NCBI RefSeq assembly: GCF_004135585.1
Contig: NZ_CP035501.1
Location: 186,001 to 250,000, forward strand
Reading direction: 5' to 3'
Source of the DNA: Sphingosinicella sp. BN140058
GTDB lineage: Bacteria; Pseudomonadota; Alphaproteobacteria; Sphingomonadales; Sphingomonadaceae
DNA length: 64,000 bases
Of the stretch, positions 1 through 64,000 are shown in pieces. A program made the translations under genes and the position numbers. Below the pieces are notes generated by a model. The model searched no databases and had not been told where the DNA came from. It worked only from the letters and a program-made list of their open reading frames with translations. The stretch's first letter is position 1. Every line of letters begins with the position of its first letter.

Positions 1-1120
1 GATCCTCCACGGCGCTCGGCAGCCGTGCCGGCCCGCTGCGCCGGCGAAGATCGGCGAGGCAGCGCCCGGCGGTAGCGCCGTCCCACAGCTCCGGCCGGGC
101 GCGCACCGCCCGCGGCGTCGATAGCGCGCGGCTGAGCTCGAGGCCGAGCGTCTCCGGCGTGACCAGCCGGTTGGTGCCTTCGCTGATGGTGATCGGGCGT
201 TCGGTATTCTCGCGCAGGGTGAGGCAGGGAATGCCGAGGTAGGTGGTCTCCTCCTGGAGGCCGCCGCTGTCGGTGATCGCCGCCGCGGCGCCGCCGACGA
301 GGCTCATGAAACGGACATAGGATTGCGGCGCGATCAGCCTGACCCCTGACCGCTCGAGACGGCCGTCGAGCCCGTTCTGGCGGAGCCTGGCGGCGGTGCG
401 CGGGTGGACCGGGAAGACGAGGGGCAGATCGCGCTGGAGCTCGATCAGCGCATCGGCGAGACGGATCAGCTGCGCCGGTTCGTCGACGTTGGACGGGCGA
501 TGCAGCGTGACGACACCATAGCGCCCGCGCGTGAGGCCGAGTTCCCCGGGAACGTCGGCGCCCTCGATCGCCGGGCGGACCAGCTCGAAGCTGTCGAGCA
601 TGATGTTGCCGACCCGGGTCACACGTTCGACCGCGATGCCTTCTGCGCGGAGATTGTCGTCGGCATCGAGCGACGGAGTCCACAGCACGTCGGCGAGCAC
701 GTCGGTCATCAGCCGGTTGATCTCCTCCGGCATCGCCCGGTCGCCGCTGCGCAGGCCCGCTTCCAGGTGGACCACCGGAAAGCAGAGCTTGGCCGCGACC
801 AGGGTGCAGGCGGCGGTCGAATTGACGTCGCCGACCACCACCAGCCAGTCCGGGCGGTCGCCAAGCGCGACTCTCTCGTAGGCGATCATCACGCCGCCGG
901 TCTGCTCGGCATGGCTGCCCGAACCGACGCCGAGATGATGGTCGGGCTCCGGCAGCCTCAAGTCGGTGAAGAAGGCGTCCGACATGTTGACGTCGTAATG
1001 CTGGCCGGTGTGGATCAGTACCGGATCGAAATCGGGCGCGGCAGCGAGGGCGTGCCAGAGCGGCGCCACCTTCATGAAGTTGGGACGCGCGGCGGCGACG
1101 AGGTGGATGCGCTGGGCCAT
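1..1120 (-). CDS. wecB: UDP-N-acetylglucosamine 2-epimerase (non-hydrolysing), 3' end cut by window edge
   Basis: This enzyme interconverts UDP-GlcNAc and UDP-ManNAc in the cytoplasm to supply surface polysaccharide precursors. The start reads MAQRIHLVAAARPNFMKVAP. Family motifs follow in order: HTGQHYD, VVGDVNSTAACT, HLEAGLRS followed by MPEEINR (catalytic acidic residues), VTLHRPSNVD, and a C-terminal SGGLQEE nucleotide-binding segment. About 373 codons are present, so only the extreme C-terminus of a family of roughly 370-390 residues is missing. It points the same way as glpK, 47 bp away, but has no obvious functional link to it. No stop codon is reached inside the window. Identification from motifs is firm; the polysaccharide it serves is unknown. 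Confidence 0.93.
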   Translation of the reverse strand, partial: MAQRIHLVAAARPNFMKVAPLWHALAAAPDFDPVLIHTGQHYDVNMSDAFFTDLRLPEPDHHLGVGSGSHAEQTGGVMIAYERVALGDRPDWLVVVGDVNSTAACTLVAAKLCFPVVHLEAGLRSGDRAMPEEINRLMTDVLADVLWTPSLDADDNLRAEGIAVERVTRVGNIMLDSFELVRPAIEGADVPGELGLTRGRYGVVTLHRPSNVDEPAQLIRLADALIELQRDLPLVFPVHPRTAARLRQNGLDGRLERSGVRLIAPQSYVRFMSLVGGAAAAITDSGGLQEETTYLGIPCLTLRENTERPITISEGTNRLVTPETLGLELSRALSTPRAVRARPELWDGATAGRCLADLRRRSGPARLPSAVED

Positions 1121-1167
1121 GAGCGAGCCGTAGGCGCAAAGGGTAAAGATAGGGTTGGAGCCGCGCC

Positions 1168-2628
1168 TCAGCCCAGCACCCGCGCCACCGCCTGCCCCCA
1201 GCCGGCGAGGCGGGCGTCGCGCGCGGCAGAAGTCATTGCCGGCGCGAACCGCTCGACCGCGCCGCGCATGCCTGCGGCCTCTTCCAGCGAGGCGAACAGC
1301 CCGGAGCCGACACCCGCGAGCATCGCCGCACCGAGCGCCGTGGTCTCCACGAAGCGCGGCCGCTCCACGTCGAGATCGAGCATGTCGGCGAGATCCTGGG
1401 CGATCCAGTCGTTGCCGATCATGCCGCCGTCGACCTTGAGGCAGTGCCAGCGGGCGCCGTCGCCGGCGAAGGCGGTCATCAGATCGTGGGTCTGGTGCGC
1501 CATCGCCTCGAGCGCGGCGCGGGCGACATGGGCGCGGCCGCTGGCGAAAGACAGGCCGGAGAGTGCCGCCCGCGCGTCGGGTTGCCAATGCGGCGCGCCG
1601 AGCCCCGACAGCGCGGGAACCAGATAGACGCCGCCATTGTCGGGCACCGACCGGGCCAGGCTTTCGCTCTCGCCGGCGTGGCCAAGCAGTCCGAGGCCGT
1701 CGCGGAGCCATTTGACAAGGCTTCCGGCGACGAACACCGAGCCTTCGAGCGCGTAGCGCCGGGCGCCGCCGAGCTGCCAGGCGATCGTCGACAGCAAACG
1801 GTGCCGGCTCCGCCGGAGCTCGGTGCCGGTGTGGGTGAGGATGAAGGCGCCGGTGCCGTAGGTGCCCTTGGTGTCGCCGGGCGCGAAGCAGGCCTGGCCG
1901 ATCGCCGCCGCCTGCTGGTCGCCGGCAAGGCCCGCAATCGGGAGCGGCCCGCCGAACAGCTCCGGCAGCGTCTCGCCGATCGGGCCGGCGCAGTCGACGA
2001 TCTCCGGCAGGGCGCCGCGCGGCACGCCCCACAGGTCAAGCAATTCCTCGTCCCAGCTGCCTGCGGCGATGTCCATCAGCGCGGTGCGCGAGGCGTTGGT
2101 CGCGTCGGAGACGTGGAGGCCGCCGGTCAGTCGAAAGACCAAATAGCTCTCGACCGTGCCGATGCAGAGGTCGTCGCCGGCTTCGCGCAGCTGCGGCCAA
2201 TGCGCCAGCGCCCAGGCGATCTTGGAGGCGCTGAAATAGGGATCGAGCAGCAATCCCGTCTTCGCCTGGATGAACGGCTCGCGTCCCTCCGTCTTCAGCC
2301 GCGCGCAGGCATCGGCGGTGCGGCGATCCTGCCAGACGATGGCGGGGGCAAGCGGCCGGCCGGTGCGCCGGCTCCAGAAGACGATCGTCTCGCGCTGGTT
2401 GGTGATCCCGAGCGCGCGGATCCGGCCCGCCGCGCCTTTGTCTTCGATCAGGGTGCGGGCGCAGGCCAGGCTTTTGGCCCAGATCTCCTCGGCATCATGC
2501 TCGACGAGGCCGGGCCCCGGATGGTGCTGGACGAGATCCCGCTGCTCGCTGCCGTGGCACAGACCGTCGGCCGCGAACAGCATCGCGCGGGTGCTGGTTG
2601 TGCCTTCGTCGATGACGAGCAGGTCCAT
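1168..2628 (-). CDS. glpK: glycerol kinase
   Basis: This FGGY-family kinase phosphorylates glycerol to sn-glycerol-3-phosphate with ATP. At 486 residues it is close to the usual ~500. The N-terminal phosphate-binding loop reads DEGTTSTRAMLF near residue 7, where most homologues have DQGTTSSR, a conservative Q-to-E change. The FGGY signatures GTYGTGAFIL (middle) and GLGAPHWQPDAR are present, and the C-terminal half carries VDGGMIGNDWIAQ. It is divergent from glpD with only 55 bp between the two start codons, so both promoters must sit in or near that gap. No glycerol facilitator is seen alongside. The pairing with glpD supports a glycerol catabolic role. Confidence 0.95.
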   Translation of the reverse strand: MDLLVIDEGTTSTRAMLFAADGLCHGSEQRDLVQHHPGPGLVEHDAEEIWAKSLACARTLIEDKGAAGRIRALGITNQRETIVFWSRRTGRPLAPAIVWQDRRTADACARLKTEGREPFIQAKTGLLLDPYFSASKIAWALAHWPQLREAGDDLCIGTVESYLVFRLTGGLHVSDATNASRTALMDIAAGSWDEELLDLWGVPRGALPEIVDCAGPIGETLPELFGGPLPIAGLAGDQQAAAIGQACFAPGDTKGTYGTGAFILTHTGTELRRSRHRLLSTIAWQLGGARRYALEGSVFVAGSLVKWLRDGLGLLGHAGESESLARSVPDNGGVYLVPALSGLGAPHWQPDARAALSGLSFASGRAHVARAALEAMAHQTHDLMTAFAGDGARWHCLKVDGGMIGNDWIAQDLADMLDLDVERPRFVETTALGAAMLAGVGSGLFASLEEAAGMRGAVERFAPAMTSAARDARLAGWGQAVARVLG

Positions 2629-2683
2629 GGCCTCTCCTTTTCATCGACTATGGCCGGCGGACGCTCTACTCTGCAAGGCGGCG

Positions 2684-4129
2684 ATGGATAGTTTCGATCT
2701 TCTCATCATCGGCGGCGGCATCAACGGCACCGCGATCGCGCGCGACGCCGCCATCCGCAGGGCGACAGTGCTGCTGGTCGAAAAGGATGACCTTGCCGGC
2801 CATACCTCCTCGGCCTCGTCGAAGCTGGTGCATGGCGGCCTTCGCTATCTCGAGCGGGGCGAATTCCGGCTGGTCCGCGAAGGACTGAAGGAGCGCGAGA
2901 TCCTGCTGCGGATTGCGCCGCACATCGTCCGGCCGCTGCGCTTCGTGCTGCCCCAGCTGAAGGGCCTGCGCCCGCGGTGGATGCTGCGTGCCGGCCTGCT
3001 GCTCTATGATCTCTTCTCCCTGCGCGGCAGCCTGCCCCGCTCCCGCGGAGTCTCGCCGCGCGATGCCGAGGTGCGCGCGCCGCTCGCCCGTCCCGTCCCC
3101 CTCCTCTCCTACTGGGATGCCTGGGTCGACGACGCGCGGCTGGTGGTGCTGAACGCGGTCGCGGCAGCGGAGCTCGGCGCCGAGATCGCCACCCGGACCG
3201 AGTTCCTGTCCGCCACCCGGGACGATCGGGTCTGGACGGTCCGCCTTTCGGACGGTCGCACCATCGCCGCCAAGGCGATCGTCAACGCGGCGGGCCCATG
3301 GGTTGCGGAGACGCTGCCGCGCCTCGGCAGTGACAGCCAGAGCAAGGTCCGCTTGGTCAAGGGCAGCCACGTGGTCGTGCCGGCGCTCTGGCAGGGCGAG
3401 CATGGCTACATACTCCAGCAGCCCGATCGCCGCATCGTCTTCGCGCTTCCCTTCCATGGCCGCTTCACCCTGATCGGCACCACCGACACCCCGGTCGCCC
3501 GCCCGGAAGATGCGGCCATCACGGCCGAGGAGAAACGCTATCTCTGCGAGGCGACCGACCGCTATTTCGCGCGGCAGGACGCGCCGTGCGACATCGTCTG
3601 GAGCTATTCCGGGGTGCGCGCTCTGTTCGATGACGGCGCCTCCGATCCGTCCGCGGTCACCCGCGACTATCATCTGGAACTGGACGATGCGCGCGGGCCG
3701 AAACTGCTTTCGGTGTTCGGCGGCAAGATCACTACCGCACGCGCGCTGGCCGAGGAAGCGCTCGACCGGCTCGGCCTCGACGGTCGGCGCGCGACAGACT
3801 GGCTGTCCCTGCCCGGAGGCGATCTCACCCCGGCCTTTCTCGACTGGCTGAACGCCCTCTCGGCGTGGATGCCCCAACCGCTGATCGCGCGGCTTTCGCG
3901 CGCCTACGGAACCCGGCTCCGCGACATGATCGGCAATGCCGCGCGCCTGTCGGACCTTGGCCGTGACTTCGGCGGCGGTCTGTACGAGACGGAACTGCGC
4001 TACCTCAGCACCCACGAATTCGCCCGGACCGGAGAGGACGTGCTGTGGCGGCGCACCAAGCTCGGCCTCGACCTCAGCGAAGCCGAGCAGCGCGCAGTCG
4101 ACGTCTGGATGCGGGCCGCCCGTCGCTAG
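2684..4129 (+). CDS. glpD: FAD-dependent glycerol-3-phosphate dehydrogenase
   Basis: This membrane-associated aerobic enzyme oxidises glycerol-3-phosphate to dihydroxyacetone phosphate and passes electrons to quinone. The chosen ATG gives a 481-residue protein starting MDSFDLLIIGGGINGTAIAR, a Rossmann FAD-binding GxGxxG placed immediately at the N-terminus; a longer reading frame upstream is antisense to glpK. Other family features are SSKLVHGGLRYLE, a VNAAGPW segment, VRLVKGSHVVVP, and LIGTTDTP, with DYHLELDD and FGGKITTAR near the C-terminal third. It forms a divergent pair with glpK. Glycerol kinase plus this dehydrogenase is the complete route to triose phosphate. Confidence 0.95.
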   Translation: MDSFDLLIIGGGINGTAIARDAAIRRATVLLVEKDDLAGHTSSASSKLVHGGLRYLERGEFRLVREGLKEREILLRIAPHIVRPLRFVLPQLKGLRPRWMLRAGLLLYDLFSLRGSLPRSRGVSPRDAEVRAPLARPVPLLSYWDAWVDDARLVVLNAVAAAELGAEIATRTEFLSATRDDRVWTVRLSDGRTIAAKAIVNAAGPWVAETLPRLGSDSQSKVRLVKGSHVVVPALWQGEHGYILQQPDRRIVFALPFHGRFTLIGTTDTPVARPEDAAITAEEKRYLCEATDRYFARQDAPCDIVWSYSGVRALFDDGASDPSAVTRDYHLELDDARGPKLLSVFGGKITTARALAEEALDRLGLDGRRATDWLSLPGGDLTPAFLDWLNALSAWMPQPLIARLSRAYGTRLRDMIGNAARLSDLGRDFGGGLYETELRYLSTHEFARTGEDVLWRRTKLGLDLSEAEQRAVDVWMRAARR

Positions 4130-4132
4130 TTC

Positions 4133-4258
4133 CTACGGGCCTTCGTGCAGGGGATCGGTTCCGGGTTCGGGTATCTCGTCCATCTGCCTCCGGTTCTTCT
4201 CGGCCTCTTCGGCGACCTTCCTCTCGTCGGACGAAGACTCCTCGCGCTCGCGGTTCAT
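4133..4258 (-). CDS. small acidic hypothetical protein (41 aa)
   Basis: A short reading frame converges on the 3' end of glpD, three bases past its stop. It encodes 41 very polar residues (MNREREESSSDERKVAEEAE at the start, ending DPLHEGP), rich in Glu, Arg and Ser, probably largely helical or disordered. Its amino-acid bias is coherent rather than the Ala/Arg/Pro noise of shadow frames. I do not recognise a named family and assign no function. It could still be chance coding. Confidence 0.45.
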   Translation of the reverse strand: MNREREESSSDERKVAEEAEKNRRQMDEIPEPGTDPLHEGP

Positions 4259-4328
4259 GTCGAATGCTCCTTCTCCCCAGCCAACGCGTCAGGCGGGAAC
4301 CTGCTCCCATGGTCCCCGTTCGAGCGAC

Positions 4329-4745
4329 ATGGCACCGACCGCACAGCAGGCCCATGCCCAGGCGGGGCACGGACAAACGATCACCGGATGGCGGCTCGAC
4401 CGCGCCCAGCGCAAGGAATTGCTCCAGCAATTCCCGCCCCGGTTCAAGAACGTCGTCGCCGATCACGTCACCCTGAGCGCGAAGGTCTCGGCGCACGCGC
4501 CGCTGCCCGACGAGACGGTGGGCGAGATCGTCGGGCGGATCGACGACGGCAAGGGCGTCGAAGCTTTGGTGGTCAGCATCGCCGGCACCACCGACCGCCC
4601 GGACGGAAGCACCTATCACATCACCTGGTCACTTGCGGACGGGCGCCGCGCCGTCGAGTCGAACGACGTGCTGCGCGCCGGCACCTGGGAAAGGTTCGAG
4701 CTGCCGATGCCGGTGCAATTGCTGCCGGCCTATCTCGGCCGATGA
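4329..4745 (+). CDS. 2H-phosphoesterase-like protein (two H-x-T motifs)
   Basis: The 138-residue protein begins MAPTAQQAHAQAGHGQTITG. Two motifs are spaced as in the 2H phosphoesterase fold: HVTL near residue 50 and HITW near residue 98. Members of that superfamily use the two His/Thr pairs to open cyclic phosphates at RNA 2',3' ends or related linkages. Its stop overlaps the ATG of the next gene (ATGA), a HAD phosphatase, so the two are almost certainly co-translated. A 2H esterase followed by a phosphatase resembles end-healing enzyme pairs, but the substrate is inferred, not shown. The fold assignment rests on the two motifs alone. Confidence 0.6.
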   Translation: MAPTAQQAHAQAGHGQTITGWRLDRAQRKELLQQFPPRFKNVVADHVTLSAKVSAHAPLPDETVGEIVGRIDDGKGVEALVVSIAGTTDRPDGSTYHITWSLADGRRAVESNDVLRAGTWERFELPMPVQLLPAYLGR

Positions 4746-5230
4746 CGCGCCAGCTCTTCCTCGACTGCGACGGCGTGCTCGCCGACTTCGACAAGGGCGC
4801 GACGGCGGTGCTGGGCATGAAGCCGAAGGCGTTCGAGCAGCGCCATGGGCTCGGCCGATTTTGGGCGAAACTCGCCTCCGCCCCCGATTTCTATTTCGGC
4901 CTGCCGCTGCTCGACGGCGCCACGGAGCTGTTCGAGGCGGTTCGGCACCTCGATCCGATCATCCTCACCGGCCTTCCGCGCGGAAACTGGGCGGCCGAGC
5001 AGAAGGTCCGGTGGGCAGCCCATTACTTCCCGGGCACCGGGATCATCACCACCATGGCGCGGGACAAGCGCGACCACGGCAAAGCGGGCGACGTGCTGGT
5101 CGACGACCAGCTCCGCCATGCCGCGCGCTGGGAGGAGATGGGCGGCATCTTCATCCACCATGTCGACGTGCCGACCACGCTCTCCCGCCTTGCCGACCAT
5201 TTCGACCTGCGGGAGAGCGCCAGGGCCTGA
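4742..5230 (+). CDS. HAD-superfamily phosphatase (5'-nucleotidase-like)
   Basis: A 162-residue HAD hydrolase. Motif I is LDCDGVLADFD at residues 6-16 (nucleophile Asp and the +2 acid/base Asp), motif II is the Thr in IILTGLPRG, motif III is a Lys in the KRDHGK segment, and motif IV is LVDDQLRHA. The cap is minimal, as in 5'(3')-deoxyribonucleotidase-like HADs that act on nucleotides or nucleic-acid ends. It overlaps the preceding 2H-like gene by 4 bp, so a joint role in removing phosphates from processed ends or nucleotides is plausible. The actual substrate cannot be read from the sequence. Confidence 0.75.
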   Translation: MTRQLFLDCDGVLADFDKGATAVLGMKPKAFEQRHGLGRFWAKLASAPDFYFGLPLLDGATELFEAVRHLDPIILTGLPRGNWAAEQKVRWAAHYFPGTGIITTMARDKRDHGKAGDVLVDDQLRHAARWEEMGGIFIHHVDVPTTLSRLADHFDLRESARA

Positions 5231-5232
5231 GC

Positions 5233-6288
5233 TCAGCTCGGATGGGCCTGGACCTCCTCCTCGCTGCTGGTCTCGATGCGGGCACGATCCCGTCGTCCCC
5301 ACAGGAACAGTCCGGCCCCGACCGCCGCGACCGCGCCGGCAGCGCCGAGACTGATCGCCGGGTTGGTCGCCGCCCGCGTGTAGGCACTGGGCCGGATCAT
5401 GCTGCCCTGATGGTCGCCATAGAGCTGGGCCTCGGCGCGGCCCTGGGCGAGATTGTCGGTCGGAGTCGCCGGTGCCTTGCCGACCTGCCCCGGCAGCAGC
5501 AGGTTGGCGCCGACCCAGTCCATCAACCGCGGCGTCTGGCGGCTGAGCGCGCTCAAGGTCCGGCCCGCGCTGCCGACGAACAGCTGGCGGGTCGGATGCG
5601 TGGCGGCGCGCAGGATTGCCGCGGCGACCTCCTCGGGCTTGTAGATGGGCGGCGGGAAACGAGCCTCGCGATCGGTATAGTTCTTGACGTGCTGAGGCAT
5701 CGGCGTGCCGATCGAAGCCGGCTTGATCAGGGTCACGGACACGGGCGCCTTGTCCGCGGCAAGTTCCATCCGGAGCGCATTGGTGTAGCCCTGGACGGCA
5801 TGCTTGCTCGCCGAATAGATGCCCTGGAGCGGCAAGGCGGCGTCGGAGGCGACGCTGCCGACGTTGATCAGCGCGCCGCCGGTGCGGCGCAGATGCGAGA
5901 CGGCGATCTCAGACCCGTAGACCGTGCCCCAGAAATTGGTCTCGAACAGCTGGCGCTTGTCGACATCGCTGACTTCGTCGAGCCGGCCCCAGATGCCGAC
6001 GCCGGCATTGTTCACCCAGGTGTCGATCCGGCCATATTCGTCGATCGCACGCCGGGCGAGCGCCTCGAGATCCTCCCGGCGCGAGACGTCGGCGACGACG
6101 AAGATCCCCTCGCCACCCGCATATTTGATCTGGTCGATCGCCGCCGCGAGCGCTTCGCGCGTTCTGGCGGCGAGGACCACCTTGGCTCCGGCCGCGGCAG
6201 CCGCCTTTGCGGTGGCAAGCCCGATGCCGCTGGAGGCGCCGGTGATGAGGATGACCTGCTGGTCGAGAGGCTTGAGGCTGAGCGACAT
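5233..6288 (-). CDS. short-chain dehydrogenase/reductase with C-terminal membrane anchor
   Basis: A 351-residue NAD(P)-dependent SDR. Starting at MSLSLKPLDQQ, preceded by a GGAG ribosome site, it has the cofactor motif ITGASSGIG near residue 18, NNAG, a catalytic Ser in LINVGSVAS, and YSASKHAV for the active-site Tyr/Lys. The SDR core ends around residue 260. A proline-containing linker and a hydrophobic segment (AAGAVAAVGAGLFLWG) followed by RRDRAR form a probable C-terminal transmembrane helix, then an acidic tail. That extension beyond the usual ~250 residues suggests membrane attachment. The substrate is unknown. Confidence 0.88.
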   Translation of the reverse strand: MSLSLKPLDQQVILITGASSGIGLATAKAAAAAGAKVVLAARTREALAAAIDQIKYAGGEGIFVVADVSRREDLEALARRAIDEYGRIDTWVNNAGVGIWGRLDEVSDVDKRQLFETNFWGTVYGSEIAVSHLRRTGGALINVGSVASDAALPLQGIYSASKHAVQGYTNALRMELAADKAPVSVTLIKPASIGTPMPQHVKNYTDREARFPPPIYKPEEVAAAILRAATHPTRQLFVGSAGRTLSALSRQTPRLMDWVGANLLLPGQVGKAPATPTDNLAQGRAEAQLYGDHQGSMIRPSAYTRAATNPAISLGAAGAVAAVGAGLFLWGRRDRARIETSSEEEVQAHPS

Positions 6289-6446
6289 GATTTCTCCGAT
6301 TCGCTGGCACCCAATCCGGGCGCATTCGCGTCGACAACGCCCGAAGCACCGTGCCGTTCGTCGCCATGTCGCATTTGTCGCACCGTCTGCGCCTTGCCGC
6401 GCCTGCGCGATGTTATAGAGTATCACGCGAATCTGGAGACTCCTGT

Positions 6447-8141
6447 GTGATCCGTTCCGCCCGTATCGCGTTCGCCGCCGCCGCCCTGTTGCTCTGTGCC
6501 TTCAAGCCGCCCGAAGAAAAGACGGTCCGCTACAAGGTCACGCCCGGTTACTGGTTCGACGGCATCCCGGCTTTCCAGGTGAAGATGCGCTTTCGCGGCG
6601 ATGCCGACGGCGAGACTCTGCTCGAATTGCCGAGCGACTGGGCAGGATCGGCGGGCCTGTGGCGACACATCATGGGGCTCGAGATACGCGGCGCCACCAG
6701 CCTCGGCGGCACCTACGACCGGCCGCTGATCCGGCATCGCCCTGGGGCCAGGATCCGAGTCGCCTATTTCGTCCAGTCGGCGTGGCAGGACGATCCGGGC
6801 TTCGACTACGAAAAGGCGCGGCCGCTGGTTCGATCGGACTGGTTCTTCTGGCACGGCAACGGAGCCTTCGCCGCGCCGCAGGGACGCACCGCGGCGCCGG
6901 CCAGGTTTCGCTGGGGCAAGCTCCCCAAGGGCTGGTCGGTCGCCTCGGACCTCGATCACTGGAAGAAAAAGCGCACCACGGTCGCCAATCTGATCGACAG
7001 CGTCGGCATCGGCGGCACCCGGCTGCAGATCGTACGGCGGGAGATCAATGGCGCGCCTTTCCGCCTGGCGACGCTCGGCCGCTGGAGCTTCACGCCCGAC
7101 CAGCTTGCCGACACGATCGTGCCGATCATCCGGGCCGAGGACGCCTTCTGGGGCGATGCGAGCTCGCCTTACCTCGTGGCGCTCGCGCCGATCGGCGCGC
7201 CGCAGTCCGGCCTGAGCGTGAGGGGCACCGGGCGCACCGACGCTTTCTCGATCGCCGCGACGAGCGGGTTCGAGCTCAAGCAGGCGACTCGTTTCCTTGC
7301 CCATGAATATATGCACGGCTGGATGCCCAATGCCCTCGGCGGGCTGCCGGAGGACAAGGAAGCGACCGATTACTGGTTCAGCGAAGGCTTCACCGACTAT
7401 CTCGCGTCCAAGGTGCTGCTGCGCTCGGGCCTCTGGAGCGCGGACGATTATGTCGCCGACAAGAACGAGACGCTGCTTCGCTACGGCACCTCGCCGGCGC
7501 GCAAGGCGACCGCGGCGGAGATCGTCGACCGCTTCTGGGAGGATCCGGCCGTCCAGCAGGTGAGCTATGACCGGGGGCATCTGCTCGCGACGATCCTCGA
7601 TGCCCAGATCGCCGTCGCGTCGGCGGGGTCGCAGAGCCTCGACACCCTGCTCCGGGCGCAGCGGGAGACGGCGCGGACCAGTGACTTGCGCGCGACCGAG
7701 CTCTTCCAGGAGACGCTCCGAACCCGAACCCCGCTCTCGCTCGCGCCGTTGATCGTCCAGGCACTGGCCGGGGCGCCGCTGCGGCTCACCGACAGCCTGT
7801 TCGGCGGCTGTGCCCGGGTTGTGACCGAGCGCCGCAAGGAATTCGACCGCGGCTATGATGCGGAGGCGACGCGCCTCGCCGACGGAGTGATCCGCGGAGT
7901 CGCGATCGACGGACCCGCGCATGCGGCCGGAATGCGCGACGGGATGCGCCTGGTGGGGCGCGAAGCCGGCAAGATCGGAGACTCCCGCGTCGAGATCGCC
8001 TATCGGGTGGCCGACGAGAGCGGCGAGCGCGTGCTGCGCTTCTTGCCGGAGGGAAAGAAGGAATTCGAAGTGCAGCGTCTGGAGCTTGACGGCCGAGAGA
8101 AGGACATCGGGTGCAACGCCGGCGTGGAGAGCACGCGGTGA
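6447..8141 (+). CDS. secreted M61-like (glycyl aminopeptidase-type) metalloprotease with PDZ-like end
   Basis: A 564-residue protein beginning at a GTG preceded by GGAG. The first ~18 residues (IRSARIAFAAAALLLCAF) look like a signal peptide. The zinc site is HEYMH at residues 286-290 with the downstream Glu in SEGFTDYLA (E313), the HExxH...E arrangement of M1/M61 peptidases. The last ~100 residues (VIRGVAIDGPAHAAGMRDG) resemble a PDZ domain, as is typical of M61. Its stop overlaps the GTG start of purT (GTGA), an unexpected partner. It probably acts in the periplasm on peptides; the specificity is not known. Confidence 0.8.
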   Translation: MIRSARIAFAAAALLLCAFKPPEEKTVRYKVTPGYWFDGIPAFQVKMRFRGDADGETLLELPSDWAGSAGLWRHIMGLEIRGATSLGGTYDRPLIRHRPGARIRVAYFVQSAWQDDPGFDYEKARPLVRSDWFFWHGNGAFAAPQGRTAAPARFRWGKLPKGWSVASDLDHWKKKRTTVANLIDSVGIGGTRLQIVRREINGAPFRLATLGRWSFTPDQLADTIVPIIRAEDAFWGDASSPYLVALAPIGAPQSGLSVRGTGRTDAFSIAATSGFELKQATRFLAHEYMHGWMPNALGGLPEDKEATDYWFSEGFTDYLASKVLLRSGLWSADDYVADKNETLLRYGTSPARKATAAEIVDRFWEDPAVQQVSYDRGHLLATILDAQIAVASAGSQSLDTLLRAQRETARTSDLRATELFQETLRTRTPLSLAPLIVQALAGAPLRLTDSLFGGCARVVTERRKEFDRGYDAEATRLADGVIRGVAIDGPAHAAGMRDGMRLVGREAGKIGDSRVEIAYRVADESGERVLRFLPEGKKEFEVQRLELDGREKDIGCNAGVESTR

Positions 8142-9313
8142 GCTTCACGGCGCGCATCCTGCTGCTCGGATCGGGCGAACTGGGCAAGGAATTCGCCATT
8201 TCGGCCAAGCGCCTCGGTGCTTATGTCGTCGCCTGCGATTCCTATGCCGGCGCGCCGGCGATGCAGGTGTCGGACGAGGCGGAGATCTTCTCGATGCTCG
8301 ACGCCGACCGCTTGCGCGACACGATCGCGCGGCACCGGCCCGATTACATCGTTCCCGAGGTCGAGGCGATCCGCACCGAGATCCTCGCCGAGGTCGAGGC
8401 CGCCGGCAATGTCGTGGTGCCGTCGGCACGGGCGACGCAGATGACGATGAACCGCGACAGCATCCGCGAGCTCGCCGCCGGCGCGCTCGGACTCAGGACG
8501 TCGCGCTACCGCTTCGCCGGCAGCTTCGAGGAAGCGCAAGCGGCGGCCGAACATGCCGGCTATCCCTGTGTGATCAAGCCGGTGATGTCCTCCTCCGGCA
8601 AGGGGCAGAGCACCGTCGAGGGCCCACAAGACCTGCGCGGCGCCTGGGATTATGCGGTGGCGGGGATGCGCGGCGACCGCGTCCGGGTGATCGTCGAAGA
8701 ATTCATCCGCTTCGACTATGAAATTACCCTGCTGACCATCCGGACTCGCGAGGGCGTGCTGTTCTGTCCGCCGATCGGCCATCGGCAGGAGCGCGGCGAC
8801 TATCAGGAAAGCTGGCAGCCGACGCCGATGTCCGCCGCCGCGCTTGCCGCCGCCGAGGAGATGGCGCGCAAGGTGGTCGACGATCTCGGCGGCTATGGCC
8901 TGTTCGGAGTCGAATTCTTCGTCAGGGGCGACGAGGTCATCTTCTCCGAACTGTCGCCGCGGCCGCACGATACCGGCATGGTCACCCTGATCTCGCAGAA
9001 CCTGTCCGAATTCGATCTCCATGCCCGGGCCGTGCTCGGGCTGCCCATTCCGGTGCTGACGATGCGCCACCCCGCCGCCGCCTCCGCGGTCGTACTCGCC
9101 GATCGCGAGGCGGATCGCTTCGCGTTCGAGGGCGTGGCCGACGCACTGGCGCTCGGCCGCGCGGGTGCCGAGGTCGAAGTGCGGATATTCGGAAAACCCG
9201 TCACCCGGCCCTATCGCCGGATGGCGGTCGCACTCGCCAGCGGCGCGAGCGCGGAAGAAGCCCGCGCGCTCGCCGCCGATGCTGCCGGCAAGGTCCGCAT
9301 CCGCTACGATTGA
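8138..9313 (+). CDS. purT: formate-dependent phosphoribosylglycinamide formyltransferase (GAR transformylase 2)
   Basis: PurT makes formyl-GAR from GAR, formate and ATP in purine synthesis. At 391 residues it equals the E. coli length. It has the N-terminal LLLGSGELGKE, the ATP-grasp loop VIKPVMSSSGKGQS, IVEEFIRFDYEITLLT, and the metal-binding FGVEFFVRGDEVIFSELSPRPHDTGMVT. The GTG start overlaps the previous gene's TGA (GTGA), which fits translational coupling; the longer upstream extension lies inside the protease gene and is rejected. No other purine genes are present here. Confidence 0.95.
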   Translation: MSFTARILLLGSGELGKEFAISAKRLGAYVVACDSYAGAPAMQVSDEAEIFSMLDADRLRDTIARHRPDYIVPEVEAIRTEILAEVEAAGNVVVPSARATQMTMNRDSIRELAAGALGLRTSRYRFAGSFEEAQAAAEHAGYPCVIKPVMSSSGKGQSTVEGPQDLRGAWDYAVAGMRGDRVRVIVEEFIRFDYEITLLTIRTREGVLFCPPIGHRQERGDYQESWQPTPMSAAALAAAEEMARKVVDDLGGYGLFGVEFFVRGDEVIFSELSPRPHDTGMVTLISQNLSEFDLHARAVLGLPIPVLTMRHPAAASAVVLADREADRFAFEGVADALALGRAGAEVEVRIFGKPVTRPYRRMAVALASGASAEEARALAADAAGKVRIRYD

Positions 9314-9318
9314 GCGAT

Positions 9319-10161
9319 TCAGCCGCCGGCGCGAGCGACATGCGCGCGCGCGATGCCGAGATAGGTCTGGTGTTCGGCCTTCATCGCCTTGCGCGCTTCC
9401 AATTGCTCTCCAACAGCGAGCGCTTCTCGCCAGAGGACGATGTCATCGTGCTGGAGTTCGGCGGCGCCATAGGCCCAGAGGAAGTGACTGCGCATCGCCT
9501 CCTCGCTGCCGGGGTTGGCCTCGGCAAGGCTGCGGAACAGGGCAAGGGTCTCGCGGGCGGTGTCCCGGCTGCCGGCGCCGTCCTGCAGCAACCAGCGAAA
9601 GAAGGTCTCTCCCTGCAGGTCTTCGGCAAGGCGGCGGGTCAAATAGCTGTTGGTCGGTTCCTCCACCTGCATCGCGCGGCCGACGGCGATCAGGCGCGGC
9701 AGCGTGGCGCGGGCACGGCCATAATCGCCGGCGAGGAAGGCGGAATGCCACAGGCCGCGCAGCGCGCGGGCAAGGTGGAGCCGGGCCGACCGATCGGCCG
9801 GGATCGCACCCGCGGGGCCCGATATCTCCTCCGCCATCGGGCCGAACACGTCTGCCGCAGCTTTCGGCTTCTTGTCGGCAAGGAAGGCGTCGCCCAGCGA
9901 AAGCTGGATCTCGCGGCGGCCGAAGACGACCTCCGCGCTTGGCGCGGGACTCGTCGCCACGACGTCGTTCAGCAGCTTGAGCGACTTCTGATAGAAGCCG
10001 ATCTGGGCAATGCGATCGCCGCGATCGCCGGCGTCGCTCGCCATCGAGGCGAGCCGCCCCGCCCTTTCGAGCTTGGCCTGCGCCTCCGCACCTTGCGCTG
10101 CGAGTGGTGCTGCCCCGCCAATGGCGAGGCACACGAGAAAACAGGTCGCAAATCGAACCAT
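9319..10161 (-). CDS. exported hypothetical protein with TPR-like helical repeats
   Basis: The start at MVRFATCFLVCL is chosen because a strong GGGGGGA ribosome site lies just upstream. It gives 280 residues with a clear signal peptide ending near LAAQGA. The remainder is all-helical and Ala/Leu/Arg-rich with repeating segments such as DRIAQIGFYQKSLKLLNDVV, LGDAFLADKKPKAAADVF and AFLAGDYGRARATLPRLI, which look like degenerate tetratricopeptide repeats. I do not recognise a named family. It converges on purT five bases away. A periplasmic scaffold role is a guess. Confidence 0.7.
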   Translation of the reverse strand: MVRFATCFLVCLAIGGAAPLAAQGAEAQAKLERAGRLASMASDAGDRGDRIAQIGFYQKSLKLLNDVVATSPAPSAEVVFGRREIQLSLGDAFLADKKPKAAADVFGPMAEEISGPAGAIPADRSARLHLARALRGLWHSAFLAGDYGRARATLPRLIAVGRAMQVEEPTNSYLTRRLAEDLQGETFFRWLLQDGAGSRDTARETLALFRSLAEANPGSEEAMRSHFLWAYGAAELQHDDIVLWREALAVGEQLEARKAMKAEHQTYLGIARAHVARAGG

Positions 10162-10216
10162 GGCTCCCCCCTGTTGCAAGGGAGCTTACGCCTTTCGGAG
10201 CGAAAGCGAAATCGGT

Positions 10217-10636
10217 TCAGCGTGCCGGCGGCTTGCGCGGCGGTCGCGGGCCGGTGCGATCGCCGCGCCCTTCCGGACGATCGCGCCTTGGTCCGCCCGG
10301 ACGATCGCCACGCGCACCGCGCGGCGGTCCGTCGCCGCGGGGTCCACGTGGCGGACCATCGCCACGCGGCGCGGCGGACCGCGGCGGGGCGGCGTCGCGC
10401 GGCGCCACCGCATAGCCCTCCTTCAAGAGGCGGGTGAAAGACGAGGACACGCTGGCCGAAATGGCGGTCTGCAATTCCTTGGGCAAATCGGCGAAGGTGG
10501 TGTTCTGATGGATGGCGTTCAGATCACGCAGCAGCGTGTTGGGGAGTCCTTTGGACGACGCCTTCAGAGCCGCGATTCCATCGAGGAAGGCGGAGAAGAT
10601 GATTTCCTGCATCAGGTCGGTTGCCGATTTGCTCAT
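10217..10636 (-). CDS. hypothetical protein with Pro/Arg/Gly-rich tail
   Basis: A 139-residue protein starting MSKSATDLMQEIIFSAF. Residues 1-75 are a compact mixed helical region (LKASSKGLPNTLLRDLNAIH, LPKELQTAISASV). Residues ~80-139 are low complexity, with repeated units of the kind RGDGPPRGPRGD and RGDRPGGPRRD, strongly basic and reminiscent of RGG-type RNA-binding tails. The function is unknown; nucleic-acid contact through the tail is an inference from composition. The coding DNA of the tail is itself repetitive, built of short GGxCGxGG-like units. Confidence 0.65.
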   Translation of the reverse strand: MSKSATDLMQEIIFSAFLDGIAALKASSKGLPNTLLRDLNAIHQNTTFADLPKELQTAISASVSSSFTRLLKEGYAVAPRDAAPPRSAAPRGDGPPRGPRGDGPPRGARGDRPGGPRRDRPEGRGDRTGPRPPRKPPAR

Positions 10637-10793
10637 CGCGCCTCCCTAACGCCTCCGCTTCTTCTTGTCGCCGCCTGTTCGACATGCCGCGCCGAGCAGT
10701 TTCGATTGCACGCTGCAACGGAGCGTCCTACATTCCGGCTCATCCGTTTCGAACCCGAAGCGACTGATTTCACAGGATTTCGGAGACGTGTTG

Positions 10794-12905
10794 ATGAAGA
10801 AGAGCCTCGTTCTCGCTGCGTCGCTGCTTGCGCTCGGCGTCGCCGCCCCGGCGATCGCCCACGTCCGGCACGACTGCGCCGACGAAAGCTGCAGCACCGA
10901 GCTGCTGTTCGGCACGCAGAACGAGGCGGGCGGACCCGGTAGCGGGGTTCAAGCGGTGCGCTACGGCGCATGGGGGCTCGACATCGCCGGCATGGACCGG
11001 AGCGTAAAGCCGGGCGAGGACTTCAATGCCTATGTCAACGGCAACTGGACGAAGACCAACACGATCCCTGCCGACCGCTCTTCTTTCGGCGCGTTCGCGG
11101 TGCTGCGCGATCTCTCGGAAGCGCGGCTGTGCGGCCTGGTCGAGGGATATCGCGCGGAGGCCGGCGGCGACGCGGCGAAGGTGGCGCTGCTCTACCAGGG
11201 CTTCATGGACGAAGCGGCGGTCGAGCGGCAGGACGCCATTCCCCTGCTCACCCGTCTGGCGCCCGTCTACCAGGCGAAAACGAAGGACGACATTGCCCGG
11301 CTGATGGGCCGGTCGATCGGCGGGTTCGGCGGCAGCTTCTTCGGACCCGGCGTCTCCGACGACGCCAAGCAGCCCGACATCTATTCGCTCTATCTTCGCC
11401 AGTCCGGCCTTGGCCTCGGCGATCGCGACCTCTACCTCGATGCCAAGTTCAAACCGCAACGCGACCGCTACGTCGTATATGTCGAGCAGATGCTGGAGAT
11501 GGCCGGTTGGCCGGCGCCGGCCGCGTCCGCGCGGGAGATCATGGCGCTCGAGACCAGGATCGCAGAGGCGCATTGGACCCGTGCCGAGAGCCGCAACCGG
11601 GACAAGACCTACAATCTGATGACGCTCGCCGATCTGCAGACGCAGGCACCCGGCTTCCCCTGGGCGACCTTTCTCGACGCGGCCGGCGTCGGCGTCGCCG
11701 AGCGGGCGATCGTTGCCCAGAACAGCGCCTTCCCCAAATTGGCGAAGATCTTCGCGGATGCCGATCTCCAGACGTTGAAAGCATGGGAGGTCTTCCACAC
11801 CGCCGACGATGCGGCGCCTTTGCTGTCGAAGCGCTTCGTCGACGCCAATTTCGAGTTCCGCAGCAAGTTCCTGAACGGCCAGCCGCAGCAACGCGATCGC
11901 TGGAAGCGCGGCGTCGCCATCGCCGAAAATGCGATGGGTGAGGCGATCGGCCGCGACTATGTCGCGCGCTATTTCCCGCCCGAGTCCAAGGCGAAGATGG
12001 ACGCCCTGGTCGTGAACCTGCGCACGGCGCTGCGCGGCCGGCTCGCTGGGCTCGACTGGATGAGCGCGGCGACCAAGCAGGAAGCGCAGAAGAAGCTGGA
12101 GAGCTTCAACGTCAAGATCGGCTATCCCGACACGTGGCGCGACTATTCGGCGCTCACCGTGGTTCCCGGCGATCTGGTCGGCAACGTCGAGCGCGCGAGC
12201 CGCTTCGAATGGGATTATCGCCGCAACAGGATCGCGCAGAGGGTCGACGAGGCCGAGTGGGGCATGACCCCGCAGACGGTGAACGCTTATTACAATTCGG
12301 TGAAGAACGAGATCGTGTTCCCGGCCGCGATCCTGCAGCCGCCCTTCTTCGATCCCGATGCCGATCCGGCGATCAATTATGGCGGCATCGGCGGCGTGAT
12401 CGGCCACGAGATCATCCACGGGTTCGACGATCAGGGCCGCAAATCCGACGGGAACGGCGTGCTGCGCGACTGGTGGACGGCCGAGGATGCTGCAAAATTC
12501 GAAGCGCAAGCGGCGAAGTTCGGCGCCCAATATGAAGCCTATACGTTCCCGAACCTGCCCGGCGTCCACATCAACGGACGCGCCTCGATGGGTGAGAATA
12601 TCGGCGATCTCGGCGGCATCACCCTTGGTCTCGAAGCCTATCGCGCCTCGCTCGGCGGCCAGCCGGCACCAGTGCTGGACGGCTTCACTGGCGATCAGCG
12701 CGTTTTCCTCGGCTGGGGCCAAGTCTGGCGCACCCTGTTCCGCGACGAGGCGCTGCGCCAGCAATTGGTCAGCGATCCGCACTCGCCGGGAATGATCCGC
12801 GCCTTCGCCCCGCTGCGCAACGTCGATGCCTGGTACGAGGCGTTCAACGTTCAGCCCGGCGACAAATTGTACATCGCTCCGGCGGACCGGGTGCGTATCT
12901 GGTAG
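10794..12905 (+). CDS. M13 family (neprilysin/PepO-like) metalloendopeptidase
   Basis: A 703-residue exported zinc peptidase. The ATG used gives a textbook signal peptide (KKSLVLAASLLALGVAAPAIAH). The mature start has DMDRSVKPGEDFNAYVNGNW-like spacing typical of M13 proteins. The zinc site is GHEIIHGFDDQG, with HEIIH at residues 538-542, and the third ligand is E601 in GENIGDLGG. The substrate-cleft motif NAYYN and the C-terminal RNVDAWYEAFNV are present. It probably degrades peptides in the periplasm. Upstream of the ATG the frame has no plausible start. Confidence 0.93.
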   Translation: MKKSLVLAASLLALGVAAPAIAHVRHDCADESCSTELLFGTQNEAGGPGSGVQAVRYGAWGLDIAGMDRSVKPGEDFNAYVNGNWTKTNTIPADRSSFGAFAVLRDLSEARLCGLVEGYRAEAGGDAAKVALLYQGFMDEAAVERQDAIPLLTRLAPVYQAKTKDDIARLMGRSIGGFGGSFFGPGVSDDAKQPDIYSLYLRQSGLGLGDRDLYLDAKFKPQRDRYVVYVEQMLEMAGWPAPAASAREIMALETRIAEAHWTRAESRNRDKTYNLMTLADLQTQAPGFPWATFLDAAGVGVAERAIVAQNSAFPKLAKIFADADLQTLKAWEVFHTADDAAPLLSKRFVDANFEFRSKFLNGQPQQRDRWKRGVAIAENAMGEAIGRDYVARYFPPESKAKMDALVVNLRTALRGRLAGLDWMSAATKQEAQKKLESFNVKIGYPDTWRDYSALTVVPGDLVGNVERASRFEWDYRRNRIAQRVDEAEWGMTPQTVNAYYNSVKNEIVFPAAILQPPFFDPDADPAINYGGIGGVIGHEIIHGFDDQGRKSDGNGVLRDWWTAEDAAKFEAQAAKFGAQYEAYTFPNLPGVHINGRASMGENIGDLGGITLGLEAYRASLGGQPAPVLDGFTGDQRVFLGWGQVWRTLFRDEALRQQLVSDPHSPGMIRAFAPLRNVDAWYEAFNVQPGDKLYIAPADRVRIW

Positions 12906-12912
12906 CCGGTGG

Positions 12913-12940
12913 GCGCCGCCGGCTTCGGGCCTGGCGGCGC
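12913..12940 (+). terminator. possible stem-loop terminator after the M13 peptidase gene
   Basis: An 8-bp perfect GC stem (GCGCCGCC / GGCGGCGC) with a 12-base loop starts about 7 bases after the peptidase stop. No U-tract follows, so it may only be a 3'-protecting hairpin. Confidence 0.35.
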
Positions 12941-12986
12941 TCCAGTCGGCGCGCGATTTCCCGCTTGTTAACCTTGGCCGCGATAC

Positions 12987-14753
12987 ATGCGCCAGGCGGG
13001 AGAATTTTCGTTGCGCCACTTTGGCTTACAGGTCCTGTTTTTCCTGGCGCTGGCAGCGGCGACGGTCAGTTCGAGCCGTGTCGGCGGCGGCGTTGCGCTG
13101 ATGTGGGTGGCGGGGGCGTATGCGCTCGCCTGCCTGCTCACCCGTTCGCGCCGCCAATGGGCACAGGCGCTCGGCGCCTTCGCGATCGGCAGCTTCGCCG
13201 CCACGGCCTGGTTCGGCGTCGGCATCGCAGGAGCGTTGCCGATGGCGTTGATCAACATCGCCGAGCCGCTGATCGCCGCCTTGCTGCTTCGGCGGTGGCA
13301 TCCGCGGGGCACCTATTTCGAATCCGGTCACGGCATCGCCTGCTTTGCCGGGGCCTGCCTGGTGGCGCCGGCGCTGACGGGCCTGGCCGGCGCGCTGTGC
13401 GTGGCCATCGTCACCGGAACGCCGTTCAAGGGCAATCTGGTCAATTGGGTGCTCGGCCATGGCCTCGGCATGCTCACCTTCGCGCCATTGTTCATGTTGC
13501 TGCTGCGCGGCGAATTCCTGCAATGGTCGCGTGCCTCCACCCCGGCACAGCGGCTCGAAGGCGCGGTGTTGTTGACCGTCGTCACATTGTCGTGCGTGGC
13601 AGCCTTCGCCCAGAGTATCTGGCCACTAGGATTCCTGCCGATCCTCGCGCTGACGCTTGCGACCTTTCGGCTCGGGCGGCTCGGCGCCGCAGTATCCGTC
13701 ATCATCGTCGCCCTGATCGGCGGCTGGTTCACGCTGCGGGGGATGGGCCCCACCACCTACATCCAGTCCGCCGCGGCGGACCGGGTGCATTATTTCCAGC
13801 TCTACATGGCAGCAGCGGTGCTGACGGTCCTGCCGGTCGCCGCGGACCTCAAGCAGCGCAAGCGGCTTTACGAGACGCTCCGCGACAGCGAGGCGCGCTT
13901 CAGACTGGTGACCGAGAATTCGACCGACATCATCCTCAACATCGATGCGGACGGCACCATCCGCTACGTCTCGCCGGCGATCGCCACCGTCGGCGGCTAC
14001 GCTCCCGAAAGGCTGGTCGGTACGCTGGCCCGCAGACTGGTCTGCGAGGAGGATTGAAGCATCGTCTGGGCAGCGCACCAGGCCGCCCTGCGCGCGCCCG
14101 GCCGCACCATCACGACGGACCATCGCGGCCTCACCGCCGCCGGCGAAATGCGCTGGTTTGAAACCCGCAGCCGCGCCGTGCTGGACGAGGCCGGGCAGCC
14201 GAACGGCATCGTCAGCTCAATCCGCGACATCACCGATCGCAAGGCCAATGAGGTGCGACTGACCCAGGCGGCAAGCACCGATCCGCTCACCGGGCTCGCC
14301 AATCGCCGCGGCTTCGAAGGGCGCCTGCACGCGATGCTGGAGCATGACCGAAGCCGGGCCGGCTGCCTGGCCGTGTTCGACATCGACCATTTCAAGTCCG
14401 TCAACGATCGCTTCGGGCACGATGCCGGCGACGCAGTGATCGTCGCCTTCGCCGAATTGGCGCAGAGCATAACTCGTCCCGGAGATCTCGTCGCGCGCCT
14501 CGGCGGCGAGGAATTCGGAATATTGCTGGCGGACATGACGGGGGCGGAAGCACGGGCGTTGTGCGACCACCTCCGCCAGACCCTGTCCGAGACGAAGGTG
14601 CCGACATCGTCCGGCGAGGTCAGGATCACCGTCAGCGCCGGGCTGGTCGATCTGCGGGACGCCGTCGACGCGAGCACCGCCTTTCGCGCCGCCGATGCCG
14701 CCCTCTATCGCGCCAAGGCGGACGGGCGCGACAGGCTGCGCCTCGCCGCCTGA
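12987..14753 (+). pseudogene. membrane PAS-GGDEF diguanylate cyclase gene interrupted by in-frame TGA
   Basis: One continuous frame encodes a MASE1-like membrane region (about 8 hydrophobic segments, residues ~10-285), a PAS domain (SEARFRLVTENSTDIILNID onward), and a GGDEF domain. A TGA at 14055-14057 cuts it inside the PAS domain, after LARRLVCEED. Translation continues in the same frame as SIVWAAHQAAL and GEMRWFETRSRAVLDE, completing the PAS, then TDPLTGLANRRGF, FDIDHFKSVNDRFGH and the active site RLGGEEF. The inhibitory site RPGD lies five residues upstream of GGEEF. The cyclase part looks intact. Options are a nonsense mutation, a sequencing error, or a split protein with internal restart at the ATG at 14148. 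Confidence 0.75.
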
Positions 14754-14756
14754 GGA

Positions 14757-15035
14757 TCAGCTGTCGGCTGTTCCGCCGCAGATCGCTTCATCCTTGATCA
14801 CGCCGGCGCGCATCTCTTCGATGACGCGAAGCGCATTCATCGCGGAAAGGCTCGGATCCGTCATGTCCATCTTCATGGCGACACCGGTGACGATCGCCTC
14901 CGCATCTTCGAAGGCGCCGCACACCAGGGGCGCCAGCTCCGGCGCGTGTCGCGCCATTCGGCGCATCATCGCGATGAGCACGGCCTGAAGCGCCACCAGT
15001 TCGGCGCGGACTATGGCGGCATCGGTTTCGTCCAT
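14757..15035 (-). CDS. small helical hypothetical protein (92 aa)
   Basis: The ATG at MDETDAAIVRAELVALQ gives 92 residues; a TTG four codons upstream is also possible. The protein is predicted helical and Met-rich (MMRRMARHAPEL, MNALRVIEEMRAGVIK) with two Cys, and no signal peptide. It converges on the GGDEF frame with 3 bp between the stops and is co-directional with regA, about 80 bp downstream of it. No family is recognised. Confidence 0.55.
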   Translation of the reverse strand: MDETDAAIVRAELVALQAVLIAMMRRMARHAPELAPLVCGAFEDAEAIVTGVAMKMDMTDPSLSAMNALRVIEEMRAGVIKDEAICGGTADS

Positions 15036-15117
15036 CGAGCGCTCCAACGCACCGGAGCGCCGGATCGCTGCGCCGATCTCCGCCGACCCGCCCGGATCGG
15101 ATCAAATTGGCGCCCAA

Positions 15118-15651
15118 TCAGCTTACCTGCCGCTTCAGCAGCTTCCGCGCCAACGTGCGCCGGTGCATGCCGAGCCGGCGCGCCGTTTCCGAAATGTTGA
15201 AGCCGGTGTCGGCGAGCGTTTCGTTGATCCGTTCCCATTCGAGCGTCTTGATCGAGGTCGGGCGGTTCGCGATCGCCACCTCCGGATCGCCTTCGGCCTT
15301 GTGTAAGGCCGCTTCGATGTCGTCGGTGTTGGAGGGCTTGGCAAGATAATGGCAGGCGCCGAGCTTGATCGCCTCCACGGCCGTTGCGATGCTGGCGAAG
15401 CCGGTCAGCACCACGATCAGCATGTCGGGATCGGATGTGCTCAGTTTGCGGACGCAGCCGAGGCCTGACTCGGTGCCGAGTTTCAGATCGACCACGGCAT
15501 AATGGGGCGAGAAGCCGGTCAGCAATTCGTCGAGTGCCGCGGGATCGCCGGCAACCCGCACGACATAGCCACGCCGCTCGAACGATCGGGCGAGCGTGCG
15601 GGCGAAGGTCGCGTCATCCTCTACGATGACGAGCGCGCGTTCCGTTTCCAT
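15118..15651 (-). CDS. regA: RegA/ActR/PrrA-type response regulator
   Basis: A 177-residue two-component regulator. The receiver domain has the acidic pair E11-D12-D13, phospho-acceptor D55 in VVDLKLGTESG, T84 in VLTGFAS, and K105 in the LAKPSN segment. The C-terminal ~45 residues are a Fis-type helix-turn-helix (NISETARRLGMHRRTLARKL). This short receiver-linker-Fis design is specific to the RegA group, which controls respiration, photosynthesis and carbon/nitrogen fixation according to redox state. Its start overlaps the regB 3' end by 31 bp. Its position after the cyo operon suggests that it tunes this oxidase. Confidence 0.88.
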   Translation of the reverse strand: METERALVIVEDDATFARTLARSFERRGYVVRVAGDPAALDELLTGFSPHYAVVDLKLGTESGLGCVRKLSTSDPDMLIVVLTGFASIATAVEAIKLGACHYLAKPSNTDDIEAALHKAEGDPEVAIANRPTSIKTLEWERINETLADTGFNISETARRLGMHRRTLARKLLKRQVS

Positions 15652-16946
15652 TTCCTCGCAACCTCGTTGGCGCCGATCGTGGCAAGCGGGAAGGTCATCG
15701 TCACCGCGGCGCCGCGTTCACGATTCTCGACCATGAGCTGACCGCCGAGCTTGCGCACGACGTTCGACGTCAGGAACAGACCGACGCCATGCCCCGCCCC
15801 CTTGCTCGACTGCACGGGCTGGCCGAGACTGGCAAGCAGTTCGGGCGGGAAGCCGTCGCCACGGTCCGATACCGTTACCTTGAGCGCATCCCCCTGGCGA
15901 TCCGCAACCAGCACAACCTGCCCAGGCGAGGCGTCACGGGCATTTTCGAGCACGTTCCAGATCGCCTGGCGGAGCGCGGGGTCGGCGATGATGGCTTCGT
16001 CCTCGTCGAGCTTGATGTCCACGAACAGCGGTTCGTTGTGGTAGAGCGCGCGCCAATCCTCGGCGATGCCGGTGAGAAAAGCGGCGGCCCCGACCGGCTC
16101 CGGCGCGATGCCGCGCGGCTCGCCGGCCTGCTGGAGCACGCCGGTGACGATCGCCTTGCAGCGATCGACCTCGCCGACCATGTCGGCAATCTCTTCGGCA
16201 AGGCCCGGATGCTTCATGATCCTGGGATCGCGCCGCCAATCGGACAGGATCACCGACAGCGACGCCAGCGGCGTGCCGAGCTCGTGCGCCGCGCCCGACG
16301 CGAGCAGGCCCATCCGCACGATACCGTCTTCCTCCGCTGCGCGGCGCCGCAGCTCGGCGATGCTGGCATCCCGGTGCCGCAGAATCCCTCCGATCCGGCC
16401 AATGAACATCACCAGCAAGACCGCGACCAGGGCGAAGCACAGCCAATCGGCGAACAGGAACAGCGAGCGGCGCGCGCTGGCGAGGTCGGGCGGGAGCAGC
16501 AGCGGCTGATGAACGCGCGTGAGCAGAGCGAAGCCCGCCGCGGTGAGCGCGACGAGAGCGGAAGCGGACCAGATATCGAGCAGCACCGCGCCGAGCACGA
16601 CCTGCAGGAGATAGAGACTGACGAAGGGATTGTCGGCGCCGCCGCTCAAATAGAATTGCACCGTCAGCGCACAGACGTCGAAACCGAGCGAGAGGAACAG
16701 GCCCCAATTGGTCACCCTCTGACGGCGGATCAGAAACAGGCTGAGCAGGTTGACGGCACCCAGCGCCGCCACCACTATCAGCATCGGCTCGAGCGGCAAC
16801 GGGACGCCGAGGCGGTAGCGGACGATCAGGATGGTGAGAAGCTGCCCCGCCGCCGCGAGCCACCGCAGCTGCACCAGCTGACGCATGTTCTCGGCCGCGG
16901 CCGTGTCGCTGGGCCGGCCGAAGGGCAGGATGCTGTTCGCCCTCAT
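15621..16946 (-). CDS. regB: RegB/PrrB-type redox-sensing histidine kinase
   Basis: The 441-residue kinase starts MRANSILPFGRPSD. Six hydrophobic segments span residues ~27-185, and the quinone-sensing motif GGADNPF sits at 102-108 between the third and fourth. The H-box GAAHELGTPLASLSV places the phospho-His at 221. Cys263 in EVDRCKAIV matches the position of the redox-active cysteine of Rhodobacter RegB. The ATPase domain has the N-box WNVLENARDASPG, DRGDGFPPE and GAGHGVGLFLT. It overlaps regA by 31 bp and its start lies 4 bp inside the surf1 3' end, so it belongs to the cyo transcript. Confidence 0.9.
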   Translation of the reverse strand: MRANSILPFGRPSDTAAAENMRQLVQLRWLAAAGQLLTILIVRYRLGVPLPLEPMLIVVAALGAVNLLSLFLIRRQRVTNWGLFLSLGFDVCALTVQFYLSGGADNPFVSLYLLQVVLGAVLLDIWSASALVALTAAGFALLTRVHQPLLLPPDLASARRSLFLFADWLCFALVAVLLVMFIGRIGGILRHRDASIAELRRRAAEEDGIVRMGLLASGAAHELGTPLASLSVILSDWRRDPRIMKHPGLAEEIADMVGEVDRCKAIVTGVLQQAGEPRGIAPEPVGAAAFLTGIAEDWRALYHNEPLFVDIKLDEDEAIIADPALRQAIWNVLENARDASPGQVVLVADRQGDALKVTVSDRGDGFPPELLASLGQPVQSSKGAGHGVGLFLTSNVVRKLGGQLMVENRERGAAVTMTFPLATIGANEVARKWKRNARSSS

Positions 16947-17677
16947 CCGCCGTTTCGCCAATGCCGGATCAGCAGGACGATGCCGACCAGAGTCAGCACC
17001 GCCAGCCCATACCAGGTGAGCGCATAGGAAAGATGCGTGTTGCGGAACCGGATCTGGGTCATCCCGCCCCGCGGCCACCCGCCCGGGTTGGAGGCGCCAC
17101 CGGCATCGAGAAAATAGGGCGCAGCGCCCGTGAGCCCGCGTGCGCGCGCGATCGCGGCAACGTCGCGCGAATACCAGCGATTGTTCGGGGCATCGTTGCT
17201 GCGCAGGAACGCGCCGCCGGGTTCGCTCAGGCGCAACAGGCCGCTGACGGTCACTGCGCCCGCTGACTGACCCTGACGGCGAGTCGCGGCATCGCGACGA
17301 TCCTGCGGGACGAACCCGCGATTGACGAGGAGAGTGAAGCCGCGATCGGTTTCAAGCGGAGTCAGCACCCAGAAGCCTGGTCCGAGCTCCGTCACCGCCT
17401 GCACCAGAGTCTCGCGGTCGTGCCGGAAGCGGCCGCGCGCGTGGATTTTCAGATATTCGGCCGTGCGGGCATCGAGATGCGGCCAGGTCAGAGGCCCCGG
17501 GGCCGGTACCGGCCGCGCATGAACCCGGGCGTCCACCCGGGCGATGAGATCGAGCTTCCAGGCGCGGCGCTCGATCTGCCAGCTGCCGAGTGCGACGAAC
17601 CCGGCGAGCAGCGCCAGCCCGAGGGCGAGCAGAAGGGCGAACGTCAGCCGAGACCGCCGTCCGCCCGTTTCCGTCAC
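16943..17677 (-). CDS. SURF1-family oxidase assembly protein
   Basis: A 244-residue SURF1 protein with a transmembrane helix at each end (TFALLLALGLALLAGFVALG; ALTWYGLAVLTLVGIVLLIRH) and a periplasmic domain between. Family motifs are LGSWQIERRAWK after TM1, FWVLTPLETDRGFTLLVNRGFVP, and RNTHLSYALTWYGLA at the C-terminus. SURF1 proteins deliver haem to haem-copper oxidases. Here it overlaps cyoD by a GTGA junction and so probably serves the bo3-type quinol oxidase, like the quinol-oxidase-specific Surf1 of Paracoccus. GTG is the start; a longer frame would run through cyoD. Confidence 0.9.
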   Translation of the reverse strand: MTETGGRRSRLTFALLLALGLALLAGFVALGSWQIERRAWKLDLIARVDARVHARPVPAPGPLTWPHLDARTAEYLKIHARGRFRHDRETLVQAVTELGPGFWVLTPLETDRGFTLLVNRGFVPQDRRDAATRRQGQSAGAVTVSGLLRLSEPGGAFLRSNDAPNNRWYSRDVAAIARARGLTGAAPYFLDAGGASNPGGWPRGGMTQIRFRNTHLSYALTWYGLAVLTLVGIVLLIRHWRNGG

Positions 17678-18045
17678 GGCATTGCGCTCATCTGTTCGGG
17701 CGTCGGCATCATGTTGACGTTCAAATGATGCATCACCCACAATGATCCGCCCAGCGTGATCAGCACGACGACGATGGTGAACACCAGCGCCATCATCGTC
17801 CAGCCACCCTCGGAGCGCGTATTCATGTGCAGGAAGTAGATCATGTGGACCACGATCTGCACCAGGGCGGCGCCGAGCACCAGCAGAGCCGTCGTCTGCC
17901 GATCGAGGCTTCCGGTCATCACCAGCGCGAACGGGATCGCGGTCAGCACGACCGACAGGGCGAAGCCGATCAGATAGGATCCGCGGGTGCCGTGCGCTTC
18001 GCCGCTGCCGTGGGTGCCGTGGGCGTGCGTATCGTGAGCGCTCAT
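17674..18045 (-). CDS. cyoD: cytochrome o ubiquinol oxidase subunit IV
   Basis: A 123-residue small subunit with a His-rich N-terminal leader (MSAHDTHAHGTHGSGEAHGT) and three membrane helices (YLIGFALSVVLTAIPFALVM, ALLVLGAALVQIVVHMIYFL, MMALVFTIVVVLITLGGSLWV). VHMIYFLHM is the family signature. The ATG overlaps the cyoC stop (TGATG) and its own stop overlaps surf1. It is longer at the N-terminus than E. coli CyoD because of the His-rich leader. Confidence 0.92.
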   Translation of the reverse strand: MSAHDTHAHGTHGSGEAHGTRGSYLIGFALSVVLTAIPFALVMTGSLDRQTTALLVLGAALVQIVVHMIYFLHMNTRSEGGWTMMALVFTIVVVLITLGGSLWVMHHLNVNMMPTPEQMSAMP

Positions 18046-18671
18046 CACAGAACTCCGAGCAGGTAAACGAAGGTGAAGACGCCGATCCAGACAACGTCGA
18101 GGAAGTGCCAGAACATGCTGAGGCACATCAGACGGCGACGATTGGCCTCGATCAGGCCGCGCTTGCCGACCTGGATCATCAGCACGACCAGCCAGATCAG
18201 GCCGAAGGTGACGTGGAGGCCGTGCGTACCGACGAGCGTGAAGAAGCTCGACAGGAAGGCGCTGGTCTGCGGCGTCGCCCCTTCGTGGATCATGTGCGAG
18301 AATTCGAACAGTTCGATGCCGATGAAGGCCGCGCCGAACAAGCCGGTGATCGCCAGCCAGATCTGGGTCTCGCGAATGCGATCCTTTTCCATCGCCAGCA
18401 TCGCGAAGCCGTAGGTGATCGAGGACAGCAGCAGCATCGCCGTGTTGAGCGCAACCAGCGGCAGATCGAACAACTCACGGGGCGTCGGCCCGCCCGCATA
18501 GGCCGTGCTGAGCACGCCGAAGGTCGCGAACAGAACCGCGAAGATCAGGCAGTCGCTCATCAGGTACATCCAGAAGCCGAAGGCGGTGCTCCCTTCCGGA
18601 TGGTGATCCTCCTCGATCATGTAGAAGGAGGCGGGGGTAGCCGGCGCGTGCGCCGGAGCATTGGCAGTCAT
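18045..18671 (-). CDS. cyoC: cytochrome o ubiquinol oxidase subunit III
   Basis: A 208-residue subunit III with five membrane helices. Recognisable segments are FGFWMYLMSDCLIFAVLFA, LFEFSHMI, FFTLVGTHGLHVTFGLIWL and CLSMFWHFLDVVWIGVFTFV, as in CyoC. The ATG at 18671 has GGAGGC just upstream and overlaps the cyoB stop region; an in-frame TTG two codons earlier is less likely. It stabilises the core subunit I. Confidence 0.95.
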   Translation of the reverse strand: MTANAPAHAPATPASFYMIEEDHHPEGSTAFGFWMYLMSDCLIFAVLFATFGVLSTAYAGGPTPRELFDLPLVALNTAMLLLSSITYGFAMLAMEKDRIRETQIWLAITGLFGAAFIGIELFEFSHMIHEGATPQTSAFLSSFFTLVGTHGLHVTFGLIWLVVLMIQVGKRGLIEANRRRLMCLSMFWHFLDVVWIGVFTFVYLLGVL

Positions 18672-18673
18672 GG

Positions 18674-20746
18674 TCAAGCCTCCGCCGGCGCCGGACCCGA
18701 GCCGAAGCTGGGGCGATCCTGGTCGCGCGGACTGTCGGGATTGCGAAGGGCGGCGGTCTCCAGCAGGCGCGTGCGCGCCTCCTCTGTCCGGGTCACCTCG
18801 TCCGCCGGGATGTAGTAATCGCGATCATAATTGAACGTGTGCCAGATCGCGACGCCGACGATCGCGGCGAAGCTCAGCACCGCAAGCCACCACATGTACC
18901 ACACCATGGCCACGGCGAAGACGACGCTGAGGCCGGCGAGGATGACGCCCGTGCCCGTATCCTTGGGCATGTGGATGGCGCGGTAGCCGCCGACCGGGCG
19001 CTCATGGCCGCGACGCTTCATGTCGTACCAGGCGTCGAGATCATGCGTCACCGGCGTGAAAGCGAAGTTGTACTGCGGCGGCGGCGACGAGGTTGACCAT
19101 TCCAGCGTGCGACCGTCCCACGGATCGCCGGTGAAGTCGCGCAATTCCTCGCGCTTCCAAATCGACCAGGCGAACTGGACGAGCATGCACAGGATACCGC
19201 AGAAGATCAGCAGCGCGCCGATCGCCGCGATCACGAACCAGATCTGGAGCGAGGGATCGTCGAAGTGGCGCAGGCGGCGGGTGATGCCCATCAGCCCAAG
19301 CACGTAGAGCGGCGTGAAGGCGACCCAGAAGCCGACCACCCAGAACCAGAAGCTGGCGCGCCCCCAGCCCTCGTGGAGACGGAAGCCGAACGCCTTCGGC
19401 CACCAGTAATTGATCCCAGCGAACAGGCCGAACAGCACGCCCCCGATGATCACGTTGTGGAAGTGGGCGATCAGGAACAGCGAGTTGTGGAGCACGAAAT
19501 CGGCCGGCGGCACGGCGAGCAGCACGCCTGTCATGCCGCCGATGACGAAGGTGAGCATGAACGCGACGGTCCACATCATCGGCAGCTCGAACCGTATCCG
19601 GCCGCGGTACATGGTGAAAAGCCAGTTGAAGATCTTGGCGCCGGTCGGGATCGAGATCACCATCGTGGTGATGCCGAAGAAACTGTTCACCGAGGCGCCC
19701 GAACCCATCGTGAAGAAGTGATGGAGCCAGACCAGGTAGGACAGGATGGTGATGACCACCGTCGCGTAGACCATCGACGTATAGCCGAACAGGCGCTTGC
19801 CGCAGAAGGTCGAGACGACTTCGGAGAAGATGCCGAAGGCGGGCAGAATGAGGATGTACACCTCCGGGTGACCCCAGATCCAAATGAGGTTGATGTACAT
19901 CATCGGGTTGCCCCCGTTGACGTTGGTGAAGAAGTTGAAGCCCATGTAGCGATCGAGCGACAGCAAGACGAGCGTCGCCGTCAGCACCGGGAAGCTGGCG
20001 ACGATCAGGATGTTGCTGCACAGTGACGTCCAGCAGAAGACCGGCATCTTCATCATCGTCATGCCGGGCGCGCGCATCTTCACGATCGTCGCGATCAGGT
20101 TGATGCCCGACAAAGTCGTTCCGACGCCGGCCACCTGCAGTGCCCATATATAGTAATCGACGCCGGTATCGGGGCTGAAATCGAGCCCGGAGAGCGGCGG
20201 ATAAGCGAGCCAGCCGGTGCGGGCGAACTCGCCGACGAACAGCGACATCATGATCACGATGGCGCCGCCGGTGGTCATCCAGAAGCTGAAATTGTTGAGG
20301 AACGGAAAGGCGACGTCGCGGGCGCCGATCTGCAGCGGGATCAGATAGTTCATGATCCCGGTGATCAGCGGCATCGCAACGAAGAAGATCATGATCACCC
20401 CGTGCGCGGTGAAGACCTGATCATAATGGTGCGCGTTCAGATAGCCCTGATTCTCGCCGAACGCGATCGCCTGCTGGCCGCGCATCATCAGTGCATCGGC
20501 GAAGCCGCGCAGCAACATCACGATGCCGAGGACCATGTACATGATGCCGACCTTCTTGTGGTCGACGCTGGTGAACCATTCCTTCCAGAGATAGGTCCAA
20601 AGCTTGAAGTAGGTGATCGCCGCGAACAGCGCGACGCCGCCGAGCACCACGCCGGCAAAGGTCGCGACGATGATCGGCTCGTGCAACGGGAAGGATTCGA
20701 GCGTCAGGCGACCGAAGATGGTCTTGAGGAAATCGGAGCTGGACAT
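18674..20746 (-). CDS. cyoB: cytochrome o ubiquinol oxidase subunit I
   Basis: The 690-residue catalytic subunit reduces O2 to water with ubiquinol electrons and pumps protons across the inner membrane. The quinol-site residues are visible in [15 protein letters not shown] and [15 protein letters not shown]. The proton-channel/copper-B motif [15 protein letters not shown] is intact, and [11 protein letters not shown] and [14 protein letters not shown] carry copper and haem ligands. It is somewhat longer than E. coli CyoB (663), mostly in the cytoplasmic C-terminal tail ending GSGPAPAEA. It is 8 bp after cyoA. No haem O synthase (cyoE) gene is present in the window. Confidence 0.97.
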
Positions 20747-20754
20747 ACTGGCTC

Positions 20755-21837
20755 TCAGGCGTGCGCCGCGGCGGCCGGGCCGACGGGCTTGAGGAAGGTG
20801 AGATCGCGATTGGCCGGGTGCCCGGGCTGACGGACTCCGGGCGCGTGGTCCTGGCGCGGCGGCGCCGTCATGTGTGGGCCGCTGCCCTTTTCATGCGGTT
20901 CCTTTTCGAGCGCACCCTCGGCCTTGTGCCCGCCATGGCCGTGGCCGCCGCAGGGCCGGCCTGGCTCGACGCACTGGCCGACAATGCGATCGAAGAGGCC
21001 GGGCTGGACGATCGAGAAGCGCCGCACCGGCTCGCGCTCGGACGGTTTGGCGAGTTCGAGATAGGTCGGCGCGTCGGCCTTGCCGCCGCCTTGCCTGACC
21101 CCCTGCACCCACGTGGCGAAGCCGGCTTCGTCGACTCCGGTCATCCGGAACTTCATGTCGGAGAAGCCGGCGCCGCTGTAGTTTGACGAGATGCCCTCGA
21201 ACTGGCCGGGCTTGTTGAGCACGGCGTGGAGCTTCGTCTCCATTCCCGGCATTGCGTAGATCATTCCGGCGAGCGCCGGCGCGTAGAAGCTGTTCATCAC
21301 GCTGGACGCGGTGAGCCGGAAGCGGAGCGGCCGGTCGACCGGAACGACGAGTTCGTTAACAGTCGCGATCCCCTGTTCGGGATAGATGAACAGCCACTTC
21401 CAATCGAGCGCAACGACCTGCACTTCGAGCGGCTTGGCATCGGCCGGAACCGGCCGCCCTTCCGCGATTCGCCCGATCGGCCGATAGGGATCGAGCAGGT
21501 GGGTGCTCGTCCATGTCAGTGCGCCGAGCGCGATGATGATCAGCAAGGGGGCGCCCCAGATCGCGAGCTCCAGCATCGTCGAGTGATCGAAATCCGGATC
21601 GTAGGTCGCCGGAGTCTTGCGCGTCGCGCGGTAGCGGATCGCGAAGATAACGGTGAGCGCCATCACCGGAACGATGATGAGCAGCATCAGGGCGGTCGAG
21701 ATGAGGACGAGATCGCGCTGCTGGGCGGCGACGTCTCCTGCGGGGTTCATGACGACCCAGTCGCAGCCGCCGAGCAACGGCAGCGCGAGAACGGGAAGGA
21801 TTCGGTGTGTGATCGATCGAAGCATGGCGCGCGTCAT
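20755..21837 (-). CDS. cyoA: cytochrome o ubiquinol oxidase subunit II (lipoprotein) with His-rich tail
   Basis: A 360-residue subunit II. A lipoprotein signal ends in LPLLGGC, followed by two membrane helices and a cupredoxin domain. The CuA ligands are absent ([12 protein letters not shown] replaces the Cys motif), confirming a quinol rather than a cytochrome c oxidase. The family segments [22 protein letters not shown] and [14 protein letters not shown] are present. Residues ~285-360 form an extra tail rich in His, Gly and Pro ([25 protein letters not shown]), not seen in E. coli CyoA (315 aa). ATGs at 21837 and 21825 are both possible starts. Confidence 0.94.
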
Positions 21838-21937
21838 CTAGGGCGCGTTGCCGCGCTGCAGCATTGGACAGTTTGTCCTATCCCCCCGGCCCCCGATTGG
21901 GCGTTATGCGCGCCGTCATGATCAGGATATCCCGCCC

Positions 21938-23269
21938 ATGACCGCCACCGCCACGCTCCCATCCGAAGCGATCCAGCAGGACGCAGCCGCCGTCAACGCA
22001 CCGTCGCATGCGCCGGCACCCGCGGAAATCGCGGTCGGCGTGATCATCGGCCGGACATCCGAATTCTTCGACTTCTTCGTCTATGCGATCGCGTCGGTGC
22101 TGGTCTTCCCGTCGCTGGTCTTCCCCTATGTCGATGCGCTGACCGGAACGATCTATTCGTTCGCGATCTTCGCGCTCGCCTTCACCGCACGCCCGCTCGG
22201 CACCCTGATCTTCATGTGGATCGATCGTGAGCAGGGCCGCGTCGTCAAGCTGACCACCGCTTTGTTCCTGCTCGGCGGATCGACGATGGCCCTGGCCTTC
22301 CTGCCCGGCCATGCGGAGATCGGCGCGGCCTCGGCGGTGTTGCTCGCCTTGTTCCGGATCGGTCAGGGCCTTGCACTTGCCGGCGCATGGGACGGGCTGC
22401 CGTCGCTGCTGTCGCTTCACGCCCCCAAGGGGCGGCGCGGCTGGTACGCCATGGTGCCGCAGCTCGGCGCCCCGCTCGGCCTGCTCGTCGCCAGCGGTCT
22501 TTTCGCCTTTTTCATCAGCACGCTGTCCGCGGCCGATTTCCTTGCCTGGGGATGGCGCTACCCCTTCTTCGTCGCGTTCGCGATCAACGTCGTCGCGCTC
22601 TTCGCACGGCTCCGGATCGTCGCCACGCCGGAATTCCAGAAATTGTTCGAGAGCCGGGATCTGCAGCCGACCCGCATCCGCGACACGCTGCGTGCGCACG
22701 GCAAGACGGTCGCGCTCGGCGCCTTCGCGCCGCTGGCAAGCTATGCTCTGTTCCATCTCGTCACCGTGTTCCCGCTGAGCTGGATCGTGCTGTTCACCCG
22801 TGAGGCGCCAGTGCGCTTCCTGGTGATCGAGATGATCGCGGCAGTGGTCGGCGTGTTCGCGATCCTGGCCTCCGGCGTGATCGCGGACCGGCTCGGCCGG
22901 CGCGCATTGCTGGCCGTCTCGGCCGCGCTGATCGCCGCTTATAGCGGCTTCGCGCCGCAACTGCTCGACAGCGGCGAAGTCGGACAGACGGCCTATACCG
23001 TCCTCGGCTTCATCCTGCTCGGCCTCGCCTTCGGCCAGTCCTCCGGAGTGATGGCGTCGAGCTTCTCGGCGCAATATCGCTACACCGGCTCCGCGCTGAC
23101 GTCGGATCTCGGCTGGCTGATCGGCGCCGGTTTCGCGCCGCTTGTCGCCTTGCTGCTCGCCAGCCAGTTCGGGTTGATCGCGGCAGGCGCCTATTTGCTC
23201 TCCGGCGCCCTGTGCACCTTGCTGGCGCTGGCCATGAACGCGGAATTCGCCCGCCGCCACGTCGACTGA
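21938..23269 (+). CDS. MFS transporter, metabolite:H+ symporter type
   Basis: A 443-residue, 12-helix permease. The N-terminal signature GRTSEFFDFFVYAIASVLVFP and the conserved IFALAFTARPLGTLIFMWIDR resemble the metabolite:proton symporter group of the MFS, which imports organic acids and related solutes. A second cytoplasmic loop motif, GVIADRLGRRALL, sits after helix 8. It is divergent from cyoA across 100 bp, with the AraC regulator downstream. The substrate cannot be told from sequence. Confidence 0.85.
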   Translation: MTATATLPSEAIQQDAAAVNAPSHAPAPAEIAVGVIIGRTSEFFDFFVYAIASVLVFPSLVFPYVDALTGTIYSFAIFALAFTARPLGTLIFMWIDREQGRVVKLTTALFLLGGSTMALAFLPGHAEIGAASAVLLALFRIGQGLALAGAWDGLPSLLSLHAPKGRRGWYAMVPQLGAPLGLLVASGLFAFFISTLSAADFLAWGWRYPFFVAFAINVVALFARLRIVATPEFQKLFESRDLQPTRIRDTLRAHGKTVALGAFAPLASYALFHLVTVFPLSWIVLFTREAPVRFLVIEMIAAVVGVFAILASGVIADRLGRRALLAVSAALIAAYSGFAPQLLDSGEVGQTAYTVLGFILLGLAFGQSSGVMASSFSAQYRYTGSALTSDLGWLIGAGFAPLVALLLASQFGLIAAGAYLLSGALCTLLALAMNAEFARRHVD

Positions 23270-23301
23270 GCATTGCGCGGCACGATCCACGCCGGCGCGG
23301 A

Positions 23302-23339
23302 CCGGAGGACGCCGTCACCCCTGCAGCGGCGTCCTCCGG
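23302..23339 (+). terminator. 13-bp perfect inverted repeat after the MFS gene
   Basis: The arms CCGGAGGACGCCG and CGGCGTCCTCCGG flank a 12-base loop, 33 bases past the MFS stop. The stem is strong but no U-run follows. It is most likely a transcript end or 3'-stabilising hairpin. The rest of the 23270-23538 gap shows no gene. Confidence 0.5.
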
Positions 23340-23538
23340 CAATGTCGCGTGGCCAACCGATCCTAGAATCGGCGCTCCCCCCCGGATCGGCCACGACGCA
23401 CCGGACATCGTCCGCCGGTGCCTGCGCACAGGCGCATCGCGTTCGTCAACCGCATGCAAGCACAACCGAACAGACTGCTGGAAATTTGAGATAATCTGCG
23501 CGAAGCAGTGCCCAGGACAAGGGGCGCAGCAGCAAACG

Positions 23539-24582
23539 ATGGAGCAGGTGGCAGCGGGAGCGGTCCCGCATTTCGAGGTTTCGAGCGGCTCGGCCGGAAG
23601 CGATGCCGCCTTCGCCGCGTTCGCGCAGTCGGTCGAGGACGTCTTCGCCATCGCTCGGACCGGTACCGACGATTATCGGCTGGAGCTGCGTGCCTGGCAC
23701 CTCGGCACGCTGATGCTCGGAAGCTTCGACTCGTCGTCGCTCAGCTTCGAGCGCGCCCCTGCCCTCGTCGCCAGGAGCGGGCTCGATCACCTGCTGGTGC
23801 AGCTCTACGAGGCGGGCGGGTTCCAAGGCACCGCCGGCGAATACCCGATCGAAGTGGCGCCCGGCGACATCGTCGTGTTCGACCTGGCATCGACCCTGCA
23901 CACCCAGGCAAGCGACTTTCGCAACCTCTCGTTCCTGATCCCGCGCGCCTTCTTCGAGAGCCACCTCGACGATCCCGGGGCGCTGCATGGTATCGTACTC
24001 CGGCCGGACATGCCGCTCGCCGGGATTCTCGCAAGCTATTTCCGGGCCCTCGTCGAGCGGGTACCTGCCCTGCAGGCGGACGAGGCGATCGCGGCCGCCA
24101 AGGCGACTGCGGCGCTGGCGACCACCGTCCTCTGCACCTACGCGCAGGCCGATCGCCGCACCTCGCAGCCGATCCTCTCACCCTTCCGGGCCATCGCCCA
24201 GACGCTGGAGGCCGGGCTGCACGATCCCGAGCTCGACGCCGAGCAGGTGGCTGCGCGGCTCGGCATGTCGCGCGCCACCTTGTACCGGGTGTTCGAGCCG
24301 GTCGGCGGGGTCGCCGGCTACATCCGCCGGCGGCGGCTGAGCCGCGCCGCCCTCGCGCTGGCCGCACCGGAAAACGCCCGGCGCAAGATCGCAGAAATCT
24401 CCTACGAGAACGGCTTTGCCAGCGAAGCGACCTTCGCCCGCATCTTCCGCGCCACGTTCGGTCTCAGCCCGCGCGCTGCACGGGAGAGGAGTGCAGCCTT
24501 GTGGACGCTGCCGCAAGCGGCCGGCGGCGCGCCGGCCGATCCGCCCGAATTCGCGCGCTGGATGCGGACGCTGCGGGCCTGA
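23539..24582 (+). CDS. AraC-family transcriptional regulator
   Basis: A 347-residue regulator starting MEQVAAGAVPHFEV. Residues ~1-200 are a cupin-like AraC-binding domain (GLDHLLVQLYEAGGFQG, EVAPGDIVVFDLASTLHTQ). The C-terminal ~100 residues hold two helix-turn-helix units: LDAEQVAARLGMSRATLYRVF and the conserved KIAEISYENGFASEATFARIF followed by RATFGLSPRAARE. The frame is open upstream for ~110 codons, but the composition there is noise-like and the region contains the hairpin described above. It may control the neighbouring MFS gene. Confidence 0.88.
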   Translation: MEQVAAGAVPHFEVSSGSAGSDAAFAAFAQSVEDVFAIARTGTDDYRLELRAWHLGTLMLGSFDSSSLSFERAPALVARSGLDHLLVQLYEAGGFQGTAGEYPIEVAPGDIVVFDLASTLHTQASDFRNLSFLIPRAFFESHLDDPGALHGIVLRPDMPLAGILASYFRALVERVPALQADEAIAAAKATAALATTVLCTYAQADRRTSQPILSPFRAIAQTLEAGLHDPELDAEQVAARLGMSRATLYRVFEPVGGVAGYIRRRRLSRAALALAAPENARRKIAEISYENGFASEATFARIFRATFGLSPRAARERSAALWTLPQAAGGAPADPPEFARWMRTLRA

Positions 24583-24775
24583 GCCACAGGAACGGCGCCG
24601 TCGCGGCGACGGCGGCAAGTACCAGCATGGCGAGCAGCATCGAACCGATCGCAGCGTCGGTAAGCGCGCGGGCCGGTCCGTTCGACAAAATGAGGGCCGA
24701 CGTAATCGCGGCCGAACCGACGGCGATCAGCAGCGGCGCATTGGCGGAGAAGCGGCGGGCAATGGCGGTCTTCAT
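24464..24775 (-). CDS. small membrane protein (103 aa), 3' end overlapping the AraC gene
   Basis: The start MKTAIARRFSANAPLLIAVG is preceded by AGGGAGA at good spacing. Two hydrophobic helices are evident (LLIAVGSAAITSALIL and GSMLLAMLVLAAVAATAPFLWL). After these the frame runs antisense into the AraC coding end for about 119 bp, giving an Ala/Arg/Ser-rich tail (PAASASSARIRADRPARRRP) that may be only loosely constrained. No family is recognised. Confidence 0.6.
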   Translation of the reverse strand: MKTAIARRFSANAPLLIAVGSAAITSALILSNGPARALTDAAIGSMLLAMLVLAAVAATAPFLWLRPAASASSARIRADRPARRRPLAAASTRLHSSPVQRAG

Positions 24776-24961
24776 GGCGTGTCTCCCTGTTCGAGAAGAC
24801 TATCCGTCGATCCGGCTCTTCGGGGTAGACTGATAAGATCGACGCTTTCGTTCGAGGATCTTGAACAGCGCGACCTTCGCGCTCCGCTGGCAGCAACGCA
24901 CGCGGCGCAGCGAGGACGAACCCCGCTGCGCCAGGCGCTTACCAGACCGGTAGGAAAATGG

Positions 24962-25033
24962 TGGGCGTGGCAAGGATTGAACTTGCGACCCCTGCGATGT
25001 CAACACAGTGCTCTACCACTGAGCTACACGCCC
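24962..25033 (-). tRNA. tRNA-Val (anticodon GAC), CCA encoded
   Basis: The minus strand folds into a complete cloverleaf: acceptor GGGCGTG pairs with CACGCCC, D-arm GCTC-AGTGGTA-GAGC, anticodon stem CTGTG/CGCAG with loop TTGACAT (anticodon GAC, valine), variable GGGTC, and T-arm GCAAG-TTCAATC-CTTGC. The discriminator is A, and the next three bases (24961-24959) read CCA, so the 3' end is encoded. It lies directly downstream of cpdR. Confidence 0.97.
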
Positions 25034-25117
25034 ACTCGGGACCCCGTCGAAAGCTTCCGTCGGGAACCGCTGCGCAGCCCCTTAGCGGGCCGTTTTGCGC
25101 AGCGCAACAGCCTTTCC

Positions 25118-25495
25118 TCACAATCTTCCGTGCTGATCCTCGGTCTGGAAAAGGCGATCCACCTCGGCGACGAGATCGCGCAGATGGAAGGGCTTGGAGA
25201 GCACCTTGGCGGACGGCGCGGCGCGCCCCGCCTTGAGTGCGACCGCGGCGAACCCGGTGATGAACATGACCCGCATCTCGGGAGCGATGGCAGACGCTTT
25301 CTGCGCCAGTTCGATCCCGTCCATCTCCGGCATCACGATGTCGGTCAGCAGCAGGTCGAACGCACCGGGACCGACCAGCGGGAGCGCCGCCGTGCCGCGA
25401 TCGACGGCGACCACTTCATATCCCGATCGCTCCAGCGCCCGGGCGAGATAGGTGCGCATCGAATCATCGTCTTCGGCCAACAGGATTCTGATCAT
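25118..25495 (-). CDS. cpdR: CpdR-type single-domain response regulator
   Basis: A stand-alone receiver of 125 residues with no output domain. Acidic residues E8-D9-D10-D11, phospho-acceptor D52 in LLTDIVMPEMDG, T/A-containing MFITGFAAVALKAG and K in VLSKPFHLRDLV match the alphaproteobacterial CpdR signature almost word for word. In Caulobacter, unphosphorylated CpdR delivers substrates to and localises the ClpXP protease in cell-cycle control. The chosen ATG (MIRILLAEDDDSMR) matches the family's N-terminus; an upstream extension is not supported. The neighbouring N-formylglutamate amidohydrolase gene is divergent. Confidence 0.93.
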   Translation of the reverse strand: MIRILLAEDDDSMRTYLARALERSGYEVVAVDRGTAALPLVGPGAFDLLLTDIVMPEMDGIELAQKASAIAPEMRVMFITGFAAVALKAGRAAPSAKVLSKPFHLRDLVAEVDRLFQTEDQHGRL

Positions 25496-25650
25496 TTGAG
25501 CTCCGCTCGACGCCGGCACGATGCCGTCGGTCGTCACACTATATGCCGGAACGGGTTACGATTTTCCAGCAGCGCGGCGCGTTTTGCGGCCGTTCAGACG
25601 CGTGATTGCAATTGCGTGCCAAAAGCGCACTACTTATCGTCGAGAAGCAA

Positions 25651-26514
25651 ATGGCCGAGTCTCCCATCGCCACACCCTTTCGGCGCCTCGGCCCCGGCAG
25701 CCCGGCTTCTCCGGTGCTGCTGTCCGTGCCGCATGCCGGACGCGCTTATTCCGAGTCGCTGCTGCAATTCGCCCGCATCCCGCGTGCGCGCCTCGAGACG
25801 CTGGAAGACCGGCTCGTCGACCGCCTGGTCTGGCGGGCGGTCGAGAATGGTAACGCAGCACTCGTCGCCGACGTGCCGCGGGCCGAGATCGACCTCAACC
25901 GCGACGAACGCGAGCTCGATCCCGGCATGATCGTACCGCGCCCGGATCCGGCGACGATTCTCGATTCGCCGCGGATGCGCGGCGGGCTGGGGCTGGTGCC
26001 CGCGCGCATGGCCGGCGCCGGCGCCATCTGGCGCGACCGCATCCCCGCCCCGGAAATCTCTCGCCGGATCGAGACCATCCATCGCCCGTATCACCAGGCG
26101 CTGGCGGACGAGCTTGCCGCGCTTCATCACCGCTTCGGCATCGCGATCCTGCTCGATTGTCACTCGATGCCGCCTCGGATCGGCCGGGATCAGGCGGAGA
26201 TCGTCCTTGGCGACCGGCACGGCACCAGCATCGCGCTCGAACTGGTCGCGGCCGCCGAGGGCGCGGTGCGCGAGGCCGGGTTTTCCGTTGCCCGCAACGC
26301 GCCATATGCCGGAGGGCACATCACCGCGCTGCACGGGCGCCCCCGCGAGGGCATCCACGCCCTGCAGCTGGAGGTCGACCGCAGCCTGTATCTCGGTCCC
26401 GACCTGCGCAGCCCCGGCCCCGGCTTCGACCGCATCGCCAAGTTGATCGCCGCGATCGTCATCGCGCTCGAGGGCCAGGCATTCGCTCCGGCGCACGGCC
26501 TCGCCGCCGAGTGA
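25651..26514 (+). CDS. N-formylglutamate amidohydrolase
   Basis: This enzyme hydrolyses N-formyl-L-glutamate to formate and glutamate, the last step of one histidine-degradation route. The 287-residue protein starts MAESPIATPFRRLG. Family motifs are SVPHAGRAY, ADVPRAEIDLNRDERELDP, ILLDCHSMPPR with GGHITALHGRP, and the C-terminal HALQLEVDRSLYL. No other hut genes are nearby, so the physiological link here may be broader formyl-amino-acid turnover. Confidence 0.88.
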   Translation: MAESPIATPFRRLGPGSPASPVLLSVPHAGRAYSESLLQFARIPRARLETLEDRLVDRLVWRAVENGNAALVADVPRAEIDLNRDERELDPGMIVPRPDPATILDSPRMRGGLGLVPARMAGAGAIWRDRIPAPEISRRIETIHRPYHQALADELAALHHRFGIAILLDCHSMPPRIGRDQAEIVLGDRHGTSIALELVAAAEGAVREAGFSVARNAPYAGGHITALHGRPREGIHALQLEVDRSLYLGPDLRSPGPGFDRIAKLIAAIVIALEGQAFAPAHGLAAE

Positions 26515-26547
26515 AGCAGAGGCGATTGCAGCCTCCCACCTTCGAAC

Positions 26548-26580
26548 AAAAAAAAAGCCACCTCGCAAAAGCGAGGTGGC
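26548..26580 (-). terminator. rho-independent terminator of the small RNA
   Basis: A perfect 10-bp stem with a 4-base loop is followed on the minus strand by nine T. It could also stop readthrough from the sapC-cytochrome b561 transcript. Confidence 0.9.
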
Positions 26581-26650
26581 CAAGGTTCAGGGAGGAACGC
26601 CCCGAAGGGGCGTAACACGCCGCCGCAAAGGGGGGATACGACGGGCGTGC
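26548..26650 (-). ncRNA. MmgR/suhB-like (alpha-r8 family) small regulatory RNA
   Basis: This is a gene-free minus-strand unit with its own promoter and terminator. From a predicted start near 26650 the RNA carries a CCCCCC run, a hairpin with a UUCG tetraloop (ACGCCCCUUCGGGGCGU), then the single-stranded CUUCC-type motif UUCCUCCCUGAAC and a 10-bp terminator hairpin (GCCACCUCGC-uuuu-GCGAGGUGGC) followed by nine U. The UUCCUCCCU motif directly before a GCCACCUCG terminator is the hallmark, as I recall it, of the alphaproteobacterial MmgR/suhB family; this motif could pair with ribosome-binding sites. The family name is by pattern memory. Confidence 0.7.
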
Positions 26651-26656
26651 AGGTCT

Positions 26657-26684
26657 AATGTAGAATGGGGGCAATTGGTTTCAA
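26657..26684 (-). promoter_or_regulatory. sigma-70-like promoter for the small RNA
   Basis: On the minus strand TTGAAA (26679-26684) is separated by 16 bases from TACATT (26657-26662), placing the start about 7 bases further, near 26650. Confidence 0.55.
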
Positions 26685-26725
26685 GACCCTGCAACTTTTG
26701 TCGTCGGGTCGGGGGAAGACGGGCG

Positions 26726-27295
26726 TCAGCGCCGGTAGAGGAAAGGCACCATCCGGCCGATCAGGTGCCGGTGACCATCCAGATGATGCTTGAGAGCACC
26801 CGCCACGTGCAGCGTCAGCAACACGATCATGCTCCAGGCAAGAAGCTCGTGGGCTTCTTCGAACATGTCGCGAATGTCGTCCCTTCGTGCAATCGGCAGC
26901 GGCGCGATGTCGAACAGGCCGAAGAAACTGGTAACTCGTCCCCCACTCGAGGACAGCAGCCATCCGCTGAGCGGTATCGCGATCAGGGCGACGTAGAAGA
27001 GCCAGTGAATCACCGCGGCAAGGCCCGCTTCCCACCTTTTCATCACCGCATCGTAGGCGGGCGGCCGGTGGGACAGGCGCCAGATCAGGCGCAGTACGGT
27101 GAGGCCGAGGACGGTCATTCCGAGCGACTTGTGGAACCACATCATCCAAGATGTGGCGCCGCGCCCGAAGCTTTCGTGAAAGAAGCCTAGGAAGAGGTTG
27201 GCAAGGATCAGGGCGGCGATGGTCCAGTGCAGGAGGATCGCAACGCGCGTGTAGCGCGCCGTCTCCTGCCCGGCCATCGCCGCCGAGCTCGCCAT
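26726..27295 (-). CDS. cytochrome b561-family membrane protein
   Basis: A 189-residue four-helix di-haem b protein. Haem-ligand histidines are placed in ILLHWTIAALILANL (helix 1), MWFHKSLGMTVLGLT (helix 2), AVIHWLFYVALIAIP (helix 3) and LLTLHVAGALKHHLDG (helix 4). Bacterial b561 proteins move electrons between quinol and periplasmic acceptors or superoxide. Its ATG overlaps the sapC stop (TGATG), so the two are co-translated. Confidence 0.88.
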   Translation of the reverse strand: MASSAAMAGQETARYTRVAILLHWTIAALILANLFLGFFHESFGRGATSWMMWFHKSLGMTVLGLTVLRLIWRLSHRPPAYDAVMKRWEAGLAAVIHWLFYVALIAIPLSGWLLSSSGGRVTSFFGLFDIAPLPIARRDDIRDMFEEAHELLAWSMIVLLTLHVAGALKHHLDGHRHLIGRMVPFLYRR

Positions 27296-28086
27296 CAGAA
27301 GGCGGCGGCGCCGTTCGTTTCGACGGGGATCGCCGGGCCCTTGCCCTGCTGCACCTGGCGGCCGAATATTTCGCGCATCAAGGTCATCGAGAACAGATGC
27401 GCCATCACCAGCGGCAGGATACCGTTCTGGTTCATCTTGCGCAGTTCGTCACCGCGAAGCTCGCGCAGCTTCTCCTCGTTGACCATCTGGAAGCCGCGAT
27501 AGATGAACGGCTGCTCGACGCCCGCAGGCTGGATCGAGACTTCGCCCTCCATCAGCAGATCCATTTCCTTCAGCTCGGACACGAAGGCCGAAGTCCGCTG
27601 CGCCGACATTTCGAATTCTTCGCAGAATTTGAGGATGGCGTTGGTGGCTTCGCTGGGCTTGCCGTCGTCGAACAGCGCATGCCCCTCGTCGAACGGGCCG
27701 ACCAGATCGCTGGTCGGATCGAAGCAGAGCGAAAGCTCGTCGGCATCCGGGCGCAGGCGCGCCAGCATGAACGGATAGCGGCGGATATAGGCGGGAACGT
27801 AGATTTCGCCGCGGAGCGCACCATCGTCCTCGACGAACACGTTGACGCCTTCGTTGAGGCCCATCAGCGCCAGCGGCACCGGCGTCTCGCCGGAGGAGAA
27901 AGCGATCGGGAAGAAGCGCTGGCATGCCACGAACTCGTCGATCGTGATCGGCACCGCATGGGTGTTGACCAGGAACGGGGCCTTCTGCGCCGGACGGCTG
28001 CGGAAATTGCCATGCTGGTTGCTGGAAAGCGGCTCCAGGCCACCATAGAAAATCGGCAATGAATTGGCCGGCGGCTGAGTCGCCAT
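27295..28086 (-). CDS. SapC family protein
   Basis: A 263-residue cytoplasmic-looking protein starting MATQPPANSLPIFYGGLEPL, with a GGGAGAG ribosome site. SapC hallmarks are FLVNTHAVPITIDEFVACQR, IYVPAYIRRYPFMLAR, LCFDPTSDLVG, and a C-terminal LPLVMAHLFSMTLM. The name comes from a Campylobacter S-layer-associated protein; the biochemical role is unknown. It is coupled to cytochrome b561 by a TGATG overlap. A second, more divergent SapC lies at 53167 inside the halogenase cluster. Confidence 0.82.
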   Translation of the reverse strand: MATQPPANSLPIFYGGLEPLSSNQHGNFRSRPAQKAPFLVNTHAVPITIDEFVACQRFFPIAFSSGETPVPLALMGLNEGVNVFVEDDGALRGEIYVPAYIRRYPFMLARLRPDADELSLCFDPTSDLVGPFDEGHALFDDGKPSEATNAILKFCEEFEMSAQRTSAFVSELKEMDLLMEGEVSIQPAGVEQPFIYRGFQMVNEEKLRELRGDELRKMNQNGILPLVMAHLFSMTLMREIFGRQVQQGKGPAIPVETNGAAAF

Positions 28087-28303
28087 TCGATCTCTCCCAA
28101 GGATGTGAAAGCAGCCGCCCCCGCGACCACCCATTCGCCGCATCGTCTATGGCCGCGCCGCGCGTTAGGCAAGCCGAAGCCGCTGAGGCAGCGGATTATT
28201 TGACAAGGTGCGGGCCGTGCCGGAGGGTGGGCGCGACGCCATCTTCCCCTGGCGCGCGGAATTAATCGTCCGTTCAAGGCCGATGGGTGATTGTACCGAA
28301 CGA

Positions 28304-28753
28304 ATGACGCTTTCCCCCGCAAAATGGTCCGCAGCCGCGCTGCTGCTGCTCGCGGCGGGCGCCTCCGCGCCTGCCCAGCAGCCGAGTCACTATGCCCAGG
28401 TGGTGATCCGCGAGCAGATCGTCGTGAAGATGCGCACCCGCGCCCAACCGCCCCAGCAGATCCGCTGGAAAGAGAGCAAGGGCCCCAAATGCATACCGGC
28501 ACGGGCCATCGGCGGCGCTGCCGTCATCTCGGAGGACAGCATCGATCTCATCCTGCGCGACAATCGCAGGATCCGGGTCAAGCTGGACGGCGACTGCCCC
28601 GCGCTTGGCTATTATCCCGGCTTCTACGTCACTCCCAACCCCGACGGCATGATCTGCGCCGGGCGCGATTCGATCCGCTCCCGGATCGGCGGACGCTGCG
28701 GGATCGACCGCTTCCGTACCCTCCAGCCGGTGATCGCGAGGAAGAAGGACTGA
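28304..28753 (+). CDS. exported hypothetical protein (149 aa)
   Basis: The ATG at MTLSPAKWSAAALLLLAAGA gives a signal peptide cleaved near APAQQ. The mature part has a VVIREQIVVKMRTR strand, DSIDLILRDNRRIRVKL, and three Cys (PKCIPARAI, GDCPALGYYPGFYV, GGRCGIDRFRTL) that could form disulfides. Similar short secreted proteins are common in sphingomonads, but I know of no assigned function. Confidence 0.72.
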   Translation: MTLSPAKWSAAALLLLAAGASAPAQQPSHYAQVVIREQIVVKMRTRAQPPQQIRWKESKGPKCIPARAIGGAAVISEDSIDLILRDNRRIRVKLDGDCPALGYYPGFYVTPNPDGMICAGRDSIRSRIGGRCGIDRFRTLQPVIARKKD

Positions 28754-28840
28754 GCTCAGCGCCTTGACAATTGGCCGGTGCTTCGCTCAAGCGGCACGCT
28801 GACGCTCCTCCTCGTGAGGGCCAAATTTTCCGGAACAACG

Positions 28841-30379
28841 ATGACATTTGCCGATCTCGGCCTTTCCGACGAACTCCTCCGCGCCGTCACCGAGGCGGGC
28901 TATGATGAGCCGACCCCGATTCAGCGCCAGGCAATCCCCTCGGTACTGATGAACCGGGACCTGATCGGCATCGCCCAGACGGGCACCGGCAAGACCGCGA
29001 GCTTCGTGCTGCCGATGATCGACATCCTCGCCCACGGCCGCAGCCGCGCGCGGATGCCGCGCTCGCTGATTCTGGAGCCGACCCGCGAGCTTGCCGCCCA
29101 GGTTGCCGAGAATTTCGAGAAATACGGCAAGCACCACAAGCTTTCGATGGCGCTGCTGATCGGCGGCGTTTCGATGGGCGACCAGGTGAAAGCGCTCGAG
29201 AAGGGCGTGGACGTGCTGATCGCGACCCCCGGCCGCCTGATGGACCTGTTCGGCCGTGGCAACATCCTGCTGACCGGCTGCAGCCTACTCGTCATCGACG
29301 AGGCGGACCGCATGCTCGACATGGGCTTCATCCCGGACATCGAGCAGATCTGCTCGAAGCTGCCGTCGACGCGGCAGACTTTGCTGTTCTCGGCGACGAT
29401 GCCCGGGCCGATCAAGAAGCTCGCCGACAAGTTCCTGTCCAATCCGAAGACGATCGAAGTCGCCAGGCCCGCCACGGCCAATGCTTCTATCGACCAGCGC
29501 GTGCTCAAGGTCGATTCGCGCAAGAAGCGCCAGGTTCTGACCGATCGCATCGCCGCGAACGATGTCCGCACTGCCATCGTCTTCTGCAACCGCAAGACGA
29601 CCGTGCGCGAGCTGGCGCAAAGTCTGAAACGCGCGGGCCTCCGCGCCGGTGAGATCCATGGCGACATGGAGCAGGCCGAGCGGATCCGCGAGCTCGACCG
29701 CTTCAAGGAAGGCGAGATCAACATCCTCGTCGCCTCGGACGTTGCCGCGCGCGGTATCGACGTCAAGGATGTCAGCCACGTCTTCAACTATGATGTGCCC
29801 TGGCAGCCCGACGACTACATCCACCGCATCGGACGCACCGGCCGCGCCGGCCGCACCGGAGTCGCGATCACCCTCGCCACCTCCGCCGACGGCGAGGCCA
29901 TTCAGGCGATCGAGAAGATGATCGGCGGCAAGCTTGCCGAGATGGAAGCCCTGCCCGGCCACCAGCCGGCGAGCCCTCCGGAAGCCGCCGACGGCGAGAG
30001 CGAGAACGAAGAACGGCCACGTCGCGGCCGCGGTCGCGGACGCGCCAAAGCCGAAGAGGCGGACGCGGCGGAGGCCGAAAAGCCGCGGCGCCGCGGTCGC
30101 GGCGCCCGTGCCGAGGCGACGGAGTCGGCGGAAACGCCGCGCGCGCGCTCAGCCCCGGCTGCCGAGCCCGAGGAAGCCGAGGCGCGCCCGCCTCAGTCCG
30201 AAGAACCGGTCCAGCCGCGCGCCCGCCGGCCCGAACGCGAAGCAGAGCGGCCACGCCGCGACGAGCGCTCGGACCGCAGGCCGCGCCGGGAGGACAATCG
30301 GCGCGACGCCGACGAAGGCCCGGACGAAGGCTGGAACGGGCCGATCCCCGACTTCCTCGCGCACGGCTTCGGCTACTAG
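28841..30379 (+). CDS. rhlE: DEAD-box RNA helicase, RhlE-like
   Basis: The 512-residue helicase starts MTFADLGLSDELL. Motifs in order: Q motif (FADLGL...PTPIQRQAIP), I AQTGTGKT, Ia PTRELAAQ, Ib TPGRLMD, II DEADRMLD, III SAT, IV TAIVFCNRK, V ARGIDV, VI HRIGRTGRAGRTG. The catalytic core ends near residue 375. The rest is a ~135-residue tail of alternating Arg-Gly and Glu/Ala/Pro runs (RPRRGRGRGRAK, EKPRRRGRGAR), likely disordered and RNA-binding. It probably acts in ribosome assembly or mRNA turnover. It converges on mfd with 4 bp between the stops. Confidence 0.92.
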   Translation: MTFADLGLSDELLRAVTEAGYDEPTPIQRQAIPSVLMNRDLIGIAQTGTGKTASFVLPMIDILAHGRSRARMPRSLILEPTRELAAQVAENFEKYGKHHKLSMALLIGGVSMGDQVKALEKGVDVLIATPGRLMDLFGRGNILLTGCSLLVIDEADRMLDMGFIPDIEQICSKLPSTRQTLLFSATMPGPIKKLADKFLSNPKTIEVARPATANASIDQRVLKVDSRKKRQVLTDRIAANDVRTAIVFCNRKTTVRELAQSLKRAGLRAGEIHGDMEQAERIRELDRFKEGEINILVASDVAARGIDVKDVSHVFNYDVPWQPDDYIHRIGRTGRAGRTGVAITLATSADGEAIQAIEKMIGGKLAEMEALPGHQPASPPEAADGESENEERPRRGRGRGRAKAEEADAAEAEKPRRRGRGARAEATESAETPRARSAPAAEPEEAEARPPQSEEPVQPRARRPEREAERPRRDERSDRRPRREDNRRDADEGPDEGWNGPIPDFLAHGFGY

Positions 30380-30383
30380 AGCT

Positions 30384-33300
30384 CTAGCCGTCTTCTGCTG
30401 GGGCCAAAGCGTTCAGCAGCGCCGCCACCGCCGTGAGACGCGACTCGTCGGCTTCGGTCGGTGTGCGGAGCAGAAGACGGCCTTCCTTTTTCTCGAGGCC
30501 GGCGGCCTTGGCGTCGCCGGCGAAGCCGCGCCGCGGAGTGAGCGCGATCGCGGCCGGCCCGGCGTCGACACGCTCTATGCTTGCGTCCCGGGCGAGGCGC
30601 CGAAGTTCGACGATCGACAGCAAGCGCGCGGCGTCTTCGGGTAAGGTTCCAAAGCGATCTTCGAGTTCCTCCGCGAGCGCGCGGACTTCGTCGGCCGAGC
30701 CAAGCCGTGCGATCCGCATGTAGAGGTTGATGCGGACGTCCTCTTCCGGGATCCACGCCTCGGGCAGCCGCCCCGACAGGCCGACGCTGAGCTCCGGCAA
30801 ATAGGCATCGACCGCCTCGCCCCGGGCGCTGCGCACCGCCTGTTCCAGCAAATGCTGGTAGAGACCGGTGCCGATCAGCTTCATATGTCCGGCCTGCTCC
30901 TCGCCGAGCAATTCGCCGGCGCCGCGCAGATCGAGATCCCGTGCGCTGATCGCGAAGCCGGCACCGAGCTGGTCGAGCGCTTCCATCGTCCGCAGGCGCT
31001 TGAGAGTGGCGGGCTGGATTTCCGCCTCGGCATCGGTGATCAGCACGAAATGGCCGCGGGCGCGGCCACGGCCGACCCGGCCGCGCAATTGATGGAGTTG
31101 GGCGAGACCGAACATGTCGGCCCGCCACACCAGCATGGTGTTGGCACGGGGTATGTCGAGCCCGGCTTCGATGATGTTGGTGGCGAGCAGGACGTCGCCG
31201 TCGCCCGCGGCGAAGCGCACCATCTCCTCGTCGATCTCGGCGGCCGGCATCTTGCCGTGCGCACGGCGCACGGACAGGCTTGGGGCGAGCTCCGTCAGCC
31301 TGGTGGCCATCGCCTCCATATCTTCGATCCGCGGAACGACGACGAAGCTCTGGCCGCCGCGCCTCTTCTCCCGCATCAGCGCGCCGCGGAAGGCGTCGGC
31401 CGTGAAGGCGGCGACTTCGGTTCGCGTCGCCAGCCGCCGCGCCGGAGGCGTGGTGATCAGGGATAGATCCTGAAGGCCGACGAGCGCCGACTGCAGCGTT
31501 CTGGGGATCGGTGTGGCCGTCAGGGTCAGCACGTGCCCCTGATCGGCGAGCGCGCGAAGCTTGGCCTTGTCGGCGGCCCCGAAGCGCTGCTCCTCGTCGA
31601 TGACGACCAGACCGAGATCCTTGAACGTGACGGTCTTGCCGGCAACCATCTTCGTTCCGACGACGATCCTGATCGAGCCATCGGCGAGGCCCTTCTTCAC
31701 CGCTCTGGCCTCGGCGGCCGACGACAGGCGGGAGAGACCCGCGACCTCGATGCCGACGGCGGCGAAACGGCGGCGGAAACTCTCGACATGCTGACGGACG
31801 AGGACGGTGGTCGGCGCGACGATCGCGACCTGCTTGCCGGCCAGAGCGGCAATCGCAGCAGCCCGCAATGCCACTTCGGTCTTGCCGTAGCCGACGTCCC
31901 CGACCACCAGCCGATCCATCGGCTTGCCCGACGCGAGATCCGCCTTGACGGCCTCGATCGCGGCAAGCTGGTCGGCGGTCTCGCTGAACGGAAAACCGGC
32001 CGAGAAGCGCTCATAATCCGCGGTCGGAGGGTCGAGCGTCACGGCGGATTTGGACTGACGTTCGGCGGCGATCGCGATCAACTGCCTTGCGGTGGCGGCA
32101 ATCGTCGCCTCGATGTCGCCGCGGCGCTTTTCCCAGCTCGTCCCGTCCAGACGATCCGGCGTGACCGCGTCGGCGTCGGCCCCGTAGCGCCACATCTTGG
32201 CGCCGTCCTCGACCGCGACCAGCCGGATCGACCCTCCGGCATATTCGAGGCGGAAGGCGTCGCTCGGCAGGTCGGAAGTAGTGATCGTCTCGATCCCCCG
32301 CAGGATGCCGAGGCCGTGATCCTCGTGAATGACGGCGTCGCCGACGTGGAATTCGGCACTTTCCTGAAGCAGGGGGTTGGCCGCGGCGCTGCCGCTCGCG
32401 GTCGCGGCACGGCTGCCGAGAAGATCGGACGCGGCGATCACCGTCAGCCCCGGCTCGGTCCACCCCCGGTCGAGGCTGCCGACCGCGGCGAGCAAGGATC
32501 CCGGCGGCGCCGCGCGCAGATCGCGCCACGAGGCAATCGGCGTCGGCGCCTCATCCATGTCGCGGGCGATCCGGCGGGACAGAAAGCGGATGTCGCGGTC
32601 CGAACCGACCAGCAACATCGTTGCTGCATCGGCACGGGCGCGTCGAACCGCGGACAGAAAGCCGCGCTCCGGCCGCTTCTGCTCGACAAAGCGGGTTCCG
32701 GGCTGCTCGCTGCCGGCCGTGAGATCGATCCGCTTCCGTCCGACCAGCGCCTTCTGCCAATCGCCGCGTTCGATCAACGACAATCGTGCCGCCGCTCCGC
32801 CCTCGCGGGCCAGATCGAGCATCAGGTCGCGACGTTCCCGCGCGTCGGGATCGACCGCGGCGGCTGCGCCGGAGAGGTGATCGAAGATAGTCACCGCGTC
32901 CTCGCCCGGCATCGGCTCTACGGCTGGACGGAGCACGAGTTGCTCCACCGGCGCATCCCGCCCGAGCTGGCTCACCGGATCGTAGCAATCGATCTCGTCG
33001 ACTTCGGACTCGCTGAGATGGACCCGGATCGGCTCCTCGCAATTCGCAGGAAAGATGTCGACCGTACCGCCGCGCACCGCATATTCGCCCGGCTCGTCGA
33101 CCCGGTCGTCGCTGAAATAGCCGAGGGCCTCAAGACGCTCGGCGAGCGCCTCTCCATCCAGCCGGTCGCCGACGCCGATCGTCAGAGCTTCGGTATCGAA
33201 CGCTTCCGGCGGCGGCAGGCGATGTGCGGCCGCCGCCGCGTCGGTGACGAGCAGAGTGCGCGCATCGCCCCGCGTCCTGAGCGCTGCAAGCGCCGCCACC

Positions 33301-33572
33301 CGGCGACCGGCAACGCTTGGCGACGAGCCCTCCCCCGGCAGCCCGTCCGGGGCCGGCAGCCAGATCACCAACGCATCGAGGAGCGAAGCGCAAGCGCGGG
33401 CGACCGCCTCCGCACGCTGTTCGTGGGACAGAATGGCGATCACGTCGCCATTCTCGACCGCGTCGCAGAGCCGCGCCACCGTCGGCCCCAAGGCGGCATG
33501 CGTTGCGGCCACGCGCTCGTCTTCGGTGGCGACGACGTCTTCCGACGCCACCGTGGGCGTAGCCTGGAACAT
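30384..33572 (-). CDS. mfd: transcription-repair coupling factor
   Basis: Mfd releases stalled RNA polymerase at lesions and recruits UvrA. At 1062 residues it is shorter than E. coli (1148), with the deficit in the N-terminal UvrB-like part. The RNA-polymerase-interaction (CarD-like) domain reads HVGDAVIHEDHGLGILRG. The translocase has GDVGYGKTEVALRAA, VIDEEQRFGAADKAKLR, LTATPIPRTLQ, ATNIIEAGLDIPRAN and QLHQLRGRVGRG. The C-terminal regulatory domain (residues ~900-1062) is present, ending ALAPAEDG. Confidence 0.96.
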   Translation of the reverse strand: MFQATPTVASEDVVATEDERVAATHAALGPTVARLCDAVENGDVIAILSHEQRAEAVARACASLLDALVIWLPAPDGLPGEGSSPSVAGRRVAALAALRTRGDARTLLVTDAAAAAHRLPPPEAFDTEALTIGVGDRLDGEALAERLEALGYFSDDRVDEPGEYAVRGGTVDIFPANCEEPIRVHLSESEVDEIDCYDPVSQLGRDAPVEQLVLRPAVEPMPGEDAVTIFDHLSGAAAAVDPDARERRDLMLDLAREGGAAARLSLIERGDWQKALVGRKRIDLTAGSEQPGTRFVEQKRPERGFLSAVRRARADAATMLLVGSDRDIRFLSRRIARDMDEAPTPIASWRDLRAAPPGSLLAAVGSLDRGWTEPGLTVIAASDLLGSRAATASGSAAANPLLQESAEFHVGDAVIHEDHGLGILRGIETITTSDLPSDAFRLEYAGGSIRLVAVEDGAKMWRYGADADAVTPDRLDGTSWEKRRGDIEATIAATARQLIAIAAERQSKSAVTLDPPTADYERFSAGFPFSETADQLAAIEAVKADLASGKPMDRLVVGDVGYGKTEVALRAAAIAALAGKQVAIVAPTTVLVRQHVESFRRRFAAVGIEVAGLSRLSSAAEARAVKKGLADGSIRIVVGTKMVAGKTVTFKDLGLVVIDEEQRFGAADKAKLRALADQGHVLTLTATPIPRTLQSALVGLQDLSLITTPPARRLATRTEVAAFTADAFRGALMREKRRGGQSFVVVPRIEDMEAMATRLTELAPSLSVRRAHGKMPAAEIDEEMVRFAAGDGDVLLATNIIEAGLDIPRANTMLVWRADMFGLAQLHQLRGRVGRGRARGHFVLITDAEAEIQPATLKRLRTMEALDQLGAGFAISARDLDLRGAGELLGEEQAGHMKLIGTGLYQHLLEQAVRSARGEAVDAYLPELSVGLSGRLPEAWIPEEDVRINLYMRIARLGSADEVRALAEELEDRFGTLPEDAARLLSIVELRRLARDASIERVDAGPAAIALTPRRGFAGDAKAAGLEKKEGRLLLRTPTEADESRLTAVAALLNALAPAEDG

Positions 33573-33640
33573 GCAGAAACTACCTCAAGAAACCCGTTGC
33601 CTGCCAACGCCGGCGAGGAGCGGGCGTTCCTTGAAGAAGA

Positions 33641-35308
33641 TCAGTGCTCCAGCAACTTGCGCGTCTTGGCGGCGTAGCTTTCCATTTGTGCCGATCCGGG
33701 TTCGCCGGCGTAGCTCCACCAGCCGAGCTGAAAAGCGAGATAGCAGGGGATCAGACACTCGATCAGATCGCGCGGCCGGCCGGGCATGACCGCCTCGGCG
33801 AGAGACGCGACTTGATTCGCGCTGAGATCGAATTCCACTGCGGCCCCGGCAATGTCCCAGGCGATGTCCTGACAGCCGACCAGATCGTGGGCCTGGGCAT
33901 GATCAATCGCATCGGTCTTGAGGATCGTGCCGCCGGCGTCGAGCCACTCCCAACGGTGCAGGCGGGAATCGGTATGAATGGGGCGGACTGCCTGTTGCAG
34001 GGCGGCGATCCGATCGCCGTTCCAGGGATCGAGCAGGCGCGCGCCCTGCCCGCCGATCCCTTGCGAGAGATTGTAGCGCGCCATGTCGACCAGCTGTGCG
34101 AGCGGGGCGCCGGCGGCGCCGGCCGGCAGCGCCTTGGCACGGAAGGCGAGATAGGGCGCAAGGAAGGCGAGCGGCGGCTTCGCGGGCTGCCGCCCATCGA
34201 CCCAGCGTTCGAGCAGAAAACCGTGCCGCAAAGCCAGCGGCACCGGCACCAACCCGGCCCGGAAAAGGCTTTGAGCACGGCCGAGCTTCTCCGCCGCGAT
34301 CGCGTCCAGGCCGACGAATTTGAGCCGAAAAGACCCGCCTTCCGCCTCCAGCAGATATTTGCGAGCCTCCCGTCCGGGATCGGCGGGCGCATCCGGCCAG
34401 GGCGATCTGGCGCGCCATCGGCCGCCGGAGAGGTCCTGGAGCGGTGCCGAGACGGGACCGGTCAGATCCTCGAACCAGCCGGCGAGCGGGACCGGGCCGT
34501 CGCGCACGACGTCGTCGAACGTCGCGACCAGCCGCGGACGCGCATTCCAGCGGCCGCGATGATCCTCTCGCGCTTGCGGGCCGAGATCGCCGCCGTGGCT
34601 CGGCATGAACAGGATCCGATCGGGCGCAACCCCCTGTTCTTCAAGCCAATCGGCGGTGCCGCCGAACGAACTGCCCGAAAGACCGGGGCCCTCGTCGACG
34701 ATGACGAAGGACGAGTCGAGGCTTCCGGCAATGCGTTGGTTCAGCCTGTCGCCGGCCGCGATGCGGCGGTCGAAATGGCCGCCACCGGGCCGCACGGTGA
34801 CCACCTGCCGCGCCTTTGCCGTGCCTGCGACAAGCGCAGCGAGGCCGCCGCCGATGCTCCTGAGACCGATCAGGAACGCGTCGGGGGGAAGAGACGCGGC
34901 GGCCGTGACATAGAGCTCCGGGTAAACGGCGTAGAAGGCGTAACCTTCGCAGCGGCGGATGTTCAGCAGCCGCTCGTCGGCCGCGCGAAGCGGCGCGAGG
35001 GCGCCTGTGTCGGGCGCCTCCTGATCGGCAAGCCGGCTGTTCCACGAGCGCGCGATCGACTCCGACGTGGCGATCAGCGCCGCCAGGATCGAATCCTGCG
35101 CGGCCGAAGGCTGATCGACGCCAAGAGCGGCGAACTCAGCGTCGGCGACGCCCTGCAGCAGATCCGACAACAACAGGAACAAGCCGACGCAGCGGCCGTG
35201 CCAGTCGAGACCGGGCGCGGCCGCGGCAAGCGCCGCCTGCGCCGCGTCCACGTCGGCCAGCAGAGCCAGGAGGGTGACCTCCCGCTCCTGATCCCCGTAA
35301 ACCCACAT
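33641..35308 (-). CDS. phosphoribosyltransferase-like / kinase-like fusion protein
   Basis: A 555-residue protein I cannot name. Residues ~145-235 look like a type-I phosphoribosyltransferase: IGLRSIGGGLAALVAG, TVRPGGGHFDRRI, then SFVIVDEGPGLSGSSFGG (200-217), the usual PRPP-loop pattern of hydrophobic strand, acidic pair and small residues. Residues ~315-495 resemble an aminoglycoside-phosphotransferase-type kinase: FRLKFVG, HGFLLERWVDGRQP, HTDSRLHRWEWL (445-456) as a catalytic-loop analogue, and TDAIDHAQAHDLVG...DIAWDIAGA. The N-terminal 140 residues are helical. It is monocistronic. Both domain calls are pattern-based. Confidence 0.7.
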   Translation of the reverse strand: MWVYGDQEREVTLLALLADVDAAQAALAAAAPGLDWHGRCVGLFLLLSDLLQGVADAEFAALGVDQPSAAQDSILAALIATSESIARSWNSRLADQEAPDTGALAPLRAADERLLNIRRCEGYAFYAVYPELYVTAAASLPPDAFLIGLRSIGGGLAALVAGTAKARQVVTVRPGGGHFDRRIAAGDRLNQRIAGSLDSSFVIVDEGPGLSGSSFGGTADWLEEQGVAPDRILFMPSHGGDLGPQAREDHRGRWNARPRLVATFDDVVRDGPVPLAGWFEDLTGPVSAPLQDLSGGRWRARSPWPDAPADPGREARKYLLEAEGGSFRLKFVGLDAIAAEKLGRAQSLFRAGLVPVPLALRHGFLLERWVDGRQPAKPPLAFLAPYLAFRAKALPAGAAGAPLAQLVDMARYNLSQGIGGQGARLLDPWNGDRIAALQQAVRPIHTDSRLHRWEWLDAGGTILKTDAIDHAQAHDLVGCQDIAWDIAGAAVEFDLSANQVASLAEAVMPGRPRDLIECLIPCYLAFQLGWWSYAGEPGSAQMESYAAKTRKLLEH

Positions 35309-35387
35309 GGCTCAGCCGATCGTATCTGCGCGCTGGGTCACGCAGCCCGCTCTCGGGTCAACCGATCCATCCGGGCCGGGGCCGCGC

Positions 35388-36824
35388 TCAGAGTTCCCAG
35401 CCGGCGCGATATTGCCGATCGAGGAAGGCATTGGCCTCGGCCGAATTGGTCACCCGGCCGGCCGCGCCGTCATATTCGATCGGCTGTTCGGCGCGCAGCG
35501 CAACGACGCCGAGCAGCATCGTCTCGTTGAGCAGGCCCGCTTCCGCGAACGGATTGGAGATCTTCTCCTCGCCGCGGATCGCGCGGATCCAGTTCATCTC
35601 GTGGCCACCCATGCCTTCGCGGATACGGGGCAGCGACTGCGGAATGGCGGCGGCGCGCTCTTCGAGCCCCTCGCCGATCAAGGTCGGATTGGAGCCGTAG
35701 GTTTCGTGCATCAGCATGCCGCGCTCGCCGACGAACAGGACGCCGCCGCCCGGATCCATGCTCTTGCCGGCCGGGAGGCCGAGCGGCGTCGGCGGCATCA
35801 GGCCGCCGTCATACCAGGTGATGTGCACCGGACCCGCCTTGGCCTTGCCGAATTCGTAATGGGTTACGCTGGCGAGCGGATAGGAGGTGATTTCCGCCGG
35901 CGGCTTGCCGTCCCAGGCGTTGGTGTCTCCGCCCCAACGGCTGTGGCGGGTCTCGATTCGGGTCGGCAGCCCGGTCTCCAGCGCCCAGACCGGGAAATCG
36001 AGCAGGTGGGCACCCATGTCGCCGAGCGCGCCGACGCCGAACGGCTGCCATCCCCGCCAATTGAAATGCGCGTAATCGGGGTGGTAGCCCCAATCGACGT
36101 TGGCCGGGCCGACCCAGAGATCCCAGTCGAGGCTGGCCGGGGGCTCGACCGCGGCGGGACGTGCCTCGCCCTGCGGCCAGACCGGACGATTGGTCCAGAC
36201 GTGCACTTCGCGCACGGCGCCGAGCAGGCCGCCGCGGACGAGTTCGACCACCCGGCGGCCGTCGTCACCCGAATGGCCCTGATTGCCCATCTGAGTGACG
36301 AGCTTGGGATTCTTGGCGGCCAGATCGAGCAGCATGCGGCCTTCGCGAACGCTGTAGGTCAGCGGCTTCTGAACATAGACGTGGAGGCCCCGCTCCATCG
36401 CCGCTCTGGCGGCGAGCGCGTGATGGTGATCTGGGGTGGCGATCAGCACCGCATCGATGTCCTTGCGGCGATCGAGCATGCGGCGATAGTCGGCAAACTT
36501 CGCGGCCTTGTCGTAGGCGGCCTTGAGCGCGACCCGCTCCGGCGCGACGACACCGTTGCTGCCGGGCCGGAACGATTCGGCGACATGTTCGAAATCGACA
36601 TCGGCGAGCGCGACGATATTCTGGCTGGTGAGCTTCGACATGTTGCTCGCGCCCATGCCGCCGGCGCCGATCACCGCCACATTCACCTTGTCGCTCGGCG
36701 CGATCTTGCGAGTCGCGGCGAATGCGCCGCCCGGTAGGGCGGCAAGCCCAGCCGCCGCCGCGGAGCCGGCGATGAAGCTGCGCCTTGTCGTCGCCTGCGC
36801 TCCGCGATGATCGTTGCCGTCCAT
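35388..36824 (-). CDS. Tat-exported Gfo/Idh/MocA-family oxidoreductase
   Basis: A 478-residue NAD(P)-dependent sugar oxidoreductase with a twin-arginine signal (TTRRSFIAGSAAAAGLAALP, residues 12-31) and export to the periplasm. The Rossmann fold follows (VNVAVIGAGGMGASNM), then the family catalytic segment around HVYVQKPLTYSVREGRML (the Lys of EKP-like QKP), MGNQGHSGDDGRRVVELV and the C-terminal alpha/beta domain. It is divergent from two DUF1080 genes across 97 bp. Family members so placed oxidise the 3-OH of glycosides, making 3-keto sugars that DUF1080 enzymes cleave. Confidence 0.88.
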   Translation of the reverse strand: MDGNDHRGAQATTRRSFIAGSAAAAGLAALPGGAFAATRKIAPSDKVNVAVIGAGGMGASNMSKLTSQNIVALADVDFEHVAESFRPGSNGVVAPERVALKAAYDKAAKFADYRRMLDRRKDIDAVLIATPDHHHALAARAAMERGLHVYVQKPLTYSVREGRMLLDLAAKNPKLVTQMGNQGHSGDDGRRVVELVRGGLLGAVREVHVWTNRPVWPQGEARPAAVEPPASLDWDLWVGPANVDWGYHPDYAHFNWRGWQPFGVGALGDMGAHLLDFPVWALETGLPTRIETRHSRWGGDTNAWDGKPPAEITSYPLASVTHYEFGKAKAGPVHITWYDGGLMPPTPLGLPAGKSMDPGGGVLFVGERGMLMHETYGSNPTLIGEGLEERAAAIPQSLPRIREGMGGHEMNWIRAIRGEEKISNPFAEAGLLNETMLLGVVALRAEQPIEYDGAAGRVTNSAEANAFLDRQYRAGWEL

Positions 36825-36921
36825 AAAGCCACTCCCTTTATCGGTTTGCGCTCATGTGGCCGAGCGACACCCTTGAGAGCAAGTCTGTACTGACAGCGTC
36901 GGACAATGTTACGAGCCCCCC

Positions 36922-37695
36922 ATGATGATTGCAGCTGCACTCGCCCTGCTCGCGCAGGCCCCCGCCTCGGCGCCCGCCGCCGATCCCGCCAAGCCCCGCC
37001 CGGAGGATACCGAGCAGTGGAAGCCGGTGCCGAAGCTGGTCCAGCCCGGCCCGGCCGTCGAAATCGCACCGCCGTCGGATGCGATCGTGCTGCTCGGCAA
37101 TGCCGGCCTTGGCGAATGGGTGTCGGTCAAGGACGGCGCACCGGCCCAGTGGCAGTTCGACAAGGGCGTGATGACGGTCAAGAAAGGCACCGGCAACATC
37201 CAGACCAAGCGCAGCTTCAACAATTACCAGCTTCACCTCGAATGGCGGATCCCCGCCGGGATCAGCGGGTCCGGCCAGGCGCGCGGCAATAGCGGCCTGT
37301 TCGTTGCGTCCACGGGCGGCGGCGACGCCGGCTACGAACTCCAGATCCTCGACAGCTATCAGAACGAGACCTACGTCAACGGCCAGGCCGGCAGCATCTA
37401 CAAGCAGTTCCCGCCGCTCGCCAACGCGATGCGCAAGCCCGGCGAGTGGCAGAGCTACGACGTCGTCTGGACCGCGCCGACCTTCAGCAGCGACGGCGCC
37501 CTGAAGAGCCCGGCCCGCATCACCGTGTTCCACAACGGCGTGCTGATCCAGGACAATACCGCCCTGCGCGGCGAGACGACCTATGTGGGCCAGCCGCAGT
37601 ACAAGGCGCACGGCCCGTCTCCGATCAAGCTGCAGGACCATGGCGATCCGAGCCAGCCGATCAGCTTCCGCAACATCTGGATCCGCGAGCTCTGA
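36922..37695 (+). CDS. exported DUF1080 protein (3-keto-glycoside hydrolase-like)
   Basis: A 257-residue beta-sandwich protein. A short signal region (MMIAAALALLAQAPASAPAA) is followed by the DUF1080 concanavalin-like fold: QFDKGVMTVKKGTGNIQTKR, NNYQLHLEWRIPAG, RGNSGLFVAS, GYELQILDSY and a C-terminal GPSPIKLQDHGDPSQPISFR followed by NIWIREL. DUF1080 members include hydrolases/lyases of 3-keto-disaccharides. Its stop overlaps the apparent CTG start of the second DUF1080 gene. Confidence 0.85.
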   Translation: MMIAAALALLAQAPASAPAADPAKPRPEDTEQWKPVPKLVQPGPAVEIAPPSDAIVLLGNAGLGEWVSVKDGAPAQWQFDKGVMTVKKGTGNIQTKRSFNNYQLHLEWRIPAGISGSGQARGNSGLFVASTGGGDAGYELQILDSYQNETYVNGQAGSIYKQFPPLANAMRKPGEWQSYDVVWTAPTFSSDGALKSPARITVFHNGVLIQDNTALRGETTYVGQPQYKAHGPSPIKLQDHGDPSQPISFRNIWIREL

Positions 37696-38471
37696 AGCGG
37701 ATCGTCCTTCCCGTAGTGGCGGCGGCTCTTGCGGCCGCCGCACCGGCCGCCGACCGCCCGGCGGGCGGATGGCGGCCGCTCTTCGATGGCAAGTCGCTTG
37801 ACGGCTGGACGCCCAAGATCACCGGCCAGGCGCTGGGTGCCGACCCGCTCGGCACGTTCATCGTCGACCGCGGCACAATCCGGGTTTCCTACGCACATTA
37901 TGGCAAGTTCGCCGGGCGTTTCGGCCATCTCGCCTACCGCCTGCCGCAATCCGCCTACCGGCTGCGCTTCGAATATCGTTTCGACGGCACCTACCTGCCC
38001 GACGTCGAGGCCTGGCAGCACAGCAACAGCGGCATCATGTTTCACGGCCAGGCGCCGGAAACGATCACCCGCGACCAGCAATTTCCGGTCAGCCTGGAGT
38101 TCCAGCTGAATGGGGCCGATGGCCGGGAACCCCGCCCGACCGGCAATCTGTGCACCCCGGGCACCAATGTCGTGATCGGCGGCAAGCTCGAGACCGAGCA
38201 TTGCATTCGCTCGCGCGCAAGGACCTTTCCGAACGGGCGCTGGATCAAGGCGGAACTGGAGGTCACTCCGGACGGCCGGATCACCCACCGGATCGAGGGC
38301 GTTCCGGTGCTCACTTACTCCGCCGCGCAGCTCGACCCCGCCGATGCCGAGGCACGACCCTTGATCGATCGTGCCGGCGGCACGCTCGCGATCTCGGGCG
38401 GCTATCTCTACCTGCAAAGCGAAGGTCATCCCGTCGCGTTCAGGAAGATCGAACTGCTTCCTCTGAACTGA
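37692..38471 (+). CDS. second exported DUF1080 protein, apparent CTG start
   Basis: A 259-residue DUF1080 protein: GGWRPLFDGKSLDGWTPKIT at the mature N-terminus, FRLRFEYRFDG-like strands, WQHSNSGIMFHGQAPE, PVSLEFQLNGADG, NGRWIKAELEV and a C-terminal GGYLYLQSEGHPVAFRKIEL. A perfect signal peptide (LKRIVLPVVAAALAAAAPAA) begins at CTG 37692, which overlaps the previous stop as CTGA. There is no ATG, GTG or TTG giving the full signal peptide; the GTG at 37716 would destroy it. I therefore favour a rare CTG start coupled to the upstream gene. Confidence 0.8.
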   Translation: MKRIVLPVVAAALAAAAPAADRPAGGWRPLFDGKSLDGWTPKITGQALGADPLGTFIVDRGTIRVSYAHYGKFAGRFGHLAYRLPQSAYRLRFEYRFDGTYLPDVEAWQHSNSGIMFHGQAPETITRDQQFPVSLEFQLNGADGREPRPTGNLCTPGTNVVIGGKLETEHCIRSRARTFPNGRWIKAELEVTPDGRITHRIEGVPVLTYSAAQLDPADAEARPLIDRAGGTLAISGGYLYLQSEGHPVAFRKIELLPLN

Positions 38472-39168
38472 CGCGCTCGGCCGCCGTCTCTTCCGCCATC
38501 TTGCGCCGCCACTGCCGGCGCAGGACCGCGGCGCGGCCGGGATAACGTTCCTCCAGAAACGCCGCCGCGACGATGCGATCGCTTCGAAAGGTACGGAAAT
38601 CCTCGCGCGTTTCGCACCAGCCCACCACCACCCGGGCATGGTGAAGATAGCCGATCGCGATCGGGCGAATGGTCCGCCGGGTGACCGCCCCTTCCGCATC
38701 GCGATAGTCGAGCGCGATCTTGCGCTGGTCCCGGATGGCGCCGCGGGTCGCCGCCATGTCGATGCAATCCTCCGGCATACCGAAGCCCGGCGGCGTCGCC
38801 GAGACCGGCTCCAGCACGAACGAACGGAGGTGGGCGGGAACCGTGGCGGCGATCTTGGCGACAAGATCGTCGGCGGCGCGCGCGAGCAAAGGATCGCCGT
38901 GCCGCGCCACCCATTGCGCGCCGAGCACCGCCGCCTCGATCTCGTCGGGCGTCAGCATCAGCGGCGGCATGTCGAAAGCGCCGTCGAGAACGTATCCGAC
39001 TCCCGCCTCACCGCGGATGGGCGTGCGCTGCCCGATCAAGGCGGCGATGTCGCGGTAGACGCTCCGGCGCGAGACCTCGAGCTCGACGGCGATCGCTTCG
39101 GCGGTCACCGGCTGGCGGCTCCGCCGCAGGATCTGCACGATCTGGAACAGCCTGTCGGCCCGACGCAT
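38440..39168 (-). CDS. YafY/WYL-domain transcriptional regulator
   Basis: A 242-residue HTH-WYL regulator starting MRRADRLFQIVQILRRSRQ. The HTH_11 domain follows (VTAEAIAVELEVSRRSVYRD, IAALIGQRTPIRGEAGVGY), then the helical middle and a WYL ligand-sensing region (ALDYRDAEGAVTRRTIRPIA, ARVVVGWCETREDFRTFRSD). It overlaps the 3' end of the second DUF1080 gene by 32 bp in convergent orientation. The ligand is unknown. Confidence 0.88.
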   Translation of the reverse strand: MRRADRLFQIVQILRRSRQPVTAEAIAVELEVSRRSVYRDIAALIGQRTPIRGEAGVGYVLDGAFDMPPLMLTPDEIEAAVLGAQWVARHGDPLLARAADDLVAKIAATVPAHLRSFVLEPVSATPPGFGMPEDCIDMAATRGAIRDQRKIALDYRDAEGAVTRRTIRPIAIGYLHHARVVVGWCETREDFRTFRSDRIVAAAFLEERYPGRAAVLRRQWRRKMAEETAAERVSSEEAVRSS

Positions 39169-39604
39169 CCCCGATTCCCCCTGCCCTCGAGTCAGCAGGG
39201 TGACAGCAAGCTGCCGTTCTTTCAATCCGGGCGAACCTTGCCCAGCGGTGAGCGCGCGGGTTCACGTGCTTGGCCTGGAAGTCGGAAGCTTGAGCTCTGG
39301 CCAACGTCCTGGCTCTGCCCGGAGCAGCTCCCGCCGTCAGGGCGGAGGAAGGACGGGTGGGTGGCGACCGTGTCTTCAGCAAGTGAAGGGGCACCGGCTC
39401 GCCCCCCGTGGTTGAGGCGAGCAGGCTCGTTGACGCTGCAGAACGGCCGCCACCCCGAACATTAATCCGTTTCGGATGTAAGTCGAGCGTGGTCTCGCGG
39501 ATGTTCGTCCCACTGCGGGATTAGAGGCGCAGCGTGACGGCAGTGTTTCTCGGCAAGCCCATCTTTGAGCATCCCGGCCGCCCTTCCCGCTTTCCAGCGC
39601 GCCG
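39169..39604. other. gene-free interval of about 430 bp
   Basis: No reading frame here has convincing composition on either strand; candidate frames are Arg/Ala/Pro noise. It includes the WYL promoter region at its left end. I see no tRNA, strong hairpin-terminator or repeat. It may be a decayed gene. Confidence 0.5.
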
Positions 39605-39799
39605 TCAGTCTTCCAGATCGAGGAAGGCGACCACGTCATTGTCCGTGGCGAGCCACAGCCCTGCCTGGACTGCCTCGGGCTGTTGGCGCGCAACCGCCAG
39701 TGCCTCGCTCAACGGACCGTAGAACAGGGTCTGGGCGATGGGATCGCCTTCATCCAGATAATAGAGGCGGACGCCAGCTTGGTCCGAGACGGTGCGCAT
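39605..39799 (-). CDS. small acidic hypothetical protein (64 aa)
   Basis: From the ATG MRTVSDQAGVRLYYLDEGDP the product is 64 residues ending VVAFLDLED; a GTG eight codons upstream is an alternative. Composition (Tyr, Asp, Leu, Val) is protein-like, with VRLYYLDEGDPIAQTLFYG and AVQAGLWLATDNDVVAFLDL as alternating strand/helix segments. It follows the acyl carrier protein gene on the same strand after 75 bp. No family is recognised. Confidence 0.5.
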   Translation of the reverse strand: MRTVSDQAGVRLYYLDEGDPIAQTLFYGPLSEALAVARQQPEAVQAGLWLATDNDVVAFLDLED

Positions 39800-39874
39800 C
39801 GTCCGGCCATGCCGCTCCGGCACGGCAGGGGCAAGCCGGATGCGGAAGCGCGGCGCGGGATCTCCGATTCGAGC

Positions 39875-40114
39875 CTATCCTGCCAACTTGCTGCGGATCA
39901 GGCGGAGCGCGTCGCCGACGCAGGCGCAGCGCTCCCCTTCCTCCTCGCCGATCGGAACGCCAAGATCGTTCTCGATCAGCATGGTGAGCTCGATCACGTC
40001 GAGCGAATCGGCGCCGAGATCGTCACCGAATCGGGCCGTGTCTCCGGCGCGCTCCGGCGCAACGCCGAAATGGGCGGCGATCAATGTCCGAACGGCCTCC
40101 TCGTCCAGGGTCAT
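39875..40114 (-). CDS. acyl carrier protein (stand-alone)
   Basis: A 79-residue acyl/peptidyl carrier protein. The phosphopantetheine site is the Ser of LGADSLDVIELTM at about residue 37, followed by the acidic recognition helix. It begins MTLDEEAVRTLIAAHFGV. It is shorter and more divergent than the housekeeping AcpP, and no fatty-acid or polyketide synthase gene is adjacent. Its ATG overlaps the stop of a 57-residue protein (ATGA). A dedicated, unidentified thioester pathway partner must be elsewhere. Confidence 0.88.
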   Translation of the reverse strand: MTLDEEAVRTLIAAHFGVAPERAGDTARFGDDLGADSLDVIELTMLIENDLGVPIGEEEGERCACVGDALRLIRSKLAG

Positions 40115-40284
40115 GCCGGCAGGCTGACGCCGCGCGGATCGCCCTCGGCACCGAACACGCGATCGAGGTAGAGATCGGCGAGCTGATAATGGAGCCGGAC
40201 CTGCCGCTCGCCCGCGGCGGCCTGGGCGCAGGCAATTTCCTGCTCCGCCCGCCGATAAAAATAATCGCGATCCTCGTCGGCCAT
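40111..40284 (-). CDS. 57-aa helical protein translationally coupled to the acyl carrier protein
   Basis: A short frame starting MADEDRDYFYRRAEQEIACA, with LHYQLADLYLDRVFG in its second half. The pattern of two amphipathic helices with YRRAE and HYxLAxxYLDR is one I associate with a small uncharacterised alphaproteobacterial family. Its TGA overlaps the carrier protein's ATG. It may be a partner or chaperone of the carrier protein; this is inference from coupling. Confidence 0.7.
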   Translation of the reverse strand: MADEDRDYFYRRAEQEIACAQAAAGERQVRLHYQLADLYLDRVFGAEGDPRGVSLPA

Positions 40285-40481
40285 GAGACGCTCCCTGCCG
40301 TCAGCACATTCCCGGCGGGCGCAGGACCCGCGGCGACTCTGCTGCAGCGCAACAAAACTGCGCCGGAATGCCGCCGCAGGTCAATTGCCGGAGGTGGTGA
40401 AATCTTCGCGCCTGTTCGCGCCCCTGCCCGCGGGTGCTTGAACGTCACAAGGCAGCGCGTGGCCCGGCGCAAGCGTCCCGT

Positions 40482-41231
40482 TCAGGCCGGGACGGCGTCT
40501 AGGGCGGCAAGATCTTTCACGAAATATCGGTCGGCGAGATATTTGCGCTGGTAGCTGCGCACGTCCAGGTGAACCCAGGTCGGCGCGATATCGGCCGGCT
40601 CGAGCGACTTTCGATCGGGGGCGCTCCAGCCGATCTGGGCGTGCGCCTGCTCGACGAGGATGCCGCGCAGGCTGTTGCAGCGGGTCCGGTCGGTTCCGCC
40701 GCTGCCGATGATGTCGATGTCGATCGCCTTGCCGTGGTGGTTGGTGCTGGTGCGCTGGTGATTGGCATTGTCGATCGCGCATCGATAGGCGGAGTTGATC
40801 GTCAGCGTCCAGCCGCGGGCGCGGGCATGGAGTTGCGCGGCGCGATAGGTCCAGAGCAGCATCCGGTGGATGCCGGGATATTCGTAAAGGTGGTAGACTT
40901 CGAGCCGTTCCGGACGGCGATATTCATCCTTGAACTTGCCTCGCCCAAAGCCCGGGCAAACGCCGCATGGACAGCGCAGCAGCTTGAAATCGACCGGATT
41001 CGCCTTGGCGAAATCGGCGATCGCCGCCATCGTCTCGGCGTCGGCACGACCGTGCGGCGCCGCCATGCGCATGAACAGCCGCTGGAACGCGGTCACCTGC
41101 ATCTCCGTGCCGGGTCCGTAATCGCCGTCGGGGATGGTGCCGCGAAAGCCGGCGAGCCGCATCTGCAGTTCGACCACGGCCGCCCCGTTGTCGCCGCGCT
41201 TGAGCGCTGGGAGGATCGTCTCTCCGCTCAC
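40482..41231 (-). CDS. peptidoglycan-binding / M15-type D-Ala-D-Ala carboxypeptidase-like protein
   Basis: The GTG start (SGETILPALKRGDNGAAVVE) gives 249 residues. Residues ~5-80 are a PG_binding_1 domain (LKRGDNGAAVVELQMRLAGF, DGDYGPGTEMQVTAFQ). The rest is an M15 peptidase: LTINSAYRC, TSTNHHGKAIDIDIIG with the first His and Asp ligands, and TWVHLDVRS with the last His. No signal peptide is visible. Its GTG overlaps the stop of the membrane protein before it (GTGA); the longer frame upstream is antisense noise. It probably trims peptidoglycan peptides. Confidence 0.82.
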   Translation of the reverse strand: MSGETILPALKRGDNGAAVVELQMRLAGFRGTIPDGDYGPGTEMQVTAFQRLFMRMAAPHGRADAETMAAIADFAKANPVDFKLLRCPCGVCPGFGRGKFKDEYRRPERLEVYHLYEYPGIHRMLLWTYRAAQLHARARGWTLTINSAYRCAIDNANHQRTSTNHHGKAIDIDIIGSGGTDRTRCNSLRGILVEQAHAQIGWSAPDRKSLEPADIAPTWVHLDVRSYQRKYLADRYFVKDLAALDAVPA

Positions 41232-42523
41232 GCTTCGCCCTCCATCGGATCGATCTTGTCCGTCCAGCCGACCTCCGGATCGTCCGCCTCTCGACGATAC
41301 GGCGCACGCGGGCCGACGGACTGAGCCGGTGCGGCCTCGGCGGCGCTCGGCGCCGGCGCCGAGGCCGGGCGCACCGGCGGCGGCGCAGGAGCGACGAAGG
41401 CGGGTGCCGTCGGTTGCCGATCCTCCGAGGCCTCCTCGGGGCTCTTCTCGTGCGGCTTCACGGTCGAGCGGATCACCATGATCTTGTTGAGCAGATCGAA
41501 CCAGAAGGGGGCGCCCATCGACACCGCCAGCGCGGTCAGCAGCCAGCCAGGTATCGGACGCCAGGGCGCGTCGGGCGACGCGAGCCAGGCGCCCCAATTC
41601 CACTGCATCTGCCACGGCCAGACCAGCCGCCGCGTGTCCCAGCCGATCGGCAGGCCGAGATTGCGCACCCGGCGCTCCGCACAGCTCGTCTGGGCAATGC
41701 CGCTCGCGGCGCCCTCCGGCAGCGCGGCCGCGGCCCCGCTCGGCGTCGTCGAGGGACAGCCGAGCATGGCGAGCATCGCCTCGTTGCCGGCCGCGCCTTC
41801 GTTCTGGCGCGCCTGCGCGACGACGGCTTCGGCATCCGCGACGATGATCGATCGCAACGCATCGTCGCGATAGAGTGACTTGGCGACATGGAGCGTGTCG
41901 ATGTTGAGCAGGATCGCGGTGGCGAGACCGAGCGCGAGCAGCACCCACTGCGTTTCCTTGCGGTACCAGCCGGAAACTCGATCCATGCCGCTGTCGAACC
42001 AGGCCTGCAGGTTCAGCCGCGCCTGATCGAGATCGCCCTTGGCGTTGTCGAGTGCGATCAGCACCGCCCTGCGAACGTGCGGATCGGGGATGCGCACGAG
42101 CGCACCGCTGCGAACCGCATCCAGGGAAAGCTGATGATCGGGGAGATCATGGGCGGGATCGCCGCGCCCGGCGAGATCCATGATGGCCAGCGCGAAATTG
42201 CGCGCGGGCACATAAGCGGGAAGATTGTTGCGGAACGGCATCCGCTTCCAGCTGTCCTTGTGCTGCGAATAGCGCCGTGTGAGCCGAGCCGAATCGTAGC
42301 TGCCGCGGTAGAGCGAACTGATCAGCGGATGCTCGTAGAGCGCCTTGACCAGGCCTTCGCCACCTTCGTCCTTCAGAAGTTCTCGGATGCCCCGCTCCAG
42401 GTGAATGGCGCGGGTCTGCAGCAAGCCTTCGATCGCCTCCCGCGCCGCGGAGAGCAACACGCTGAGGATGAAGAAGAGAAAGACGAGCCCGAGCGCGACC
42501 TCGAGCAGCTCCGAACCGAACAT
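41228..42523 (-). CDS. hypothetical membrane protein (431 aa)
   Basis: Starts MFGSELLEVALGLVFLFFIL, with an N-terminal membrane helix, a second near residue 195 (WVLLALGLATAILLNIDTL), and a third near 325 (IPGWLLTALAVSMGAPFWFDLLNK). Between are cytoplasmic helical regions (AIHLERGIRELLKDEGGEGL, DNAKGDLDQARLNLQAWFDSG). The C-terminal ~90 residues are a Pro/Ala-rich disordered tail. The family is uncharacterised as far as I know. The GTGA coupling to the M15 peptidase hints at a cell-envelope role. Confidence 0.75.
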   Translation of the reverse strand: MFGSELLEVALGLVFLFFILSVLLSAAREAIEGLLQTRAIHLERGIRELLKDEGGEGLVKALYEHPLISSLYRGSYDSARLTRRYSQHKDSWKRMPFRNNLPAYVPARNFALAIMDLAGRGDPAHDLPDHQLSLDAVRSGALVRIPDPHVRRAVLIALDNAKGDLDQARLNLQAWFDSGMDRVSGWYRKETQWVLLALGLATAILLNIDTLHVAKSLYRDDALRSIIVADAEAVVAQARQNEGAAGNEAMLAMLGCPSTTPSGAAAALPEGAASGIAQTSCAERRVRNLGLPIGWDTRRLVWPWQMQWNWGAWLASPDAPWRPIPGWLLTALAVSMGAPFWFDLLNKIMVIRSTVKPHEKSPEEASEDRQPTAPAFVAPAPPPVRPASAPAPSAAEAAPAQSVGPRAPYRREADDPEVGWTDKIDPMEGEA

Positions 42524-42737
42524 TGCCGTCCCCCCTCATGCGCCGCCCCAACGACCCTCAGGAGGTTAACCGCATTCGCCCGTGGTCGAAAGAGCCGCTC
42601 ACCGGCGACTTGATCCATTTTGGCAGGCAGCCGTGCGGCTCCGGCCGCTTCGCACGGGAGCGATGGAAACGAGAACGAGCGAGAGTCGGATACGCGAAAG
42701 ATGGTGGCCGCGCGATGAGGCCAGGAGTGCGGCGCGG

Positions 42738-43160
42738 TCAGGCGGCGCGGCGCGCTGCGCTGCTGCGGAGGGCGAGGCTCGTCGCGGCTTCGAAGGAAAC
42801 GACATTGCCGGTGAGGGTCCGCGTGGTCGAGGCAGCGGCGGCCGCGGCCTTATAGGCGGCGATCATCTGCGCCTTGGAGCTGTTCGCGCCGAGCGCGCCG
42901 ACCATCTTGACCGTGCGGCCGGTGGCGGGGCGCAAGCCCGCGGCCGCGCTGGGCCGGGCCAGGGCGGCCACCTCCGGCGAGGGCGTGCGGCGGTGCGGGA
43001 TCTGGTCGCTGATCTTGCCGGGCTGGGCGGCGATCGCACGTTTGGCAAGCTCGCGGGTCTTTCCTCGACCAAGGCCGAGCGCACGGAGATGCGCGCCACG
43101 ATCATCGCTCGTCAGCCGGCCGTCCAAGGCAATAATGATCTTGGGTGCGCTGGCGGCCAT
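42738..43160 (-). CDS. hypothetical protein (140 aa)
   Basis: Starts MAASAPKIIIALDGRLTSDD after a GGGAGAG ribosome site. The N-terminal 40 residues look ordered (IIIALDGRL, LRALGLGRGKTRELAKRAI); the rest is Ala/Ser/Thr/Pro-rich, with no Cys, Trp or Tyr clusters and no membrane segment. I do not recognise it. The 214 bp between it and the membrane-protein gene hold no other gene. Confidence 0.5.
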   Translation of the reverse strand: MAASAPKIIIALDGRLTSDDRGAHLRALGLGRGKTRELAKRAIAAQPGKISDQIPHRRTPSPEVAALARPSAAAGLRPATGRTVKMVGALGANSSKAQMIAAYKAAAAAASTTRTLTGNVVSFEAATSLALRSSAARRAA

Positions 43161-43297
43161 CGTGTCTCTCCCGATCTGCAATTCGTCGTGGTCCCGTCTT
43201 CGGACCGGCCTGCACGGAATGCATGATCTTCGGTCGGAATCACAGATCCGGGAGGTTACGTAAGGGTTCGCGCGTACCGGTCGCGGCCGCGACGGCG

Positions 43298-43316
43298 GCC
43301 CCCGCTTTGAGGGGGC
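43298..43316 (-). terminator. possible terminator hairpin after the LOV-kinase gene
   Basis: The arms GCCCCC and GGGGGC flank a 7-base loop about 34 bases past the kinase stop. There is no U-tract. Weak support. Confidence 0.3.
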
Positions 43317-43349
43317 TGTTCTTCCCTATAGGACGGAACGGACGCGCGG

Positions 43350-44393
43350 TCACGAGCCGAGCGGGAATTCCAGGCGCCCTTCGAGGCCGGTATGCTGCCA
43401 GACGAAGCCGGCGCGGCCATCGAGCTGACGCTTGATCGTGGTCTCGATCAGCATGGATCCAAAACTCGGCACCGGATCCGGCGCCGGCGCGGGCCCACCG
43501 ACTTCCTGCCAATCGACAACCAACCGGCCATCGTCGTGGGTCTGCCACCGTACCGAGACACTGCCGGACTCCGCGGAGAGCGCGCCATGCTTGAGCGCAT
43601 TGGAGAACATCTCGTGCAGCACCAGCATCAGCGGCTGCACCTGCTCGGCAGCTAGCGCAACGTCCGGCCCGTCGAGCGATATTCGCGACCGTCCGAACGG
43701 CTCGGCGCCGCTGGTGATCACGCGCTGCAGCGGCACCTCGCGCCAATTGCCGGCGGCGAGGATCGAATGCGCGCGCGCCAGCGCTTCGACCCGCCCCTGA
43801 ACCGATTCCGCGTAGGTTCGTGGATCCTCGGCGGAGGTGAGCCGGACGATCCCCTGAACCAAGGCGAGCGCATTCTTGGCGCGGTGATCGACCTCCTTGA
43901 GCAGGCGGTGCTCCTCGGCCTTGAGGTGGTTTGCTTCCTTGCGCTGGGTAACGTCCTTGCATGAGCCGAAGAGGTAGAGCAGCCGGCCATCATCGTCGTG
44001 GACGGGGCTGATGAACAGCTCGTTCCAGAAAGTGCTGCCGTCCTTCCGGTAGTTGAGCAGTTCGACGGTAAGTTCGCGCTCCGCCGCGAGTGCCTCCCGG
44101 ATCGTGCGTACGGCATCCGCATTGGTCGCGGGGCCCTGCAGGAAACGACAATTGCGGCCAACGACCTCTTCCGGCGAATAGCCGGTCAGATCCAGAAAAG
44201 ACTGGTTTGCCAGAACGATCGGATTGTCGGGCTGCTCGGGGTCGGTCACCACCATCGGCATGCGGGTGCGCTTGAACGCAACGAAGGCCAGTTCCTTGCC
44301 GTCGACAAGGCCCTGCGGGGAGGCTGCGTCCGGAAATTCGGCTGGAAATCTGGTCTGCTTTTCCACTCTGGTCGACAAATTCAGCTCCAGCAC
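43350..44393 (-). CDS. LOV-domain HWE-type sensor histidine kinase
   Basis: A 347-residue soluble blue-light kinase. The LOV domain (residues ~35-150) has the flavin-adduct Cys82 in GRNCRFLQGP, with LANQSFLDLTGYSPEEVVG and NYRKDGSTFWNELFISPV. The kinase is HWE/HisKA2 type: phospho-His170 in LLKEVDHRAKNALALVQ, N-box HEMFSNALKHGAL, and the WQE of VDWQEVGGP. Such proteins sense blue light and, in alphaproteobacteria, often feed the general stress response. No response regulator is adjacent. Confidence 0.9.
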   Translation of the reverse strand: MLELNLSTRVEKQTRFPAEFPDAASPQGLVDGKELAFVAFKRTRMPMVVTDPEQPDNPIVLANQSFLDLTGYSPEEVVGRNCRFLQGPATNADAVRTIREALAAERELTVELLNYRKDGSTFWNELFISPVHDDDGRLLYLFGSCKDVTQRKEANHLKAEEHRLLKEVDHRAKNALALVQGIVRLTSAEDPRTYAESVQGRVEALARAHSILAAGNWREVPLQRVITSGAEPFGRSRISLDGPDVALAAEQVQPLMLVLHEMFSNALKHGALSAESGSVSVRWQTHDDGRLVVDWQEVGGPAPAPDPVPSFGSMLIETTIKRQLDGRAGFVWQHTGLEGRLEFPLGS

Positions 44394-44531
44394 CTTAACT
44401 TATGTGGGGGCTGAACGCAGCGAAGGCGGAGCGTATCCCATCTGCTGGACACAGTCTTTTCGGCTGCGCGCTCAAGAGGATGGCGCCCGCCCGCAGGGGG
44501 TACGGGCGAGCGCCCGGCGTGACCTGGCAGG

Positions 44532-46145
44532 TCAGCCGATCATCAACTCCGCATTGGGCAGGATCGGCTGCAACGCCGATGCGCCGAAATCGACGAGCCC
44601 CTGGATCTCGACATCATCCTCCGTACCGCCATCGAGGAGGTCGAACCCTGGCCCGCCCAGAAGGACATCCTCGCCCGCACCGCCGAACAGAAGGTCGTTG
44701 CCGGCACCACCGATCAGGACATCGCTGCCGGTGCCGCCGTCGAGCGTGAGCAGAATGCCATTGGCGGCGAGGCCGGAGGCATCGACGACATCGTCCCCGC
44801 CGAGACCGTTGACGATCAGCCGATCCAATCCCGCTTCGAAGCCGGTGATGTTCACCTGTGTCGACAGGCCGAGCACGTTGACGCCGCCGGCATCACCGAA
44901 CACCAGCACGACATCGTCGCCGACGGTGGCGTTGATCACCACGGTATCCGCAGCGCCGTCGCCGCCGAGGCCGCCGGAACCGGCCAGGTTGACGTTGATT
45001 TCGGCCAGATCGGTTCCACTCATGTCGTTGATCGTGACCGTGTCGGCACCGCCCAGCGCGGCGACGTCGATCGCTTCGACGCCGTCGAGGTCCATGACGA
45101 TGTTGGCGACATTACGGGTGAAGCGCACGCGCCCGCCATTGGCCGAGACATCCATCAGCTCGGCGATGTTGGCGCCGTTCATCAGGAAGGTATCGAAGCC
45201 GTCCTGCCCCTCGATCACGTCGTTGCCGTCGCCCGGATCCCAGCGCGCGCCGTCGTCGCCCGCGCCGAGGAACATCACGTCGCTGCCTTGCTGGCCGTCG
45301 AGGAAATCGTCGCCTTCGCCGCCGAGCAGGATGTCGGCGCCATTCGAGCCCAGGATGGTGTCGTTGCCGGTGCCGCCGTCTACCGTGAGCTTGGTCAGCA
45401 CGGCAAGATTGCCGGTTGCGGAGAAGCTGTCATTGCCACCGTTCATGTTGACCACCAGATTCTCGGTCGTGCCGATGTCGAGCGAGAACGGCGCCGGATC
45501 GAGCCGGTCGAAGCGCACCCGGTTGCCGTTGGCGGTGGCCGTGAAGACCTCGGCGCCGTTGTTGCCGTTCATTTCCGCGGTGTCGATGCCGGCGCCCCCC
45601 TCCATCAGATCGGTGCCCTCGCCCGGATTCCAGATCATGCGGTCGTTGCCGGCTTCGCCGAACATCTGATCGTCGCCGGTGCCGCCGATCAAGGTGTCGT
45701 TGTCGGCGCCGCCGAACAGCAGGTCGTTGCCGCCCTTGCCCAGTAGGGTGTCGTTGCCGGCCTGGCCGAACAGCAGATCGGTGCCCGAGCCCGAGGTCAG
45801 GACGTCGTTGCCGGCGCCGCCGAAGAGATTTGCGGCGGGCAGCGCGCCGTTGCGCTCGTCGAGGCTGAGGACGTCGTTGCCGCCGAGCCCGAACATCTGG
45901 ATCAGCCGCGTATTGGCGACCGTGGGCACGCCGCCGACGACCGGGATCGCACCGCCGTTGATGATCACCGCGCCGCCCGCGTTGCGGCCGACCACGACAT
46001 TGTTGTCGAGCCCGTCCGCGGTGGTGCTCAGCACCCCGGTCGCCGGGATGAACGTGGCGGCGACGGATGCGATGGTGAAGTCTTGCGGGTCGTCATCCTT
46101 CCTGAGCTGCAGCTTCGCCTGGTTGTGCACGATGTCGTTCTTCAT
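44532..46145 (-). CDS. RTX (haemolysin-type) calcium-binding repeat protein
   Basis: A 537-residue protein starting MKNDIVHNQAKLQL after GGGAAGG. It contains at least three clusters of the Ca2+-binding nonapeptide GGxGxDxUx: residues ~90-160 (FGGAGNDVLTSGSG, GKGGNDLLFGGADND), ~250-305 (DGGTGNDTILGSNGADILLG), and the C-terminal ~465-515 (GGAGNDLLFGGAGEDVLLGG). Clusters alternate with beta-rich segments that are copies of one another (NGNRVRFDRLDPAPFSLDI and NGGRVRFTRNVANIVMDLD). There is no protease or lipase domain. It is likely a secreted type-I substrate, but no exporter genes are nearby. Confidence 0.88.
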   Translation of the reverse strand: MKNDIVHNQAKLQLRKDDDPQDFTIASVAATFIPATGVLSTTADGLDNNVVVGRNAGGAVIINGGAIPVVGGVPTVANTRLIQMFGLGGNDVLSLDERNGALPAANLFGGAGNDVLTSGSGTDLLFGQAGNDTLLGKGGNDLLFGGADNDTLIGGTGDDQMFGEAGNDRMIWNPGEGTDLMEGGAGIDTAEMNGNNGAEVFTATANGNRVRFDRLDPAPFSLDIGTTENLVVNMNGGNDSFSATGNLAVLTKLTVDGGTGNDTILGSNGADILLGGEGDDFLDGQQGSDVMFLGAGDDGARWDPGDGNDVIEGQDGFDTFLMNGANIAELMDVSANGGRVRFTRNVANIVMDLDGVEAIDVAALGGADTVTINDMSGTDLAEINVNLAGSGGLGGDGAADTVVINATVGDDVVLVFGDAGGVNVLGLSTQVNITGFEAGLDRLIVNGLGGDDVVDASGLAANGILLTLDGGTGSDVLIGGAGNDLLFGGAGEDVLLGGPGFDLLDGGTEDDVEIQGLVDFGASALQPILPNAELMIG

Positions 46146-46364
46146 GGCCTTGCCTTCCCTGATCTCGCTGAGCCGGCGAATGCGAGGTGCCGGCGGGAGG
46201 CCGCGCTAGCCTGCATGCGTGTGAGGAAACGTGGAATTGGGCGTGGTTTTGCGCCCGGGCGAGCGTTGAAATGCGGATCGAACGGCACCGGATTGCCGCC
46301 GGTATCAACAGCAAATAGGTATGCGCACGCCGCGGCCCTGCCGGGCGGAGGAGTGCAAGGTTCG

Positions 46365-47963
46365 ATGACCAAGGGTGTGAATCGCCGGGGCGTCCTGCTC
46401 GCCGGCAGCGGCGGCGCCTTCGGGCTGTTCTCCTGGGCCGCAATGGCCGGTGCCGCGCCGCGCAAGAAGACGGAACTCAAACTCGATCGCCTTCCCGGCG
46501 CGCGGCCGCGCAACATCCTGGTCGTGCTGACCGACGATCACCGCTACGACGCCATGGGCTTCATGCGTGCGCAGAGCTTCGGCGAGACGCCCACGCTCGA
46601 TCGTCTCGCGCGCGAAGGCGTTCACTTCCGAAACGCGTTCGTGACCACCGCTTTGTGTTCGCCCTCGCGGGCCTCGATCTTCACCGGACTCTACGCGCAC
46701 CAGCACAAGGTGGTGGACAACAATCATCCGATCCCGCCGGGCCTCGTCTTCTTCCCGCAGCATCTTCAGGCCGCAGGCTACGACACCGCCTTCATCGGCA
46801 AATGGCATATGGGCGACGAAGGCGATCAGCCGCAGCCCGGCTTCGCCCATTGGGTCAGCTTCAAGGGCCAGGGCACTTATCTGCCGAGCGAGGACGGCCT
46901 CAACGTCGACGGCAAGAGAGTGCCGCAAAAGGGCTATATCACCGACGAGCTCACCGATTATGCGATCGACTGGCTCGGCAAGCGCGAGCGCAGCAAGCCC
47001 TGGTTCCTGCACCTCGCCCACAAGGCGGTCCATTCGGAATTCATCCCTGCCGAGCGGCACAAGGGGCGCTACGACAAGGAGACCTACCGCCACCCACCGA
47101 CGATGGCGGCGGGCGCCGAAGGCCGGCCGGCCTGGGTCGAGAACCAGCGCAACAGCTGGCACGGGGTCGGTTTCCCCTATCACGGTACGCTCGACGTCGG
47201 CGAATATTACAAGCGCTATATGGAAACCCTGCTCGCCGTCGACGAAGGCTTGGCCCGGATCATGGATCTGCTGGAGCAACGCGGCGAGCTCGACGACACC
47301 TTGATCCTCTACATGGGCGACAACGGCTTCATGTTCGGCGAGCATGGACTGATCGACAAGCGCACCGCCTATGAGGAATCGATGCGGATCCCAATGCTGG
47401 CACGCTGCCCGTCGCTCTTCGGGGCAGGCAGCCGGGCGGTGGAGCAGGTGGTCGCCAACATCGACGTCGCCCCAACCCTGCTCGCCGCCGCCGGCCTCGC
47501 CGCGCCGAAGCAGATGGCCGGGGCCAACGCGCTGCCGCTCGCCCAGGGCAAGAGCGTGCCGTGGCGCAGCGAATTGCTCTACGAATATTATTGGGAGCGC
47601 AATTTCCCGCAGACGCCGACCGTCCACGCGCTGCGCGAGGACAGGTACAAATATATGCACTTCCACGGCATCTGGGACATAGACGAGCTGTACGACCTCG
47701 AGGCCGATCCGCACGAGGCCAACAACCTCCTCGCGCGCCCGGGCCACGAAGCGCTCGCCGAACAGATGAGCAAGAAATTGTTCGGCATCCTGGAGCAGAC
47801 CGGCGGCATGGCAATTCCGCTCAGCGCCGACGCGGGCATCCGCAACGACCTGCGCGATCCCAAGGGCCCGGCGGCAGCGCCCTACCCGCCCCGCTTCTTC
47901 CGCGCACCGACGGAGCAATTGAGTGCGCTGGTGCGGAGGTTACGCGAGGGGAGGAGCGCTTGA
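46365..47963 (+). CDS. exported type-I sulfatase
   Basis: A 532-residue alkaline-phosphatase-fold sulfatase. The N-terminus has a twin-arginine-like VNRRGVLLAGSGG signal. The formylglycine motif is ALCSPSRASIFTG, with the convertible Cys at residue 98, preceded by the metal-binding VVLTDDHRYDAMG. Downstream are FIGKWHMGDEGDQP, HLAHKAVHSEF and the second metal site YMGDNGFMFGEHG. The likely substrate is a sulfated glycan. No sulfatase-maturing enzyme is visible. It is divergent from the RTX gene. Confidence 0.9.
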   Translation: MTKGVNRRGVLLAGSGGAFGLFSWAAMAGAAPRKKTELKLDRLPGARPRNILVVLTDDHRYDAMGFMRAQSFGETPTLDRLAREGVHFRNAFVTTALCSPSRASIFTGLYAHQHKVVDNNHPIPPGLVFFPQHLQAAGYDTAFIGKWHMGDEGDQPQPGFAHWVSFKGQGTYLPSEDGLNVDGKRVPQKGYITDELTDYAIDWLGKRERSKPWFLHLAHKAVHSEFIPAERHKGRYDKETYRHPPTMAAGAEGRPAWVENQRNSWHGVGFPYHGTLDVGEYYKRYMETLLAVDEGLARIMDLLEQRGELDDTLILYMGDNGFMFGEHGLIDKRTAYEESMRIPMLARCPSLFGAGSRAVEQVVANIDVAPTLLAAAGLAAPKQMAGANALPLAQGKSVPWRSELLYEYYWERNFPQTPTVHALREDRYKYMHFHGIWDIDELYDLEADPHEANNLLARPGHEALAEQMSKKLFGILEQTGGMAIPLSADAGIRNDLRDPKGPAAAPYPPRFFRAPTEQLSALVRRLREGRSA

Positions 47964-47984
47964 GCATAGCAGTGGATCCGGAAA

Positions 47985-48070
47985 TCCGGTCGGGCTGAGC
48001 TTGTCGAGCCCGTTCTGCTCCTTCTGAACGTTGAAAAGCCTGAACAGGCTCAGGCCGAACGGCTCTAGGC
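47985..48070. repeat. pair of inverted copies of a sphingomonad-type dispersed repeat
   Basis: GGGCTGAGCTTGTCGAGC on the plus strand and, about 40 bp on, the complement of GGCCTGAGCCTGTTCAGG form an imperfect inverted repeat after the sulfatase gene. The GGCTGAGCTTGTCGA core is, from memory, a short dispersed element frequent in sphingomonad genomes. It could fold and protect or end the sulfatase mRNA. Confidence 0.45.
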
Positions 48071-48292
48071 GTAGAAACCCCCCGGATCCCCGACCGGAAG
48101 CCGTTGGACTTTGTCGCCGCCCATCATCACGGTCGACGAGGCCGTGCCGCAGCTGTTCTCAAATGCGTCGGAGTTTCGATTCGCGCGGTTAACAGAACCC
48201 ACGCAACACATTGGCGCGGCCAGGTTGGGAAGAGACCGTTGCAGCAAGGTCACAGCCCGCGAACAATCGTGCGCCGACTGAAACCGTTTCCT

Positions 48293-48304
48293 GTTAACGT
48301 TCTC
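48293..48304 (+). promoter_or_regulatory. candidate upstream LacI-type operator (imperfect copy)
   Basis: GTTAACGTTCTC matches the downstream palindrome GTGAACGTTCAC at 10 of 12 positions, with the same central AACGTT. It is 67 bp upstream of it. Confidence 0.45.
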
Positions 48305-48334
48305 ACTTTCTCGCTCTCCAGCGCTCCCCTCGGC

Positions 48335-48340
48335 TTGACA
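48335..48340 (+). promoter_or_regulatory. candidate -35 box (TTGACA) of the receptor-halogenase operon
   Basis: A consensus TTGACA lies 77 bp before the receptor ATG. A -10 element is poorly formed; 17-base spacing would put it at about 48358, inside the palindrome. Between 47964 and 48416 there is no other supported gene. Confidence 0.4.
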
Positions 48341-48359
48341 GCAACCCGCGAGTTTAGGA

Positions 48360-48371
48360 GTGAACGTTCAC
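48360..48371 (+). promoter_or_regulatory. candidate LacI-family operator, perfect 12-bp palindrome
   Basis: GTGAACGTTCAC is a perfect palindrome with the central CG typical of LacI-family operators. It is placed at the expected -10/+1 of the TonB receptor promoter, 46 bp before the ATG. The likely binder is the LacI-type protein encoded at the end of the same cluster (56481). Confidence 0.55.
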
Positions 48372-48416
48372 AACGGCTGCGCAAGACAGCGCTGTCAGAC
48401 AAACAGGGGAGGATCT

Positions 48417-51400
48417 ATGCGCAGCTTCAGGGCTCGCTCGCTTTCGAAATTCGTCATCAGTGCCTCGGCGCTCGCCATCGCCGCGATGCCGGGCATCGCC
48501 GCCGCCCAGGACACCAACGCCACGATGGGCGCGCCGGGCGACTCCGAAATCCCCGATCAGGCCGCTGATGCCGCAACGGCCGGCGAGGACGAGATCGTCG
48601 TCACCGGCATTCGCGCCAGTTTGCGCGAAGCGGTCGACATCAAGCGCAACGCGCAAGGCGTGGTCGACGCGATCTCGGCGGAAGACATCGGCAAGTTCCC
48701 CGACACCAATCTTGCAGAGTCCCTGCAGCGTATCACCGGCGTTTCGATCGACCGCTCGAACGGCGAAGGGTCGTTCGTCACCGTCCGCGGCTTCGGCCCG
48801 GAATATAATCTCGTGCTGCTCAACGGCCGTCAGATGCCGACCGCGTCGCTTGGCGACGGCGCCAGCGCGCCGGCCTCGCGCTCGTTCGACTTCGCCAACC
48901 TCGCCTCGGAAGGCATCGCCGCCGTCGAAGTCTACAAGACCGGGCGCGCCGCCGTACCCTCGGGCGGGATCGGCTCCAGCATCAACATCCGCACGCCGCG
49001 GGCTCTCGATCGTCCCGGCATGCGCGGAAGCATCGCCGTCAAGGGCGTGATGGACACCTCGCGCAACGAGGGCAATCCGATCACCCCCGAAATATCGGGC
49101 GTGTTCTCCGACACCTTCGCCGACGATCGCTTCGGCATCGTCTTCTCGGGCGCCTACCAGAAGCGCAAGGCGAGCGTGAACTCGGCCAGCGCCGGCTTCC
49201 GCGACGGCTTCGTCGGCAGCGAGAATGATTGGGGCACCCTGCCCCAGCCCGGACAGCCCGGCTCGCAGAACATCACCAACCGTCCCGGCGCGAACGACGT
49301 CTACGAAATCCCGCAGAGCGCCGCTTACGATCTCATCGACATCAAGCGCGAGCGGATCAACGGGCAGGTCGCGCTGCAATTCCGGCCGATCCAGTCGATC
49401 ACGGCAACGGTAGACTACACCTACTCGCGCAACACCGTCGAAGTGCGCGACAGCAGCGTCGGCATCTGGTTCAACTTCGGCGATACGTCGAGCGCATGGA
49501 CCGACGGCCCCAACGCCGGGCCGATCTTCTACACCGAGCGCTTCGGACCGGGTAAGGACCTGTCGTACAGCGGCGCGCTCACCGCGAACCGTACCGAGAA
49601 CAAGTCGCTCGGCGGTAACCTGACCTGGGAAGCGCCCGGCAACGTCACGGTGTCGCTCGATGCGCACCATTCGACTGCCGAATCGAAGCCGACGAACAAG
49701 TACGGGACCAGCACTTCGGTCGGTAACGCGATCTTCGGCGTGCAGAGCCAGACGATCAATTTCGAGAAGGACCTGCCGGTTCTTTCGGTGACCATGTATC
49801 CGGGCATCGATCCGCTGAACGCTGCCCTGATCACGCCGACCGGCAACTCGTTCCGGAACGCCTATTTCAAGGACGAGATCGACCAGGTTCAGCTGAAGGG
49901 TCGCTACGAACATGACGGCGACTTCCTCGACAGCATCGACGTCGGCTTCTCCTACGTCGACAACAAGGTGCGCTCCGCCTACGGCTTTATCCAGAACGAC
50001 ACCTGGGGCGGCATCGGCCCGGCGTCGGACATTCCCGATGATCTGTTCGAACTCGTGACGCTGCCCGACAAGTTCGACGGCGTCCCGGGCGCAGGCACGT
50101 CCGGGATGATCCCGTCCTTCTACGTGTTCAACTTCGAGCAGATGGCCGATCTTCTCGAGAGCAAGTATCAGGTGTGCAGCGATCCGCAGACCGGCTCCGC
50201 GCAGGACGGCACCTGCCTTGCCGACTTCACCGTCGATCGGCGCATCCGCGAGAAGACGATTTCTCCCTACATCCAGTTCAACGCAGGCTTCGATGCGTTC
50301 AGCCGCCGGTCGCACATCATCGCCGGCCTTCGCTACGATCAGACCACGGTGGATTCCCGCGCGCTGGTGCCGATTCCGATCGGAACGCGCTGGGTTTCCG
50401 CGAACGAGTTCGGCATCATCTATTCGGGTGAGAGCGATTTCACCCGCTTCAAGGGCCATTACAAGAATTGGCTGCCGGCGATCGACTTCGACATCGAGCC
50501 GCTTCAGAACGTGAAGCTGCGCGCGTCCTACAGCCACACGATCACCCGCGCGGATTATGCCAGCCTGCAAGGCGGCCGTACCATCGACTCGAACCCGCGC
50601 ATCGGTGGTGGCACCGGAAGCCAGGGCAATCCCGGCCTGATCCCGTACAAGTCGAAGAATATCGATTTCTCGGCGGAATGGTATTACGGGCGGGAGAGCT
50701 ACGTCTCCGTCGGGTTCTTCAACAAGAAGGTGAAGAACTTCATCGGCCAGACGCAGATCGACACGCCTGCTTTCGGCCTGCTCAACCCTGCCGACGGCCC
50801 CCGCTACCGCGCTGCCACCGCGGCCCTGGGCACCACCGACGCAGTCCAGATCCGCGACTATATCCTACGCAACTATCCGGACTCCTCGGATGTGACCGGC
50901 TCGACCGTGATCAACGGGGTCACCTATCTCACCGGCGACATCTTCGGCATCGCCGGGGACGATCCGTTCAACTTCCAGATCAGCCAACCCTTCAACAGCG
51001 ATCAGACTGCGAAGATTCACGGCTGGGAGTTCGCGGTTCAGCACCAGTTCTGGGATACCGGGTTCGGCGCGATCCTGAACTACACCATCGTCAAGGGCGA
51101 TGCGAACTATGACAACGAAGTGCATCCGGACATCGGCCAGTTCGCGATCACCGGCCTGAGCGACAGTGCCAACGCCGTCCTGTTCTATGACAAGGGAGGT
51201 CTGCAGGCGCGTGTCGCGTACAATTGGCGCGATGAATTCTACGCCGGCGGGACGTTCGACCCGACCTATGTCGAGGCCTATGGCCAGGTCGACGCAAGCG
51301 CCAGCTACGAGTTCATCCCGGGGCTGACCGCCTTCGTCGAAGCGATCAACCTGACGGGCGAGCGGCGCCGCGGTCACCGCCGTTCGGACAATTTCGTCAC

Positions 51401-51455
51401 CTTCTCGCAGCCCGGCTACGCCCGCTACTCGGCGGGACTGCGCTTCACCTTCTGA
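48417..51455 (+). CDS. TonB-dependent outer-membrane receptor (large)
   Basis: A 1012-residue receptor starting MRSFRARSLSKFVISASALA after a GGGGAGGA site, with a signal peptide ending at AAAQ. The TonB box is DEIVVTG near residue 55. The plug follows (LREAVDIKRNAQGVVDAISA, DIGKFPDTNLAESLQRITGV, VTVRGFGPEYNLVLLNGRQM). The long 22-strand barrel closes with the C-terminal YSAGLRFTF ending in Phe. This size and plug type are typical of carbohydrate-uptake TonB receptors in Sphingomonas, Caulobacter and Xanthomonas. It heads the cluster of halogenase, SapC and cupin genes. Confidence 0.95.
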   Translation: MRSFRARSLSKFVISASALAIAAMPGIAAAQDTNATMGAPGDSEIPDQAADAATAGEDEIVVTGIRASLREAVDIKRNAQGVVDAISAEDIGKFPDTNLAESLQRITGVSIDRSNGEGSFVTVRGFGPEYNLVLLNGRQMPTASLGDGASAPASRSFDFANLASEGIAAVEVYKTGRAAVPSGGIGSSINIRTPRALDRPGMRGSIAVKGVMDTSRNEGNPITPEISGVFSDTFADDRFGIVFSGAYQKRKASVNSASAGFRDGFVGSENDWGTLPQPGQPGSQNITNRPGANDVYEIPQSAAYDLIDIKRERINGQVALQFRPIQSITATVDYTYSRNTVEVRDSSVGIWFNFGDTSSAWTDGPNAGPIFYTERFGPGKDLSYSGALTANRTENKSLGGNLTWEAPGNVTVSLDAHHSTAESKPTNKYGTSTSVGNAIFGVQSQTINFEKDLPVLSVTMYPGIDPLNAALITPTGNSFRNAYFKDEIDQVQLKGRYEHDGDFLDSIDVGFSYVDNKVRSAYGFIQNDTWGGIGPASDIPDDLFELVTLPDKFDGVPGAGTSGMIPSFYVFNFEQMADLLESKYQVCSDPQTGSAQDGTCLADFTVDRRIREKTISPYIQFNAGFDAFSRRSHIIAGLRYDQTTVDSRALVPIPIGTRWVSANEFGIIYSGESDFTRFKGHYKNWLPAIDFDIEPLQNVKLRASYSHTITRADYASLQGGRTIDSNPRIGGGTGSQGNPGLIPYKSKNIDFSAEWYYGRESYVSVGFFNKKVKNFIGQTQIDTPAFGLLNPADGPRYRAATAALGTTDAVQIRDYILRNYPDSSDVTGSTVINGVTYLTGDIFGIAGDDPFNFQISQPFNSDQTAKIHGWEFAVQHQFWDTGFGAILNYTIVKGDANYDNEVHPDIGQFAITGLSDSANAVLFYDKGGLQARVAYNWRDEFYAGGTFDPTYVEAYGQVDASASYEFIPGLTAFVEAINLTGERRRGHRRSDNFVTFSQPGYARYSAGLRFTF

Positions 51456-51467
51456 TCGTCCATGCAC

Positions 51468-51499
51468 GGGAGGCGTTCCTGATCGAACGCCTTCCGTCC
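51468..51499 (+). terminator. stem-loop between receptor and first halogenase gene
   Basis: AGGCGTTC (51471-51478) and GAACGCCT (51485-51492) pair across a 6-base loop, with extra G/C pairing outside a one-base bulge. It starts about 13 bases after the receptor stop. There is no U-run; probably an attenuator or processing site that lowers expression of the downstream genes. Confidence 0.45.
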
Positions 51500-51564
51500 C
51501 CAGGGTGGCTTTTCCTGCCTGGCGCGGGCAGATTGCCGGCACAAGGAAACTTCGGACGCCTTCG

Positions 51565-53166
51565 GTGCACAAGCGAGACACACAAGACCAGCCTTTGCCG
51601 AACGAAGCGGCCGTCACGCGCGTCGTGGTCGTGGGCGGCGGGACGGCAGGCTGGCTCGCGGCATGCCTGGTCGCGGCGCGGGCGGAACGGGCCCCAGCCG
51701 GTCGGCTCCAGGTCACCCTGATCGAATCCCCCGATGTGCCGACGATCGGGGTCGGCGAAGGCACCTGGCCGACGATGCGTCGAACGCTTCAGCGCATCGG
51801 CATCGCCGAGGCCGAATTCCTGCTGTGCTGCGACGCGGCGTTCAAGCAGGGCTCTCGCTTCGACGGCTGGGTCTCGGGCGAACCCGACGACCAGTATTTT
51901 CATCCCTTCACGCCGCCGGTCGAGGCCGATCCCGATGCTGTGGTACAGGCTTGGCAGGCGCTGGACGCGCGCAGCTTCGCCGAGACAGTGAGCCCGCAGG
52001 CGCGCGCTTGCGGTCTCAATCTTGCACCCCGGCAACGGACCATGGCCGACTTCGCCGGTGCCCTGAATTACGCTTATCACCTCGACGCCGGGAAGCTCGT
52101 CGACCTGCTCAGAAGCCACGCGACGCAGCGCCTGGGCGTTCGCCATCTGCGCGACCATGTCGTCTCCGTCGATGCCGCTTCGAACGGCGACATTGCGGGG
52201 GTTCGCACGCGATCGACGGGCATTGTGGAAGGCGACCTCTTCCTTGATTGCAGCGGACATTCGGCCCTGCTGCTGGGCGAACATTATGGTGTTCCGTTCG
52301 TCGATCGCAGCGACGTGCTGTTCAACGATCGCGCGCTTGCCGTGCAGGTGCCGGTCGCGCCGGAGAGCCCGATCGCATCCCAGACATGCGCGACGGCCCA
52401 TGCCGCCGGATGGATCTGGGACATCGGCCTGCCCACCCGCCGCGGCGTCGGATGCGTCTATGCGTCGGCGCATGCCAGCGACGATGCGGCGGCAGCAGCC
52501 CTCGAAGCCTATCTGCGCAAGACTGCGCCCGATGTCTCGGTCGATCCCGGAGCGTTCCGCCGGCTGAGCTTCCGCTCCGGCCACCGCCAGCGCTTCTGGG
52601 AACGGAATTGTCTTGCGATCGGCCTCTCCGCCGGATTTCTCGAGCCGCTCGAGGCTTCGGCGATCGTGCTCATCGAACTCTCGCTCGACGCCTTGCTCGA
52701 CAACTTCCCGGTGACGCGGGACGTCATGGATATCCACGCGCGCCGGTTCAACGCCCTGTTCCTGTACCGCTGGGATCGCATCGTCGAGTTCCTGAAGCTC
52801 CACTATGTGCTGAGCCGGCGTTCGGAGCCTTATTGGCGTGCCCACCGGGATCCGGCCTCGATCCCAGCCCGCCTGTCGGAGCTGTTGCAGATCTGGCGGC
52901 ACCAGGCGCCGTCGCGTGCCGATCTGCCGATGGCCGACGAGATCTTTCCGGCGGCCAGCTACCAATATGTGCTCTACGGCATGGGATTTCCGGCACCCGC
53001 GCATGCACCGGTGAAGGCGGACGCGGCCGGCACCGTGGAGCCGCTGCTGCGCCAGGCGGAACAGCGTGGCCGGGCGCTCTTCGCCAGCCTGCCGACCAAT
53101 CGTGCCTATCTCGATGCCTTGCGCGCTCAGGCGACTTCCTCCCCTCCTTTGGTGACGACCTGCTGA
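51565..53166 (+). CDS. flavin-dependent tryptophan-halogenase-like protein, variant motif
   Basis: About 533 residues from the GTG at VHKRDTQDQP (start uncertain; another GTG is at 51505). FAD-binding GGGTAGW lies at 24-30 and IGVGEGTWPT at 61-70; the active-site Lys is K94 in AAFKQGSRFDGW. The halogenase signature WxWxIP reads WIWDIGLP at 283-290, displaced by one residue from the consensus, while the Glu of GFLEPLEAS is kept. Family enzymes make hypohalous acid at FADH2 and halogenate indoles or other aromatics. In TonB-receptor loci their natural substrate is unknown. Confidence 0.82.
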   Translation: MHKRDTQDQPLPNEAAVTRVVVVGGGTAGWLAACLVAARAERAPAGRLQVTLIESPDVPTIGVGEGTWPTMRRTLQRIGIAEAEFLLCCDAAFKQGSRFDGWVSGEPDDQYFHPFTPPVEADPDAVVQAWQALDARSFAETVSPQARACGLNLAPRQRTMADFAGALNYAYHLDAGKLVDLLRSHATQRLGVRHLRDHVVSVDAASNGDIAGVRTRSTGIVEGDLFLDCSGHSALLLGEHYGVPFVDRSDVLFNDRALAVQVPVAPESPIASQTCATAHAAGWIWDIGLPTRRGVGCVYASAHASDDAAAAALEAYLRKTAPDVSVDPGAFRRLSFRSGHRQRFWERNCLAIGLSAGFLEPLEASAIVLIELSLDALLDNFPVTRDVMDIHARRFNALFLYRWDRIVEFLKLHYVLSRRSEPYWRAHRDPASIPARLSELLQIWRHQAPSRADLPMADEIFPAASYQYVLYGMGFPAPAHAPVKADAAGTVEPLLRQAEQRGRALFASLPTNRAYLDALRAQATSSPPLVTTC

Positions 53167-53883
53167 ATGTCCGAACACGCTATCCTCGACACCGCGGCGC
53201 ACCGCGATCTTAGAATCCGCACCGATCGGAGCCCGGAACTGGGGGATGCCATGATGTGCTGCATCACCGTTCCGGCCGAGTTCCGGCAGGTTCAGAACGA
53301 ATATGCGATCCTGTTCCGGCTAAACCTGGAGCGGGATGCTTTCACCGCTCTGGCCATGTTCGGCTTCGAGGCGGGCGAAAACCTCTATCTCGAAAATGGA
53401 CGCTGGGACGCGCGCTACATTCCTCTCGCAGCCGACATCCAGCCGTTCCTGATCGGTGGGGCGATCGACGGGACCGGTCCCCGACAGGTGCATATCGATA
53501 TGGCAAGCCCGCGCATCGCCGGCGAGGAAGGCATGCGCCTGTTCGACGAATTCGGGCAGCCCACCCCCTATCTTGACGGCATCACCGAGAAATTGGGGGC
53601 GCTGGATGAAGGCTATCAGGGATCCGCCGCGTTCCTCGATGCGCTGAAGCGCCACGACCTGCTCGAGCCGATGTCTCTGGAGGTCACTCTCGACAACGGA
53701 AGCACGAACCGGCTGGTTGGTTTCCACGTCATCGACGAGGACCGCCTGCGGGCGCTCGATGCGCAGTCCCTGTCCAGGCTTCACGCCGACGGCCATCTGA
53801 TGCCGATCTTCATGGCAGTCGCGTCGCTTGCCAATCTGGGTGCGCTGGTCGCACGCAAGAACCGGCGCCTGGCCTATGGCTGA
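53167..53883 (+). CDS. SapC-family protein (divergent)
   Basis: A 238-residue protein starting directly after the halogenase stop. SapC-like traits are CITVPAEFRQVQNEYAILFR, NLYLENGRWDARYIPL, FLIGGAIDG, and AGEEGMRLFDEFGQPTPYLDG, ending in a basic ARKNRRLAYG tail. It resembles the SapC at 27295 in layout but not closely in sequence. It overlaps the next gene by 8 bp. The role is unknown; such proteins recur with halogenase-like proteins beside TonB receptors. Confidence 0.8.
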   Translation: MSEHAILDTAAHRDLRIRTDRSPELGDAMMCCITVPAEFRQVQNEYAILFRLNLERDAFTALAMFGFEAGENLYLENGRWDARYIPLAADIQPFLIGGAIDGTGPRQVHIDMASPRIAGEEGMRLFDEFGQPTPYLDGITEKLGALDEGYQGSAAFLDALKRHDLLEPMSLEVTLDNGSTNRLVGFHVIDEDRLRALDAQSLSRLHADGHLMPIFMAVASLANLGALVARKNRRLAYG

Positions 53884-54907
53884 CGGCGAAGGCGTTCCGT
53901 TGGCGATGCTGCCCCCCATCCCGGAGATCACGGTCACCGATGCGGGGGAGCTCGACGCCGCCCTCCGCAGCGCCAGGGCGCCGTTCGTAGTGCGCGGCCT
54001 AGTGTCCGACTGGCCGCTCGTCCAGGCTGGCCGCAATTCCGCAAAGGAGGCGCGCAACTATCTGGTGGAGCGGCATCGAGACCTGCCGTTCGTCGTCTCG
54101 ATCGGCGCTCCCGACGCTGGCGGGCGGATGTTCTACGACGATGCCATGGCGATGAACTTTCGCAGCGTCAGTGCACGGCTGCCGGATGTGTTCGACCGCA
54201 TCGACCGGGGCGAGCGCAGCAGCGACACGCCGTCACTCTACCTTGCCTCGATCGACATCGGCCAGTTCTTCGATGGGCTGCACGAAGCGAACCACGTCGA
54301 TCTCGGCGACCGCTCCTGTCTCGCCTCCATCTGGATGGGCACGCCGACGCGGATTGCCGCGCACAACGACTTCCCGGACAATCTCGCCTGTGTCGCCGTC
54401 GGACGCCGGCGCTTCACGCTGTTCCCGCCGGATCAGTTCCGCAACCTCTATCTTGGCCCGGTCGACAATACGCCCGCCGGACGCGCCGTCAGCATGGTCG
54501 ATTTCCATGCCCCCGATTACACGGCGCATCCGCGCTTTCGACAGGCCCTCGAACAGGCGCAAGTGGCCGAGCTCGAAGCCGGCGACGCGCTCTACATTCC
54601 CTCGATGTGGTGGCACCATGTCGAAGGGCTCGATCCGTTCAACGTGCTGGTCAATTATTGGTGGCGGGACACGCCCCGCTGGCTGGGCCAGCCGCAGGAG
54701 GCGCTCAATCACGCGATGATGGCGATCCGCGAGCTTCCAGCCCACGAAAAGAAGCATTGGCGCGACCTGTTCGACCACTACGTCTTCGACAATGACGAGG
54801 CGGTCGTCGCGCACATCCCGCCGGCGGCGCGCTCGGTTCTCGCGCCTCTCACGCCCGAAAGCGCCGGCCGTATCCGCGCCTTCCTGTTGCGAGCCCTCAA
54901 CCGATGA
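53876..54907 (+). CDS. cupin-8/JmjC-like Fe(II)/2-oxoglutarate oxygenase-type protein
   Basis: A 343-residue double-stranded beta-helix protein. Iron ligands are visible as H163-x-D165 in IAAHNDFPDN and a distal His in MWWHHVEG (247 or 248). FTLFPPDQFRNLYLGPVD and GDALYIPSMWWHHV are the cupin-8 signatures shared with hydroxylases of the FIH/JmjC group. The ATG at MADGEGVPLAML overlaps the SapC stop by 8 bp; its own stop overlaps the second halogenase (ATGA). It might hydroxylate a protein or small molecule; no substrate is evident. Confidence 0.85.
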   Translation: MADGEGVPLAMLPPIPEITVTDAGELDAALRSARAPFVVRGLVSDWPLVQAGRNSAKEARNYLVERHRDLPFVVSIGAPDAGGRMFYDDAMAMNFRSVSARLPDVFDRIDRGERSSDTPSLYLASIDIGQFFDGLHEANHVDLGDRSCLASIWMGTPTRIAAHNDFPDNLACVAVGRRRFTLFPPDQFRNLYLGPVDNTPAGRAVSMVDFHAPDYTAHPRFRQALEQAQVAELEAGDALYIPSMWWHHVEGLDPFNVLVNYWWRDTPRWLGQPQEALNHAMMAIRELPAHEKKHWRDLFDHYVFDNDEAVVAHIPPAARSVLAPLTPESAGRIRAFLLRALNR

Positions 54908-56418
54908 CCATTGCCAGCTCCGCCGAACCCCGACTTCGCCGGATCGTCGTCGCCGGCGGCGGCACCGCCGGCTGGATGGCCGCTGCCGCGATCGCGCGAA
55001 CCATGGGCCGCGCCGTCGAGCTCACCCTCGTCGAATCCGATGCGATCGGCACGATCGGGGTCGGCGAGTCGACCATCCCGCCGCTCGTCAATTACAACCG
55101 GTTGCTCGGCATCAACGAAGCCGAGTTCATGCGGGCCACCCAGGCGACCTTCAAGCTCGGCATCGCCTTCGAAGGCTGGAAGGAAGTCGGGCACAGCTAC
55201 TTTCACTCCTTCGGGATCACCGGAAAGGATCATTGGTCGGCCGGCTTCCAGCATTTCTGGCTGGCTGGACGCGAACGGGGTCACGACGCGCCCTATGACG
55301 AATATTGCCTGGAGCTGAAGGCCGCGATGCAGGGCAAGTTCGCGCACCTGCCCGACAATGCGATGAACTATGCCTACCAACTCGATTCCACGCTCTACGC
55401 CAGGTTCCTGCGCGCCATGGCCGAAGCCGACGGCGCGAAGCGGATCGAAGGCAAGATCGCGCGGGTGGAGCTCAATGGCGAGAGCGGCCACGTCGCCGCA
55501 CTCGTGCTGGAGAATGGCAGCCGGATCGAAGGCGACCTGTTCCTCGATTGCACCGGCTTCAGGGCCCTGCTGATCGAAGACGCTCTGCATGCCGGCCACG
55601 ACGACTGGACCCATTATCTGCCGTGCGACTCCGCCATCGCGATCCAGACGGAAAGCGTTGGGCCGGCCTTTCCCTACACCAAGGCGATCGCCCACGATGC
55701 CGGCTGGCGGTGGCGCATTCCGCTGCAGCATCGGACCGGTAACGGCCTCGTTTATTGCAGCCGCTACCTCGATCGCGATGCAGCGCTGGAGCGGCTGCTC
55801 GGGACCGTCGAAGGCCAGACGCTGACCAAACCCAATTTCCTCAAATTCGGCGCCGGTGCACGGCGCCGGCAATGGCATCGCAACGTCGTCGCGATCGGGC
55901 TGTCGGGCGGGTTCATGGAGCCGCTGGAATCGACCAGCATCCACCTTATTCAACGCGCGGTGCTGCGGCTGATCCGGATGATGCCGCTGCGCGAGATCAG
56001 CGATCGCGATATTGCCGAGTTCAACGAGCAGCAGCATGCCGACATGCTGCAGATCCGGGATTTCCTGATTTTGCACTACAAGGCGACGGAGCGCCGCGAC
56101 AGCGCCTTCTGGCGCTATTGCGGCGACATGGAGATACCGGACACACTGGTGCAGAAGATCGAGCTGTTCCGCGAGACCGGCCGCGTGTTCCGCAAGAACG
56201 AGGAATTGTTCGCCGAGAACAGCTGGGTGCAGGTGATGATGGGCCAAGGCATCATGCCCCATGCCTACCATCCGATAGCCGAGAAACTGAACGACGACGA
56301 GCTTGCGCGGCTGCTCGAGACGCTCCGCGAGCAGGTCTCGAAAACGGTCGCCGGCCTGCCCGCGCATGCCGCCTATGTCGAACGTTACTGCGGCGCGGCG
56401 CGCGCGGCCGCGGCCTGA
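54904..56418 (+). CDS. flavin-dependent tryptophan-halogenase-like protein, canonical motifs
   Basis: A 504-residue halogenase starting MTIASSAEPRLRRIVVAGGG. FAD motif GGGTAGW at 18-24, IGVGESTIPP at 51-60, active-site lysine K84 in ATFKLGIAFEGW, and a fully conserved WRWRIP at 268-273, with GGFMEPLESTS downstream. Thus all recognised catalytic elements are present, unlike in the first halogenase of the cluster. A separate flavin reductase would be needed to supply FADH2; none is in the window. It is coupled to the cupin gene by ATGA. Confidence 0.9.
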   Translation: MTIASSAEPRLRRIVVAGGGTAGWMAAAAIARTMGRAVELTLVESDAIGTIGVGESTIPPLVNYNRLLGINEAEFMRATQATFKLGIAFEGWKEVGHSYFHSFGITGKDHWSAGFQHFWLAGRERGHDAPYDEYCLELKAAMQGKFAHLPDNAMNYAYQLDSTLYARFLRAMAEADGAKRIEGKIARVELNGESGHVAALVLENGSRIEGDLFLDCTGFRALLIEDALHAGHDDWTHYLPCDSAIAIQTESVGPAFPYTKAIAHDAGWRWRIPLQHRTGNGLVYCSRYLDRDAALERLLGTVEGQTLTKPNFLKFGAGARRRQWHRNVVAIGLSGGFMEPLESTSIHLIQRAVLRLIRMMPLREISDRDIAEFNEQQHADMLQIRDFLILHYKATERRDSAFWRYCGDMEIPDTLVQKIELFRETGRVFRKNEELFAENSWVQVMMGQGIMPHAYHPIAEKLNDDELARLLETLREQVSKTVAGLPAHAAYVERYCGAARAAAA

Positions 56419-56480
56419 TCTTCACTCCGGCGTCGCGGGGGCGGCAACGGCTTACTTCCCATGGGGGCGATTTGAACGAC

Positions 56481-57554
56481 ATGACGCAGGAAGAATCGGG
56501 GCCGCGCCGTCCCCGTGCCGTCACCATCAAGCACGTCGCCGCAGAGGCCGGCGTTTCGCTGCAGACGGTGTCGCGCGTCATCAACGGCGGCCCCAACGTC
56601 CGCGACGCGATCAAGGAGCGAGTTCGGGCTGCGATCGACAAATTGGGATATGTGCCGAGCCTCGCCGCGCGCCGCATGGGGGGCACCCGCTCCTACGTCC
56701 TGCTCGCGCTCAACGATCGCGACCGCACGATCGAGGGCTGGCGCTCCGGCGACGGCACCGATTGGGTCGATCAGATGATGCTCGGCGGCATGCTCGAATG
56801 CGCCAGGCACGGCTATCGCATGATCGTCGAACTGGTCGATACGCACAGCGCCCATGTCGAGCGCGAGCTCGGTGCCGCGCTTGCCGCGCTCCACCCGGAC
56901 GGCGTGATCCTGACGCCGCCGCACGGCGACAATCCGATCATCACCGGAATGCTCGCCGGTCGGCACATCCCGTTCGCGCGGATCGGCTCGACCGGCCTCG
57001 GCGCGGGCTTCGCAATTTCGATGGACGACGCCCGCGCGGCCGGCGCGGCGACCGAGCATCTCGTCTCGCTCGGCCATGTCCGCATCGGCTTCATCACCGG
57101 CAGCGACGAATATGCGCTGAGCGGCGCCCGCCTGCTCGGCTATCGCGGCGCGATGCAGGCCGCAGGGCTCGCCGAGGATCCGGCGCTGGTCGCGCGCGGC
57201 GACTTCACGTTCAGCTCGGGTGCCGAGGCGACCCGCAGCCTGCTCGCACTCGCCGATCCGCCGACCGCGATCATCGCCAGCAGCGACCAGATGTCGCTCG
57301 CCGCGCTCGAAGTCGCGCGCGCGCTCGGCCTGGATGTGCCGGGTGACGTTTCGATCGTGAGCTTCGACGATACTCCGATCGTCAAGTTCAGCGTGCCGCC
57401 GCTGACCGCCATCCGCCAGCCCATCGCCCCGATGGCGGCCCGCGCCGCCGCCCTGCTGATCCAGACCGCCAATGGCGAGCCCGCGTCGGAGGAGGCGAAC
57501 GTGCTCCCGTTCGAGCTGATCGTCCGCGGCTCGACGGCACCGCCCCGCACCTGA
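56481..57554 (+). CDS. LacI-family transcriptional regulator
   Basis: A 357-residue repressor. The N-terminal HTH is VTIKHVAAEAGVSLQTVSRVING followed by the hinge LGYVPSLAARRMGG. The periplasmic-binding-protein-like sensor has HPDGVILTPPH, EHLVSLGHVRIGFITG, PTAIIASSDQMSLAALEVAR and VSIVSFDDTPI. The ATG is taken, though a TTG three codons upstream has better spacing to GGGGGCG. It closes the receptor-halogenase cluster, 62 bp after the second halogenase, and probably represses it in response to an imported sugar. Confidence 0.92.
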   Translation: MTQEESGPRRPRAVTIKHVAAEAGVSLQTVSRVINGGPNVRDAIKERVRAAIDKLGYVPSLAARRMGGTRSYVLLALNDRDRTIEGWRSGDGTDWVDQMMLGGMLECARHGYRMIVELVDTHSAHVERELGAALAALHPDGVILTPPHGDNPIITGMLAGRHIPFARIGSTGLGAGFAISMDDARAAGAATEHLVSLGHVRIGFITGSDEYALSGARLLGYRGAMQAAGLAEDPALVARGDFTFSSGAEATRSLLALADPPTAIIASSDQMSLAALEVARALGLDVPGDVSIVSFDDTPIVKFSVPPLTAIRQPIAPMAARAAALLIQTANGEPASEEANVLPFELIVRGSTAPPRT

Positions 57555-57620
57555 CGCGCCCGGTACCAGGCGGCCGCTTTGCGGTTGCCAGACCCGCGCG
57601 ATCACCGGCAGAGCGGCGCC

Positions 57621-57851
57621 ATGACCGCCAGCGAACTCCAGGATCTCCTGATCACCACTCTCGTCAGAAAGGCGGGCGGGAGCCGCCGGCAATGGCGCAT
57701 CGCGATCGGACCGGTGCGCATTCTCGATGCCGCCACCCACCCCCATTGCAACTGGTCGGTCGCACCGTCGGGAAGCAGCGCCGAGATCTCCGCCGTCGAG
57801 CGGCTGCTCGACGACGTGCGGCTCACCCACCCGATCGTCACTGGCCGCTGA
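57621..57851 (+). CDS. small conserved hypothetical protein (76 aa)
   Basis: Starts MTASELQDLLITTLVRKAGG and contains THPHCNWSVAPSG and AVERLLDDVRLTHPIV. The HPHCNW motif with Cys and two His is striking, and I recall similar short proteins in sphingomonads, without function. It is 66 bp after the LacI gene on the same strand. Confidence 0.65.
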   Translation: MTASELQDLLITTLVRKAGGSRRQWRIAIGPVRILDAATHPHCNWSVAPSGSSAEISAVERLLDDVRLTHPIVTGR

Positions 57852-57888
57852 CCTGCGCCGCGGCGCGCCGCCATGCCGGCGTGGTGGC

Positions 57889-58755
57889 TCAGCGATGAGG
57901 GCGCGCGGCCACTCCGATCCCGACCAAAGCGAGGATTGCGCCGGCCAGCGTTGGCAAGGCAAATTCGGCCTCTCCGATCGCGATCTCCAGGAGCGCGGTA
58001 AGCGGCGCCATCAGGTACAACAAGAGCGCCGCGCGGGTGGCACCGAGCCGGTCGAGCGCCACCATCCAGAAGGCATAGCCACAGACACTCGAACCCAGCG
58101 CCAGGTAGAGTATTGCGGTGCGCGCCGTGCGATCGGCAGCCATGGCTGTGATACCGGCCGGAGCCCACGGCAGCAGCCAAAGCCCGCCGGCGGCCATGAC
58201 CGCGGCCGCGCTCGTCATCGGCCCAAGGCGCGCAATCAGCGGCCGCTGCAGGACGAAGAAGAAACCCGAGCAGGCGGCGGCAGCGAGGATCAGCAGGATG
58301 CCGGCGGTGGATCCGCCCCCCTCGCCCGCCGCGCCCATGATTGCTATGCCGGACGCGGCTACGACGCCGCCGAGGAGCAAGCGTCTGTGCAGACGCGCGC
58401 CCTCCAGCCACCAGGCACCGAGCGCTGCAAAGACAGCTTGGGTCGAGATCACGAAGCTCGCGAGCCCAGCGCCGACCCCCTGCTCGCCGGCACCGAGCAG
58501 ACCATTGTAAATGGCGATGCCGAGCAGCCCGCACACGGCGATCCGCGGCACGTCCCTCCATTTCGGGCGCTCACGCGCGCCGAACAGGATCCAGCCGACC
58601 GAAACCAGGCCGGCGAACAGAAATCGCGCCGCGGCGAGGGCGGCCGGTTCGGTGTGCCGCACGCCCGCGCGGATCGCCAGGAACGCGCCCGCCCACAGCA
58701 GCAGGGTCATGACGCCGGCGCCATAGGCACCAAGTGTCGGCGCGCGCGGGGTCAC
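57889..58755 (-). CDS. EamA-family (DMT) exporter
   Basis: A 288-residue ten-helix drug/metabolite transporter with two EamA repeats: LGAYGAGVMTLLLWAGAFLA opening the first, STAGILLILAAAACSGFFFV opening the second, and VCGYAFWMVALDRLGATRAA near the end. The GTG start overlaps the TonB-receptor stop (GTGA). The longer frame upstream is inside the receptor gene. Paired with a receptor and a LysR regulator, it may export a metallophore or metabolite. Confidence 0.88.
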   Translation of the reverse strand: MTPRAPTLGAYGAGVMTLLLWAGAFLAIRAGVRHTEPAALAAARFLFAGLVSVGWILFGARERPKWRDVPRIAVCGLLGIAIYNGLLGAGEQGVGAGLASFVISTQAVFAALGAWWLEGARLHRRLLLGGVVAASGIAIMGAAGEGGGSTAGILLILAAAACSGFFFVLQRPLIARLGPMTSAAAVMAAGGLWLLPWAPAGITAMAADRTARTAILYLALGSSVCGYAFWMVALDRLGATRAALLLYLMAPLTALLEIAIGEAEFALPTLAGAILALVGIGVAARPHR

Positions 58756-60671
58756 AGATCGACGATCAGGCGTGCGAACAGCTGACGCGGCGCGGCCGGA
58801 CGGAACGCATTGCTGCCCACCACATCCCAACCATAGCCGTTGGTCGCGTTCAGCAGATGCAGCCGCAGCGTTGCCGGCATCGCGCCAAGCGCGAAACGAT
58901 AGCGCAGCCCCAGATCGACAGTGGTGACCGGAGCCAAGCGGACCCGGTTCAAGCGATCGGCAAACTCCGGGCCGGAGTGTGTCGCGACGATGTCGAACGA
59001 CCAGGGCGAGGCGCTGGCTGGCCGCCAGTCGAGGCTCGCCTGCAGCAGGTGCGACGGGGTTCCGATCGGACGCGCGCCGATCTGTCCGGAAAGGCGTTCG
59101 TCGCCCGAGAGGCTGGCGTCCAGCAGCACGGCTCCGGCGACCAGCGTCAGGCCTTTCCCCGGCGATGCGGTCAGCGATGCCTCGACACCGCGATGGCGCA
59201 CGCTGCCGAGGCGGCGGAAGCGATTGGACGCATCCAGGCCGTCATAGGGTTTCGCAATCGAGAACAGGCCGGCAACGAGGTCGAAGCCCGGAGCCGCGTG
59301 CCAGCGAAATCCGCCATCCACCTGGCGCGTGCGGATCGCGGGCGGCGCCTCATCGCGATTGACGGCCGTCTCGGGCGCGATCTGGGCCTCCTCGAGACCG
59401 CGGCTGGTGCCGGCATAGACGGCGAGGCCCGAGGCGATTTCAACCGTGGCCGCAGCGTTGAACAACCACAATCGGTCGTGCGCGACGATCGGTGCCGCTC
59501 CCGGCGGCGAAACGCGCTTGCGATAATCGGTATGCTGCAGGCCGAGATCGAGTTCGCCGCGCCCCGGCAGCATCGCGCGATAGCGGACGCCGTACGTCCG
59601 TTGCTCGACCTCGTCCCGCGTCCGGGTGGTGAACGCGAAGTCCGGCTTCGCGACCGCCTCAGTGCTGCCGAAGGGTACGTCCGGCAGCGCCCGCCGGTCG
59701 CCCCCGCCGTAAACACGCTGCTGCCGGCGCCCGCGTGCGGCGATGGTTAGAAGGTGCTGCGCGCCCGCGGCGTCGAAACGGCGCGACAGGCGCAGCTCGC
59801 CGCTGGTCGATGCACTCATCCGCGGCGGATCCGCCGTGACGGCACGGGCGCTCCAGGTTCCGAGCGGAGCGGCCTGCTGGAACAGGCTGAAGCTGCGCTC
59901 CGACCGATCCGCAGAGCGGAACAGACCGCCGCGGAGGAGAAAGGCACCGGCGTCAGCGTCGGCGATCAGGCCGTAAGTCAACCTTTCGCGGTCGGCGGCT
60001 GCCCAGGATTGACCGATGCCGCGGTCGCGGCGCAGGCGCGGCGGCAAGGACAGACCGTCGCCGAGCAGGATCGGAGCGACCTGATCGTCGTCGATGCGGA
60101 TGCGGCTCCAAAAGGGCCGCAGAATGAGCCCGGGCAGCGGGCGACCCTGCCCTACGGCCGCGAGCGACACCACCTTGCCGGTACGGCCATCCGCACTGCG
60201 ATTGGCATAGAGGCCGATACCGGCGGCGATGCCGAGCCGTTCGCCGACCAGCGGCAGGGATGCATCGGCCTCGAGCCGAGCACCCCCGAACGTATCGAGC
60301 ACCGGCATGAGCGTGAGCGCCGGCTGCGCACCTGGTTCGCGCAGCCGGTAGTCGGCAATTCCGCTCGGGGCCGGAAACAGATAGCCGAGCGCGGAAGGCC
60401 CGACATGGATGCGGTTGCCGGCGACGAGACGCCCAGTGAACTCGGCCTGGCGATCGAAATAGAGGCCCTCGATCCGGATATTTCCGGCGACCGTGGGGGA
60501 GAAGCCGCGAACATCGGCCGGGCTGTAGATGCCCAGGCTCTCCGCGCCGACGGTCGAGCCGAACGCGTCTTTCGCCTCGGTCGTCGCATTGTCGGAGACC
60601 GGCTGGGCCGGTGCTGGGCTGACGATGAAGCCGACAGCAGCGGCGGCGAGGATGCTTGATCGGTATCGCAT
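58752..60671 (-). CDS. TonB-dependent receptor with short plug
   Basis: A 639-residue outer-membrane protein with signal peptide (MRYRSSILAAAAVGFIVSPA). The N-terminal plug is brief: STVGAESLGIYSPADVRGFSP, then NIRIEGLYFDRQ, with no clear TonB box. The barrel follows with the usual alternating strands and a C-terminal QLFARLIVDL. This compact plug (RGFSP...AGNIRIEGLYFD) marks a subgroup of receptors that I recognise only by pattern. It is cotranscribed with the EamA exporter and divergent from a LysR regulator over about 60 bp, suggesting joint control. Confidence 0.85.
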   Translation of the reverse strand: MRYRSSILAAAAVGFIVSPAPAQPVSDNATTEAKDAFGSTVGAESLGIYSPADVRGFSPTVAGNIRIEGLYFDRQAEFTGRLVAGNRIHVGPSALGYLFPAPSGIADYRLREPGAQPALTLMPVLDTFGGARLEADASLPLVGERLGIAAGIGLYANRSADGRTGKVVSLAAVGQGRPLPGLILRPFWSRIRIDDDQVAPILLGDGLSLPPRLRRDRGIGQSWAAADRERLTYGLIADADAGAFLLRGGLFRSADRSERSFSLFQQAAPLGTWSARAVTADPPRMSASTSGELRLSRRFDAAGAQHLLTIAARGRRQQRVYGGGDRRALPDVPFGSTEAVAKPDFAFTTRTRDEVEQRTYGVRYRAMLPGRGELDLGLQHTDYRKRVSPPGAAPIVAHDRLWLFNAAATVEIASGLAVYAGTSRGLEEAQIAPETAVNRDEAPPAIRTRQVDGGFRWHAAPGFDLVAGLFSIAKPYDGLDASNRFRRLGSVRHRGVEASLTASPGKGLTLVAGAVLLDASLSGDERLSGQIGARPIGTPSHLLQASLDWRPASASPWSFDIVATHSGPEFADRLNRVRLAPVTTVDLGLRYRFALGAMPATLRLHLLNATNGYGWDVVGSNAFRPAAPRQLFARLIVDL

Positions 60672-60738
60672 GACGCATTGCTAAGCGACCGCTGCCATGT
60701 TGACATAGCACACCGTTCGAGCGACTTCTGTGCGCCAA

Positions 60739-61632
60739 ATGCACGACTATTCCGCGCTTCCACCGTTCGATGGCGTCGTTGCCATGCTTGCCGCCGCGGA
60801 CGGTGGATCCTTCACCGCGGCCGCAGATGCGCTCGGCCTTACCCACGGATCGGTCAGCCGCAGGATCGGCCATCTCGAGCATTGGCTGGGAACTTCGCTG
60901 TTCGAGCGGCAGGCGCGCGGTGTGCGCCTGACTCCGGCGGGGCAGCGCTTCGCCGCGACCGCCCGGCGGGCGCTCGGCCTCCTCGCTGACAGCGCCGATC
61001 AATGGCGGCCGCGCACCGGACGATCCCTGGTCCGGTTGAGCGTCGTGCCGTCTTTTGCCCGATTATGGCTGATCCCCAGATTGGCAGAATTGCAGGGTGA
61101 CGATCTCGCGATCGAATTGACCATCGAGCATCGCACCAGCGACCTGGACGCGCGGGAGGCGGATATCGCCATTCGCTACGGCACCGGTCCCTATGCCGAC
61201 GTCGAGTCGCGCCTGCTATTCGGGGAGCGGTTCGTGCCGTGCGCGAGCCCCGCTCTTGCCGCCTCGCTCGGGACGGCCGCCACGGCGAACGCTCTGATCG
61301 CGCATCCGCTGCTGCACGATTCCAACATCGCGCCATGGCAATCCTGGCTTGCCGGCGAAGGGCTTGCCTACCGACCTCGGGCACGCGACCGCCGCTTCGA
61401 GGATTATGATCTGGTGCTGGAAGCAGCCGCCGCCGGCCTCGGCATCGCTCTCCTGCGGTTTCCGACTGCGAACGCCTGGATCGAACGCGGCGCCGTGGCG
61501 ATCGTCAGCGAACGGCATGTGCCGAACCCGGCCGCCCACCATATCGTCACCCGCAGGTCCGAGGACCGCCCGGCGGTGATCGAGGTCGCGCGGCGCCTGC
61601 GGGCGGCCGCCGCTCTGCTCGATTCGTCATGA
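60739..61632 (+). CDS. LysR-family transcriptional regulator
   Basis: A 297-residue regulator (ATG; a GTG three codons earlier is possible). HTH: MLAAADGGSFTAAADALGLT followed by HGSVSRRIGHLEHWLGTSLFERQARGVRLTPAG. The effector domain is of the GcvA type, with DLDAREADIAIRYGTGPYAD and EDYDLVLEAAAAGLGIALL. It is divergent from the TonB-receptor/EamA pair, its most likely target. A TTGACA at about 60700-60705 could be its -35 box. Confidence 0.92.
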   Translation: MHDYSALPPFDGVVAMLAAADGGSFTAAADALGLTHGSVSRRIGHLEHWLGTSLFERQARGVRLTPAGQRFAATARRALGLLADSADQWRPRTGRSLVRLSVVPSFARLWLIPRLAELQGDDLAIELTIEHRTSDLDAREADIAIRYGTGPYADVESRLLFGERFVPCASPALAASLGTAATANALIAHPLLHDSNIAPWQSWLAGEGLAYRPRARDRRFEDYDLVLEAAAAGLGIALLRFPTANAWIERGAVAIVSERHVPNPAAHHIVTRRSEDRPAVIEVARRLRAAAALLDSS

Positions 61633-61687
61633 CGAATGCGCCGTCCGACCGGTTGCGCCGCTGCGCCGGCTGTGGTCTGGAGCGGCG

Positions 61688-62122
61688 ATGACCAGCACAG
61701 AAACGCTCACGTTCGTATCGCCGGCTGCCAGGCAGCGCGGCTCCGTCTCGCGCCTTCTTGTCCTGCTCGCCGCGTGCGCCCTTCTCGCTCCTCTGCCGGC
61801 GCAGGCACGCGAGCAGGCGGCGATCGGCGACAGCGGCAACGCCTTTCTGGACCGATGCGGAAAGGACCGGCCCGAGCCGTGCCGCGCCTATATCAGCGGG
61901 ATCGTCGACGGGCTGATCGTCGCCGGAATGGCCCTGAAGACCAACCTCATCTGTCCGCCGGCCGGCGTAACAACGTCGCAGGTCTACGATCTCGTCGTCG
62001 ACTATCTGCGCGACAACCCCGGTCTGCGGCATCTTCGCACGGACAGCCTGACCCACAAGGCTCTGGCGCAGAGTTTCGCCTGCGTCGTGCCGCCCAAGAA
62101 GAAGCCTGCGAAGTGGCGCTGA
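61688..62122 (+). CDS. secreted Rap1a/Tai-like protein
   Basis: A 144-residue exported protein: a signal segment (LLVLLAACALLAPLPAQA, residues ~23-40) and a small helical domain with GNAFLDRCGKDRPEPCRAYI, SGIVDGL, TNLICPPAGVTTSQVYDLVV, and a C-terminal ALAQSFACVV. Four conserved Cys suggest two disulfides. The pattern matches the Rap1a/Tai domain first named for type VI immunity proteins. There is no type VI gene or effector nearby, so immunity cannot be inferred. Confidence 0.75.
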   Translation: MTSTETLTFVSPAARQRGSVSRLLVLLAACALLAPLPAQAREQAAIGDSGNAFLDRCGKDRPEPCRAYISGIVDGLIVAGMALKTNLICPPAGVTTSQVYDLVVDYLRDNPGLRHLRTDSLTHKALAQSFACVVPPKKKPAKWR

Positions 62123-62128
62123 GCGCGG

Positions 62129-63097
62129 TCAGAGACGCTTGCGCCGGATCGTCCAGGCGACATCCTTGCACAGGCCGCAGGCCGGCCCGGTGAACATGCT
62201 GCGCCCCTTGCCGCTGCCTTTGAGCTGCCAGTCGAGCCAGCCAATCGCGACATCGGCATAGGGGCCGCCATCGGGATCGGTAAAGAAGGTGCCGCCATGG
62301 CCGACCGGCAACCAGGCGAACAGCGCGGGGACGTGGTCGATCTTCTCGAAATCGTCGAGCGCGTTGGCATAAGCGATGTCGGCGGGGCCGCCGTTCACGT
62401 AGGCGATGGGGCCATGGAGCGCGCGGAGCGCCTCCTTGGTGATCGCGATCCCGCTCCGCCCGGTGGCCGGGCCACGATTGTAGACGCCGCTGTTCCAGAT
62501 CATCGCGGTGCGGATGCGCGGATCAGCCGCCACCGCGATCGCCTGCAGGCCGCCGCAACTGTGACCCATCACGGCGACCTTGCCGGTGTCGAGCTTGCGG
62601 CGGAGCGGGCTGCCGCGGCGGCCATTCTCCGCCACCGCCCAGTCCAGCCCTTCGAGCAGCTGCGCCGCCTGCGTTTCGTCCGCACCGCGGCCCGGACCGG
62701 GCGCCCCAGGCGTTCCGACTGCCGGTGCAGGTACCGTCGTCGGGGCGGGCCGCGGCCGCATCGGCTCCTCGCGACGGGCATGGCCCACCGCGACGACGAA
62801 ATAGCCGTGCGAGGCGATCTGGCGCAGGAAGCGGGCATAACCAAGACCGTTGTCGCGGCAGGCACCGTTGCCCCACAGCACGACGGGTAGCGGCTTGGCC
62901 GGCATTCTCTGCGGGCGGTAGAGAGTGTGGTTCGACAGGCCGGGATCCACTTCGGCGATGGCCGGATAGGGCCCGCTTCCCGCCGCGGCACCGATGATGC
63001 CGGGCGGCAGCGGGGGCGGAGCGGCGTCGTCGGCCACCGCAGCGGACGAGACAAGCGCCAGCGCTGCGGCGCCCAGGACCCAGGCAAAGCGTTTCAC
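62129..63097 (-). CDS. exported alpha/beta hydrolase
   Basis: A 322-residue hydrolase starting at a GTG (KRFAWVLGAAALALVSSAAV, a signal peptide). The nucleophile elbow is VMGHSCGGLQA, the oxyanion region VVLWGNGACRDNGLG, and the likely catalytic His lies in LPVGHGGTFF. The fold resembles the dienelactone hydrolase/PET-hydrolase group, with two Cys near the C-terminus (FTGPACGLCKDVAW). It starts one base after the stop of the tannase-like gene, so the two form an operon. Confidence 0.82.
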   Translation of the reverse strand: MKRFAWVLGAAALALVSSAAVADDAAPPPLPPGIIGAAAGSGPYPAIAEVDPGLSNHTLYRPQRMPAKPLPVVLWGNGACRDNGLGYARFLRQIASHGYFVVAVGHARREEPMRPRPAPTTVPAPAVGTPGAPGPGRGADETQAAQLLEGLDWAVAENGRRGSPLRRKLDTGKVAVMGHSCGGLQAIAVAADPRIRTAMIWNSGVYNRGPATGRSGIAITKEALRALHGPIAYVNGGPADIAYANALDDFEKIDHVPALFAWLPVGHGGTFFTDPDGGPYADVAIGWLDWQLKGSGKGRSMFTGPACGLCKDVAWTIRRKRL

Positions 63098-63098
63098 G

Positions 63099-64000
63099 TC
63101 AGGTTTCTCCCGTCTCGCAGAGGAAATTGGCCGCATCGTCAGTGCTGCCCTGGCCGCGATAGCGGGCACGCAGGGGCCAGGCGCAGAGCGGACGGGTGCG
63201 CACCATCCGATCACTCTCCTGCCGGGTGGCGACGATTCGTTCGGGCGCTTGCCCCTTATCCACCCAACGCTCCAGCGCCGAGAGCAGATCATGATCGGCA
63301 TCGGCGATCGGTGCATCGCCGCCTGCCCCACCGAAGCGATCCGGCCCGGCGCCGCCGATGCAATGATCGACGCCCGGCGCCATGAACAGCCGCACGCGAT
63401 CGGCCGCCGCCTTGCCGGAACGGGCGCGCACGGCGCGGTAGTAGCCAATCGTCGATTGCGGCGCCACCAGAGGATCCGACCAGCCATGATAGAGGATCAG
63501 CCTGCCACCCCGACGCAGGAACGGCCGAAGGTCCGGATCATCGGCATGGAGGTTCATCACCTCGTCGATGGCCGGCAGATCGCGGGCGATGCTGAAGCCG
63601 CGAGGATCCCAGTGCGGATCGCCATGGACTCCGTCGCCGAACAGGGCGACCGCGAGGTAAGACGGGCCGGGCGTGAACGGCTCCGGCAGCGGCGTCGGCG
63701 AGACGAGGATGCCCGGCAGCAGGCCGTCGTCGATGCGGCGTCCATTCTCGTCGTGCAACGGGGCATAAAGCCGGCGTACGGCGGCGATCTGTTCCGGGCT
63801 GAGGCATGTCTCCCAGCCGCTCTTCGCACAGGCGAGCCGTTCCGGATCGAAGCGACACAGAGTCGGATCGTCGATCACCGAATCCCGGACGCCGTCGAGA
63901 CCGTCGCATTCGATCACCGCCGCGTCCGCGACCGATTTCCAGTCGGCGGCGTCCATCAACGGTCCCCAGCGGCTGTGCTGCTGCATCTCCCACATCCGGC
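63099..64000 (-). CDS. tannase/feruloyl-esterase family protein, 5' end cut by window edge
   Basis: The visible ~300 C-terminal residues match the tannase/feruloyl esterase family: AAVIECDGLDGVRDSVIDDP (calcium-binding DGVxDxVIDDP), CLSPEQIAAVRRLYAPLHDE, GGRLILYHGWSDPLVAPQST with the catalytic Asp, and VDHCIGGAGPDRF with the catalytic His and a conserved Cys. The catalytic Ser region is beyond the edge. It probably hydrolyses aromatic esters of plant material and is coupled to the downstream hydrolase. Confidence 0.88.
   Translation of the reverse strand, partial: RMWEMQQHSRWGPLMDAADWKSVADAAVIECDGLDGVRDSVIDDPTLCRFDPERLACAKSGWETCLSPEQIAAVRRLYAPLHDENGRRIDDGLLPGILVSPTPLPEPFTPGPSYLAVALFGDGVHGDPHWDPRGFSIARDLPAIDEVMNLHADDPDLRPFLRRGGRLILYHGWSDPLVAPQSTIGYYRAVRARSGKAAADRVRLFMAPGVDHCIGGAGPDRFGGAGGDAPIADADHDLLSALERWVDKGQAPERIVATRQESDRMVRTRPLCAWPLRARYRGQGSTDDAANFLCETGET

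Follow-up and report, generated by a model that had tools for sequence, protein, structure and literature searches.

Why are two relatives of the flavin halogenases, a SapC-family protein, and a cupin oxygenase encoded in one unit with a TonB-dependent receptor (TBDR) and a LacI regulator? This question is raised by six genes in a 64 000-nucleotide stretch of DNA from Sphingosinicella sp. BN140058, which we call the window. Loci for carbohydrate utilization with a TonB receptor (CUT loci) are known in Xanthomonas and Caulobacter. Specialists are probably aware that halogenases are linked with carbohydrate receptors, and other Xanthomonas work is said to have noted such genes. In a term search, the main text of PMC1790865 contained none of the words halogenase, SapC, cupin, and Pass1, and a term search of PMC8269204 gave zero matches. 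Among the matches listed in the open-licence literature, we found no explanation of this gene set beside TonB receptors.

Organization of the six-gene unit

The unit is confirmed as genuine. All six genes lie on the + strand, in the order TonB receptor, Hal2, SapC, Cupin_8, Hal1, and LacI, and all pass their family thresholds (Table 1), as the order in an earlier note on this DNA had it. The junctions read in that note are also borne out: the TGA stop of Hal2 directly abuts the ATG of SapC (53164–53169), the SapC and cupin reading frames overlap by 8 bp at the cupin ATG (53876), and the ATGA at 54904 is common to the end of the cupin gene and the start of Hal1. The receptor start at GTG 48360 given there is less likely, as that GTG falls within the operator, where the perfect palindrome GTGAACGTTCAC begins. 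The start is likelier to be ATG 48417, behind AGGGGAGGATCT, because of this ribosome-binding site and the position of the operator. No biosynthetic genes were seen within the six-gene unit. The start of Hal2 is uncertain, with GTG 51613 as a possible alternative. A TTGACA hexamer was noticed by eye before the operator, at 48335–48340.

Table 1. Features of the six-gene unit (positions within the window)
Feature	Position	Strand	Basis
Palindromic LacI-type operator GTGAACGTTCAC	48360..48371	none	upstream of the six-gene unit
TonB-dependent receptor, TIGR01782 (TonB-Xanth-Caul)	48417..51455	+	614.5 bits vs cut-off 310; plug and barrel
Hal2, divergent Trp_halogenase-family flavoprotein	51505..53166	+	PF04820, 386 bits
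SapC-family protein	53167..53883	+	PF07277, 213.9 bits vs gathering cut-off 28.9
Cupin_8 protein, candidate FIH-like 2-oxoglutarate/Fe(II) oxygenase	53876..54907	+	PF13621, 230.1 bits
Hal1, WRWRIP-containing flavin halogenase close to Xcc4156	54904..56418	+	PF04820, 614.2 bits
LacI-family regulator, probable owner of the operator	56481..57554	+	PF00356 (63.4 bits) and PF13377

Conservation of the unit

A genome scan with the cupin of the window gave 370 confirmed stretches, and the best 80 of these were taken as relatives; by name, 79 are of Sphingomonadales type and one is labeled a Gammaproteobacteria MAG (L173). By homology annotation, the receptor, SapC, and cupin occur together in 79/80, the sole exception being an orphan cupin (L147), and a LacI-type gene was recognized in 76/80. 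The arrangement is beyond chance, because the same order is kept in 79/80 relatives chosen by cupin similarity; since they were picked in this way, the loci are uninformative on cupins in general. Thus, the fixed co-occurrence with a carbohydrate-type TBDR proposed in the earlier note stands, and it extends to another class. The halogenase/SapC/cupin trio of that note is complete with both halogenases in 67 of the 80 loci, but Hal1 is alone, without Hal2, in 11, and both halogenases are missing from one (L123).

The SapC family was viewed from a sphingomonad-centered set of 60 fetched neighborhoods, to which the window adds its own two SapC genes. Of these 62 genes, 16 are in receptor-SapC-cupin units, and three have a receptor and a halogenase without a cupin beside SapC, one of them (L094) a fusion. 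No receptor was recognized in the stretch around the other 43. SapC was found in at least 111 of the 299 genomes of a phylum-wide sample, and a wider set of 40 SapC loci was taken mostly from the upper part of that match list. Five of the 40 are receptor units, four of which, from another class, have the order TBDR-Hal-SapC-cupin-Hal-DUF6445. For the earlier note, a trio found mostly apart from TonB receptors would have counted against its interpretation, and the outcome is mixed. Separation is not seen for the fetched cupins, which are nearly always with a TBDR, but it is the rule for the SapC family, both in the sphingomonad-centered set (43/62) and in the wider set (35/40).

Operator, regulon, and probable ligand

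The genome of BN140058 contains three perfect copies of the 12-mer GTGAACGTTCAC, and 26 operator matches when one mismatch is allowed, compared with one for the pattern read backwards. One perfect copy precedes the six-gene unit, and another precedes a second receptor, in a locus with DUF6445 and LacI genes (L032), where an MFS-like gene was also seen by eye. The third (L175) is located 12 bp before ATG 9121 of a GH16 glucanase gene, with ATG 9121 chosen as the start; as listed, the frame opens further upstream, at TTG 9064, and so ahead of the operator. A DUF6445 gene starts about 300 bp away, divergent on the other strand. In the relatives, 63/79 related receptors have the core TGAACGTTCA upstream with no more than one mismatch, while 0.6 are expected after mononucleotide shuffling and 0/79 in-gene windows contain it.

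Around the 80 units, GH3 is present in 59, GH16 in 30, and either one in 70; a Pfam check of one member per locus agreed for 59/59 and 30/30. An MFS-type gene is near 67/80 (one representative confirmed). The 64-kb window itself contains no GH16 match. Its sole match to the GH3, GH16, MFS, and DUF6445 references is the LacI frame (56 bits), a match that probably arose artefactually because one reference frame is long. The unit resembles CUT loci in its TIGR01782-type receptor and sugar-type regulator and in the glycoside hydrolases and MFS carrier near its relatives; at the window, the receptor and LacI are present and GH16 is in the regulon but remote. It differs from CUT loci in having Hal2-SapC-cupin-Hal1 inside the receptor operon.

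These results suggest that the six-gene unit is part of a β-glucan-type uptake regulon. The likeliest ligand is a β-glucan oligosaccharide, because of the GH3 and GH16 genes around the units and the operator shared with the GH16 glucanase. Other SapC receptors have as neighbors GH9 (L067), GH3 with α-galactosidase (L027), GH3 (L259), or gluconolactonase-like, epimerase, and sugar-kinase genes (L258). The ligand seems to vary across SapC receptors while the cassette persists. The imported aromatic glycoside of the earlier note is weakened both by the indication of β-glucans from the neighborhood and operator and by the GH9, α-galactosidase, and sugar-kinase genes.

Halogenases and oxygenases

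Flavin halogenases are marked by GGGxxGW for flavin, by WxWxIP, and by the catalytic lysine context FKxG..F..W. In Hal1 of the window these read GGGTAGW, WRWRIP, and FKLGIAFEGW; each of the three is present in 78/78 Hal1 sequences, and EPxE in 76/78. By these motifs, Hal1 qualifies as a flavin-dependent halogenase. In Hal2, WIWDIGLP stands in place of the WRWRIP motif that the earlier note had highlighted. WxWxIP occurs in 0/67 Hal2 sequences, 66 of which have WxWxI..P or WxWxI.L. The lysine context is kept in 66/67, and the remaining one reads LKQG. Because WxWxIP is absent, we classify Hal2, from its motifs, only as a halogenase-like flavoprotein; its closest solved chains are 9ltb and 2pyx. 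QhpG acts on a protein Trp, and both Hal2 (32.5 bits) and Hal1 (32.9 bits) fail the curated QhpG cut-off of 240 bits.

Hal1 lies very close to Xcc4156 (6y1w, 672.7 bits, E = 3.1e-201), and 6frl, which we take to be BrvH, scores 448.9 bits. In PMC5945002 and PMC7336383, free tryptophan is described as no substrate for these closest studied relatives, and peptides are suggested as natural substrates. Xcc4156 belongs to a set of Xanthomonas halogenases with in vitro brominating activity on indole derivatives (PMC7336383), and BrvH brominates indole with low activity (PMC5945002). The BrvH gene too adjoins a second halogenase gene; term searches found neither TonB nor SapC in PMC5945002, and no TonB in PMC7336383.

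The best PDB match of the cupin is FIH (E = 1.3e-18), which with other JmjC protein hydroxylases gives its closest solved relatives. The HxD...H iron triad is invariant in 13/13 cupin sequences. The position of FIH Lys214, presumably its 2-oxoglutarate-binding residue on the residue map that we assumed, is Arg in all 13. Because of this replacement, the cupin is best described from its sequence as FIH-like and not as FIH itself, and only a candidate can be named for its target. DUF6445 has the 2-oxoglutarate-hydroxylase fold, with HxD...H...R and the double-stranded β-helix, and is a likely 2-oxoglutarate oxygenase partner of the cassette. A sequence search gave no solved relative with E under 0.5; its tied fold matches include PasI and PolD, and its identity to OGFOD1/Tpa1, PHD2, and the bacterial EF-Tu prolyl hydroxylase is only 10–16%. 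The DUF6445 gene of this genome is outside the 64-kb window.

SapC

We know of no function for SapC. The AF2 model has a pLDDT of 93.9, and no solved structure matching it was found. In four database proteins, including that of the query locus, a Hal2-type halogenase is fused to a shortened SapC; the four may come from a single event. With the full-length SapC of the window as query, no fusions to other partners were found up to E = 0.001, and the Hal2-SapC gene junctions are in frame in only 7/76. Five residues are invariant across 51 SapC sequences. SapC also occurs in genomes without a halogenase match, such as G006.

Export genes were sought with six query proteins, with Pfam checks of L224, L236, and L238, and were found near SapC in 9 of the 35 loci of the wider set that are outside receptor units. 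SecA-like, M50/HlyD, and HlyD-type genes lie within about 6.6 kb in L224, L226, L235, L238, and L239, and SapC adjoins a ShlB-type transporter and a giant protein in L223, L228, L234, and L236. The remaining 26 show neither set, and one of these, L249, has a 64-bit ShlB match 4 kb away. We infer from these neighbors, in a minority of SapC loci, that SapC is a partner of exported surface proteins.

The receptor

In the genome of BN140058, 29 receptors exceed the TIGR01782 cut-off and one more is split across two rows; the halogenase family gives 16 near-full-length matches and a further fragment of 20.6 bits. With the fragment left out, a receptor is within 3.5 kb of full halogenase-family genes in 9/11 loci, made up of 6/8 loci together with L020, L027, and the unit of the window. 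In the relatives, a receptor is within 3.5 kb of a halogenase in 26/31 loci, which were picked for their halogenase genes.

A receptor tree of 97 sequences contained 36 receptors with SapC and cupin, 36 halogenase-only, two SapC-only, and 23 others. For the first group, only one in four of the 80 named loci was kept, and the 23 others are all from this genome. On this tree, a quick build with long-branch warnings, the SapC-plus-cupin label changes once, compared with a mean of 29.2 for shuffled labels (0/500 as low), and the halogenase-only label changes 11 times. The SapC-cupin receptors are one cluster. The branch uniting them with the Hal2-SapC fusion locus has a support of 99, but the group's own branch only 14. 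The receptor and Hal1 distances are correlated (r = 0.669, 41 pairs), to a degree reached by 0/2000 within-genome partner permutations. For 43 within-genome pairs alone, r is 0.336 against a mean of 0.053 (23/2000 as high). Linked duplication could also produce this correlation.

Candidate target residues were sought in 95 SapC-cupin receptors, from loci with both halogenases (72), Hal1 only (17), Hal2 only (3), or none (3); L090 and L086 are truncated at contig ends, whereas L087 and L123 come from one species. No W, Y, or H column convincingly tracks the presence of the halogenases in these 95. Plug residue Asn131, counted from the start at ATG 48417, is present in 36/36 SapC-cupin receptors and in 6/7 added distant SapC receptors, the seventh (L258, cut) having a gap there. 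Its frequency is 8% among halogenase-only receptors and 26% among the others. No residue but Asn131 is an attractive candidate target of the cupin. The pattern follows the cassette but also the clade, and may reflect ancestry alone. No cupin was seen beside the L258 receptor.

Proposed mechanism and alternatives

From the gene linkage, the fusions, the motif and fold resemblances, and the operator, all observed directly, we infer the binding, chemistry, and ligand of the following scheme. LacI would repress the unit from GTGAACGTTCAC, and would also control the remote GH16 glucanase and, perhaps, the DUF6445 oxygenase encoded divergently from it. The receptor would import the oligosaccharide. 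SapC, as a putative cytoplasmic partner of exported surface proteins, would hold or present the unfolded receptor precursor, and Hal2 would dock on SapC. Hal2, Hal1, and the FIH-like cupin would then halogenate or hydroxylate chosen receptor side chains before the membrane is crossed, with plug Asn131 as a candidate site of cupin action. We put at somewhat under an even chance the proposal that a SapC-guided cassette oxidizes the receptor before export in an induced β-glucan-type uptake operon. That bacteria brominate or hydroxylate their own outer-membrane sugar receptors, with SapC as an adaptor delivering the precursor to two halogenases and one or two hydroxylases, is possible but rather doubtful. 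Modification of the receptor, raised in the earlier note, is favored on circumstantial grounds, because the receptors form one cluster, Hal2 is fused to SapC, the oxygenases resemble protein hydroxylases, and SapC is found near export genes, but the receptors offer no convincing aromatic target column. The interpretation of that note is thus partly supported.

Hal1 and Hal2 could instead halogenate a free indole-like small molecule, which the receptor imports or senses and which SapC and the cupin finish. The closeness of Hal1 to Xcc4156, the bromination of indole by BrvH, and the tie of PasI and PolD as fold matches of DUF6445 are consistent with this, but we think it unlikely, with free tryptophan no substrate, the indole activity of BrvH low, the unit showing no biosynthetic gene, and a GH3/GH16 context and LacI regulator that suggest sugar. 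It is rather improbable that the cassette modifies another protein, such as SapC itself, a co-regulated secreted enzyme (GH16), or parts of the TonB system: the receptor is linked in 79/80 loci, compared with 70/80 for a nearby GH3 or GH16, and SapC occurs without a halogenase match, against which can be set the SapC-Hal2 fusions, the five invariant SapC residues, and the operator common to the unit and GH16.

There is a slight chance that the imported ligand is the substrate of the enzymes, which might attack aromatic groups of plant or algal glycans. Halogenases accept aromatic rings and their genes lie near receptors (the 26/31 loci chosen for halogenases), but GH3 and GH16 surround the cupin-selected units, the neighbors of other SapC receptors include GH9, α-galactosidase, or sugar kinase, and no obvious aromatic ligand is common to them, yet the cassette is the same. 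We consider it very unlikely that the genes are only physically clustered, as enzymes useful under the same conditions that do not act on the receptor. The modular make-up, with halogenase-only, Hal1-only, and halogenase-free versions, would fit such clustering, whereas the overlapping reading frames, the order kept across classes, the Hal2-SapC fusions, and a partner fidelity exceeding within-genome permutation argue against it.

If receptor modification is correct, it would give a function to SapC and to the orphan brominating halogenases. The natural substrates of the BrvH/Xcc4156 group are presented as an open question in PMC5945002 and PMC7336383; here the group is tied, with SapC, to one receptor clade. 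This work adds a probable ligand class, a regulon, and DUF6445 as a likely oxygenase partner, and narrows the question to mass spectrometry of one named receptor. Among the matches listed in the open-licence literature, we saw no description of the fusions, of the regulon, or of the links to DUF6445 and between SapC and export.

Additional SapC loci

Four extra loci from genomes with multiple SapC genes, outside the counts above, were read by eye from their frames: TBDR-Hal2-SapC (L258), Hal-SapC (L259), TBDR-SapC-cupin-Hal1 (L260), and SapC only (L261). Among the 35 loci of the wider set outside receptor units, L246 has a weak receptor-like match (40 bits) directly adjacent to SapC, and the receptor-like matches in L223, L245, and L251 are weak or distant. 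In L240 and L241, a halogenase-family gene is located 3.5–4 kb from SapC.

SapC outside receptor units

Among the SapC loci lying outside receptor units in the wider phylum-wide sample, SecA-like, M50/HlyD and HlyD-type genes are found close to SapC at L238, L239, L226, L224, and L235, and this set of neighbours looks like an uncharacterised export system. At L223, L228, L234, and L236, SapC adjoins two other genes, one of the ShlB type for two-partner secretion and one coding for a giant protein. The second SapC gene of the window has a gene resembling b561 and one for a DEAD-box helicase beside it, and a comparable layout is seen again in many relatives.

Flanking genes and related loci

The RTX-like protein and sulfatase genes are located immediately upstream of the six-gene unit. 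A Pfam search of the short receptor-like protein did not find the plug domain.

Features in the window and at L147
Feature	Position	Strand	Remarks
Standalone SapC, second in window	27295-28143	-	
Acidic protein with GGxGxD repeats, RTX-like (by eye)	44532-46145	-	
Sulfatase	46293-47963	+	PF00884 match
Short TonB-receptor-like protein	58752-60671	-	Pfam: barrel matched
FIH-like cupin, orphan copy	L147 8840-9871		Sphingomonas sp. Leaf339

The orphan cupin is accompanied by neither a receptor nor SapC; the end of its locus resembles a transposase by eye. Elsewhere in the genome of BN140058 (L022, G000:C1:3576000-3595000), four halogenase-family genes are adjacent, three on the plus strand and one on the minus strand, and this quartet adjoins one receptor.
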